From Bacteriovorax sp. (GTDB lineage Bacteria; Bdellovibrionota; Bacteriovoracia; Bacteriovoracales; Bacteriovoracaceae), in the NCBI GenBank assembly GCA_014376445.1, contig JACMRM010000031.1, forward strand, positions 1 to 41,461: a stretch of DNA of 41,461 nucleotides, read 5' to 3'. The notes beneath the pieces are model-generated. The model saw only the letters and a program-made list of their open reading frames with translations, did no database searches and was not told the DNA's origin. Positions 1-41,461 of the stretch are shown piece by piece. The position numbers and the translations under genes were made by a program. Numbering within the stretch: the first letter of the stretch is position 1; each line of letters begins with the position of its first letter.

Positions 1-1
1 A

Positions 2-67
2 CTTAAGAAAACTCACACATGTACATGGTCTTATGATTACATTTGGGAAAACTGGACATTGAAATAA
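2..67 (+). CDS. C-terminal end of an upstream gene, cut by the window edge (possibly a glycosyltransferase)
   Basis: Reading from base 2, 21 codons stay open to a TAA at 65-67. The encoded tail is rich in Trp and Tyr and ends TWSYDYIWENWTLK, a composition often seen at the C-terminus of GT4 glycosyltransferases. The stop lies 5 bases before the ATG of the following GT2 gene, the tight spacing expected inside an operon, and this argues for the ATG at 73 as that gene's start. Too little is present to name a family; the glycosyltransferase idea is inference from context. Confidence 0.4.
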   Translation, partial: LKKTHTCTWSYDYIWENWTLK

Positions 68-72
68 AAATA

Positions 73-1125
73 ATGACAACAACTGAAGCTCAACCACTTG
101 TTAGTTTCGTTATTCCTTCGTACAACTCGGGAAAATTTTTACGTCAGACTCTCGAAAGTTGTCTTAATCAAACCTACCCTAATATTGAAATTCTTCTCAT
201 CAACGATGGATCAACAGATAATACTGATGAAATTCTGGAAGAATTTAAAAATGTAAAAAATCTTCATCACATTAAAAATGAAAAGAATGAAGGGATTATT
301 TATACCTTAAATAGAGGTATGAAACTCGCGCGTGGTGAATTCATTGCAAGAATGGATGGGGATGATATTTGTCTTCCTGAAAGAGTTCAGGAGCAGGTGA
401 ATTTTTTTAACAAGCACCCGGAGATCGACGTTCTCGGGACAGATATTATTATTATCGATGAGAATAATAAGAAAATGGGAAGACCAAGAGAAGTTATTAC
501 TTCACAAGCTGAGGTTGAATGGTCGATGATCAGTTCATGCCCGGTTTTTCATCCGACAGTTATGTTGAGAAAAAACTTGCTGGATCAAGAACCCTTTGCA
601 AGTTCAACCTATTTTGGATCGGATAAAATTGCTGAAGACTTGGGATTATGGGGAAGAGTTTTACTTGCAAATAAAAAAATTGCTGTACTCAACAGGCCAT
701 TTCTTCTTTACAGAAAACATAGCGGATCTTTAACGTCAGGTTATGCAAGCAAGCAGATTGATATGGCAGTTTCAATTGTTTCTAAATTTGCTCAAAGCAA
801 ATGGACAATTAAAATGACTGACTCGTTCTTACTTAATATAAGAAAAAGGGACCAATTTTCCGATAGGGCCTTTTTCATTGAAGCTAAATCAATTATTAAT
901 CAACTCAAGAATCAAGGGCAGCGCGAATTAGCTCTCGCCGCTCAGATAGACATTCAATTAATGTGCTTATCTTATTTGCATTTCTACTTTAAGAATCAGA
1001 AAAAGAATAAAATGCAAGCAACCATCAATACACTTGTTTTTGTTTTTTCTTTGAATCACTTAAATACACTACCTGCCGCATTCTTTAAATTCTACAGAGG
1101 GATATTAAGAAGGATAATTAAATGA
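73..1125 (+). CDS. Family 2 glycosyltransferase
   Basis: Predicted inverting GT-A glycosyltransferase that adds one sugar from a nucleotide-sugar donor to a growing lipid-linked oligosaccharide at the inner face of the cytoplasmic membrane. Counting from the ATG at 73 (350 residues), the GT2 domain starts near residue 9. It has the nucleotide-binding NDGSTDN at 44-50, the metal-binding MDGDD at 94-98 and a possible catalytic-base region AEDLGLW at 187-193. The last ~100 residues are basic and aromatic, typical of membrane association. An in-frame TTG at 43 would add 10 residues but would overlap the end of the upstream reading frame, so the ATG is preferred although no clear Shine-Dalgarno precedes it. 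The stop overlaps the polymerase start as ATGA at 1122-1125, indicating translational coupling. Donor and acceptor cannot be read from the sequence. Confidence 0.85.
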   Translation: MTTTEAQPLVSFVIPSYNSGKFLRQTLESCLNQTYPNIEILLINDGSTDNTDEILEEFKNVKNLHHIKNEKNEGIIYTLNRGMKLARGEFIARMDGDDICLPERVQEQVNFFNKHPEIDVLGTDIIIIDENNKKMGRPREVITSQAEVEWSMISSCPVFHPTVMLRKNLLDQEPFASSTYFGSDKIAEDLGLWGRVLLANKKIAVLNRPFLLYRKHSGSLTSGYASKQIDMAVSIVSKFAQSKWTIKMTDSFLLNIRKRDQFSDRAFFIEAKSIINQLKNQGQRELALAAQIDIQLMCLSYLHFYFKNQKKNKMQATINTLVFVFSLNHLNTLPAAFFKFYRGILRRIIK

Positions 1126-2351
1126 GAAAACTTCTTAGCACACCCCTGACAATCACGATCGTTTGGTGGATCGGATGGGCAATTATTTCGAAGTGCTCAT
1201 TCACTGGCCTTGATATACCAACCGATAAAACTTTTTTTATTGTTTTTCTTTTTGCATTGTCATTGGCCATCGGTGGATTATTGACGAAATTATTGCCCGT
1301 ACAAGAAAATTTTGAACCAAAATCTAATCAGCAAATGGAAAAGAGATTTAATTTCTTATTTAATGCATTCTCAGTTGTTCTTTTTGTAATTCTAGGAACT
1401 TTGGCCATAAAATGTAGCCTCTTACTTTTTAGTCATTCTGGAGCAGACTATAAGCGCCTCGCTTTTTCTACTGAAGATTATACTGGATTTTTATTCAATT
1501 CGAAAAAATTAGAAAACCTCTATTTTTTTATTTCAAGCCCATTATTATATTACGTGGGTATTTATGGATTAGTTGATTTCTGGAAAAATACAAACTTCAA
1601 AAAGCTAGCGATCGCTTTTGCTCTTAATGGTCTAGATGGTTACATTCGATTGGCGAGAGTTAATGTTTACATGCTCATTATTATGTTTCTTCTCGTTCTT
1701 CTTATGTCTAATAGTTACACTTTCACTATTCTTAAAAAGAAAAAAAAGCAATTAGCCATCTTCCTTTTATCATTTTTAAGCATCTTAGTTATAGGATCCT
1801 TTAGAGGCTATAAGGCCAACGAACAGTTTAATCGCTTTATTATCGACTATCACACTATCGGTTTTTCTCTTTTCGATTATGAATTGAAAAACCCGAACTC
1901 TCCACTGAACCAGACAACGACTTATGGGAGATTGAGCATTGGTGGTCTTGAGACTTTTTTCACAATATTCATCAGACAATTTGATAAAAGTTACTACTCT
2001 CCTGCTCTAAGCAACTCTATCCGCATGTCCAAAGACCAAATTCATATCGGCCATGATAGCTACAATAGCTTTTATACCTTACTCTATACTTTTTATTCAG
2101 ATGGTGGCTTTTTCGGAGTTATTCTAGCGGGTGTATTGATAGGTCTTTACATGCATAGTAAATTTAAAAGATGGGAAAAGTTTCATCATACAGTCGATGC
2201 TTTTTATGTAGTACTGGTTCTCTCGACACTGATACTTTCTATTTTCGTCAGCCAATTTGAAATCATGAGAACCTGGATAGTATTAATAATTTGTCTCTTA
2301 GTTGATATTTCAACAAAGTATTTTAAGACATTACCTTTTAACAAGAGCTAA
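1122..2351 (+). CDS. wzy: Wzy-like oligosaccharide repeat-unit polymerase
   Basis: Multi-spanning membrane protein of 409 residues with roughly ten or more hydrophobic segments and a large polar loop at about 235-310. These are the usual size and layout of O-antigen polymerases, which join lipid-linked repeat units at the periplasmic face. Near the C-terminus, at about 316-341, an aromatic stretch NSFYTLLYTFYSDGG is followed by a hydrophobic FGVILAGVLIG segment. This matches the recurrent DGG/DFG-x-x-G feature near the end of Wzy proteins. Wzy proteins are poorly conserved, so the call rests on topology, this motif and context. The gene is coupled to the preceding GT2 by an ATGA overlap. Its 3' end overlaps the convergent GT4 gene by 21 bp, so no separate terminator fits between them. 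Confidence 0.75.
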   Translation: MRKLLSTPLTITIVWWIGWAIISKCSFTGLDIPTDKTFFIVFLFALSLAIGGLLTKLLPVQENFEPKSNQQMEKRFNFLFNAFSVVLFVILGTLAIKCSLLLFSHSGADYKRLAFSTEDYTGFLFNSKKLENLYFFISSPLLYYVGIYGLVDFWKNTNFKKLAIAFALNGLDGYIRLARVNVYMLIIMFLLVLLMSNSYTFTILKKKKKQLAIFLLSFLSILVIGSFRGYKANEQFNRFIIDYHTIGFSLFDYELKNPNSPLNQTTTYGRLSIGGLETFFTIFIRQFDKSYYSPALSNSIRMSKDQIHIGHDSYNSFYTLLYTFYSDGGFFGVILAGVLIGLYMHSKFKRWEKFHHTVDAFYVVLVLSTLILSIFVSQFEIMRTWIVLIICLLVDISTKYFKTLPFNKS

Positions 2352-3488
2352 GTATTCATCAATCATTTTCTTGGTCATAATCTTATCCGAGAAATCATTT
2401 ATGACTCTTTCTCTGCCTTGCTCTCCGAGTTTTGCAGCAAGCGGCTCATCCAAAAGAAGTCTTTCAATCTTTGAAGTTAAATCTTTTGCATTACGAGCTT
2501 CAAAAAGCAGTCCGCTCGTATTGTCAGCAACAGCATCTGCCAGTCCATAAATATTACTCGCAACAATAGGTTTTTTCATTGCTGATGCTTCAAGAGCAAC
2601 AGTCCCAAAACCTTCACGGTAAGAGGGGAAACAAAAAATATCGCCTACTCCCAAATAGTATTCTGGTGTGGCAGTAAAGTTAATTAAAACAACATCAGAG
2701 TCAGCTTGAAGCTTATTAATTAAATTACTAAACAGTGGATTCCCCTCGCTCTCCATGGGCCCAACTAATAATAACTTCACTGCGAATTTCTTTTTTAACT
2801 CATCGAAGGCTTCTACCAACTCATAGAGTCCCTTTTCATGATTCATTCTTCCGAGAAAAATTAAAATTTTTCCAGTGAAATTTGGAAAAAGTTCTTTTTT
2901 TAATTTCTTGATTTCAGATTCAAGCTTAACGTAATCAAATCTCTCTGTATTAATTCCGCCTAAGCTTCCTTTATGAAGTACAGAAAGACTTTTATCATTT
3001 CCAATTTTTGATTCAAGTAGAAATTTTTTCTGCCCTAAACTATCTGTATAATTCTGTGTATTCAAAATCGCAATCACACGATCGAGCCAAATCAATAAAT
3101 CACGCTTAGACCCTCGAAGAGTTACCCAAACTTGTCCTGTATAGGTATGAATTCTAACTGGCACACGTGCGATAAAACCCGCAAGAGCATTCGTAAATCC
3201 TGCCTTAGGCGTAAGTGAATGAACAATATCGAATCTCTCTCGCCAATAAAGTAAAACGAGAAGCCATAATGCTTTGAGATCTTTTTTTATATTAATTTCT
3301 CTAGGAATTTCCAGACAATGAAAAATCGCATTAGGCAATAATAGCTTCAGCTCTTTAAGAAATTGACCTTCGCTACAAATAATATGCAGTTCAAATCTTG
3401 GATCAGAGCTTATAGCACGCAAAAGATCTAAAATATGTGTATAGACAATGGGTACAGTAACAACTCTAGCTATTTTAATTTTTTTCAT
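2331..3488 (-). CDS. Family 4 (GT-B) glycosyltransferase
   Basis: Retaining GT-B glycosyltransferase of 385 residues, a normal length for GT4. The N-terminal domain carries the phrase HSLTPKAGFTNALAG at 90-104, similar to GT4 enzymes that act early on undecaprenyl-linked sugars. The C-terminal nucleotide-binding domain begins near 205 with FLGRMNHEKG (211-220) and contains the E-x7-E motif in REGFGTVALEA (E292 and E300). Expected role: transfer of a hexose or HexNAc to a lipid-linked intermediate in the cytoplasm. The start overlaps the stop of the upstream GT2 by 4 bp (3485-3488), so it is the last gene of a minus-strand group deacetylase-GT2-GT4. Sugar specificity is unknown. Confidence 0.88.
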   Translation of the reverse strand: MKKIKIARVVTVPIVYTHILDLLRAISSDPRFELHIICSEGQFLKELKLLLPNAIFHCLEIPREINIKKDLKALWLLVLLYWRERFDIVHSLTPKAGFTNALAGFIARVPVRIHTYTGQVWVTLRGSKRDLLIWLDRVIAILNTQNYTDSLGQKKFLLESKIGNDKSLSVLHKGSLGGINTERFDYVKLESEIKKLKKELFPNFTGKILIFLGRMNHEKGLYELVEAFDELKKKFAVKLLLVGPMESEGNPLFSNLINKLQADSDVVLINFTATPEYYLGVGDIFCFPSYREGFGTVALEASAMKKPIVASNIYGLADAVADNTSGLLFEARNAKDLTSKIERLLLDEPLAAKLGEQGRERVINDFSDKIMTKKMIDEYLALVKR

Positions 3489-4279
3489 TTTTTCATTTTC
3501 GCTGAATGATATAAATATAAAACTTTGTTAGGAAAAAACATAAGTAGCATCGGTTTTAAAATCATCAAGTAACAATATAGTGGCATTTTGTTTAATTTGA
3601 TCAGCTTAAACTTATAGACAATCTCTCTCAAACGATCCGACTTTTTTTTCCTTTCGTAGTCTTTTTCATTCCATTGAATATTGTAAAGAGCGGCTTGAAG
3701 ATTAGAAAAGATTGCGCCTTTTGCCAACATCCTCATCCATAAATCATAATCTTCAACTCTAATCGCAGTGGGATCGTAACCGTTCACTTTTTGAAAAATT
3801 TCTCTTCTAAAAATGGCCGCGGCATGAATAATTTGAGTTCCTTTTGCCCAATCTAAAAAACTAGGATTCTCTTGAGTAAGATATTTACCCCAGTCTTGTC
3901 CATGATTCACCAAGTTTGCATTAGAACCTAAAACATCGACCACTTGATGTTTATCAAGAAAATCAACTAGCAATTCAAGACGATTCAAAACTGACGAGTC
4001 GTCAGCATCTTGCCTAGCTAAATATTTACCTGAAGACTTTTCAAAACATTTATTTAAAGTTGCTGCAAGACCTATGTTTTTTTCATTTTTTAAAATAATA
4101 AACTTGGGATTATCTTTGTATTTTCTTAAAATAGCCTCTGTTCCATCAATAGATCCATCGTCACAGATGATAAATTCCCAATGAGAATAGGTTTGTTTAA
4201 GAATAGAATCTATTGCTGACTCTAGCGTCTTTTCGCAATTATAAGCGCCCATTAAAATAGAGACTACTATTTTCTCCAT
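3485..4279 (-). CDS. Family 2 glycosyltransferase
   Basis: GT-A family 2 glycosyltransferase, 264 residues. Visible motifs are CDDGSIDGT at 39-47 (nucleotide binding), the metal-binding DADD at 91-94 and a clear catalytic-base motif EDYDLW at 176-181. A hydrophobic, basic tail (about 225-264) suggests membrane association. It overlaps the upstream deacetylase by 13 bp and the downstream GT4 by 4 bp, so the three are probably translated from one message. It should add one sugar to the repeat unit; the identity of that sugar cannot be inferred. Confidence 0.88.
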   Translation of the reverse strand: MEKIVVSILMGAYNCEKTLESAIDSILKQTYSHWEFIICDDGSIDGTEAILRKYKDNPKFIILKNEKNIGLAATLNKCFEKSSGKYLARQDADDSSVLNRLELLVDFLDKHQVVDVLGSNANLVNHGQDWGKYLTQENPSFLDWAKGTQIIHAAAIFRREIFQKVNGYDPTAIRVEDYDLWMRMLAKGAIFSNLQAALYNIQWNEKDYERKKKSDRLREIVYKFKLIKLNKMPLYCYLMILKPMLLMFFPNKVLYLYHSAKMKK

Positions 4280-5010
4280 AGTCTATCCCATTTTCCTTCG
4301 AGCTTTTGCTTGTATGATAATTTCGATTCACAAAAATAAATACATTGCCTATCTACTTGAACTGAATCTTGATTCAGTTGATTGGGATAAGGAAAACTTG
4401 TCCCACACTTTTTAAAGCCAAGTTTTTCGGCCCCGGCTAAAATATTTTCATTAAAACTTCCATGTGGAAAACTCATAGTGGAAACTTCTTTACCAATAAT
4501 ATTTTCTAATTCAATTTTACTTTGTCTTAAATCCTCGAGCGCTTCTTCAAGTGGCAATGTCGCTAAAGGGCGATGCGTTTTCCCATGAGAGCCAATGGTG
4601 ACCAGTGGATTACTGGCCATTTTTTTTAATTGCTCTTTATTAACAAATTGAGGATGCGCTGGATCTACGTAATCCGATACAACAAAAACAGTAAATGGAA
4701 GTTTCGCTTCAAATAATATAGGAGCCGCAAGAGTTAAGTTATCTAAGAAACCATCATCAAACGTTATGCTGATACCTGCCTTAGCCTCATCAAATCTCAC
4801 GATGGAAAGATCTAATTCTTTTAAAATATTAACTTGTTGAGTAAAATTTTTTAGATTAACTGAAAAAATATCGTCTGTAATAGATCTATCAGAATAAATC
4901 GAATGGTACATCAGTGAGCGATGAGAGTCTCTTGAAGAAGCTGAACTGAATAACGCAGCCATAGTAGCTAGCTGATGCTTTAAAAAAAAGCTGGTCTGTT
5001 GAGGCAACAA
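4267..5010 (-). CDS. NodB-type polysaccharide deacetylase
   Basis: Carbohydrate esterase family 4 (NodB fold) deacetylase of 247 residues, predicted to remove N-acetyl groups from a sugar. Metal and catalytic motifs are present in order: TFDDG at 83-87 (catalytic base and metal Asp), SHGKTH at 141-146 (metal His pair) and FPHGSFN at 181-187. The start is a TTG at 5010, preceded by AGGA about 9 bases upstream. In-frame ATGs at 4962 and 4911 lack such a site, and the second would remove conserved N-terminal sequence. I see no convincing signal peptide, so it may act in the cytoplasm on a lipid-linked or nucleotide-linked sugar. It leads a coupled deacetylase-GT2-GT4 group. Confidence 0.82.
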   Translation of the reverse strand: MLPQQTSFFLKHQLATMAALFSSASSRDSHRSLMYHSIYSDRSITDDIFSVNLKNFTQQVNILKELDLSIVRFDEAKAGISITFDDGFLDNLTLAAPILFEAKLPFTVFVVSDYVDPAHPQFVNKEQLKKMASNPLVTIGSHGKTHRPLATLPLEEALEDLRQSKIELENIIGKEVSTMSFPHGSFNENILAGAEKLGFKKCGTSFPYPNQLNQDSVQVDRQCIYFCESKLSYKQKLEGKWDRLWRK

Positions 5011-5072
5011 ATAATTTATTCCTACAATAAAGTAAACTTAGTCCCATTGAGGGTATCCCAAACTCGATAGAA

Positions 5073-6791
5073 TTACCATCTTGCACGTGGCGCATTATCG
5101 CATGCCCTTATGGTCATTTCATCATCTAAAAAATGAGAAAGTCGTTTGTAAACCTGCCCATCACTATATCCAAAATAATCTTCAATTATACTTAAGCTAG
5201 GGATATTTTCCTCTTGCTCGAATGCTTGCATTAAAGATTCAGAATCGAAAACAGTGGGAATCCTTAAATCATCATCAAACAACTTAGGCAGTTTTCTAGA
5301 AAAAACTCTTATAATTTTTTTATTATAAAATAAGGCCTCAAGCCCAACGGAAGAATAAGAGAAAATGATAACATCAGATTTTTTTGCAAATTCAAGTGAA
5401 GAAATATTTTTTAAAATCTCTAATTTAAAATTAAGCTGCTTAATTTTATTTTCTAACATAGTTAAGTTTGCAGCAGGGTGAGGAGAAAGATAAAAATCAT
5501 ATTTCGAGGTACAACTTTCATTAAGAGATTTCAGGGATTCAAAAATGGAATCAAAATCATTTAGAGATGGTACAATAAGAACTTTATTTGATTTGATTTT
5601 TTGAGAGTCATCAAAAATAATTCCATCATACTTAAGACATCCGATTATTTCGGAATGTAACATAAGACCATTATTTTCCAAATCTTTTTTAAACATTTTA
5701 CCATGCACTAAATAATAGTCGGGCAATTCAGCCGAATTTAGAAATGTTTCATGATTAACTATTTTTCTTCGATAATTTACAGCATGCTGAATGGCCACAA
5801 TTTTAGGTTTATTCTCAATCTCACTTAGAACAGAATAAAGATATTGATTAATGGTAAAAAGCTCTCCATAGGTCAGTAGTGTAGTATCACTACTATGCGA
5901 ATCATTAAAATAATTCCTCATTGAAACACTATAAAAAGAACCTGCCGGATAATCTTCAAGAGCGAATTCAAGCAAGCATGATTTTACCCATGAGCATAGA
6001 TTTAACTCGCCATATTCAAACGCCTGAGATTTTGAATAATTTATTTTAAAATAAAAATAAAGAGAAGTTGAAAAAACCTTTATAAAATCAGAAATATTTA
6101 AATAAGCATTTAAGATGACTTCATTCTGGGTGTATTTCTTCAAATGTGCTCTTGTACTTATAAAATGAATGTATGAAAACTTATGCTTCAACCCTTTCAA
6201 ATTTCCAAAATGTCGATCACCCTTGGCCATGTCCCAATTTGAAGATAAGCTAAAAAACAATAGATTCTCTAACGCTTTTTTCTTTTTGAACTTTAGCGAG
6301 ATCAGAAAATCTGATAAAAAACGTACTAGAAAAATTTTCCATTTTTTACTTTTTGCAAGCAAAGATGTAACAGGAATATTGTTATCAATGAGCATTTTTT
6401 CAAAAATTGGGCAATCAGTAGTGACAACAAAATTTGTATTTTTTTTAATTCTTTTTAAAAAATCCAAATAGGCCACTAGGCGAACTTTAGAAAAAGTTGA
6501 TTCGATATCTCGATTGAACATTTTAGATAAAATCCAACTTCTTTTTCCGCCAACTATTAAAAACTTATTATTATCTAATAAAAAATTATTCAAACAATTA
6601 AGTAAGTCATCATAATACAGGCAAATGGAATCAAGCGAATTCAAAAGTTCATTCTGTAAAAGTTCACTTGTATTATGCTCAACAGAATCTTGGTTGTTGC
6701 TTTTATTTAAAAAGAAGAGATTTTCAGCTTTCAAGTCTTTTGAAAGTGAATCATCTAAGAGATAATAAATATTAACTAAGCTATGGTTCAT
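5073..6791 (-). CDS. Large putative GT-B-like surface-carbohydrate transferase
   Basis: A 572-residue protein I cannot place firmly. The N-terminal ~170 residues are polar with no recognised motif. The second half looks like a GT-B or CDP-glycerol-transferase-type fold: KIVAIQHAVNY at 330-340, YYLVHGKMFK at 359-368, YLSPHPAAN at 434-442 and SDVIIFSYSSVGLEAL at 472-487. The pattern of QHA, HGK, SPHP and a serine-rich turn before a Leu-Glu-Ala helix recurs in transferases of capsule and teichoic-acid type. A role in transferring a sugar or polyol phosphate to the glycan is inference. It overlaps the upstream acyltransferase gene by 11 bp. A 62-bp gap separates it from the deacetylase downstream. 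Another protein of this general type lies at 20896-22479. Confidence 0.6.
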   Translation of the reverse strand: MNHSLVNIYYLLDDSLSKDLKAENLFFLNKSNNQDSVEHNTSELLQNELLNSLDSICLYYDDLLNCLNNFLLDNNKFLIVGGKRSWILSKMFNRDIESTFSKVRLVAYLDFLKRIKKNTNFVVTTDCPIFEKMLIDNNIPVTSLLAKSKKWKIFLVRFLSDFLISLKFKKKKALENLLFFSLSSNWDMAKGDRHFGNLKGLKHKFSYIHFISTRAHLKKYTQNEVILNAYLNISDFIKVFSTSLYFYFKINYSKSQAFEYGELNLCSWVKSCLLEFALEDYPAGSFYSVSMRNYFNDSHSSDTTLLTYGELFTINQYLYSVLSEIENKPKIVAIQHAVNYRRKIVNHETFLNSAELPDYYLVHGKMFKKDLENNGLMLHSEIIGCLKYDGIIFDDSQKIKSNKVLIVPSLNDFDSIFESLKSLNESCTSKYDFYLSPHPAANLTMLENKIKQLNFKLEILKNISSLEFAKKSDVIIFSYSSVGLEALFYNKKIIRVFSRKLPKLFDDDLRIPTVFDSESLMQAFEQEENIPSLSIIEDYFGYSDGQVYKRLSHFLDDEMTIRACDNAPRARW

Positions 6792-7335
6792 CTTTAAACT
6801 TTTTAGAGATTATCTTAGCTGGATTTCCTGCATAAAATCCATTTGCGGGAAGATCGTCTATCACCATCGACCCAGCTCCAACAATCACATCTTCATGAAT
6901 ATGAGTGTTATAACTCACAATAGTTCCAGCATAAATTACACAATAGCTATCAATAGTAATTTCACCCACGACATCCTGATCATTCAGTTTTCCCTTATGA
7001 CCGATTGAAAGCAATTTAACATCATATGAGAGCAATACTCTATTACCTATTGTTGTTTTCGCATGCCCTGAAATTAAGCAATTTCTATTAATTTGAACGA
7101 ACTCACCTAGGTAAATATTATGAGCATATTCTGTAAAAAAGCCTTTTCTAATAACACATGTATTTGGACTTTTGACATGTCCTCCAGCCATCATGAATGT
7201 ATAAATTCTGAATCGAGAACATACAAATGTATCAGGCAAGCAATTTCCTAGTCCTACAAAAAACAAGGATCTGTGTCTTGGAAGATCATCAAGAAACAAT
7301 AGATATAAATAATAAAGAGATTTTAAAAATTTCAT
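6781..7335 (-). CDS. Left-handed beta-helix (hexapeptide) acyltransferase
   Basis: Protein of 184 residues with degenerate hexapeptide repeats from about 60 to 165, ending in the family signature ANGFYAGNPAKII. This is the trimeric left-handed beta-helix acetyltransferase fold of the CysE/LacA/WbbJ group, which transfers acetyl (sometimes succinyl) from a CoA thioester to a sugar hydroxyl or amine. SIGHKGK around residue 107 may supply the catalytic His. It sits 1 bp downstream of a GT4 gene and overlaps the following gene by 11 bp, so it belongs to the minus-strand group starting with the ABC exporter. The likely job is O-acetylation of the repeat unit; the acceptor is unknown. Confidence 0.82.
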   Translation of the reverse strand: MKFLKSLYYLYLLFLDDLPRHRSLFFVGLGNCLPDTFVCSRFRIYTFMMAGGHVKSPNTCVIRKGFFTEYAHNIYLGEFVQINRNCLISGHAKTTIGNRVLLSYDVKLLSIGHKGKLNDQDVVGEITIDSYCVIYAGTIVSYNTHIHEDVIVGAGSMVIDDLPANGFYAGNPAKIISKKFKDEP

Positions 7336-7336
7336 T

Positions 7337-8539
7337 TTAGTTACCAGTTAATAATTTATAATAATTGTTTGCCATATTCTCTGCAGAGAAAACATTTGCA
7401 GTTGTTTTAGCGTTAAGAAGCAAGGCATCCCACTTTTGTCTTTGATCAATAAAATCTTTTAACTTATCAGAAATTTCAGCTGGTGAATTTGGAGGAATAA
7501 CAATGCAATTTTTACCATTCTGAACAAATTCTTTAAGTGCACCGACATCAGTCGTTAGCACAGGCGTACCTGCGGCCATAGCCTCGATAACAGTTAACCC
7601 AAACCCCTCATAGTCCTGAGTTAAACAACACAACAAATCTAAGTTATCAACAATCTCATGTGAAGTATGAGAAGAATAACCATAGAGTGTCACTGAATTT
7701 GTAATTCTATGTTTGTCACAAAATTTTTGGACTTGTTCTTTAAATTCCACATCGTAATGGCCAATAAAAAGAATTTGTAGTTTTGCTCGATAAGACGGTT
7801 CCATTAAGATTAATGCTTCTAAAATATCAAAATGACCTTTCCTTTTTTCACATCTTCCAACCAATCCAATTTTCAATTTTACATCTTCAACTTGAAATAT
7901 ATTTTTCACATCATTTGTGCTTGGTATTTCTACTCCATTATAGACGAGGTTACCCTGACGATTCTTCAATTTTATTTTCCTAAAATGTGTAAAGCTATCT
8001 AAACTAGCCTTTGAAACGGTAATAATTTTATCAGCAAAAGCGACTACCATTCTATCTAAAAGATATTCCAACATATACCAACCGATTCTTCTTGCGGTCG
8101 AACTATGATGGATAACTAACGCCTTCATTTTAATTCTTTTCATTTTTGCCACTAGAAAGACCACAAGACATGACCATCCACCAGGATAAGCCCCATTTTG
8201 TGAAATCAATACATCAGTTTGTTTTGGCAAAGTGAAAAGAATGGAGAAAAAATTTTGCAGCAGAAAAAAAGGAAATAAAGCGTATGCAAACAATCTAATA
8301 ACAAAACCTGGTGAATCAAAATTTTCTAAAAATTGAGCTTGAGACCAAATAGAAATTTTTTTAATTCTAACATTTGGAATTGATTCTAAATCTTTTTGAA
8401 TTCTTTCCAACCCCTTATTGCCCTTATTCGACAGCACTAAAATCTCATGATTTTGATTAGGCCAATGATAGAGTAGTGTCCTCAAATATGAGTCAACGCC
8501 ACCCCATGAAGCTTGCTCCCAATAGACACAAATATTCAT
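7337..8539 (-). CDS. Family 4 (GT-B) glycosyltransferase
   Basis: GT-B glycosyltransferase of 400 residues. The N-terminus NICVYWEQASWGGVDSYL has the glycine-rich acceptor-side loop common in GT4 enzymes (a G-G-V near 13-15). The donor domain has GLVGRCEKRKG at 225-235 and the E-x7-E motif DYEGFGLTVIEAMAAG (E311 and E319), followed by TPVLTTDVGALKEFV. Start and stop are tightly packed: a 1-bp overlap with the methyltransferase upstream (8539) and a 1-bp gap to the acyltransferase. It probably extends the lipid-linked oligosaccharide in the cytoplasm; linkage and sugar are not predictable. Confidence 0.88.
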   Translation of the reverse strand: MNICVYWEQASWGGVDSYLRTLLYHWPNQNHEILVLSNKGNKGLERIQKDLESIPNVRIKKISIWSQAQFLENFDSPGFVIRLFAYALFPFFLLQNFFSILFTLPKQTDVLISQNGAYPGGWSCLVVFLVAKMKRIKMKALVIHHSSTARRIGWYMLEYLLDRMVVAFADKIITVSKASLDSFTHFRKIKLKNRQGNLVYNGVEIPSTNDVKNIFQVEDVKLKIGLVGRCEKRKGHFDILEALILMEPSYRAKLQILFIGHYDVEFKEQVQKFCDKHRITNSVTLYGYSSHTSHEIVDNLDLLCCLTQDYEGFGLTVIEAMAAGTPVLTTDVGALKEFVQNGKNCIVIPPNSPAEISDKLKDFIDQRQKWDALLLNAKTTANVFSAENMANNYYKLLTGN

Positions 8540-9102
8540 TATGCTTCCTTAATTACTTTCATCTTCACCCTGAAGTCTTGAATCACATTGCAAAAAAATC
8601 CTGCTAAAAAATAAAAGAACTTTAAAATAAATTTATTTTTGATTTTAAAATATGAAAATCTTGGCAATGGTAACCAAGGAAGAATAGGTGTAATCGCAAT
8701 TTCTTCTTCGGTAATATTGAATTTGGCATTTGAATAATAATATCTCAACTGACCCAATTTTCGGCCAGGATCGAAATAATCAAATGAATGTTCAGTAAAA
8801 CGATGACGATGAGAAAGATCAGTATTAGCACTCCAGCTGTTCCAATAAGGAACTTGAATTTCTGCAATTCCTCCACTTGAAGTTATGCGATGGATTTCTT
8901 CAATGGCCGTCATTGGGTTGTTTAAGTGTTCTATTAAGTCTTCAGCAAGAACATAATCAAAAGTATTATCTTCAAATGGCCACGGATAGGAATTCAAATC
9001 GTGGACTACATCGATACCGGGAATTTGAGCACAATCCAAATTTACGAAATCATTTAGTATAATTGTACCTGCACCGAGGTTTAACTTTCTACTTGTTTTC
9101 AT
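8539..9102 (-). CDS. Class I SAM-dependent methyltransferase
   Basis: Small Rossmann-fold methyltransferase of 187 residues from the chosen start. Motif I is KLNLGAGT at 6-13, with acidic residues following in the next strand (LDCAQIPGIDVVHDL). The phrase LAEDLIEHLNNP corresponds to the post-motif region of Methyltransf_11 proteins. The ATG at 9102 has GGAG 9 bases upstream. An ATG at 9126 would add eight residues and a longer overlap with the ABC exporter gene, so 9102 is preferred (14-bp overlap). Proteins of this type in glycan clusters methylate sugars or act as scaffold-like partners of glycosyltransferases; the target is unknown. Confidence 0.8.
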   Translation of the reverse strand: MKTSRKLNLGAGTIILNDFVNLDCAQIPGIDVVHDLNSYPWPFEDNTFDYVLAEDLIEHLNNPMTAIEEIHRITSSGGIAEIQVPYWNSWSANTDLSHRHRFTEHSFDYFDPGRKLGQLRYYYSNAKFNITEEEIAITPILPWLPLPRFSYFKIKNKFILKFFYFLAGFFCNVIQDFRVKMKVIKEA

Positions 9103-10819
9103 TATGCCAATCTCCAAAGGTGCCATGATAATCCATCACTCCAGACCTAAAATGCATAATATTGTCGTCACTATTTATAAAACTTGTCCTATGTGTGATA
9201 AAGAAAACTGTTTTATGCTCTAGGATTGCTAGTTTTCTGATTCCATCAACGATATTCTTTTCAGTTTGAGCATCTAATGAACTTGTTACTTCATCTAAAA
9301 GAACTATTCGTGAACTAGAATAAAATGCTCTTGATAAAGCGAGCCTCTGTTTTTGCCCACCAGAAATATTGAGCGCTGTATCTGAAATAATAGTCTTATC
9401 CTTTTCAGGCATTACCTTAATAAATTGATCGCAACCCATCGCCTGAATAACTTCTTCATATCTATTTTGATCAAATGCTGAGTACTCTAAGATATTGCTT
9501 TCAACCGTATCATTCCAAACGATTGGGTCTTGAGTGACATAAGAAAAATTCTGTTTCCAAGAATTAAATTTCACATCCTTCAGCTCTAACCCGTTAACTA
9601 AAACTTGTCCGTCGTATTCTGGTCTCAGGCCGATGAGAATATCCATAAAAGTCGATTTTCCGCTCCCAGACTCACCCATGATAAAGTAGATCTTTTGACT
9701 TTTTAATTCAACATTGACACGATTTAAGATTTTTGAATTTCCAATATAATAATCTAAATTTTTTACACTCAAATCAAATTTATCTGGAAGAAGACCAGCC
9801 TCGACTGTCCCAACATCTCTACTGTTTTTTTCAAAAAAAGCTATCAAATTCATTATTTTTTCAAAAGAGGGATAAAGATTTTGTAAATCAATGAATACAC
9901 CTTGGACTTGAAACACCATAGGTGGAATACGAATAAAAGACACAATAAAAAGAACTAAGAGATCAAAAGGAATCATCATCTTCTTTGATGAAATCAGAAC
10001 TAATGAAACTAGAACTATTGTAAATGGTTGAGAGAGAATACCGTATAAATTTGAAAGGAAAGTGTTTTTAAAATGCACCCTTTTAAGTTTATTGAGAGAT
10101 ATTTCAAAGGATTCTGAGTGCATTGAAAAATTTTTAGAAGCTAAATAGAATTTAATTTTTGTGATGAAATCAATGATTCTTCCTGCAGTAAAATCACTTT
10201 CTTTTAATCTCTGATTCCCAATATTCGTTGCTAACTTATTTAAATATCTAAAAGGATAAATAAGAACAAAGCCTGCAATACCCGTTATGACTGTTAGCTC
10301 AAGCGAAATTAAGAATAATACATAACTATACACGACTACTAAAATTATATTGGCCACTACTGTTGTCGCTAAATTTAAAGCATAAGATGCAGATTGAGGA
10401 TCGTTAATAATGCTTGAAACTAATTCTCCGGCATTCTTAGACTGAAAAGATGCAAAACGTGTCTTTGGAATAGAATTAAATAACTGCACCTGGAGTGAAT
10501 GAGAAAAATCCGTAGTAATTTTGCTCAAGACATACTTAGTCCATACTGAAATAATGGCCTTGATCATAAATAAAACGATCATCAATCCGAGCACTGATTC
10601 CATCGAAAAAGTTAGATGAAAAAAATCTAAGGTTTTGATTATGTAATTAAATAAATTTGAAGATTGAGATCTTTTCCCGTCATCAATTAAAAATCCTATG
10701 ACGGGAACAATAAGCGCAACACCAATACCCTCCAGTGCCCCAGAAATTATTGTTAAAAAAGTTATCAAAATAGCCTTCATCGGGCTAAACTTAAATATAC
10801 GGGCCAAAAGGTAAAACAT
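9089..10819 (-). CDS. ABC exporter, probable lipid-linked oligosaccharide flippase
   Basis: Single-chain ABC exporter with fused membrane and ATPase domains (576 residues from the ATG at 10819), the architecture of MsbA and PglK. The N-terminal ~330 residues hold about six membrane segments. The ATPase domain has Walker A GESGSGKS (382-389), Q-loop YVTQDP (Q430), signature ISGGQKQR (from 485), Walker B VLLDE (506-510) and the switch His in ITHRT (H543). No Wzx-type flippase is in the window, so this is the best candidate for moving the lipid-linked glycan to the periplasm, where the Wzy-like protein could act. An in-frame ATG at 10894 would add 25 residues but would overlap the divergent acyltransferase gene. 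GAG lies 5 bases before the chosen ATG. Confidence 0.83.
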   Translation of the reverse strand: MFYLLARIFKFSPMKAILITFLTIISGALEGIGVALIVPVIGFLIDDGKRSQSSNLFNYIIKTLDFFHLTFSMESVLGLMIVLFMIKAIISVWTKYVLSKITTDFSHSLQVQLFNSIPKTRFASFQSKNAGELVSSIINDPQSASYALNLATTVVANIILVVVYSYVLFLISLELTVITGIAGFVLIYPFRYLNKLATNIGNQRLKESDFTAGRIIDFITKIKFYLASKNFSMHSESFEISLNKLKRVHFKNTFLSNLYGILSQPFTIVLVSLVLISSKKMMIPFDLLVLFIVSFIRIPPMVFQVQGVFIDLQNLYPSFEKIMNLIAFFEKNSRDVGTVEAGLLPDKFDLSVKNLDYYIGNSKILNRVNVELKSQKIYFIMGESGSGKSTFMDILIGLRPEYDGQVLVNGLELKDVKFNSWKQNFSYVTQDPIVWNDTVESNILEYSAFDQNRYEEVIQAMGCDQFIKVMPEKDKTIISDTALNISGGQKQRLALSRAFYSSSRIVLLDEVTSSLDAQTEKNIVDGIRKLAILEHKTVFFITHRTSFINSDDNIMHFRSGVMDYHGTFGDWHNENK

Positions 10820-10829
10820 AGAACTCAAT

Positions 10830-11459
10830 ATGAAAAAAATTATAGAACACACTGTATCACTACTTCTGATGCTAGTAAAACCTGCACCAATCAAATCTTT
10901 TCATTTGAGAATGTATTATTTTTTTCGTAAGTTTCAATACTCCTATCACACTCTTTCTTTTGCCTTCCGTTATGCACCTTTTATAAAAAAGTTTGGCAAA
11001 AACTCATTCATACTTGGTAAATGCCTCGTCAAAGGGACATTTGGAACTCCTATTGAGCTGTCTATCGATGACAATGTGTTAATTTATGATCGTTGTGAAT
11101 TTAGAGGAAGAGGCAATATCAAAATTGGTAAAGGCTCGGCGATAGGGCACGATAATATTTTTAGCTGCACTTCTTCGATAAGAATTGGAAAAGATGTAAT
11201 CACGGCCGATCACGTGAAATTTTACACTGCTAATCATAATTATTCTGATCCCAACATATTAATTAAAGACCAGGGTGAAGCTCAAGGTATAATTACGATT
11301 GAAGATAATGTATGGATTGGAGCTAATGTCGTGTTAGTGAGAAATGCCTATATTTCAGAAGGGGCCATCATCGGGGCTAACTCTGTTGTCAATGGAACGA
11401 TTCCACCTAATGAAATTTGGGCAGGATGTCCTGCAAGAAAAATCAAAAACAGATTTTAA
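10830..11459 (+). CDS. Hexapeptide-repeat sugar acetyltransferase
   Basis: Left-handed beta-helix acyltransferase of up to 209 residues, with hexapeptide repeats from about 75 to 200. FYTANHNYSD at about 130-139 carries the catalytic His, and IWAGCPARKIK closes the fold, as in WbbJ/WcaF/NodL-type O-acetyltransferases that use acetyl-CoA. The start is uncertain: the ATG at 10830 leaves only 10 bp to the divergent ABC gene and has no ribosome site, while ATGs at 10869 and 10911 would leave room for divergent promoters. It is a lone plus-strand gene between two minus-strand groups, and its stop overlaps the convergent GT2 gene by 4 bp. Probably O-acetylates a sugar of the polymer. Confidence 0.8.
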   Translation: MKKIIEHTVSLLLMLVKPAPIKSFHLRMYYFFRKFQYSYHTLSFAFRYAPFIKKFGKNSFILGKCLVKGTFGTPIELSIDDNVLIYDRCEFRGRGNIKIGKGSAIGHDNIFSCTSSIRIGKDVITADHVKFYTANHNYSDPNILIKDQGEAQGIITIEDNVWIGANVVLVRNAYISEGAIIGANSVVNGTIPPNEIWAGCPARKIKNRF

Positions 11460-12385
11460 ACTAAAATACCACGTTTTGTAAGAACACTTCGAACCATCCC
11501 TTTAGGCATAAAACTCAGCAAATAAAGCACCAGATATTTTTTATCTTTTAAAATAAATGGTTCAATCTTTGAGCGCATTTCTGCAATTTCTCCCTTTTGG
11601 AAAAAAACAATCGACTCTTCTAGGGCCGCAAGTTTCAAAATAGATTGAATACTTTCTGAATACGTATTTCTGAAATCAGGAATAATCTTACTATAAGTCT
11701 CGATCATCTGCTTTCTTTCAACTGGAAAAAGACTTCGCTTTTCATAAGTCCAGCTTTGATTGTGCATACGCCACTTGGCCAAAGGTTCATCGACATAAGC
11801 GAGTTGAGAAATTTTTGATAACCTAAGCAAGAAGTCCATTTCTTCAATCATGCTGAATCTTGAATCAAACCAATAGTCCATTTGATCTAAATAAGATTTT
11901 CTCACTGCAATTGTCTCCAATGAAACACAGTACGATTTTAATAACTCTGCAAAAACTTCACCCACTGGTGGTTTTTCATTTTTATAAAGTTGTTTAAAAT
12001 CACCTTTCTCGTTGAAAAAAATTGTATCTGAAATAACGATTCCGACTTTAGGATCATTAAAAAGAGCGACCTGTTTTTCCATCTTAGTTGCAAACCAGAT
12101 GTCATCGACATCTAAAAAAGCAATGAACTCACCTTTAGATTTTTTAATTGCCAGATTGCGAGCTTCACCTAAAGAAGTAAACTCATCTGCCAGAAAATAT
12201 TTTATCCGAGAGTCTGCATAGCTTTTAACAATACTGGAAGATTTGTCTGTAGAGCGATTATCCCAAAGAATAATTTCTAAGTTTTGATATGTTTGTGAAA
12301 TGGCCGAATCAATGGCTTCACGTAAGTACTTTTCACCATTGAAGCAATTCATGATAACACTGACTAATCCAGAACTATTGCTCAT
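11456..12385 (-). CDS. Family 2 glycosyltransferase
   Basis: GT-A family 2 enzyme, 309 residues. WDNRSTDKS at 41-49 replaces the more usual D-D-x-S-x-D, still with the Asp needed for nucleotide binding. The metal motif is LDVDD at 91-95, and IEEMDFLLR fits the catalytic-base region. It overlaps the DegT aminotransferase gene upstream by 11 bp, the last of a nucleotide-sugar set (rfbF, rfbG, epimerase, aminotransferase). This gene order suggests it transfers the CDP-linked sugar made by those genes, but that link is inference. GT-A enzymes using CDP-sugars are known in family 2. Confidence 0.85.
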   Translation of the reverse strand: MSNSSGLVSVIMNCFNGEKYLREAIDSAISQTYQNLEIILWDNRSTDKSSSIVKSYADSRIKYFLADEFTSLGEARNLAIKKSKGEFIAFLDVDDIWFATKMEKQVALFNDPKVGIVISDTIFFNEKGDFKQLYKNEKPPVGEVFAELLKSYCVSLETIAVRKSYLDQMDYWFDSRFSMIEEMDFLLRLSKISQLAYVDEPLAKWRMHNQSWTYEKRSLFPVERKQMIETYSKIIPDFRNTYSESIQSILKLAALEESIVFFQKGEIAEMRSKIEPFILKDKKYLVLYLLSFMPKGMVRSVLTKRGILV

Positions 12386-13496
12386 TAGAAAATTCCATCA
12401 TTTTTTTAATAATGTATTCCTGATTTTCTACGGTCAAATCGTAATGAAGAGGCAGGGTCAGAATCATATCGTACATTTTATCTGTGACTGGAAGTTTGAA
12501 TGTTCCAGAAGTTTTCTTAATAAATGTCAGTCTGTGGCTTGGGTAATAATGCATTCCCGTCTGGATGCCGTTATCAATTAAAAAATCTCTTAATTGATCT
12601 CTTTTCCCATTTGTTATTTTCACTACAAAAATATGCGGAGTCACCTGGTCATAATCCATTTCAATAAAGACCACTGGTAAATTTGCACTTTTAATCAGGC
12701 GCACATAGTTCTGTGAAAGAGTTTGACGTTTCTTTTTAAAATCCGGAAAACGTTGCAATTGACCTCTCCCGATTGCGGCCATGACATCCGACATATGGTA
12801 GCGCCATCCTTGCTCTTCGACGTCAAAAACCCAACTACGCTGCCCTGAGAATCTTTTTTCGGTGTCACCAATAACGCCTAAAAGCCTAGCATCTCTTACT
12901 TTCTTTAAAACTGCTGCATCAGAAGTGACAATCGCTCCACCTTCGCCGGCAGTTAAATTTTTTATTCCATCAAAACTAAAACACACAATATCACCGAAAC
13001 TTCCGATCAGTTTATTTTTATAAACTGTTCCTAAAGCGTGAGCTGCATCTTCTATAACTCTCAAGTTCATTTTTTTAGCATATTCATAATAAGCTTCAAG
13101 ATCACCAACGTTCCCAGTGTAATGAACTAAACAAATAGCTTTCGTATTGCTATTTGTTTTAGCCTTAACATCATCCAGATCAAGTAATAAATTTCCTTCT
13201 GTCACATCACACGGGATAGGTTTAGCACCAGTTGCACATATGGCCTGAAAAGTGGCCAGATAGGTAAGTGCAGGAACTAAAACTTCATCACCTTCTTTAA
13301 GACCAATGGCCTGAAAAGATAAATGAAGGGCAGATGTTCCTGTGTTGACACAGACGGCATCACGGCCAAAAAAAGCACTTAGCTCTTCTTCAAATTTTTT
13401 AACTTCTTGTCCCATCCCCAGATACTCTTCACCAAGAACACGTAAAACGTTTTCTTTTTCCAAATCCGATATTGAAGACTTCGATAATCTAATCAT
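12375..13496 (-). CDS. DegT/DnrJ/EryC1 family sugar aminotransferase
   Basis: PLP-dependent aminotransferase of the DegT/DnrJ/EryC1/StrS family (373 residues from ATG 13496). The PLP Asp is in VIEDAAHALG (D150). The Schiff-base Lys is K179 in FDGIKNLTAGEGG, close to the ArnB and WecE pattern. Adjacent rfbF and rfbG suggest the substrate is a CDP-4-keto-6-deoxyhexose. It is not RfbH, the dehydrase for 3,6-dideoxyhexoses: that enzyme has His in place of this Lys and extra iron-sulfur Cys residues, and neither is seen here. The predicted product is therefore a CDP-amino-dideoxysugar. A TTG at 13511 would overlap the epimerase gene; the ATG sits 2 bases past that gene's stop with GGGAAAG upstream and is preferred. 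Confidence 0.85.
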   Translation of the reverse strand: MIRLSKSSISDLEKENVLRVLGEEYLGMGQEVKKFEEELSAFFGRDAVCVNTGTSALHLSFQAIGLKEGDEVLVPALTYLATFQAICATGAKPIPCDVTEGNLLLDLDDVKAKTNSNTKAICLVHYTGNVGDLEAYYEYAKKMNLRVIEDAAHALGTVYKNKLIGSFGDIVCFSFDGIKNLTAGEGGAIVTSDAAVLKKVRDARLLGVIGDTEKRFSGQRSWVFDVEEQGWRYHMSDVMAAIGRGQLQRFPDFKKKRQTLSQNYVRLIKSANLPVVFIEMDYDQVTPHIFVVKITNGKRDQLRDFLIDNGIQTGMHYYPSHRLTFIKKTSGTFKLPVTDKMYDMILTLPLHYDLTVENQEYIIKKMMEFSNEQ

Positions 13497-13498
13497 AT

Positions 13499-13960
13499 TT
13501 AACTTTCCCAAATTTTTGGCTGTTGATCCTTTAAGAAATATTCTAAAGGTCTCTGCTCTGCTTCACCCGCATCGTGAGGTAAAGTAATTTGATTCGCAAC
13601 CAATGCCTGCTCTTTCCCTATTGGAGTAAAAGCATACCAAATTCCAGCAGCCATTTTTAAAGCCCCATAATTTTTTTCACCAATAACTATTTCATCAAAC
13701 TGCCCATAACTCTTTGAGCCCGCTCTTTGATCAAAAAAAACAAATTTCATATTCCCATGTGGGACTGTGAAAATTTGTGAAACTTCCTTATGAAGCTTCC
13801 ATCCTTTAACCACTCCGGCATAAGTTAAGGAGTAGTAAATTTCACCAAATTTTTCATAATAATGTGAATCAGAGCGAACATGATGAAACAATTTCCCATT
13901 GGCATTTTCGAAAACATTAAGAGGGAAAAACTCCACCCCATCTATTTTCATTTTGCCCAT
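13499..13960 (-). CDS. dTDP-4-dehydrorhamnose 3,5-epimerase-like cupin
   Basis: Short cupin of 153 residues, below the ~180 of RmlC, but with recognisable family features: an early EIYYSLTYAGVVKGWKLH segment (about 40-57), then VPHGNMKFVFFD, and a late ITLPHDAGE motif. Family members isomerise 4-keto-6-deoxy nucleotide sugars at C3 and/or C5. Lying between rfbG and the DegT aminotransferase, it most likely epimerises CDP-4-keto-6-deoxyglucose before amination. The ATG at 13960 has AGAGG just upstream. It overlaps the rfbG stop by 13 bp. A ketoisomerase of FdtA type is an alternative reading, because those are also short cupins. Confidence 0.75.
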   Translation of the reverse strand: MGKMKIDGVEFFPLNVFENANGKLFHHVRSDSHYYEKFGEIYYSLTYAGVVKGWKLHKEVSQIFTVPHGNMKFVFFDQRAGSKSYGQFDEIVIGEKNYGALKMAAGIWYAFTPIGKEQALVANQITLPHDAGEAEQRPLEYFLKDQQPKIWES

Positions 13961-15039
13961 GGAAGACCTCTTTCAACGGCCAGTTCCACATATCGCTTAA
14001 TATCAGCATGTGTTTGCTGAGTGCTTACACTCTTCTCATAATAATTTTTGTACCATTGAATCGTCATCTCAATCGTCTCAGAAAAATTCAAAACAGGAGT
14101 CCAGCCCAGACGCGCAAGAGCTTTATCACAGCTTAGCTTTAATAAGCGCGATTCATGGCCTGTAGGTTTCGCTGTAGCTTTATACTCTTGCCCTTTCCAG
14201 GTTTTTAAAGATTCTAAAACTAAGTCTTCGACTGATTTAATAACATCAGAGTTCGGCCCCAAATTAAATGCTTCACCATCAAGAGCATCTTTACCTAAAG
14301 ACATCTGCATCGCTAAATTCAAATAACCACTCAAAGGCTCAAGGACATGCTGCCATGGTCTTGTAGAATGAGGATTCTTCATTTGAAGTGTTCCTGAATT
14401 TGACCACGCTCTAACAAGATCTGCCACAATTCTATCTCTGGCCCAGTCTCCACCGCCAATAACATTACCGGCCCTGACACTTGCTATTTTCACAGAAGAA
14501 TTTTTTAAATAGGTTTCGTAATAAGCATGAATAGCTATTTCTGCACAGGCCTTTGAAGCGCTGTAAGGATCTTTACCACCGAGTCTATCCGTTTCGCGAT
14601 AGCCGTACTCCCACTCAACATTTTCATAACATTTATCACTAGTGATCATCAAAACAACTTTCACAGATGATGTGTGCTTAACCGCTTCAAGAATATTTAC
14701 TGAGCCCATCAAGTTGGTTTCAAAGGCATCACGAGGTCTCTCAAGACAGTCATTCACAATTGGCATCGCTGCCATATGAAAAATAAATTCCGGACTAAAA
14801 GATTGAATTTCTTTTTTTAGATTTTCTAAATCTTTGATGTCACCACGGCTGTCGATCATATGATTTTCAAGTTTTAAAAAAGAAAAATGCGATGGTTCTG
14901 TTGGTATATCAATTGAATAACCTTTTACTTCAGCACCTAATTGAATTAACCATGACGCAAGCCACGATCCCTTGAATCCAGTGTGACCAGTTACAAAAAC
15001 TTTCTTTCCTTTAAAAATGCCTTGAAAAATATTTTGCAT
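13948..15039 (-). CDS. rfbG: CDP-glucose 4,6-dehydratase
   Basis: Extended-SDR dehydratase (363 residues) converting CDP-D-glucose to CDP-4-keto-6-deoxy-D-glucose with bound NAD. The NAD motif is VTGHTGFKG at 16-24, followed by SWLASWL as in known RfbG proteins. Active-site elements are TSDKCYEN (133-140) and YSASK (159-163), with RAGNVIGGGDW further on. The ATG at 15039 gives the short N-terminus MQNIFQGIFKGKKV expected for the family; an ATG at 15069 would overlap rfbF. The two genes are separated by one base. The lack of an RfbH dehydrase in the window suggests the product feeds an amino-sugar branch instead of the classic 3,6-dideoxyhexoses. Confidence 0.93.
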   Translation of the reverse strand: MQNIFQGIFKGKKVFVTGHTGFKGSWLASWLIQLGAEVKGYSIDIPTEPSHFSFLKLENHMIDSRGDIKDLENLKKEIQSFSPEFIFHMAAMPIVNDCLERPRDAFETNLMGSVNILEAVKHTSSVKVVLMITSDKCYENVEWEYGYRETDRLGGKDPYSASKACAEIAIHAYYETYLKNSSVKIASVRAGNVIGGGDWARDRIVADLVRAWSNSGTLQMKNPHSTRPWQHVLEPLSGYLNLAMQMSLGKDALDGEAFNLGPNSDVIKSVEDLVLESLKTWKGQEYKATAKPTGHESRLLKLSCDKALARLGWTPVLNFSETIEMTIQWYKNYYEKSVSTQQTHADIKRYVELAVERGLPWAK

Positions 15040-15040
15040 T

Positions 15041-15805
15041 TTAGATCCAGGGTGCTTTATTTGTTTCAATTAATGAATCGAGGTAATTTTTATCTCTCAA
15101 TGTATCCATGCATTGCCAAAAGCCTGTGTGTTGAAATGCATTTAATTGACCTTCTTCAGTCAATCTCTCCAAAGGTTCTTTTTCTAAAACAGTTTGAGCA
15201 TCTTCAATATAATTTAATACTTTTTTGTTCATGACAAAAAATCCACCATTGATCCAACCAACATGCGTTTGCGGTTTTTCAGCAAAGCTTGTCACTTGTG
15301 AATTACTGATAGACATTTCTCCGAAGCGAGCAGTTGGACGAACTGCAGTTACAGTTGCAAGTTTTCCTGACTTTATGTGCGCTTCATACAAGTCTTTAAT
15401 ATTAACATCACAAACTCCATCACCGTAAGTGAGCATAAAGTTTTCATCTTGAGATAAATGATCTTTTAAAAAAGTAAGACGGCCACCAGTCATAGACTCG
15501 GCACCTGTATCAATCAGTGAAACTTTCCAATTAACATTAAATTTTTTTAAATAATGAATTTCACCAGTCGCTAAATCAATCTGATAATCAGAATTTTTTA
15601 TGAAGAATGAAGAAAAATAATCTTTGATGTAATCTGCTTTGTGTCCTAAAGCTAAAACAAAATCGTTATAACCATACTTCGCATACATATTCATAATATG
15701 AATTAAAACAGGTACGCCACCAACTTCAACCATGGGCTTTGGTTTAACAATTGTTTCCTCTGCCAAGCGTGTGCCTTTTCCACCGCATAAGATTACTACT
15801 TTCAC
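15041..15805 (-). CDS. rfbF: Glucose-1-phosphate cytidylyltransferase
   Basis: Nucleotidyltransferase of 254 residues, close to the ~257 of RfbF enzymes, forming CDP-glucose from CTP and glucose-1-phosphate. The N-terminal signature is LCGGKGTRL at 6-14, with KPKPMVEVGG (21-30) and the TYGDGVCDV segment typical of this subfamily. The start is a GTG at 15805 preceded by AAGGGA about 8 bases upstream; translation then begins MKVVILCGG, matching the family. It is the first gene of the minus-strand set rfbF-rfbG-epimerase-aminotransferase-GT2. Its upstream region carries a perfect palindrome (15902-15924) shared with the divergent FkbM gene. Confidence 0.93.
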   Translation of the reverse strand: MKVVILCGGKGTRLAEETIVKPKPMVEVGGVPVLIHIMNMYAKYGYNDFVLALGHKADYIKDYFSSFFIKNSDYQIDLATGEIHYLKKFNVNWKVSLIDTGAESMTGGRLTFLKDHLSQDENFMLTYGDGVCDVNIKDLYEAHIKSGKLATVTAVRPTARFGEMSISNSQVTSFAEKPQTHVGWINGGFFVMNKKVLNYIEDAQTVLEKEPLERLTEEGQLNAFQHTGFWQCMDTLRDKNYLDSLIETNKAPWI

Positions 15806-15901
15806 GTCTTTTCCCTTTGAATTACCTTAAAACATTAGCCAATAACTTAGCATTTTTCATAGAAAAATGACTAGATAATAACTTTTTCAACTTAGAAAAT
15901 A

Positions 15902-15924
15902 CTTTGCATTGTGACAATGCAAAG
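15902..15924. promoter_or_regulatory. Perfect 23-bp palindrome between divergent genes (candidate operator)
   Basis: Left arm CTTTGCATTGT, one central G, right arm ACAATGCAAAG: 11 of 11 bases pair. It lies 97 bases upstream of the rfbF GTG and 89 bases upstream of the FkbM methyltransferase ATG, near the centre of the divergent spacer. This geometry suits a dimeric transcription factor. It could also fold in RNA, and a run of six T lies 13 bases after it on the plus strand, so a terminator-like role is not excluded. No regulator gene is nearby. Confidence 0.5.
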
Positions 15925-16012
15925 AGTCTATGTAGTATTTTTTCAAAGCCGCTAGGCTAAAGGCCCTTACTTGCATAATATACTTTCTAGCAAAAATTTA
16001 AACGGAAATAAA

Positions 16013-16786
16013 ATGAACATCAAAACTTTAGTCATTTCTACTCTTTCTAAAATGCCTTATCTCGAATCAATTTACGAAAGAATCATGCCTATTCGCTCGG
16101 TAAACTTGGAAAATGGACATAATTTACTATTTGCCTCTAATAATTCTCTAGTGAAATACCGCATAGAAACTTTCTTTAGCAAAGAGCCTCAAACTCTTCA
16201 ATGGATAGATGCTTTTGATAAAAATGCCATCTTATTTGATATTGGAGCTAACATTGGCCTGTATTCACTTTACGCAGGCAACCTTGGACTAAAGGTTTAC
16301 TCCTTCGAGCCAGATTCATTAAATTTCGCTGTTCTCAACAGGAATATCCATTTTAATAAATTATCAAATAGTGTCATTGCCTATAACGTAGCACTCTCAA
16401 ACACTGAGACAATGGGCCAAATTTTTACCTCGCAGTTTATGTCTGGTGGATCTTTCCATCAAATTGATCAAAAACTACAAAAAGATGCTTCTCATTTGCA
16501 GGGTGTCGTCATCCAAACTTTGGATAAAGTTGCTGAGCTATTAAACGTGAGTATCAATTATTTAAAAATTGATGTTGATGGAAACGAAAAAAATATTCTT
16601 TTGGGCGCCGATAAGGTTTTGAGTTCTCCTGAGCTTAAATCAATACTCATTGAAGTTGAAAAAATTGATGACGATGAAAATAATGAACTCGTGTTAATTC
16701 TAAAAAAATATGGATTTAAAATTAATGAAAAGCATTATCTAAACGATGCCAAAACGACTGCCAATTATATTTTAACTAAAAATTAA
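16013..16786 (+). CDS. FkbM family SAM-dependent methyltransferase
   Basis: FkbM-type O-methyltransferase of 257 residues. Motif I is LFDIGANIG at 74-82 (SAM binding), followed by SFEPD at 97-101 and the family signature YLKIDVDGNE at about 187-196. FkbM proteins in glycan loci methylate sugar hydroxyls, often as a terminal cap. A TTG at 15971 would extend the N-terminus by 14 residues, but the ATG at 16013 has GGA 7 bases upstream and a conventional start. It stands alone on the plus strand, facing rfbF across the palindrome-bearing spacer, and its stop directly abuts the stop of the convergent PhyH gene. Confidence 0.85.
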   Translation: MNIKTLVISTLSKMPYLESIYERIMPIRSVNLENGHNLLFASNNSLVKYRIETFFSKEPQTLQWIDAFDKNAILFDIGANIGLYSLYAGNLGLKVYSFEPDSLNFAVLNRNIHFNKLSNSVIAYNVALSNTETMGQIFTSQFMSGGSFHQIDQKLQKDASHLQGVVIQTLDKVAELLNVSINYLKIDVDGNEKNILLGADKVLSSPELKSILIEVEKIDDDENNELVLILKKYGFKINEKHYLNDAKTTANYILTKN

Positions 16787-17620
16787 TTATTTTTTAATGC
16801 CGTCATATTTCAACTCGATACCTTTTTGAAGGCACAAGAGTTCTACTTCTGGTGAATCAAATTTACATTTTTTCCAAAACTCTGCGTTGCTAGGATGTTT
16901 TGCTCTCTCTGCGACATAAGTGTCAAGCTCTTTTGAAGAAACACCAAAGGAAGAAAATATAACCATTCTAGGTAAGATCGAGGGGCGTAAAAAGGACTTG
17001 GGGATATGTTTTTCGAGTTTAGGATTAATACTAAAGCGACGGAAGAACTTTAATCTAACAGCATGTCCACTATGCCAAGTTCTTAAGTTCCAAATTATTA
17101 AATCCCCAGGAGCGATATCCAAATTTATCGACTTTCCTATTCTTAGAGCCTTCCATGAAAGAGGGCCATATGGCTTCCCAAAAAGTGCTCTAGAAATATT
17201 CTGCTTTCCAAAATATTCACGTTTGTAAGAACCCTGTCGTACCTTTAATCCCCCCCCATGCTGAACATGGTCTTGAGTGTAAATCCCCAACCTCACAATT
17301 GGATAATCAGTTTTAGTTGGATCTTCAAAATCCTCCTTAGAATCTCTATGGAAGCCTCTTGTTCCCTCTTTTTTCTCACTTTGAACGCAAGAGTCTCCAA
17401 AATAAACCAGCTTCCCTTTTAAGATGATTCTCAAAGGTTCCAAAACTCTCTCATCTAACAATACTTCTCTTAGTGATTCATGAGATAAGACATCTCCTTC
17501 CAAAGAAGAAAGATTAGTTATTTTTTCTCTAATGGATCTAATTTCCTCAGGAGAAAATACATTCTTTAAAAGAACATAACCGTCTCTATTATAATTTTCT
17601 AATATTTTATCTTTATCCAT
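16787..17620 (-). CDS. Phytanoyl-CoA dioxygenase (PhyH) family protein
   Basis: Predicted Fe(II)/2-oxoglutarate-dependent oxygenase of 277 residues. The iron facial triad is visible as HRD (H91, D93) with a distal His in NLRTWHSGHAV (H183 or H186) after PGDLIIW. GGGLKVRQGS at 122-131 is the loop found in PhyH proteins, and the Arg of FFRRFSINP may bind 2-oxoglutarate. The start has AAGGGTG just upstream. The gene lies among decoration genes (two FkbM methyltransferases, an O-acyltransferase), so oxidation or hydroxylation of a sugar or lipid substituent is the simplest guess. The substrate is unknown. Confidence 0.8.
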   Translation of the reverse strand: MDKDKILENYNRDGYVLLKNVFSPEEIRSIREKITNLSSLEGDVLSHESLREVLLDERVLEPLRIILKGKLVYFGDSCVQSEKKEGTRGFHRDSKEDFEDPTKTDYPIVRLGIYTQDHVQHGGGLKVRQGSYKREYFGKQNISRALFGKPYGPLSWKALRIGKSINLDIAPGDLIIWNLRTWHSGHAVRLKFFRRFSINPKLEKHIPKSFLRPSILPRMVIFSSFGVSSKELDTYVAERAKHPSNAEFWKKCKFDSPEVELLCLQKGIELKYDGIKK

Positions 17621-17676
17621 TAGAACACCCTTGTAATTTGAATTTTATCATAAATTTTAGCTTAAAATCCGTCAAT

Positions 17677-19719
17677 TCACTTAGAAGACAATAAGCTTAA
17701 TACCAATGGTGTTAAGTCTTTTTTTGCGAAATATTTAGATGCTATCGACGTCATATGACCTGAGTCAAAACTCTCCAGATCAAATGGATTATTAAAAGTG
17801 GCAATGCAGCCTACAAAATCATTTTTCTCATTTTTACAGAATGCATCTATTGCCGAAAGGTAATACACGCTAGGGTAAGATGAAAAGATTTTCCTCAACT
17901 TCTTATCTTCTTCAAATGGGATGTCTTGCAGATGCTTTTGCAATCTTTCTGGAGGATTAGGCCAGTAATAATTCGCAATGACCTTGGATAAATCATCTCT
18001 CCACCTAGGCACTGGCCCAATGACAATGATTTTTTTAACTCCAGAAGAGGTTATTTCATTAATTAGCTTGTCCCAATTTGTTTCTAAATAACTAGAAGCT
18101 TGGGCCAGTATAACGACCTGTGGTTTCTGATCTTTTAAATACTTCAATGCTTTTTCATTAGAATTATTACAGGCTAAAATACCATTTGTTTGTCCGTCGG
18201 CCATATCTGTGCTCGCAGGGCAAGAAGCACTTGTAATTTGGGCCACAGAAATTTTGGGTGATAAAGTTGAATGAATTCCGAGAGTATAATCAAGTCCATA
18301 TCTTAAATGCTGAACATATGAGTCTCCCCATATAAGAATCTTTTGATTTGCCGAGGGAATTTCACCGAAACACGAGTTATCGATACTATCTTTGAGCTCT
18401 CCATTTCTTCCATAAAAACTACAATCCTGTCGAAACCCTGCAATAGTTTTTGAATGGTATTCATTTTCCGAATATGAGAAATCATATTTTTTTAGGAATG
18501 CATAACTTCCATTCGCGTGACTCTCATTTCTTAAAAATGTATTAAGTCCAGAGGCCATCAGCGGAATAAAGACAACCACGCTGATAAATAATGCTATAAT
18601 TCTTTTACTTGTGTTAGGTGCAAACCTAAATTTATTTTCCCAAACTTTGTAAATTAAAGTGGCCAATAAAAAAGATAAAATCATTAATAATAATTTATAG
18701 ACATTAATCTCTCTTCCAACATTTTTTAATAATCCAAGATGTGTTATTCCGAAGTTCTTTTCGTAATACTTGAACCAAATAAGAAGAGGCCAGTGACATA
18801 AATAAAGCGGATAACTTATTAAACCGATAGAAACAAAAAACTTGTGCGATAAGATCTTTTGATTAATCCAAGTATCTCTACCTGAGCCTATAATTAGCAA
18901 CGTGCCAATAACGGGAATCACTGCAATCCAACCTGGAAATAAGTAAGTACCTTTAAAGAATTTAAAAGATAAGAGTACGATAACAACGCCTAGAATCGCT
19001 AACCAATTTCTTTTCTTTAAATCGATGACACCAAAAAAATGCTCTGTTTTTTTATTAACAAAGCTTATACCTAGGATTCCCCCGGCCATTAACTCCCAAA
19101 ACCTGGTAAAAGGTAAATAAAAAGTCATCGTTGGATATTGATGTATAAATATCAAATTTAAAATAAAAGAAAATATCATTAAAATATAAAGAGATAATAA
19201 AAAGTATTTTTTTAGGCGTGTCGTAAATATTAAAATGAATGGCCATAAAATATAAAATTGTTCTTCAATACCCAGTGACCATAAATGTAATAACTGCTTT
19301 TTTTCAGCCGCTTCATTAAAATATCCAACTTCTTTAGACATCAAAAGATTAAAACTAAAAAGTGCCCCTGCCCAAACTTCTTTCATTAAAACTTCAAACT
19401 CAGTGGGCAAGAGAAATATAAACGAAATGATCAATGTGATTAAAAGTATTATCAATAAGGCCGGAAAAATTCTTTTAACTCGCCTGATGCAAAAATTTAA
19501 ATAACTAAATTTATTATTCGCTATTGATTTTATAATAATACTACTTATCAAAAATCCAGAAATAACAAAAAAAACGTCTACTCCAATGAACCCACCTGGC
19601 ACTTTATTGGGAAAAAAATGAAAAAATAAGACCCCAATAACAGCGATAGCTCTAAGCCCATCAACATCGGGACGATAAGAAAGCGAGCCTTCCTTTGAGT
19701 CTTTATTACCTAGGTTCAT
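17677..19719 (-). CDS. OafA-like acyltransferase 3 with C-terminal SGNH domain
   Basis: Protein of 680 residues with two parts. Residues ~12-395 form the multi-span acyltransferase-3 domain, with DGLRAIAVIGVLFFHF (H34), FFVISGFLIS and HLWSLGIEEQFYILWP (145-160). Residues ~400-680 form a periplasmic SGNH hydrolase-like domain with WGDSYVQHL (block I, S467) and DSGHMT (block V, D652 and H655). Proteins of this architecture (OafA, OacA, peptidoglycan OatA) move an acyl group across the inner membrane and place it on a glycan. Here it would O-acetylate the exported polysaccharide. The ATG has GAGG 5 bases upstream. It is preceded by a 171-bp divergent spacer and followed by the PhyH gene after 56 bp. 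Confidence 0.9.
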   Translation of the reverse strand: MNLGNKDSKEGSLSYRPDVDGLRAIAVIGVLFFHFFPNKVPGGFIGVDVFFVISGFLISSIIIKSIANNKFSYLNFCIRRVKRIFPALLIILLITLIISFIFLLPTEFEVLMKEVWAGALFSFNLLMSKEVGYFNEAAEKKQLLHLWSLGIEEQFYILWPFILIFTTRLKKYFLLSLYILMIFSFILNLIFIHQYPTMTFYLPFTRFWELMAGGILGISFVNKKTEHFFGVIDLKKRNWLAILGVVIVLLSFKFFKGTYLFPGWIAVIPVIGTLLIIGSGRDTWINQKILSHKFFVSIGLISYPLYLCHWPLLIWFKYYEKNFGITHLGLLKNVGREINVYKLLLMILSFLLATLIYKVWENKFRFAPNTSKRIIALFISVVVFIPLMASGLNTFLRNESHANGSYAFLKKYDFSYSENEYHSKTIAGFRQDCSFYGRNGELKDSIDNSCFGEIPSANQKILIWGDSYVQHLRYGLDYTLGIHSTLSPKISVAQITSASCPASTDMADGQTNGILACNNSNEKALKYLKDQKPQVVILAQASSYLETNWDKLINEITSSGVKKIIVIGPVPRWRDDLSKVIANYYWPNPPERLQKHLQDIPFEEDKKLRKIFSSYPSVYYLSAIDAFCKNEKNDFVGCIATFNNPFDLESFDSGHMTSIASKYFAKKDLTPLVLSLLSSK

Positions 19720-19890
19720 TGATCCTCTTTAGTAACTTGTTTAGACGAAGATTCTAACTGAACATAGTTGTATCATCAATAAAAGGTGACTTTTCAGTAG
19801 TAACGAAATCTGAAAGTAAATTTTGAAAAAGAATCTTTTTTAAATTAACATTGCCTTCGGTACTCAACTTCAAGCCTTAGTTAATCACTT

Positions 19891-20886
19891 ATGAATAAAA
19901 TTTTTGTTCTTCTTTTTACTTTTCTGAATAAACGATTACATTTCCTGGAAATTAATCCTATCTCTACGAAATTACTTAATAGCAGAATGACTGTTTTTGA
20001 TATTGGTGCCTCAGGTGAACCGCAAAGCGAATTATTATCACTCGCGAGCATCTCTGACATTATTATTTGTGAACCAGATAAGCGTATTCAAGAATTCACC
20101 AAGAGTTCATTTGCCAAAGCAGGCTTCAGGTCTATTCACTTTATTGAAAAATTCCTGGGTGGCGGCACTGAATCATCTTTTTATCTTACCAAGAGACAAG
20201 AATGCTCATCTCTACTTAAGCCAAACTTAAAAGTATTATCTTATTTCCCTTTTACGGAAAGATTTGAAGAAGAATCTGTGTTAAAAATTGAAACTTCAAC
20301 TATCGACAGTCTCGATTTAAAGCAAAAAGTCGATTACCTTAAAATTGACACACAGGGATCAGAATTAGAGATTCTTAAAAATTATTCTCAACTTCCAAAT
20401 GCGCTCCTTATAGAGTCTGAAGTTGAATTTTTAGAAATTTACAGCGGCCAGCCACTCTACCGCCATATGGATGAACATTTATCTAAACTGAACTTTAGCG
20501 TCATCGATATCAAAACTGCAAAGTGGAAATTAAATACGAAGTCGCAAAATTCGCGGGATGTTTTAGTAAATTATTGTGGAAGAAATACACTTAGTTTCGC
20601 GAATGTAATTTACATTAATAATAATTACCTGCCATGGAATCTGACTCTTGAAAAAGCTATTAAAGATGACGTTATCAAAGTTTTATTGCTTTTAAGTCGA
20701 TTTAAACAAATATCATTAGCAGTTAGCATTTTAGAAAAAGCTCTTGAACAAAAAATTGTAAATGCAGAAGAATTTCAAATTCTAAAAGATGAATGTTTAA
20801 ACTTTAAATTTAAAAGAATTCTCACTTTTTTGCTTTTTAAAAATACAACTCAAAATAAATCTGAATTTGATAGAGAGTTTATTTAA
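19891..20886 (+). CDS. FkbM family SAM-dependent methyltransferase with extra C-terminal region
   Basis: A 331-residue protein whose first ~230 residues match FkbM methyltransferases: TVFDIGASGE at 34-43 (SAM motif), ICEPDK at 59-64 and VDYLKIDTQGSE at 147-158. The remaining ~100 residues are helical and basic, with no recognised domain; they may hold it to a partner or the membrane. It is more divergent than the FkbM gene at 16013 (GASGE in place of GANIG). It probably forms an operon with the large gene starting 9 bases later. No good ribosome site precedes the ATG. Expected activity is sugar O-methylation; the target is unknown. Confidence 0.78.
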   Translation: MNKIFVLLFTFLNKRLHFLEINPISTKLLNSRMTVFDIGASGEPQSELLSLASISDIIICEPDKRIQEFTKSSFAKAGFRSIHFIEKFLGGGTESSFYLTKRQECSSLLKPNLKVLSYFPFTERFEEESVLKIETSTIDSLDLKQKVDYLKIDTQGSELEILKNYSQLPNALLIESEVEFLEIYSGQPLYRHMDEHLSKLNFSVIDIKTAKWKLNTKSQNSRDVLVNYCGRNTLSFANVIYINNNYLPWNLTLEKAIKDDVIKVLLLLSRFKQISLAVSILEKALEQKIVNAEEFQILKDECLNFKFKRILTFLLFKNTTQNKSEFDREFI

Positions 20887-20895
20887 AAGAATATT

Positions 20896-22479
20896 ATGGA
20901 ATATTTTTTAGCGGATACTAAAGAATCCTTAACGTTATTTGATACTTTCAAATTAGAGCATCCTCAACTTCAACTCCTCAACCATTACGCCTACCCTAAT
21001 TTCGATCATGATCGTTATATTTTTAATTCGAACAACTTTAATCAATATGAGATCGAAAACATTATAAACTTTTCATCTGACTGGTATCACTCAAAATGTG
21101 GAGACGTAACTCTCTATAATGGGTTTTCTTGGGGACCTACACTTGGCTCCAACATGCTTTTGCAACTTCCTTTTTTATATAAAGAGTATATTGCCTTTAA
21201 GAAACTTAGATTTAATATCATCTGGATTTCTTCGAATGAATCCTTAGAGTTTAAAAAACTCATGGAATATTTCTACAAGGACAAGGTACGTTTTTATCAA
21301 GTTGCTACCTGTCCTCGTTTGATTGATCTCTATTCAAAAAGATCATTACAAATGCCACGCAAAGATTTTAGATTTTCTTTTTTAGCATTAATCAAAAAAA
21401 TTCTTTTATTTAAACACCCTGTTACGTTATTTCTTGCTGAGGGAAGTTTATTAAGTTATTTCGATAAAAAAGAAGATGTTTACTATCTGAATACTAAGAA
21501 TATAAAAAAAGGCATTTATCAAAATGCGCCTTCCTCTTATACCGCCTCTTTAAAATTCATTCCTCCCTGGTTGACCGATTCACAATTTTATCATAAGCAT
21601 TTTTTTCGTCACAATACAGAAGCGCAACTTAATATTGATCCTGACTTTCTAACATTTTTTGCGATTTCTACAAGTCAGTCTATCGCTGACAAAAAAACCA
21701 CATTGTCTGCATGGATTAGTTTTTATATCTCTTTACTTGAAAATTATTCAATTAAAGAGATTGTTTTCGCTGGTGAAAGAATCGAATATCTGTCTCTAGG
21801 TATCGAAGTTGCTAACATATATAAAGCTAAAAAAATTCATATCATTGATGGAGTCGCCTACGGAAAAAGAATATTATATTTTTATAATAAAAACTTTAAA
21901 TCCATCTTTAATTTCAGTATTACGTTTAACCCAGAAAGTTATGCGACTTTAAGTAAGAACAATCCAGTTCTCGACAAAATCATTCTTGAAGAGCAACCTC
22001 ATCCTATGCTTTTGAAAACTCCCGCTGTCAAAAAAAGCGTCTATGATGTAATTGTATTCGCACCGATTTCTTTGGAATATAGTATTTCTTCTCTACCTGA
22101 TTACAGTCCAATCACTCTTGATTTATTGATAAAGAAACTTACAGCTGCAGGATTAAAAGTAGCCATCAAGTTTAAAAATGTAAACATCATGCAATATTAC
22201 AAAGATTTTTTAACAGACGAAATCTACCAAGATATCCCCTCTTTGACTTGTACTCCAAGTGAAGCGTTTTCTTTCACTAAAGCGATTGTAACGGGTGTAA
22301 GCACCACTATTGCTGAAGCTGAGGCACATAAAACTCCTTGCTTCGTTTATGAAGCTTATGGCAGTGGTTATTTTAAAGATTTTCTATCCGAGGAATTTTT
22401 TGGTCGTCGAACGCTATACCTAAATCCAGATATTTTAACATCAGAAATCAAAAAAGAATTAACTGTTAAGAATTTTTGA
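20896..22479 (+). CDS. Large putative GT-B-like surface-carbohydrate protein, function unknown
   Basis: A 527-residue cytoplasmic-type protein I cannot assign. The first half has no motif I recognise; aromatic residues are frequent (YNGFSWGPTLGSN at 74-86). Around 284-330 a Rossmann-like segment appears (IKEIVFAGERIEYLSLG, KKIHIIDGVAYG). The C-terminal part has VIVFAPISLEYSI (385-397) and a motif IVTGVSTTIAEAEAHKTPC (464-482). This resembles the serine-rich turn and Glu-Ala helix of nucleotide-binding domains in GT-B and CDP-glycerol-type transferases. The overall plan recalls the 572-residue protein at 5073-6791. Being next to a methyltransferase suggests the pair modifies or caps the glycan, as inference. 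The 3' end overlaps the convergent aminotransferase by 21 bp. Confidence 0.5.
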   Translation: MEYFLADTKESLTLFDTFKLEHPQLQLLNHYAYPNFDHDRYIFNSNNFNQYEIENIINFSSDWYHSKCGDVTLYNGFSWGPTLGSNMLLQLPFLYKEYIAFKKLRFNIIWISSNESLEFKKLMEYFYKDKVRFYQVATCPRLIDLYSKRSLQMPRKDFRFSFLALIKKILLFKHPVTLFLAEGSLLSYFDKKEDVYYLNTKNIKKGIYQNAPSSYTASLKFIPPWLTDSQFYHKHFFRHNTEAQLNIDPDFLTFFAISTSQSIADKKTTLSAWISFYISLLENYSIKEIVFAGERIEYLSLGIEVANIYKAKKIHIIDGVAYGKRILYFYNKNFKSIFNFSITFNPESYATLSKNNPVLDKIILEEQPHPMLLKTPAVKKSVYDVIVFAPISLEYSISSLPDYSPITLDLLIKKLTAAGLKVAIKFKNVNIMQYYKDFLTDEIYQDIPSLTCTPSEAFSFTKAIVTGVSTTIAEAEAHKTPCFVYEAYGSGYFKDFLSEEFFGRRTLYLNPDILTSEIKKELTVKNF

Positions 22480-23601
22480 TAAAAAATCAACTGAACGACT
22501 CCAAACATCGTCGCTCACCGCAAAACTGATTCTAAAATATCCAGAATAATTGCCAAAGGCATCTCCGGGGGATACTGAAATACCATTTTCTCTTACCATC
22601 CAAAAAGGGAAATCTTCTCTAGCAAGTTTATCAGGAATTTTAATAAAGCAATAAAAAGCTCCGGCAGGCATGGTTGCACTTTTTATTTTTTTTAACATTT
22701 GTCTTCTTTCGTCATATTTTTTGACCATTCTATTAATTTCAAAATCAATTCCCTCATCTGTTAGTGCTGTAAGACATGCATCTTGAATAAAAGGAGCTAT
22801 ACACGTTGAGGAAAACTGGAAAAGCTTTAACATTTCTGAAATTATTTTATTGTCCGCATGCACATATCCAACTCGAAATCCTGTCATGGCAAATGTCTTT
22901 GAAAAGCTAAAAACACTTATAATTTGCTTTGTTTTAATTCCGAGAGAAGCTGTAGATATATGCTTTATTTCATCGTAAATAATTCGTTCGTAAACTTCAT
23001 CTGAAAGCAAAAAAGTTTGAGATGATATTCTTTTAAGTATAGAAGTTATAAAGTTTTCAGAAAATACAATTCCAGTCGGGTTACTTGGGCTATTGATGAT
23101 TACAATTCTAACATCATCAGAATATGTATCATAAAAATCATTTAAAATTTTTTGCTCATCATAGTTTTCTAGATCAATAGAGACTTTAGAAATCTCAGCG
23201 CCCGCCACTGTCAAAATCGAATGATAAGGCATCCAATAAGGTTCAAATATGAGCGCTTTATCACCTGGGTTAATAATCGCATTTACAGCAAGAGAAACTC
23301 CTTGAATCCCACCATTGGTTACAATAACTTCTTCAACTATTGACTCAATTTTATTTTCTTTTTTAAGCTTATTAACAATTGCTTCACGAAGCTCAGGGGC
23401 TCCCTGACTATTAGTGTAATGTGTTTTACCTTTCGACAAAGAACGTGAAAGAGAATCTTGAATCACCTGTGGGGTTGAAAAGTCTGGATCACCTGTTTGC
23501 AATTTTAAAATCTGGCGATTATGTTCTTTTTCAAAACTTCTTACAAAATCAGCATATTCAACATTTCGAGACCCCGACATTGGTGCTAATAATTTATTCA
23601 A
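22459..23601 (-). CDS. Class I/II (fold type I) PLP aminotransferase
   Basis: Aspartate-aminotransferase-like PLP enzyme of 380 residues. Motifs: SPSNPTG at 171-177, LLSDEVYERI around 199-207 (PLP Asp and Tyr), and SFSKTFAMTGFRVGY at 232-246 with Schiff-base K235. Such enzymes act on amino acids and keto acids, not usually on nucleotide sugars. The start is a TTG overlapping the preceding stop as TTGA (23598-23601), with AAGGA 7 bases upstream, so it is translationally coupled to the SpsF-like gene. That pairing suggests it supplies an amino-acid or keto-acid building block for the nucleotide-sugar branch. It could instead be the missing amination step of the pseudaminic-type pathway, which is less likely for this family. 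Confidence 0.82.
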   Translation of the reverse strand: MNKLLAPMSGSRNVEYADFVRSFEKEHNRQILKLQTGDPDFSTPQVIQDSLSRSLSKGKTHYTNSQGAPELREAIVNKLKKENKIESIVEEVIVTNGGIQGVSLAVNAIINPGDKALIFEPYWMPYHSILTVAGAEISKVSIDLENYDEQKILNDFYDTYSDDVRIVIINSPSNPTGIVFSENFITSILKRISSQTFLLSDEVYERIIYDEIKHISTASLGIKTKQIISVFSFSKTFAMTGFRVGYVHADNKIISEMLKLFQFSSTCIAPFIQDACLTALTDEGIDFEINRMVKKYDERRQMLKKIKSATMPAGAFYCFIKIPDKLAREDFPFWMVRENGISVSPGDAFGNYSGYFRISFAVSDDVWSRSVDFLSKILNS

Positions 23602-24362
23602 TTTTTATCCTTCTTTTCACTATCAATTTTCAATCCTTCATTTCTTTCAATATGAGAATTAATCTTCATTAAATCATTATTGTAATTTAAATAGTTCTTA
23701 ATATCCTTCCACTCACAACTTAGAATTTCTTTTCCAAAATGGACCGCAACTTGATTCAATAAAACCAAATCTTCTTCTTCGTCTAAAGTAATTCTAAAAT
23801 TTGAATCATCGGCATTATCTTCAAGTTCCAAATCATAAATTTTGAAATCTATTTTATTTTGATAAAAATATAATGTTGGGTGCTCTCTTTGAATTGGAGT
23901 CAGATTTTTTTCGTTCAAACTCATGAAGGCTTCAGTGTTAACAATTTCAAAATCGAGACCTTCTGCAATGCTTTTTCCAGTATGAACAATATGATAATTT
24001 CCCTTTTCAAATTGCTCTATTCCTCTCTTGAGCAGGTCGATTGAGAGAAAGGGACAGTCGGCAGTAATTCTAATAAAGAATGAATTTTGTCGGTTAGACA
24101 ACGCATCGAAAAAACGCTTATAAACATCATTTTCACTTCCCTTGAAAACTTGAACGCCCAGTGACTTAAGCGCATCTTCCAATGGTAAATTCTCTACTGA
24201 GTCAGGAATTGCAAAGACCAAACTCTCTGTCGACCAGCTACTTAAAAGCCTGAGCACTACTATTTCAATAGCTTTCCATGCTCCCAAAGGCTTTAGAACT
24301 TTTCCGGGTAGGCGGCTTGAACCCATACGGGCCTGAATGACGAATAATATTTTTTGCTTCAA
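23598..24362 (-). CDS. SpsF-type cytidylyltransferase-like protein
   Basis: Nucleotidyltransferase of 254 residues in the SpsF group of the CMP-sugar synthetase superfamily. The signature is VIQARMGSSRLPGKVL at 8-23, then FKGSENDVYKRFFDA (73-87) and RITADCPF (98-105), where the Asp should coordinate metal. Related enzymes activate ulosonic acids with CTP. In Bacillus the sps operon pairs SpsF with NeuB-like SpsE and PseG-like SpsG; here pseI and pseG lie just across a 164-bp divergent spacer. It is therefore a candidate for CMP activation of the nonulosonic acid in place of PseF. The start is TTG at 24362, with GGAGAAGGGAAA immediately upstream. Confidence 0.78.
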   Translation of the reverse strand: MKQKILFVIQARMGSSRLPGKVLKPLGAWKAIEIVVLRLLSSWSTESLVFAIPDSVENLPLEDALKSLGVQVFKGSENDVYKRFFDALSNRQNSFFIRITADCPFLSIDLLKRGIEQFEKGNYHIVHTGKSIAEGLDFEIVNTEAFMSLNEKNLTPIQREHPTLYFYQNKIDFKIYDLELEDNADDSNFRITLDEEEDLVLLNQVAVHFGKEILSCEWKDIKNYLNYNNDLMKINSHIERNEGLKIDSEKKDKN

Positions 24363-24471
24363 TTTCCCTTCTCCACCGACTGATTTGGTTTAGATTACTT
24401 GAGCCAATTCCACATGCCAATCTGAAAATAATCATAGGTATTTTAACTCAGTTCTCATAGATAAAAACTCA

Positions 24472-24501
24472 TTGATGTTCAATTCCAGAACATGATAACG
24501 T
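24472..24501 (+). promoter_or_regulatory. Candidate sigma-70-type promoter for the pseI operon
   Basis: A -35-like TTGATG (24472-24477) is followed after 18 bases by a -10-like TAACGT (24496-24501), with an extended TG at 24493-24494. The -10 element is a weak match. It lies 26 bases before the pseI ATG, inside the 164-bp spacer between divergent operons. No transcript evidence is available. Confidence 0.35.
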
Positions 24502-24526
24502 TTAGCCTTAAATTGAGAGCAAAAAT

Positions 24527-25579
24527 ATGAAAAATTTTAAAATTGGCCGACACGAAATTGGACTAGGGAAGAGTACTTTTTTAGTTGCAGAAATGTCTGG
24601 AAATCATGGCGGAAAAATTGAAAAGGCCATCGAGATCATTCATGCAGCTAAGGCCGCTGGTGCCGATGCAATTAAACTTCAAACGTACACTGCAGATACA
24701 ATAACTTTAAAATCCTCAAAACCAGATTTCAAATTACCCCCAGGACCATGGGAAGATTATTCAACTCTGCATGATCTATATCAAGAAGCCTACACTCCTT
24801 GGGAATGGCATGAGCAACTATTCAATGAAGCAAGAAAAATTGGACTAGATATTTTTTCATCTCCATTTGATCATACAGCTGTAGATTTTTTAGAGCAGTT
24901 CAATCCTACTGTTTATAAATTAGCTAGCCCGGAAATTACTGACATTCCACTCATTGCAAAGATGGCACAAACTGGAAAACCAATTATCATCTCATCTGGA
25001 ATTGCAACTCTTGAAGACCTTGAACTCGCAGTAGAAACTTTAAGAGCAAATGGTTGTGACAAATTCATAATGCTAAAATGTACGACTGCATACCCATCTC
25101 CTTTAGATGAAGTTAACCTTAGAACGATGGTTGATATGGCACAAAAGTTTGATTGCTTCGTCGGAGTTTCAGATCATACCCTTGGCACAACTGTTCCCCT
25201 TGCGGCTACAACTCTGGGTGCTTCCATGATTGAAAAACACTTTACGATCACTAAGGCCGAAGAAACTGTCGATTCATTTTTCTCACTAGATCAGGAAGAG
25301 TTTTCTCAAATGGTCACTCAAGTGCGCAACGTTGAATTATGTCTTGGAAAAGTAGATTATGAGCTTTCTTCCAAGGCCAAACTAAATCTGGGAGGAAGAC
25401 GTAGTTTATATATTTCAAAAAATATGAGTAAGGGTGATATTATCACTCCTCAAAACGTTCGATCAGTAAGACCTTCTCATGGCCTGCATCCAAAGTACTA
25501 CTCTCAAGTTTTAGGTAAAAAAGTAAAATGTGACCTGGAGATTGGTGATCGATTAACTTTAGAAGCTATTGAGCTGTGA
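24527..25579 (+). CDS. pseI: Pseudaminic acid synthase (NeuB family)
   Basis: NeuB-family synthase of 350 residues, condensing phosphoenolpyruvate with a 6-deoxy-2,4-diacetamido sugar to give a nine-carbon nonulosonic acid. The barrel carries AIKLQT (48-53), the PseI-type phrase WEDYSTLHDLYQEAYTPWEW (75-94), KLASPEITD (131-139), SDHTLG (215-220) and MIEKHFT (234-240). A C-terminal SAF domain runs from ~291 with RRSLYISKNMSKGDIIT and an Arg reaching into the partner active site. These phrases fit PseI better than sialic or legionaminic synthases, although isomer specificity cannot be proven. It has GAGAG about 8 bases upstream and is the first gene of the plus-strand operon. Its stop overlaps the next start as GTGA. 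Confidence 0.9.
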   Translation: MKNFKIGRHEIGLGKSTFLVAEMSGNHGGKIEKAIEIIHAAKAAGADAIKLQTYTADTITLKSSKPDFKLPPGPWEDYSTLHDLYQEAYTPWEWHEQLFNEARKIGLDIFSSPFDHTAVDFLEQFNPTVYKLASPEITDIPLIAKMAQTGKPIIISSGIATLEDLELAVETLRANGCDKFIMLKCTTAYPSPLDEVNLRTMVDMAQKFDCFVGVSDHTLGTTVPLAATTLGASMIEKHFTITKAEETVDSFFSLDQEEFSQMVTQVRNVELCLGKVDYELSSKAKLNLGGRRSLYISKNMSKGDIITPQNVRSVRPSHGLHPKYYSQVLGKKVKCDLEIGDRLTLEAIEL

Positions 25580-26535
25580 AAACAGTTTATTTAAAGACTG
25601 ACGGTGATTCTTTTTACGGTCTCGGACATGTCTACAGGTCTATCGCTCTTGCTAAATTTATTGATGAAAATAACCTTAAAACAATTTTTGTCACCGATAA
25701 ACCGGTTTCCAGTGAACTGGTACAAGCACTTCAACAGGCCAATAGAATCTTCATTACTTGTGACGATTTACTAAAATCACATAAAGACACTGACTATTTA
25801 ATTTATGACATGCCTTATTTGGATGAAGTATTTATAAATGCCACTAAAAAATTAAATTTTGTAAAGAAGATTGGCCTGGATTTTTTTTACTATGAAAATG
25901 ATTTTATTGATTCTGCCTTGAATCTTTTTAGTCATGGAGACCCGAAAAAAGCCATTTTTAAAATCAAAGAAAGCATTGCATACGCCATACTTCGCGAACC
26001 TATTTTAAGTTCAGTGCGTGCACTTGAAGTAAATCAATCTGTAGCAAAAAAAATCCTTATAACCTTTGGCTCTACTGATCCAAAAAACAATACATGTTCT
26101 GTTATGAAAGTTATCCCTGATAAAGATCAGATTATAGATATAATCCTCGGGCCACTGTTTAATCACAATGAAGAACTCAAAAAGGTAATTTCAAATTTTA
26201 AAAATAGTAGAATAAACATTTTTAAAAATGTTTCTAACATGGAAGATTTTATTCTTAACACTGGTTATGTTATTTGTGGCGGTGGAACAACGTTACTGGA
26301 AACAATATATTTGTGTAAGCCTGCAATTGTAGTTGCTCAAACTGCCGAAGAGTTAAACTTTGCGAGATCACTTGAAGCTCAAGGGCTATGTTGTGTAATA
26401 GAAAGTAACTCCCTAGATGCTGTTGATTTCAATCAATTCTCTCAATTTGAATTTCAACAAAAGCTTACCAATGGATGTAAAAATATAGAAAACGGATCTG
26501 GGAAAAAATTAATACTTGAAGAATTATTAGGATAA
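25576..26535 (+). CDS. pseG: PseG-like UDP-sugar hydrolase
   Basis: GT-B-fold hydrolase of 319 residues, expected to release UDP from UDP-2,4-diacetamido-2,4,6-trideoxy-beta-L-altrose so that the synthase can use the free sugar. Features: YGLGHVYRS at 14-22 with the catalytic His (H18), ITFGSTDPKNNT at 162-173, and CGGGTTLLETIYLCKPA at 234-250 in the nucleotide-binding half. Length fits the family (~275-350). The start is GTG in a GTGA overlap with the pseI stop, so the two are translationally coupled. The protein is fairly divergent outside the motifs, so a variant substrate is possible. Confidence 0.85.
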   Translation: MKTVYLKTDGDSFYGLGHVYRSIALAKFIDENNLKTIFVTDKPVSSELVQALQQANRIFITCDDLLKSHKDTDYLIYDMPYLDEVFINATKKLNFVKKIGLDFFYYENDFIDSALNLFSHGDPKKAIFKIKESIAYAILREPILSSVRALEVNQSVAKKILITFGSTDPKNNTCSVMKVIPDKDQIIDIILGPLFNHNEELKKVISNFKNSRINIFKNVSNMEDFILNTGYVICGGGTTLLETIYLCKPAIVVAQTAEELNFARSLEAQGLCCVIESNSLDAVDFNQFSQFEFQQKLTNGCKNIENGSGKKLILEELLG

Positions 26536-26540
26536 TTGAA

Positions 26541-27185
26541 ATGGATAAATTAGATAAAGATATTATTATCAAAAGATATCAAGAAAGATTAAAGGCCCAT
26601 GGAGTTGGTGTAAAAGCGCTATCGTCCGGGAACGCAGAGAGACAGTACATTCGCTTTTCTCACCTGTGCAAAATTGGCGACCTTGAGAATAAAAAAATTC
26701 TTGATTTTGGATGTGGTCTTTCTGATTTTTACGATTTCATTAAAAATGAATTGAAAATTAATGTTGAATACTTTGGAATCGATATCGTTCCAGAATTTAT
26801 CGAGATTTCAAAACAAAGATATCCAGAATGCCAGTTTTCAGAAGAAGACATTCTGGAATCAAATTTTTTGGAGACGCATAAATTTGATTATATTTTTTGT
26901 AGCCAGGTATTTAACAATAAATATGTAAGCATGGATAACATGGCCTTTGTTGAGAAAGTCATGGGAAAGTTATTCAGTGCCTGCAATGATGGCCTGGCCC
27001 TAGACTTCATCACTGACTATGTTGACTTTCAGGAACCTCACCTTAATTATTACTCTCCAGAAAAAATTTATTCACTTTCAAAGAAACTTACTAAACGAGT
27101 TACTTTAAAAAGTGATTATCCCCTTTATGAATTTATGATCTTTAATTATAAGGATTTTACAGGATGGGGAAAATCAAAAGCTTAG
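26541..27185 (+). CDS. Class I SAM-dependent methyltransferase
   Basis: Rossmann-fold methyltransferase of 214 residues. Motif I is ILDFGCGLSDFYDF at 53-66, the acidic motif II is YFGIDIVPEFI, and the post-I region EEDILES precedes FDYIFCSQVFN. The ATG at 26541 has AGGAT about 8 bases upstream, in the end of pseG. It overlaps the next gene by 22 bp. Its place inside the pseI-pseG operon suggests methylation of the nonulosonic acid or of its N-acyl group; this is inference, as the substrate pocket cannot be read. Confidence 0.82.
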   Translation: MDKLDKDIIIKRYQERLKAHGVGVKALSSGNAERQYIRFSHLCKIGDLENKKILDFGCGLSDFYDFIKNELKINVEYFGIDIVPEFIEISKQRYPECQFSEEDILESNFLETHKFDYIFCSQVFNNKYVSMDNMAFVEKVMGKLFSACNDGLALDFITDYVDFQEPHLNYYSPEKIYSLSKKLTKRVTLKSDYPLYEFMIFNYKDFTGWGKSKA

Positions 27186-28048
27186 TCATAACAATCGATA
27201 TAGATAATGATTTCATCAGCACTCCCCTGGAGAGCCCCGATACATTATTCTGGACAGGCCTAACAATCGGCCTCCCTAAAATACTTGAAATATTTAATTC
27301 AACTGCGAAAGCTAACGATTCAGTATTGGCGATTACTATTTTCTGTAGAGCAGACTGGCAAATTGAAAAAATTATGGGCCAGGCCGAGTGGGTCTTCCTT
27401 GAAACAAATAAAATTATTTCTTCAGGGAAGTATCAACATTTAAATATTGATCTTCAATGGCACCCTCACCTTTATGAGGAAAACGATGGTAAGTGGTTTC
27501 AGTCTCATGATAATTCAATTCAACGTAATCAGTTGATTGATATTCATAATAAACTAATAAATGCTGGAATTGATGTTAAGTGTACTCGAATTGGCGAATG
27601 CTTTTTTAATAATAACATCCTTGAAACTCTTGTTGAATTAAAAATTAAATTTGATTCAACTGCTTTTCCCGGCAGAGATATTGGACATACCAATTGGAAA
27701 CCTAGTCCAACTCATCCTTATCATCCTGATTTAAGTAATTTTACCAGTGAAGGAAATCAAAAAATTCTTGAAGTGCCATTTTCAATGTTATCTATACATG
27801 CCCCTTACGAAAGGGCTCCTAATTTACGTTATTTAAATCTAATTTTTTCTCCTGAATATACAACATCAGGAATTAAAGATTATTCTGAAAATTTTATTGT
27901 TACAATTCTTCATCCATATGAGATTTTAACTTTAAATCAACCAAACACTCATAAACTTTTTGGTCCAGAAAATTCCATATCAGAAAATGTGAATTTAATT
28001 ACCTCACACTTAAAAACAAAATCAATTCTAGTTAAGGATATTACATGA
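27164..28048 (+). CDS. Divergent polysaccharide deacetylase-like protein
   Basis: Protein of 294 residues with a NodB-like layout but atypical motifs. The first-strand acidic motif is TIDIDNDF at 10-17. A His pair lies in LQWHPHLY at 97-104. CTRIGECFFNNNILETLVE at 140-158 then IKFDSTAFPG corresponds to the substrate-groove segment of deacetylase-like proteins, and TILHPYE near the C-terminus could hold the last His. It may act in the cytoplasm, since no signal peptide is evident. Deacetylation of a 2- or 4-acetamido group in the nonulosonate pathway would fit its position. A different hydrolytic or non-catalytic role is possible. The ATG has AAGGA 9 bases upstream; its stop overlaps the next start as ATGA. 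Confidence 0.65.
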   Translation: MGKIKSLVITIDIDNDFISTPLESPDTLFWTGLTIGLPKILEIFNSTAKANDSVLAITIFCRADWQIEKIMGQAEWVFLETNKIISSGKYQHLNIDLQWHPHLYEENDGKWFQSHDNSIQRNQLIDIHNKLINAGIDVKCTRIGECFFNNNILETLVELKIKFDSTAFPGRDIGHTNWKPSPTHPYHPDLSNFTSEGNQKILEVPFSMLSIHAPYERAPNLRYLNLIFSPEYTTSGIKDYSENFIVTILHPYEILTLNQPNTHKLFGPENSISENVNLITSHLKTKSILVKDIT

Positions 28049-29247
28049 CTTCAAAAAAGGTCCTAACGATAGGTATAGGACAATTTCAATTACTGGGTAT
28101 CGAAACATTAAAAAAGAATGGATATACTGTGATTGGCATTGACGGAAACCAGAATGCCGCTGGTCGTGCTCTATGTGATAAATTTTATCATTGCGAACTG
28201 AATGAAAATGAAAAGATTATTGAGATAGCTAAGAGTGAGAAGGTTGATTTTGCAATTGGATTTGAATGTGACCCGGCCGTAGAGGCTATTAACATAGTTA
28301 ATGAAATGTTAGGACTCCCTGCCCTGAACGAGACGGCACGCAGAACAAACCTGGATAAACTACTGGTTCGTAAAATTCAAAAAGAATTGAAACTAAACAT
28401 GCCCCTAGTATATGAGATTGAAAATCTTGAACAACTTAAAGAGATTGTTCAAAACTCTAACCACCCATGGGTGTTAAAACCCAAAGCTTCCTCTGGTAGT
28501 AGAGGAGTTGAATTAATTGAACAAAACTCTAATATTGAAGCAGCTTTTCAACGATCAAACGTATTTAAGAAAAACACTGATCCCTTGATGCTGGAAGAAT
28601 TTGTACCAGGAAAAGAAATCGCAATAGATGGTTTTGCACATAATGGTGAATGCCATATTTTAACTATCAGCTTTAAAGACAGAACAGCACCACCATATTT
28701 ACTAGATGAAGGACTTTTAATTTCAAATAACATTGAAGATCCTTTGGCAATAGAAGCTAAACGACAGCTAAATGCAATTTTCAACTCAATTCAAGCAGAT
28801 CTATCAAGTCCATTTCATGCTGAATTTCTCTATAATGAGAATGGAGTTTACCTCGTAGAATACAGCTTGCGAGGTGCGGGCTTTAATGTTTTCAGTAAAC
28901 TGATTCCATTAGTTTCTGGATTTGATACTTTAAATTTTCTAATTAACCAATCCAGTGGTTCTGTAGAAAACTGGACTTTTAATTCAAAATCTTTAAATAA
29001 GAATTTATATCTTGGCTTTTTTGACGGAGAAACGGGAATTCTAAAATCTATTGATTTGCCCTCGGATTTAAAAAATGACCCTCTCGTCAACGAATGTAAC
29101 ATTTATGTTTCTGCGGGAGATACAACAAAAAAGTTAAAATCTGGAGCAGACAGACTTGGCCATATCGTTCTTAAAGGTACTGCTTCAGATTCTTTGCGTG
29201 AAAAATTTTATGCGATTAAAAATAAAGTGAAGTTCATCTATGAATAA
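28045..29247 (+). CDS. ATP-grasp family carboxylate ligase
   Basis: ATP-grasp enzyme of 400 residues. A Rossmann-like preATP domain opens with VLTIGIGQFQLLGIETLKK. The ATP-binding core includes WVLKPKASSGSRGVELI (142-158) and MLEEFVPGKEIAIDG (182-196), and the metal-binding HAEFLYNENG...LVEYSLRGAG follows. Enzymes of this fold form an acyl-phosphate and ligate it to an amine, thiol or other nucleophile; many polysaccharide loci carry uncharacterised ones that attach amino acids or make unusual acyl groups. It is coupled by ATGA to the deacetylase-like gene and overlaps the DegT-like gene by 8 bp. The substrate is unknown. The tight link with an aminotransferase and an aldolase points to a small amino-acid or hydroxy-acid building block. 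Confidence 0.82.
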   Translation: MTSKKVLTIGIGQFQLLGIETLKKNGYTVIGIDGNQNAAGRALCDKFYHCELNENEKIIEIAKSEKVDFAIGFECDPAVEAINIVNEMLGLPALNETARRTNLDKLLVRKIQKELKLNMPLVYEIENLEQLKEIVQNSNHPWVLKPKASSGSRGVELIEQNSNIEAAFQRSNVFKKNTDPLMLEEFVPGKEIAIDGFAHNGECHILTISFKDRTAPPYLLDEGLLISNNIEDPLAIEAKRQLNAIFNSIQADLSSPFHAEFLYNENGVYLVEYSLRGAGFNVFSKLIPLVSGFDTLNFLINQSSGSVENWTFNSKSLNKNLYLGFFDGETGILKSIDLPSDLKNDPLVNECNIYVSAGDTTKKLKSGADRLGHIVLKGTASDSLREKFYAIKNKVKFIYE

Positions 29248-30316
29248 AAAAATTGAACTGGAAAATTTTTTTCTTGCTCAGACTGGTTTAAAACAATTAT
29301 CGATTGCTGGTAGGGCCAATGTTTTATTGTATTCCATTTTCAAAACATTGCCTGCTGGCTCTAAAATTTTATTTCCTGCCATTATGTGCACCAGTCCTAT
29401 TATAGTGGCAAAACTTGCTAACATGCAGGCCATACTAGCTGATGTCGACCCAACCAATGGGCTTCTTACAGAAGAAAGTGTTCAAGAAGCTTTAAAGAAA
29501 CACCCAGATCTTAAAGCTATTCTCAGTGTAAATTTATACGGACAAAGACCAGATAATGAAAACATATACGCACTGTGCCAAGATAATAAAATTATTCTCA
29601 TTGAAGACGCGGCATTAGGATGGAATTTTAACTCACTCGGCAAAAATGTTGATATCGCCGTATTAAGTTTTGGAAGTAAAAAGCCTGTTGATTGTAACGG
29701 TGGTGGAGCTGCATTAACTAACAACCAGGAGCTCCATAATTCCGTTGAAGAAATTATAAAAAATATTCAATTCACTTCAAACGAAAAAATTCAAACTCTT
29801 TCAGGACTTTATACCCGCCTTTATTATTTATTACAGGAATGGGAAGAGTCAGTTCCTACTTCTCAAATTAACTTTGCTCATTTTCAGGATGCTCTAAGTG
29901 AACTTTATTTAAAAGACGATAGCACTGTTAACCTAGGGAATATCTTGAGCTCTCTGGAAAACTATCAGGAGAATGTTGAATCCCGTTTTTATTGGGCCAA
30001 AAAATACGAAGATTATTTTCAGAATACAACGCTCTTTAAAAATTTTATGCACCTGGAAAAGGGTCTTGGGATTTGGCGTTACAGTGTGATGTACACTGGA
30101 AAAAACAGGAATAAATTTTTAAAATATATTAGAGAAAACAAATTAGATGTATCATCGTGGTATCCTTCACTTGAGAAACTAGGTTTTGGAACAGAGGATT
30201 CAAAATTAATAAATGCTCAGTTATTTTCTGACAGAGTAATAAATTTTTGGGTCTCAGATATTAATGAAGAAATATTTTCAAACACAATTAAAATAATAGA
30301 TAGCTTTAGGGAGTAA
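29240..30316 (+). CDS. Divergent DegT/DnrJ/EryC1-type PLP protein
   Basis: PLP enzyme of 358 residues with a DegT-like plan but weak motifs. The PLP Asp is in LIEDAALGWN (D123). The likely Schiff-base Lys is in LSFGSKKPVDCNGGGAALT, where K147 or K148 precedes a GGG instead of the usual G-E-G-G. The N-terminal half keeps GxNVLLYS and LFPAIMCTSPI segments resembling the aldehyde-binding start of the family. It could aminate a keto sugar, serving as a PseC substitute, or act on the product of the neighbouring aldolase. It sits between the ATP-grasp gene (8-bp overlap) and the aldolase gene (1-bp gap), so the three were probably acquired together. Confidence 0.7.
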   Translation: MNKKIELENFFLAQTGLKQLSIAGRANVLLYSIFKTLPAGSKILFPAIMCTSPIIVAKLANMQAILADVDPTNGLLTEESVQEALKKHPDLKAILSVNLYGQRPDNENIYALCQDNKIILIEDAALGWNFNSLGKNVDIAVLSFGSKKPVDCNGGGAALTNNQELHNSVEEIIKNIQFTSNEKIQTLSGLYTRLYYLLQEWEESVPTSQINFAHFQDALSELYLKDDSTVNLGNILSSLENYQENVESRFYWAKKYEDYFQNTTLFKNFMHLEKGLGIWRYSVMYTGKNRNKFLKYIRENKLDVSSWYPSLEKLGFGTEDSKLINAQLFSDRVINFWVSDINEEIFSNTIKIIDSFRE

Positions 30317-30317
30317 T

Positions 30318-32192
30318 ATGAAAAATGTAGAAATTCTAGATTGCACACTGAGAGATGGTAGCTACTTAATTAATTTCCAATTCAATACAAATGATACCCA
30401 CCACATTTCAAAACTTCTTGAAAAATCGGGGATTAAATATATTGAAGTCGGACATGGCCTTGGCCTGGATGCGACAGATAAGACTTCTTCTCTAGAAAGT
30501 GATATCGATTACATCAAAGCAGCGAAACAAGCCGTAACAAAATCTAAAATCGGTGTTTTTTACATTCCTGGTATTGGGAATATGGACTCTATCAAAAGAG
30601 CAGTTGATGCTGGTTTAGATTTTATCCGTATTGGAGTTAACGTTACTGAGTATAAGAATGCTGAAGAAACAATTAATTATGCTAAAGGCCTTGGGCTGGA
30701 AGTGTGGATTAATTTAATGAAAACATACACAGTAGATTTCACCGAGTGGAGAAATATCTGTGAATATTTAAAAACTATGAAATGCGATCACCTCGCCGTT
30801 GTAGACTCTGCAGGTGGAATGCTTCCAGCTGACGTAAAAAAATATTGTGAAATTGCTAAAGAAGTTACTCCATTTGGAATTGGATTTCATGGGCACAACA
30901 ATATGCAACTTGCGATCGCAAACTGCATGGCCGCAGTAGAGGGCGGAGCAACTTTCGTAGATGGAACGCTTTTTGGAATGGGAAGAAGTGGTGGAAATGC
31001 CAACACTGAAATCCTTGCAGCTATTTTCAACCGCGAAGGAATTATTACAACTTATGATTCAGAATTTTTAATCGAAATAGCTAATGAAATTATAGCCCCT
31101 ATTGCCAGAAAAAACCCGGGCGATGGAGCCGTTGAACTAGCTGCTGGAGTAAATTATTTTCACTCAAGCTTTTTCTCAACAGTTAAGAAAACATGTGATG
31201 AAACTAATACAAGTATCTTCAGAACGATTATCAATCTTCCGACAGAATCTAGGAAGTCAGTTTCAAAAGAAATGGTGAGCGAGACTGTTAAGAAAATTTC
31301 AAAAAACACTGAGCCGCTAACCAGACTTAAAGAATCAAATACTCTTTACATTAACAACATAACTGAACTTTCAAAATACCTTAAAGAAGTATCAAGTAAA
31401 ACTAATTGCAAGATCGCAGTCAGCGTTTCTCTTGAACCTAAACTTACTGAGAGTTTCAGAGTAAGTAATATCTACACTCTTGAAGAAATGATTGTTGGTC
31501 ACATTGAATTTTCTGATTTTAAAGAATTATCGCAACTAATGGATAGCTTAAAAAAGCTTGTTAATTTCTGGGTACTGGACACAAAATTAAAAGAGTCTTT
31601 AACTCAATTACCAGAACTGCCATATTATTTTTACGATGAAGAACTTCTGGAAATCAACACACTAAGAAATGAATTGATGAATTCCAATAGAACCATTCTT
31701 ACGTCAAATAATTTAAATAAACTGGCCGCTGATAATAGTTATTCTTCTAATGGCGTAAATTCAGAAGGCAATATTTTGGTCATTAATCAGGATACTAAAG
31801 AAATCAATAATGAGGTTGTGAAACAACTTTCTAAGAAAGACCAAATTTTGTTAACACACAAGTGCCAAATCAGCGATGAATCATGGGAAATAATCAAATC
31901 GAAAGAAATTGATGTTAGAAGAGTGAACTACACTCTGTCGTTAGCTTATGAGATCAAAAAAATCATTAGACTTAAAGACCTCGTTGAATCAAGAGGCCAT
32001 TATGAAAAAGACGGTCTAGAAGTTGTCAGTGGTGGAATCGTCAGTAAAAAAGGTGCAATCATTGTAGATAACAGTAAAAATCCTACCATCATTCTTGGAA
32101 TTACTGATGGCCAGGGTGGAGTAAATATTATTGATTCAAAAAACCTGGATCTGATAAAAATTCGTGAAGCTATATTCGCTGAAACCAAATAA
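30318..32192 (+). CDS. DmpG-like pyruvate aldolase with a long unassigned C-terminal half
   Basis: A 624-residue protein. Residues 1-~310 form a DRE-TIM (HMGL-like) aldolase closest in plan to 4-hydroxy-2-oxovalerate aldolase: DCTLRDGSY at 8-16, VVDSAGGMLP at 161-170, metal-binding HGHNN at 191-195, GMGRSGGN at 220-227 and AAGVNYFHSSFFSTVKKT in the following helical region. Stand-alone DmpG is ~345 residues, so about 300 residues are extra, and I recognise no domain in them. Divalent-metal aldol chemistry with pyruvate is the family expectation. The partner aldehyde dehydrogenase usual for DmpG is absent, so degradation is unlikely and synthesis of a hydroxy-keto-acid is more plausible. GGGAG lies 5 bases before the ATG. 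It is the last gene of the plus-strand operon, before a hairpin. Confidence 0.75.
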   Translation: MKNVEILDCTLRDGSYLINFQFNTNDTHHISKLLEKSGIKYIEVGHGLGLDATDKTSSLESDIDYIKAAKQAVTKSKIGVFYIPGIGNMDSIKRAVDAGLDFIRIGVNVTEYKNAEETINYAKGLGLEVWINLMKTYTVDFTEWRNICEYLKTMKCDHLAVVDSAGGMLPADVKKYCEIAKEVTPFGIGFHGHNNMQLAIANCMAAVEGGATFVDGTLFGMGRSGGNANTEILAAIFNREGIITTYDSEFLIEIANEIIAPIARKNPGDGAVELAAGVNYFHSSFFSTVKKTCDETNTSIFRTIINLPTESRKSVSKEMVSETVKKISKNTEPLTRLKESNTLYINNITELSKYLKEVSSKTNCKIAVSVSLEPKLTESFRVSNIYTLEEMIVGHIEFSDFKELSQLMDSLKKLVNFWVLDTKLKESLTQLPELPYYFYDEELLEINTLRNELMNSNRTILTSNNLNKLAADNSYSSNGVNSEGNILVINQDTKEINNEVVKQLSKKDQILLTHKCQISDESWEIIKSKEIDVRRVNYTLSLAYEIKKIIRLKDLVESRGHYEKDGLEVVSGGIVSKKGAIIVDNSKNPTIILGITDGQGGVNIIDSKNLDLIKIREAIFAETK

Positions 32193-32196
32193 AAAA

Positions 32197-32233
32197 ATGG
32201 CCACCATTCTAACTTAAATAGAATGGTGGCCAT
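32197..32233 (-). terminator. Intrinsic terminator between convergent operons
   Basis: ATGGCCACCATTCTA (32197-32211) and TAGAATGGTGGCCAT (32219-32233) pair perfectly over 15 bp around a 7-base loop. On the minus strand the stem is followed at once by six T (32196-32191) and then ATTT, a textbook intrinsic terminator for the minus-strand operon ending at 32249. On the plus strand there is no T run after it, but the hairpin may still stop or stabilise the plus-strand message ending at 32192. Confidence 0.9.
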
Positions 32234-32248
32234 AATATCACTGACAAA

Positions 32249-33571
32249 TTAATTAAATTTTCTAAATACCGGCTTAACAGCATCACCGATTAAATACTTT
32301 TCAAAACCTTCTTCAGTTGCTTTTTTAAGTACTCCACAAGCATCTTTAAATGCTTCCACTGCGTAATTTAAATGCTCTTGTTGATGAGCTAAACTTGGAA
32401 CTACATAAGGCATAAGAATGCCTCTTGCACACAATTCCTGCATGAACAAAGTTCTAGCGGGAGCTGATATTTCCCCTTGTCCATTTCTAAAAGAAAATCC
32501 AGGTTTACATCCATAACCGATAATATCAACCAAGTGAGCTGCACCAGAATCCTGTGCTGCTTTTCTCATTCCTTCCTGTAATAATCGTCCAGTTGTATAA
32601 AAATGTTCTATGGCATTTTTATTTTGAATTTCTTTGATTGTTGCTATTGAAGCGGCCAGTGAATGAGTCTCTCCGCCATGAGTAGTTGATAATAAAAAAA
32701 CTCTTTCCTGGTCGTGTCCTAATCCACCTAATTTCATAAATTCTTTTTGTCCAACTAACGCTGAAACAGAGAATCCATTGGCCATCGCTTTTCCAAATGC
32801 TGATAGATGTGGCGTTACTCCAGCAATCACCTGCGCTCCACCAATATGAAATCTAAAACCAGATACGACTTCATCAAAAATTAACAATGATCCATTTTTT
32901 TCACATAAATCTTTAAGACCTTGTAAAAAACCCGGTGCAGGTTCAGTCGCCGCAATTGGCTCAAAAATAAAACAAGCAATTTTTCCTGGATATTGATCAA
33001 AAAGTGCTTTAGCGGAATCAAGATTATTGTACTCAAATTTAAGAGTTAAATTTGAAATGGCCTCTGGCACTCCTCTATTCATCACAGTTGAGCCTATGAA
33101 CCAGTCATGAATTGAGTTAAAAGGATCGGAAGCGCATCTAACGACATAGTCTCGGCCAGTATAAGCTCTTGCTAACTTCACAGCTGCAGTGACCGCATCC
33201 GAACCATTTTTACCAAATTTCACCATTTCTGCAGAAGGAATAATCGAATTCATCAATTCGGCCAGTTCACCCTCTAGATAAGACGGTCTTACAAAATTGC
33301 AGCCACGTGATAACTCTTTTTGAGCAGCTTCAATAACTGGCCCATATGCATGTCCGAGAATTACTGTTCCCAAACTCATTCCAAGATCTAGCCATTTATT
33401 TCCATCTACATCATAAATATGTGCTCCTTCTCCACGGTCTATAATTCTTGGAGCATTAGCCGGAAATTGATCATCACCTTTCGAGTAAGTATGTGCTCCA
33501 CCTGGAATTAAAGCCTGAGCTTTTTTGGCCATTTCAATGTTCTTATCGAGTTTAATATTTTTTGTTTCCAT
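32249..33571 (-). CDS. Glutamate-1-semialdehyde-aminomutase-like class III aminotransferase
   Basis: Class III PLP enzyme of 440 residues with motifs GKNGSDAVTAA (120-130), LIFDEVVSGFR (230-240) and SAFGKAMANGF (257-267), where K261 should bind PLP. This is the glutamate-1-semialdehyde 2,1-aminomutase branch, but setting and overall make-up point away from haem synthesis: it is last in a glycan operon and separated by 1 bp from an aldo/keto reductase. HemL-like proteins in polysaccharide loci probably aminate or transpose an amine on a sugar-related substrate. It could be the amination step absent from the pseudaminic-type pathway, or act on the KdsB-like branch. It is the final gene before the terminator. 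Confidence 0.85.
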   Translation of the reverse strand: METKNIKLDKNIEMAKKAQALIPGGAHTYSKGDDQFPANAPRIIDRGEGAHIYDVDGNKWLDLGMSLGTVILGHAYGPVIEAAQKELSRGCNFVRPSYLEGELAELMNSIIPSAEMVKFGKNGSDAVTAAVKLARAYTGRDYVVRCASDPFNSIHDWFIGSTVMNRGVPEAISNLTLKFEYNNLDSAKALFDQYPGKIACFIFEPIAATEPAPGFLQGLKDLCEKNGSLLIFDEVVSGFRFHIGGAQVIAGVTPHLSAFGKAMANGFSVSALVGQKEFMKLGGLGHDQERVFLLSTTHGGETHSLAASIATIKEIQNKNAIEHFYTTGRLLQEGMRKAAQDSGAAHLVDIIGYGCKPGFSFRNGQGEISAPARTLFMQELCARGILMPYVVPSLAHQQEHLNYAVEAFKDACGVLKKATEEGFEKYLIGDAVKPVFRKFN

Positions 33572-33572
33572 A

Positions 33573-34436
33573 CTACTTTTCCCATTTTGAAGGATTTAAA
33601 AGTCCTTTTTCATAGTTATTGATTTCTAAAATTTTTTCTTTTATTTTTTCTGATACATTTTTTTGAGCAGACATTAAATTTCTATCCAATTGCTCAATCG
33701 TATCAACTCCAAATACGATGCCATCGATGCAATCAAATGAATTAACGAATCCAAAACATAAATCCTCGACACTTAAGCCTTCGCTATTTCTGATAGCATG
33801 TAAAGATTCAAGTGCAGGCTTAAAACTTATCAAATTCCCTGTAAGTTGATTTATGTCCATATAAAAAATTCCTTGCAAAAAAATAGATCTCACATGAATT
33901 TCTTTTTTTAATTTTTTAGCCATTTCAAGTAATGCGATTTTTTTGGGATCTGAATCAAACAAATTAAATGGAAGTTGTATTGTATCGACCGCAGGGTCAT
34001 TGATTGCAATTTCTAATTCTTCATTGGAATACAAAGACACACCAATCTTTTTAATTAATCCCTGTGATTTTAATTCCTGAGAAATTTCATTTAAGTTTTT
34101 AAGTTTTTTATAATCATTGAATCGGTGAAACGAGTAACCTTCAATTGAAGTGCTGCTTAATCTTTTAAGAGATTCATTTAAATGACCGATAATTGTTTCA
34201 GATTCATTTTCAAGAATAAACTTACTCATGATATTGAATTTATCGCCAAATTCACTTGAGTAATCTTCTAATACTTCCAGAGCATCGCCATACAGGTCTG
34301 AGGTATCTAGGTCTCTGATATTAAGTTCATAGGCCTTATTTAGTATTTTAAAAATTTCTTCACGACTGGCCTTCCCAATAGAATTATTAATTCCATACTC
34401 AAGACCAAATTGAACTGTTCCTAAAATTAATTTCAA
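33573..34436 (-). CDS. Aldo/keto reductase
   Basis: NAD(P)H-dependent aldo/keto reductase of 287 residues. The catalytic tetrad is intact: D44 and Y49 in LDTSDLYG, K72 in IMSKFIL and H104 in GYSFHRF. The start is TTG at 34436, overlapping the preceding stop as TTGA, with GGAG 6 bases upstream, so it is coupled to the GNAT protein. Next comes the aminomutase-like gene after 1 bp. A keto group made by the dehydratase or the aminotransferase may be its substrate. AKR members next to nonulosonate genes are known but their roles are mostly untested, so the reaction is not assigned. Confidence 0.85.
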   Translation of the reverse strand: MKLILGTVQFGLEYGINNSIGKASREEIFKILNKAYELNIRDLDTSDLYGDALEVLEDYSSEFGDKFNIMSKFILENESETIIGHLNESLKRLSSTSIEGYSFHRFNDYKKLKNLNEISQELKSQGLIKKIGVSLYSNEELEIAINDPAVDTIQLPFNLFDSDPKKIALLEMAKKLKKEIHVRSIFLQGIFYMDINQLTGNLISFKPALESLHAIRNSEGLSVEDLCFGFVNSFDCIDGIVFGVDTIEQLDRNLMSAQKNVSEKIKEKILEINNYEKGLLNPSKWEK

Positions 34437-35386
34437 CTTGACTCCAAACTTACTTCAAAAAAATTCTGAATTCTCACTTCTGAAGAAAGCCCTCTTTTAA
34501 ATTTTGCAATGGCTTCTTCTTTCTCATTAGCAAATTCAAGTCCTGTCTTTCCAAGGTTAAATGTTTTAAGTCCCAATTCTTTAGCATGCATGATTGCTTT
34601 AACCATGATTGCGTGGCCGATTGGTTTTTTATCAAACATCAAACCTCTGTCATTCACAGCTACACCGTAAAAAGCTTCGCTTTGGCCAACCAAGATTAAT
34701 ACACCGGCAACAAGTTTATTTTCCAGATAACCTAATTCCAGGAATGCATTTCCTTGTTTAATCATTTCAAATTGCAAATCCCAGGTTTGTTTGGATCTAG
34801 TTTCCTTACCTGAAACTTGGATATGAAATTCTCGAAAAGAATCGAACGCTTCGTAATTACAATTATTCAAATCAATTCGAACAAATTTCATTTCACGATT
34901 TCCCCAGTTAATCAATGAGCGAAAACTTCTTCTCATTCCCTTTCTAATGATTTCGTATGAGCAGGATAAATTTATGAACGATTCGTAATAAGAATTCATT
35001 TTAAATGGTAATTTCTGAAGGCCTGAAAATAAACTGGTATCGAAGAATAGACTAAGTTTAGTAATCTCTTTATTTTCTAGTTTTTTTTCAAAAAAACTTA
35101 AAAGCACTTGATAAAGTTCAAACTGATCATCGGCCCCTAGATCTTCTTTCCAAAAAATTTTTATGGGTGAATTAAAAAAAGTCATCACATTATCTTCTTC
35201 AGTGTAGAAGAATAAACCTTTCAAAACTTCTTCTTTAATTAACAATCCAACTCGAGGAACCATGCCTGCATTATAAGCTGCAGAGTATTCAATTGATTTA
35301 ACTGAAAATGCATATACTTTTTTTGCATCTGGAATTTCCTCCAAGTACTGCTGAAAATTGCTGGTATCTATTTTGAGTTGATACAT
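34433..35386 (-). CDS. FemAB/GNAT-fold acyltransferase
   Basis: A 317-residue protein with a tandem-GNAT layout. A core around 180-285 includes GKETRSKQTW, LELGYLENKLVAGVLIL and IGHAIMVKAIMHAKELGLKTFNLGKTG, typical of the BioF2-like acetyltransferase or FemAB group. FemAB proteins transfer aminoacyl groups from tRNA; the shorter relatives in glycan loci acylate sugar amines. Its TAATG junction with pseB (1-bp overlap at 35386) and the absence of a canonical PseH make it the prime candidate for acylating the 4-amino group of the PseB-derived sugar, perhaps with something other than acetyl. This is inference from position. Confidence 0.72.
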   Translation of the reverse strand: MYQLKIDTSNFQQYLEEIPDAKKVYAFSVKSIEYSAAYNAGMVPRVGLLIKEEVLKGLFFYTEEDNVMTFFNSPIKIFWKEDLGADDQFELYQVLLSFFEKKLENKEITKLSLFFDTSLFSGLQKLPFKMNSYYESFINLSCSYEIIRKGMRRSFRSLINWGNREMKFVRIDLNNCNYEAFDSFREFHIQVSGKETRSKQTWDLQFEMIKQGNAFLELGYLENKLVAGVLILVGQSEAFYGVAVNDRGLMFDKKPIGHAIMVKAIMHAKELGLKTFNLGKTGLEFANEKEEAIAKFKRGLSSEVRIQNFFEVSLESS

Positions 35387-36396
35387 TAGTATGTAAAGCT
35401 CGGATCCACGTATGTCTTAATAAGAGTTCTTAAGTCGTCTGCATCGACCCATTCAGTGTTAGTTTCAGAATTATATTTAAATCCTTCAGGAACTTTTTTA
35501 GCATTGAAAGTTTTAATCCACTTATCCATATCCCATAGATTTACAGATGGTGCGATTACATAATATTTTCCGCAATCGTAAGTAGACATAGCGTCTGTCT
35601 CTGAAATCATTTCCTCGTGAAGTTTTTCTCCTGGGCGAATGCCTATGACTTCAACTTTACAATTAGGAGCTACGGCCTTAACGACTTCATTAATTTTATA
35701 TGAAGGAATTTTAGGTACGAATAATTCTCCCCCCCAGGCATTCTTGATTGCATACATAACCATATCTACACCTTCTTCAAGTGTTATATTAAAACGGGTC
35801 ATACTCTCGTGAGTTACTGGAAGAATTCCATCTTTTCTTTTATTTAAAAAGAAAGGAACGACTGATCCCCTCGAACCAAGTACATTTCCATAACGAACGA
35901 CTGAAAATTTTAAATTACGGTTTCCTTTAATGTTGTTAGCAGCAATAAACAATTTATCTGAACAAAGTTTTGTAGCACCATAAAGATTAATAGGCGCACA
36001 TGCTTTATCAGTAGAAAGGGCCACGACTGTTTGAACACCACAATCTAAAGCAGCATTCACAACATTTTCTGCACCATTAATATTTGTATTGATACATTCG
36101 ATAGGATTGTATTCAGCAATTGGAACATGTTTAAGTGCAGCTGCATGAATGATTACATCAATATTTTCGCATGCTCTTTTTAGTCTTTCAGCATTTCTTA
36201 CGTCTCCAATAAAAAAACGAAGTTGAGGATATTTATTATCAGGAAACATCTGGGCCATTTCATATTGCTTTAATTCATCACGAGAATAAACAACAACACG
36301 CTTTACACCTGGATAATCTCTAAAAATCGTTTCAATAAATTTTTTACCGAATGAACCTGTACCACCAGTAACCAGAATACTCTTACCATTTAACAT
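35386..36396 (-). CDS. pseB: UDP-GlcNAc 4,6-dehydratase (5-inverting)
   Basis: Extended-SDR enzyme of 336 residues, first in the pseudaminic acid route, turning UDP-GlcNAc into UDP-2-acetamido-2,6-dideoxy-L-arabino-hexos-4-ulose. TGGTGSFG at 10-17 binds the cofactor, and KKFIETIFRDYPG follows as in PseB. STDKACAPINLYGATK gives the catalytic Asp-Lys-Tyr (D130, K131, Y139), the variant triad of FlaA1/PseB enzymes. VVRYGNVLGSRGSV and IRPGEKLHE are also family phrases. The start has AGGA 7 bases upstream. The 106-bp gap before it contains an AT-rich ATAATAATA at about 36421-36430, so it may have its own promoter inside the minus-strand block. Confidence 0.93.
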   Translation of the reverse strand: MLNGKSILVTGGTGSFGKKFIETIFRDYPGVKRVVVYSRDELKQYEMAQMFPDNKYPQLRFFIGDVRNAERLKRACENIDVIIHAAALKHVPIAEYNPIECINTNINGAENVVNAALDCGVQTVVALSTDKACAPINLYGATKLCSDKLFIAANNIKGNRNLKFSVVRYGNVLGSRGSVVPFFLNKRKDGILPVTHESMTRFNITLEEGVDMVMYAIKNAWGGELFVPKIPSYKINEVVKAVAPNCKVEVIGIRPGEKLHEEMISETDAMSTYDCGKYYVIAPSVNLWDMDKWIKTFNAKKVPEGFKYNSETNTEWVDADDLRTLIKTYVDPSFTY

Positions 36397-36502
36397 TTTT
36401 CGTTCCTAAACTTTGGGTCATATAATAATAGTATTAAATTTTTATCATTTGCGGATCACTATGGAAAATAGGATTTTTAACACCCAAGACGCTGGTTGTT
36501 AT

Positions 36503-37165
36503 TTAGAGTTCAGCAATTACTGTTACAGGGGCCCCATCTGCATTCCTGACAAGCATTGGAGACACTGTTATCTTCTTCGGCTGGGCCTCTAAAAGATCAA
36601 GTTTCATATCTTCAATAACTCTCAGAGGTTGATTTTCTCCCTCTGTCCCAAGGAATTCTTTGTGAGCAATCCTTCCTAAAGGTCTATTGGGAAAGGAAGT
36701 AATTGATATAAAATCAAAACCAACCACTTTCAGAGCAGGGCGGTTTTTTCTTAGCCATTTTGCAAGATCAGGAGAGAGCCCTGGACCATTTGACCAATAT
36801 AGAGAAGTGTTGCGATGCTGCTGAAAATTAGTTTTTATTAGCAAGATGTCACATTGCTGTGGAATAAAATCAAATTCAGCGCCAGGTGTAATAATTTGAT
36901 TTTCACGAACTTCGATAGAGAGTAAATACGGAGACGTAAAAATCCAGTCAGAGGCTTCAAATTGATCGAGTCGTTTGCCTAAATCATCAAAGTGGGATGG
37001 AAGATCAATATGCGTTCCTACATGATTTGATAGAATCCATTGTTGAGAATTTGAAGTCGCACCTTGTGAGATTTCACTCACGTGCTTAGCTTCAAAAGAT
37101 TTTACTCCACCGTATCCGGGAGTTAGCTCATCTAAAAAATGGCTTAAAAAAATTATTTTATTCAT
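36503..37165 (-). CDS. Cyclase-family (kynurenine-formamidase-like) metal hydrolase
   Basis: Protein of 220 residues in the cyclase family that includes KynB formamidases and polyketide cyclases. The signature NHVGTHIDLPSHF at 47-59 supplies the metal ligands (H48, H52, D54, H58). The reaction in this family is usually amide or lactone/ester hydrolysis at a metal centre. Here it follows the KdsB-like gene with a 1-bp overlap and precedes the gap before pseB. Hydrolysis of an N-formyl group or lactone on a sugar acid would fit, but that is inference. Tryptophan degradation is unlikely because no other kynurenine gene is present. Confidence 0.8.
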   Translation of the reverse strand: MNKIIFLSHFLDELTPGYGGVKSFEAKHVSEISQGATSNSQQWILSNHVGTHIDLPSHFDDLGKRLDQFEASDWIFTSPYLLSIEVRENQIITPGAEFDFIPQQCDILLIKTNFQQHRNTSLYWSNGPGLSPDLAKWLRKNRPALKVVGFDFISITSFPNRPLGRIAHKEFLGTEGENQPLRVIEDMKLDLLEAQPKKITVSPMLVRNADGAPVTVIAEL

Positions 37166-37941
37166 TACTTTATATACGCTTTAAGGAGAGGATCATTTTG
37201 CATAAAAGCTGATGCTTTTTTCAAATCATTAGGAGTATCGACGGCCTGACTTTCATTAACAATTTTTACCATGAAAATTGGATCATCATTTTCAAGCACT
37301 CTGTTCATATCAACTGACTCTACTTCCTCAAGCATCGTTGGCGCGAGTTCAGAGTATTTAATTAAATAATCACGGGTAAAAGAAATTACGCAAACTTGTT
37401 TATACATTGGAAAATTTTTTCCACCTTTTTTCCATGAAGGTATCGCTTCACGAGAAAAGTAGATTGCATTTGAACCTTTGCTTAAAACGACTTTTACACA
37501 ATTTGGATCTTCGTGTTCTTCTTTCGTTTTAATTTCACTGTAAAGATTAACTAGTGAAATTTTCTCATTAGTTAAAATAGGAGCAACGGATGCTTCAATC
37601 ATTGACGGAACAACCATTGGCTCATCACCTTGAATCATAACGATAGCATCGTATTTACAATTATTTTCTATCTCGATTTTAAGTAAGGCTTCGTATGTTC
37701 TCTCAGTGCATCTCTCATGAGTGTCCTTAGTCATCACAGCTTTTCCACCAATGGACTGAACGTAATCAAAAATAACTTTGTCACATGTTGCTACATAAAC
37801 ATCGTCAACAGTCTCACAAAGTTTAGTTCTTAAATAAACATGTCCAATCATGGGCATACCAAGAATTTCGGCCATCGGTTTACCTGGAAAACGTGAACTT
37901 CCCATTCTCGCGGGGATAATTGCTACTGATCTTTTTTTCAT
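37165..37941 (-). CDS. KdsB-like CMP-sugar-acid synthetase
   Basis: Nucleotidyltransferase of 258 residues (KdsB is ~250). IPARMGSSRFPGKPM at 9-23 is the CTP-binding signature, with MIQGDEPMV at 102-110. HERCTERTYEA at 75-85 stands where KdsB has its S-G-T-D-R motif, so this part of the sugar site is changed. It should activate a 2-keto-3-deoxy sugar acid with CTP, not necessarily KDO. The companions are not KdsA or KdsD but an HpcH/HpaI aldolase, an SDR and a HAD phosphatase in the same operon. The start overlaps the HAD stop by 4 bp (37938-37941). This is a second CMP-activating gene besides the SpsF-like one at 23598. Confidence 0.85.
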   Translation of the reverse strand: MKKRSVAIIPARMGSSRFPGKPMAEILGMPMIGHVYLRTKLCETVDDVYVATCDKVIFDYVQSIGGKAVMTKDTHERCTERTYEALLKIEIENNCKYDAIVMIQGDEPMVVPSMIEASVAPILTNEKISLVNLYSEIKTKEEHEDPNCVKVVLSKGSNAIYFSREAIPSWKKGGKNFPMYKQVCVISFTRDYLIKYSELAPTMLEEVESVDMNRVLENDDPIFMVKIVNESQAVDTPNDLKKASAFMQNDPLLKAYIK

Positions 37942-38636
37942 TTTCTAGCCTCGTTATCTTTAGTTATAATATTATTAAGTTCATTTAAGTTCCCGACAGT
38001 AAGATAAAAATGATCTTCAACATCCTTTCTGTCTTCCCATTCTGTAAAATCTTTCATAAAAATAAAATTCATCTTAAAATCGATAGCACTCTGATAATCG
38101 GTATAAGAATCTCCAATGAAAATTCCTTTGCCCTTAATTTTACCATGTTCTTTTAAAGAATTTAGATTTTGCTTTTTATTTTTTGGAGATCCAAGTACTG
38201 CTTCAAAATACTCTTCAATGTTAGTTCGTTTTACTATTGCCTGGACTTCAGTTTCAGCTGCTCCGGAAACAATGAAACATTTTTTACCGGTCTTTTTTAA
38301 AGTCTGAAGTAAGCTTAAAGATCCCTCCGTTAACTCCAGTAACTCTAAAGCATCTGCAATAAAAGTTGTAAAACGGCTTACAAGTAATTCTGTTTTACTC
38401 TTGATTTCATTTTCGTTTTCTAATTTGATTATATTTCTAAGGAAATAATCAAACTTCCCCCATCGGGAAACACCACCATGGAATTTATGATATTCGATAA
38501 ATTCTTTTTTTTCTTTCTCTGAAAACTCAGATATTGAATCTAAAAAAATTTGCGTTTTGAGTGGAGTGGAATTAACCAGGACTCCATCAAAATCAAAAAT
38601 TACAAAATCAAAATCTTTACTATTTATTTTTGTCAC
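37938..38636 (-). CDS. HAD-family phosphatase
   Basis: HAD hydrolase of 232 residues from GTG 38636. Motif I is IFDFDGVLVNS at 13-23 (nucleophile D15, acid D17), a helical cap follows, then FIVSGAAETEV (motif II), a Lys in LGSPKNKK (motif III) and FIGDSYTDYQSA (motif IV). The phosphoglycolate-phosphatase-like subfamily handles small sugar phosphates. In context it could dephosphorylate a ulosonate-8- or -9-phosphate before the KdsB-like step, as KdsC does. A longer TTG start at 38684 would overlap the SDR gene by 65 bp. The GTG has GGAAGAGA upstream and a 17-bp overlap. Confidence 0.82.
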   Translation of the reverse strand: MTKINSKDFDFVIFDFDGVLVNSTPLKTQIFLDSISEFSEKEKKEFIEYHKFHGGVSRWGKFDYFLRNIIKLENENEIKSKTELLVSRFTTFIADALELLELTEGSLSLLQTLKKTGKKCFIVSGAAETEVQAIVKRTNIEEYFEAVLGSPKNKKQNLNSLKEHGKIKGKGIFIGDSYTDYQSAIDFKMNFIFMKDFTEWEDRKDVEDHFYLTVGNLNELNNIITKDNEARK

Positions 38637-39498
38637 TGTGATAAATCTCTTCCATGACTCCCAGAAGCCCCTGCCCCAAATCAACTTGTAGCTGAGGGAC
38701 CATTTTTCTTCCTGGTTTTGGATTAAAACTATAAGGTGTCATAATGTAATGGGACGAACCTAAGCCCGGATCTTCACTTATTATATCAACATTTTTATGG
38801 AGCATTTCTTTGATCATTTTTAAAACATCACCAACTTCATAAAGTTGTGAACCAGTGAGAATTATATTTTGATTAATGTATTCAGATTTTAAAATTTCAA
38901 CACTGGCCAATGCAGCGTCTTCTACGTGAATGTATTCACGTTTCGCTTTTAGATCGCCTTTATAGACAATTTTATCATTCTTAATTGCACTTTCCACAAA
39001 ACGGAAAATTCCATTTCGTTTATCTGCTCTTCCACCATAAAGTGAACCATATCTTAAAATGGTATAATCGAGGCCATAGGTTTGAGCATAAGTTTCAACA
39101 TAATCTTCGCTCGCCTGCTTACTCGCTCTATAGAACGAACCTGTTTTGCTATACACGTACATTGTGGAAGCAAAAATAAATCTCTTAACGCTAGCCAGTC
39201 TGCAAGCTTCAAGAATATTTACATTTCCTAAAATATTATATTTAACTGTCTCAATCGGAAGATTTTTTGCTTCATCGATGTCCGCAATACCAGCGAAGTT
39301 GAAAACTGCGGTAGCACCTTTTACTGCATTTACAACCTGATCCAGATTTAAGATGTCACCAATGATTATTTCCTGACCTTCTTTCTTGTAAGCAGAATCC
39401 TTAGCATCAAAAATAACTACTTCATAACCAGCATGATGTAACTTATCTGCAACATGGGAACCTAAAAAACCTGACCCACCAAAAACTACAACTTTCAT
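38620..39498 (-). CDS. NAD-dependent epimerase/dehydratase (extended SDR)
   Basis: Extended SDR of 292 residues. FGGSGFLGSH at 6-15 binds NAD(P), IFASTMYVYS supplies the catalytic Ser (S111) and FYRASK supplies Tyr and Lys (Y123, K127). LRYGSLYGGRAD is the usual downstream substrate segment. The length is slightly short for nucleotide-sugar epimerases (310-340). The substrate may be a sugar or sugar-acid precursor of the KdsB-like branch. It overlaps the aldolase stop as ATGA (39495-39498). Whether it epimerises, dehydrates or reduces cannot be read from the sequence. Confidence 0.85.
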   Translation of the reverse strand: MKVVVFGGSGFLGSHVADKLHHAGYEVVIFDAKDSAYKKEGQEIIIGDILNLDQVVNAVKGATAVFNFAGIADIDEAKNLPIETVKYNILGNVNILEACRLASVKRFIFASTMYVYSKTGSFYRASKQASEDYVETYAQTYGLDYTILRYGSLYGGRADKRNGIFRFVESAIKNDKIVYKGDLKAKREYIHVEDAALASVEILKSEYINQNIILTGSQLYEVGDVLKMIKEMLHKNVDIISEDPGLGSSHYIMTPYSFNPKPGRKMVPQLQVDLGQGLLGVMEEIYHSDKNK

Positions 39499-40271
39499 AT
39501 TAATCCTTTTAACTCTGAATTTACATTTGCTGAAATATGCAAAAATGTCCCATCAATCGAATAAGGTAAAAATTTATACCCTTCCTGAATTTTCATTTTC
39601 AATTGAGCAATCTCTGGTTTTACAACATGGAAACCCATGGTCTTTTTTGCTTTTAAACATTTTTCTTTGAAAGTTTGTAATGCTTTTAAAAAATCCGGGT
39701 GGTCAAACTGGCCGGTTATTCCCATGGAAGCTGATAAATCATATGGTCCGATCATTAATGCATCCACTGCTTTGACTGTTAGAATTTCATCCAAATTGTT
39801 AATTGCATTGATATGCTCGATTTGTGCCACAATGGTGAGGGAGTTATTAATTGCACCATAGTAACTTTCAAAATTTTTTCCATAAGTATTGGCCCGAGAA
39901 AAACCTACACCTCTGATACCTAGAGGAGGATATTGCATTTCAGTGATTATATCTTGAAGCTGTTTAGCAGACTCAATCATCGGAACAATAATTCCAGTCG
40001 CTCCTGCATCAAGGGCAGTTTTAACATCTTTTCTTGTTCCCACGGCCAGTCTCACGAATGGTTGAGAACCGTGAAGTTCAATGGCCCTGAAAACATCCGG
40101 GAGCTCTCCTGGACTAAATGAACCATGTTCTAAATCAATGGCAATCCATTCATATCCCGATTGAGCTAATATTTCCGCTATAGATGGATGCGATATCTGC
40201 ATCCAGGTTCCTACAGAGACTTCTCCGTTTCTAATTTTCGTCTTTAATTTTTTTGCATTTTCTAAATTCAT
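39495..40271 (-). CDS. HpcH/HpaI family aldolase
   Basis: Class II metal-dependent pyruvate aldolase-type TIM barrel of 258 residues. AIDLEHG at 44-50 is the family active-site motif (Glu-His dyad). PFVRLAVG follows (Arg binding the keto-acid carboxylate), then GIIVPMIESA (93-102), IEHINAINNLDEI (E152 as metal ligand) and IGPYDLSASMG (174-184). These enzymes reversibly add pyruvate to aldehydes, giving 4-hydroxy-2-oxo acids. Beside a KdsB-like synthetase the synthetic direction would make a 3-deoxy-2-keto sugar acid; aromatic degradation is unlikely. It is 2 bp downstream of the dehydrogenase gene. Confidence 0.87.
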   Translation of the reverse strand: MNLENAKKLKTKIRNGEVSVGTWMQISHPSIAEILAQSGYEWIAIDLEHGSFSPGELPDVFRAIELHGSQPFVRLAVGTRKDVKTALDAGATGIIVPMIESAKQLQDIITEMQYPPLGIRGVGFSRANTYGKNFESYYGAINNSLTIVAQIEHINAINNLDEILTVKAVDALMIGPYDLSASMGITGQFDHPDFLKALQTFKEKCLKAKKTMGFHVVKPEIAQLKMKIQEGYKFLPYSIDGTFLHISANVNSELKGLI

Positions 40272-40273
40272 TA

Positions 40274-41263
40274 TTAAACCTTTAAGAGGGAGATTTCTTT
40301 ATCAAGATCAACCGGAGAAATTAGTGGTTCATCTTTAAAAAAATGAATAACATCTTCCACTGTTTCTTTTTCCATTCTTTTACGAGCCTCAACCGAACAT
40401 GAACCCATGTGCTGAGTGAGAATCACTTTTTCTGAATTACAGAACTCACCAAAGTAAGGCTCTTTATTAAAAACATCCAGTCCTGCACCAGCAACATGCC
40501 CGGAATTAAGAAATTTAATCAAATCACTTTCATTAATGATTCCACCTCTTGCTGTATTAATCAGTAAAATATCTCTCTGCATTTTAGAAAGTACATCTTC
40601 AGTAATTAAGTTTTCAGTTTTAGGTGTTTTTGGAACGTGTAGTGAAATTATTTCTGACTGTGTAACCAGCTCATCAAAAGAAACTTGAAAAATATTCAAA
40701 CCAAGATTTTTCAATTGTTGAATTTCATCTTTTTTATCTAATATATCGTTCACAAGAATTTTTACGGGTTTAAACGGTGATAGCATTTCAGCAACTCTTA
40801 AACCAATTCTTCCAAAACCTAAAAGACCAATTGTTTGCTCATTTAAACTTTTTCCTTCGAAACGTTGCCAGCCTTTATTTCTAATAGCTTTATCGGCAGT
40901 GTGAATTTGTCTCGTGAGAGAAATCATCATTCCTAAAGTTAATTCTGCAACAGCATCAGTAACAGCATCGGGCGTGTAACAAACTTTTATTCCTTTATCT
41001 TTACAAATTTGCAAAGGAACAGAATCAAGACCGATTCCAATTCTGGCAATAAGTTTTAAAGTTTGGCTCTTTTCAATTAAAAATGAGAGGTCCTCGGTGC
41101 CAACAATAACGGCTGTAGCATCATGAGCAAGCTCATAGAGCTCTTCACCACTTAATTTTCTGCCCTTATCATTTAATTTAAATTCAAGGCCACTCTGTCT
41201 TAAAATATTAAGAGGCTCTGAGGATGTACGAGAAAATGGAAATGTTGAAACTACTACTTTCAA
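40274..41263 (-). CDS. D-isomer-specific 2-hydroxyacid dehydrogenase (SerA-like)
   Basis: NAD-dependent dehydrogenase of 329 residues. GLLGFGRIGLRVAEML (146-161) is the dinucleotide-binding motif, and the catalytic Arg, Glu and His are R239 in NTARGGI, E268 in DVFNKEPY and H285 in TQHMGSCS. It lacks the C-terminal ACT domain of biosynthetic SerA, which suggests a pathway-specific 2-hydroxy/2-keto acid conversion instead of serine supply. The TTG at 41263 has AGGGTGG 8 bases upstream and gives the family-like N-terminus MKVVVSTFPF. A GTG at 41320 would add 19 residues without such a site. It may supply or reduce the keto acid used by the aldolase two bases downstream. Confidence 0.86.
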   Translation of the reverse strand: MKVVVSTFPFSRTSSEPLNILRQSGLEFKLNDKGRKLSGEELYELAHDATAVIVGTEDLSFLIEKSQTLKLIARIGIGLDSVPLQICKDKGIKVCYTPDAVTDAVAELTLGMMISLTRQIHTADKAIRNKGWQRFEGKSLNEQTIGLLGFGRIGLRVAEMLSPFKPVKILVNDILDKKDEIQQLKNLGLNIFQVSFDELVTQSEIISLHVPKTPKTENLITEDVLSKMQRDILLINTARGGIINESDLIKFLNSGHVAGAGLDVFNKEPYFGEFCNSEKVILTQHMGSCSVEARKRMEKETVEDVIHFFKDEPLISPVDLDKEISLLKV

Positions 41264-41352
41264 AAAACGACCACCCTGGCTGGGGATTACTGTTAACTTT
41301 CTATAACACAATTGTGCCACTTTCGTTGTAGTTGGAGAAGCAAAGTATGCTC

Positions 41353-41460
41353 TTAGACTGAAAACTTCCTCTTCATAAGAATATTCATTCCGAAAGACAC
41401 AATTGGCAGACTCGCTCGCTCAAATTCTCCGGGGTAAATGACTAATTCTGCGCCTGTGCC
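41353..41460 (-). CDS. C-terminal end of an upstream minus-strand gene, cut by the window edge
   Basis: On the minus strand an open frame enters at 41460 and runs 35 codons to a TAA at 41353-41355. The tail has a protein-like composition, including ELVIYPGEFERASLPIVSFG and ending NILMKRKFSV. It ends 89 bases before the dehydrogenase start, on the same strand. I do not recognise the family; a C-terminal end of a methyltransferase or other small enzyme is possible. The gap to the next gene shows no clear terminator. Confidence 0.45.
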   Translation of the reverse strand, partial: GTGAELVIYPGEFERASLPIVSFGMNILMKRKFSV

Positions 41461-41461
41461 T

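Follow-up and report, generated by a model that had tools for sequence, protein, structure and literature searches.

Six consecutive genes in a contig of Bacteriovorax sp. form a conserved set, shared by widely divergent bacteria and partly present in archaea. Judged from their sequences, they probably specify the synthesis and CTP-dependent activation of an acidic sugar of 3-deoxy-ald-2-ulosonic type, distinct from Kdo and destined for a surface glycan. Direct observations comprise the gene content, the specific co-occurrence of the genes, their kept catalytic and changed residues, and occurrence in genomes without KdsA or WaaA matches. The window (the whole stretch of DNA analysed, 41,461 nt) carries all six ORFs on the minus strand within nt 36503–41263, where a preliminary description had placed them:

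40274–41263, minus strand: DH, D-2-hydroxyacid dehydrogenase family (PF02826/PF00389, 2-Hacid_dh)
39495–40271, minus strand: ALD, HpcH/HpaI-type class II pyruvate aldolase (PF03328, 117.4 bits)
38620–39498, minus strand: SDR, extended NAD-dependent epimerase/dehydrogenase (PF01370, Epimerase)
37938–38636, minus strand: HAD phosphatase (PF13419, HAD_2/Hydrolase)
37165–37941, minus strand: KdsB-like CMP-sugar-acid synthetase, distinct subfamily (PF02348, 154 bits)
36503–37165, minus strand: CYC, cyclase/kynurenine-formamidase-type metal hydrolase (PF04199, 63.7 bits)

The Pfam matches agree with the families named for all six genes in a preliminary description of this DNA, and measurement of the junctions confirmed that the genes overlap or abut with gaps of at most 2 bp. 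DH and ALD are separated by 2 bp, ALD and SDR overlap by 4 bp, as do HAD and the KdsB-like gene, and the latter overlaps CYC by 1 bp. SDR and HAD also overlap, to an extent set by the choice of HAD start codon (probably GTG at nt 38636; the ORF list had TTG at nt 38684). The start codon of DH is likewise uncertain (TTG at nt 41263 or GTG at nt 41320).

Co-occurrence of the set in other genomes, on which the preliminary description had made its proposal depend, was looked for and found, with all six genes together in 14 of 90 loci, not all of which are independent because L036 and L051 are an identical stretch. Test loci were those of the best 80 of at least 552 relatives of the KdsB-like protein, and represent three archaea and a wide range of bacterial phyla, with 20 of the 80 titled Desulfovibrio. 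Near the KdsB-like gene, ALD was present in 66 of these 80 loci, SDR in 50, DH and HAD in 46 each, and CYC in 20, counts that lean upwards since the partner models were built in part from test loci. Put the other way, 60 of the same best 80 lack CYC, 34 lack DH and 14 lack ALD, and five have no partner whatsoever, though contig ends truncate some loci. None of the five partners was found at 20 control loci with ordinary KdsB genes, and 20 NeuB control loci gave one DH and no ALD, SDR, HAD or CYC (Fisher p for co-occurrence, 2.6e-12 for ALD and 0.011 for CYC), although all 40 controls are from the window's phylum (one from the genome of the window itself), a narrower range than the many phyla of the 80 test loci. 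At E 1e-6, the controls showed no match to ALD, CYC or HAD, and their SDR matches reached 107 and 196 bits, under the 320-bit threshold. The 10 test loci inside the window's phylum carried ALD and DH (six each), CYC and HAD (four each) and SDR (three). Within that phylum, 9 of 11 genomes with a KdsB-like match of at least 169 bits have an ALD match (E ≤ 1e-40), compared with 14 of 230 overall, a comparison that uses hand-set score limits and assumes that the 230 genomes searched for ALD lie within the 240 searched for KdsB. Five of the 14 phylum genomes have ALD but no KdsB-like gene; two of these (G067 and G147) carry a PseF-like replacement, and in a third (G195) the aldolase is distant and falls outside the clade described below.

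The preliminary description combined all six genes into a single CMP-sugar-acid pathway. The conserved set, the aldolase in place of KdsA and the altered KdsB relative support this in part, but DH and CYC are less constant than ALD (46 and 20 versus 66 of the best 80 of at least 552). It is conceivable, though unlikely, that two pathways meet at one locus, with ALD and the KdsB-like enzyme producing one CMP-sugar and a DH-SDR-CYC-HAD block making or modifying another. Such a division would fit several loci (e.g., L049, L057, L080) in which the ALD and KdsB-like pair lies kilobases away from the block, the 20 Desulfovibrio-titled loci, where DH is found in four and CYC in none, and the second KdsB-like gene of L046, L059 and L063. 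It fits poorly with the window, where all six genes run together with one cytidylyltransferase, and with L192 and L193, where five run together with a cytidylyltransferase of another type. In the 90 loci, the adjacencies ALD-SDR and SDR-KdsB-like, each seen 15 times, also speak against separate pathways. The single pathway is further favoured by the 41 of 90 loci in which the KdsB-like gene directly follows ALD.

For the single pathway, we infer the direction of the aldolase, the order of the steps and the product, as well as what DH, SDR and CYC contribute. ALD would couple pyruvate with a sugar-derived aldehyde, and HAD would dephosphorylate either the acceptor or, like KdsC, the aldol product. 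CMP would then be transferred from CTP onto the C2 hydroxyl by the KdsB-like enzyme. The acceptor may be prepared or tailored by SDR, DH and the metal hydrolase, through redox or epimerisation reactions and by opening of a lactone or amide, and the CMP-sugar would be consumed by a transferase of GT-B type whose gene lies nearby.

The CMP-Kdo pathway proceeds by C–C bond formation, dephosphorylation and CMP transfer (KdsD, KdsA, KdsC and KdsB). The gene set shows the same step logic and a KdsB-family activating enzyme, but has an HpcH/HpaI-type pyruvate aldolase where the Kdo pathway uses the PEP enzyme KdsA, as the preliminary description had recognised. It also differs in its altered KdsB residues, in a HAD protein whose 20 NCBIfam matches at E 0.001 do not include a KdsC model, and in the additional SDR, DH and metal hydrolase, the last two already described as adding steps absent from Kdo synthesis. 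The reported absence of KdsA holds for the cluster but not for the genome, in which KdsA (C14:5948–6730) and an ordinary KdsB (C14:3565–4227) share a contig away from the gene set. Given this pair, the gene set is an addition to Kdo synthesis and not a replacement for it. KdsA and WaaA were surveyed in 50 genomes of the 80 loci, picked for diversity and including many incomplete assemblies. KdsA scored over its cut-off in 32 of the 50, and 13 of the 50 had neither KdsA over cut-off nor a WaaA match; among these 13, ALD was nearby in nine and all six genes were present in L050 and L066. Both the host's ordinary pair and the 13 genomes without KdsA or WaaA matches make Kdo an unlikely product.

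In alignments, the KdsB-like protein retains the catalytic core of its family while five residues differ. The nucleotide and metal residues R12, S15, R17, K21, Q104, D106 and D235 (window numbering) are the commonest residues in both the subfamily (n = 83) and ordinary KdsB (n = 18), D106 and D235 aligning with D100 and D235 of E. coli KdsB. The five differences are R77, Q182, I186, D211 and M212, which correspond to E. coli S74, H181, Y185, E210 and Q211. All five occur together in 77 of 83 relatives, whereas the 19 ordinary KdsB rows, including the atypical L020, never show the full pattern. The first difference lies in the S-G-T-D-R-type motif, correctly described beforehand as changed, which in the window reads HERCTER (residues 75–81). 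Scores against curated models are mixed: the protein reaches 162.2 bits against TIGR00466 (cut-off 155.2), 186.1 against the equivalog NF003948 (cut-off 281) and 200.4 against NF003950 (cut-off 234), and exceeds the cut-offs of the subfamily models NF009905 and NF003952. Plasmid and phage records matched it at below 60% identity in all cases (78 of 78 and 7 of 7; 25–40% in the 15 and 7 rows listed, respectively), and no subfamily member was recognised among them, as judged from identity.

These data bear on whether an aldolase route that bypasses KdsA could yield Kdo or a near stereoisomer, with the KdsB-like enzyme acting as a second CMP-Kdo synthetase of the sort found in capsule systems. 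Among characterised families KdsB is the nearest, the best PDB match is a CMP-Kdo synthetase and the TIGR00466 cut-off is exceeded, yet we consider this distinctly improbable. The five E. coli positions are altered in nearly all relatives, and four of them fall, by interpolation, within the Kdo-binding C-terminal domain (PMC3149649). Moreover, an aldolase route to Kdo would be redundant in the 32 of 50 genomes that have KdsA.

HpcH/HpaI aldolases of known function act in breakdown, which speaks against a synthetic role for ALD. ALD belongs to the same family as RhmA, HpaI and GarL and shares the class II metal and pyruvate residues H49, R74 and E152 (69 of 69 aligned rows) and D178 (68 of 69). 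Its relatives form their own clade, in which Tyr177 and His215 take the places of an Ala and a Leu in RhmA and HpaI; H49, R74, E152, Y177, D178 and H215 are jointly present in 67 of 69 rows. ALD differs further from the catabolic enzymes in its glycan gene surroundings and in scores below the equivalog cut-offs for HpaI (167.7 of 368.8 bits) and RhmA (163.9 of 441) and the cut-offs for GarL (NF007849, 145.8 of 393; TIGR03239, 139.4 of 406.75). Characteristic residues of the other partners are kept in at least 93% of rows: D20, D22, D181, D185, R63 and K66 of HAD (numbered from base 38651; 50 rows), S111, Y123 and K127 of SDR (54 rows), R239, E268 and H285 of DH (52 rows), and H48, G50, T51, H52, D54, P56 and H58 of CYC (24 rows). 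Short rows were left out before counting (four for ALD and one each for HAD, DH and CYC). The single pathway gains support from L053 and L059, whose DH carries a fused cytidylyltransferase-like domain at the N-terminus. That domain may be non-catalytic, as the usual R-x-x-S-x-R motif is absent by eye and the Pfam scores are near the cut-off of 22.6 (27.1 bits in L053 and, slightly below, 21.9 in L059). A structure model of the fusion was too poor for use (pLDDT 43).

NeuB-type pathways for nonulosonic acids (sialic, legionaminic and pseudaminic) also end in a CMP-activated ulosonic acid. A link to the gene set is provided by L192 and L193, from one genus, where ALD-SDR-CYC-HAD-DH form a single run with a cytidylyltransferase that is PseF-like in L192 and a close relative of it in L193. 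The set itself has the aldolase instead of a NeuB-type synthase. Genes of a pseudaminic type are also present in the window:

35386–36396: PseB, over its NCBIfam cut-off, the next gene downstream of the six-gene set
24527–25579: PseI, over its NCBIfam cut-off
23598–24362: a further cytidylyltransferase, adjoining PseI

The position of PseB, and the NeuB-looking clusters (by eye) in 13 loci and second type of cytidylyltransferase in 16 among the relatives, could suggest that the six genes serve this pathway or nonulosonic acid synthesis generally. The 13 and 16 loci indicate that nonulosonate genes often share islands, and a role for the six genes in such synthesis is very improbable: a further cytidylyltransferase already adjoins PseI, just three of 90 loci (L040, L043 and L074) have a PseB-type match above 400 bits, ALD is in 0 of 20 NeuB control loci, and the L192 and L193 runs are without PseB matches.

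The candidate for the transferase step of the proposed pathway comes from proteins encoded after HAD in other loci (directly adjacent eight times). All share a His-Pro pair and a Glu, both invariant, and in nearly every case a Ser stands five residues before the Glu. The His-Pro resembles the (K/R)xHP named as a CMP-binding motif in PMC12887879. Relatives at E 1e-6 were found at 24 of the 80 loci (best of at least 552), at none of the 20 KdsB controls and at two of the 20 NeuB controls (31 and 26 bits). A structure model (pLDDT 86.6) gave generic GT-B fold matches, with no CMP-sugar transferase named among the best 50 of 1477, so that this role remains a lead. The window encodes a distant relative of the candidate at nt 5073–6791.

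Among the charged sugars of microbial surfaces, CMP-activated ulosonic acids hold a key place, and the routes to them known to us begin with KdsA- or NeuB-type synthases. Klebsiella K38, which contains a 3-deoxy-pentulosonic acid, was considered for hints about the product and set aside, the main text of PMC4616057 giving no hit in a term search for aldolase, cytidylyltransferase, HpcH or ulosonic. The parts of PMC10433991 and PMC12579266 available held nothing bearing on the gene set, and searches of open-licence PMC listed no paper recognisable as an account of it. There is perhaps an even chance that the set makes an undescribed CMP-activated sugar acid by a pyruvate-aldolase route independent of KdsA and NeuB, in many bacterial phyla and some archaea, with the near-fixed Arg77, Gln182 and Asp211-Met212 of the KdsB-like enzyme, and His215 of ALD, marking a new acceptor that possibly has a second acidic group (a ulosaric acid). 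The residue fingerprint offers a simple means of finding the KdsB-like subfamily. If the proposal is true, there would be a third, aldolase-based route in organisms as varied as Bacteroidota, Desulfovibrio, Syntrophomonas and archaea, the name kdsB would be wrong for a group of genes that bear it, including some in genomes where Kdo genes were not found, and the surfaces of these organisms would carry a sugar perhaps missed by glycan analysis.

The gene cluster around the KdsB-like CMP-sugar-acid synthetase relative (37165-37941) is arranged as follows:

36503-41263, minus strand: six ORFs, in order of transcription a D-2-hydroxyacid dehydrogenase family protein (DH), an HpcH/HpaI-type aldolase (ALD), an NAD-dependent epimerase/dehydrogenase (SDR), a HAD phosphatase (HAD), the KdsB-like protein and a cyclase/kynurenine-formamidase-type metal hydrolase (CYC)

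The DH/ALD gap is 2 bp and every other junction overlaps, the size of the SDR/HAD overlap varying with the choice of HAD start. The window is one entire contig (41461 bases); the host genome, 3.41 Mb in 284 contigs, is 87.8% complete. Genes upstream of DH are therefore cut off.

The six-gene row is not a chance arrangement. For the KdsB-like protein, the best 80 of 552 relatives defined the loci compared, and their bacterial titles include Saprospiraceae, Ignavibacteria, Campylobacterales, Syntrophomonas, Pelagibacteraceae, Kryptoniota, Cloacimonadota, Desulfovibrio, Elusimicrobia, Omnitrophota, Dehalococcoidia and others. Three are archaeal (Hadarchaeum, Woesearchaeota, Methanoregula) and carry only ALD and the KdsB-like gene, with CYC and HAD also present in Methanoregula; two of these three loci are short or stop at a contig end. 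Partners exceeding fixed scores were found in the 80 loci as follows: ALD 66, SDR 50, DH 46, HAD 46 and CYC 20 (ALD 44, DH 35, SDR 34, HAD 33 and CYC 15 in the 50 loci with more than 8 kb on both sides). None of the five partners occurred at 20 ordinary KdsB control loci, and 20 NeuB control loci gave one DH and no other partner (Fisher p = 2.6e-12 for ALD, but only 0.011 for CYC). One of the six families was present in 5 loci, two in 14, three in 11, four in 21, five in 16, and all six together in 13 of the 80, as well as in 1 of 10 loci from the phylum of the window. Across these 90 loci the commonest neighbour pairs were ALD-KdsB-like (41), DH-SDR (19), ALD-SDR (15), SDR-KdsB-like (15), CYC-HAD (14) and SDR-CYC (13).

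By sequence, the KdsB-like protein represents a separate subfamily. Set against E. coli KdsB and 18 rows of ordinary KdsB, it retains a core of R12, S15, R17, K21, Q104, D106, S163, R164, E205, E208, R214 and D235. The E. coli residues S74, H181, G183, Y185, E210 and Q211 are replaced by R77 (83/83 relatives), Q182 (82/83), C184 (74/83), I186 (79/83), D211 (83/83) and M212 (80/83), respectively. The full R, Q, I, D, M pattern occurs in 77 of 83 relatives but in no ordinary row out of 19; one of these ordinary rows, L020, matches neither residue type. In a tree rooted on E. coli, the 84 KdsB-like sequences, including that of the window, form a single clade (support 0.97). Second KdsB-like genes occur in the same cluster at three loci (L046:18082-18855, L059:15397-16146 and L063:13002-13748), and these branch outside the remaining 81 sequences, a placement that is weakly supported (0.45). 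H181 and its neighbours contact Kdo in the E. coli enzyme. In Aquifex KdsB, CTP is bound by the N-terminal domain and residues 100-210 form the Kdo-binding domain (PMC3149649); when mapped by interpolation, all of the changes except R77 fall into the latter.

The window aldolase is none of the catabolic enzymes against which it was tested: it scores well below the HpaI, RhmA and GarL cut-offs. It groups with the linked aldolases and six further phylum copies in a 75-member clade (support 0.84) that excludes RhmA and HpaI as well as five phylum homologues that are more distant. His49, Arg74, Glu152 and Asp178 are retained, while His215 (69/69 rows) and Tyr177 (68/69) replace the Leu and Ala of RhmA/HpaI. 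His215 is the better clade marker, since the five distant homologues have Tyr177 but not His215; the corresponding Leu position lines the aldehyde pocket. At another locus (L201:2-1524), a different HpcH-type aldolase immediately precedes a KdsB-family gene in which the eight residues checked match neither ordinary KdsB nor the subfamily, perhaps another aldolase-CMP pairing.

Two genomes of one genus (L192, L193) carry an ALD-SDR-CYC-HAD-DH run that ends in a PseF-like cytidylyltransferase in place of the KdsB-like gene (105 bits in L192, below the 205.7 cut-off; the L193 counterpart is a close relative), and in two loci (L053, L059) an N-terminal cytidylyltransferase-like domain, which may be inactive, is fused to DH. 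This replacement and these fusions link the parts of the set to CMP activation, and they point to DH being part of the same pathway. Against the link, ALD and DH lie beside a Gfo/Idh oxidoreductase in L194 and L195, where the KdsB-like model found no cytidylyltransferase, and among the 14 genomes of the phylum in which an aldolase matched, 5 have no KdsB-like gene. In L194, L195 and L202, ALD and DH have Gfo/Idh oxidoreductase or SIS-domain genes in their neighbourhood, and the KdsB-like model gave no match close by; the L202 genome has its KdsB-like gene on a different contig.

Kdo is an unlikely product of the six-gene set. In the host, an ordinary KdsA (339.8 bits, cut-off 314) shares a contig with an ordinary KdsB. 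Among 50 other subfamily-bearing genomes, 32 carry KdsA above the cut-off, 37 carry WaaA and 13 show neither, with the caveat that genes may be missing from incomplete assemblies. The aldolase is nearby in 9 of these 13 genomes, and all six genes are present in two of them: L066 and L050, the latter an isolate of Syntrophomonas wolfei.

The window also carries a second nonulosonic-type gene set:

22459-26535 and 32249-36396: PseI (469.6 bits, cut-off 340.25), PseB (522 bits, cut-off 407.75), class III aminotransferase PRK06209, an aldo/keto reductase and a FemAB-like protein
23598-24362: cytidylyltransferase (PF02348)

CDP-6-deoxyhexose genes (12375-15805) specify glucose-1-phosphate cytidylyltransferase and CDP-glucose 4,6-dehydratase, both over cut-off, accompanied by a PseC/WecE-like aminotransferase. 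Region 28045-32192 encodes an ATP-grasp-like protein, an ORF that by eye resembles an aminotransferase (no NCBIfam match at 1e-30), and an HMGL-type protein related to 4-hydroxy-2-oxovalerate aldolase that carries a long C-terminal extension. Large proteins at 5073-6791 and 20896-22479 gave no Pfam or NCBIfam match; the former is distant kin of TIGR04326-like transferases found after HAD in other loci.

The family chemistry of the six enzymes is established; the order of steps and the substrates are what we infer. In ALD, a metal-bound pyruvate enolate would attack a sugar aldehyde; HAD would remove phosphate, and its R63 and K66, both basic and conserved, could bind a further anionic group. 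The KdsB-like protein would add CMP, SDR and DH would provide redox or epimerisation steps, and the CYC metal hydrolase would open a lactone or amide. ALD, SDR, HAD and the KdsB-like gene are all found in 42 of 90 loci, and the 20 Desulfovibrio-titled loci include SDR 18, ALD 15, HAD 14, DH 4 and CYC 0 times; on these counts the four are taken as the core and the other two, DH and CYC, as modifiers. No description of the set came up in searches of the open-licence literature. It would work like CMP-Kdo synthesis, but the changed residues mean that its KdsB-like member lacks a feature tested for ordinary KdsB, and on both grounds we count the set as a variant of CMP-ulosonic acid synthesis.
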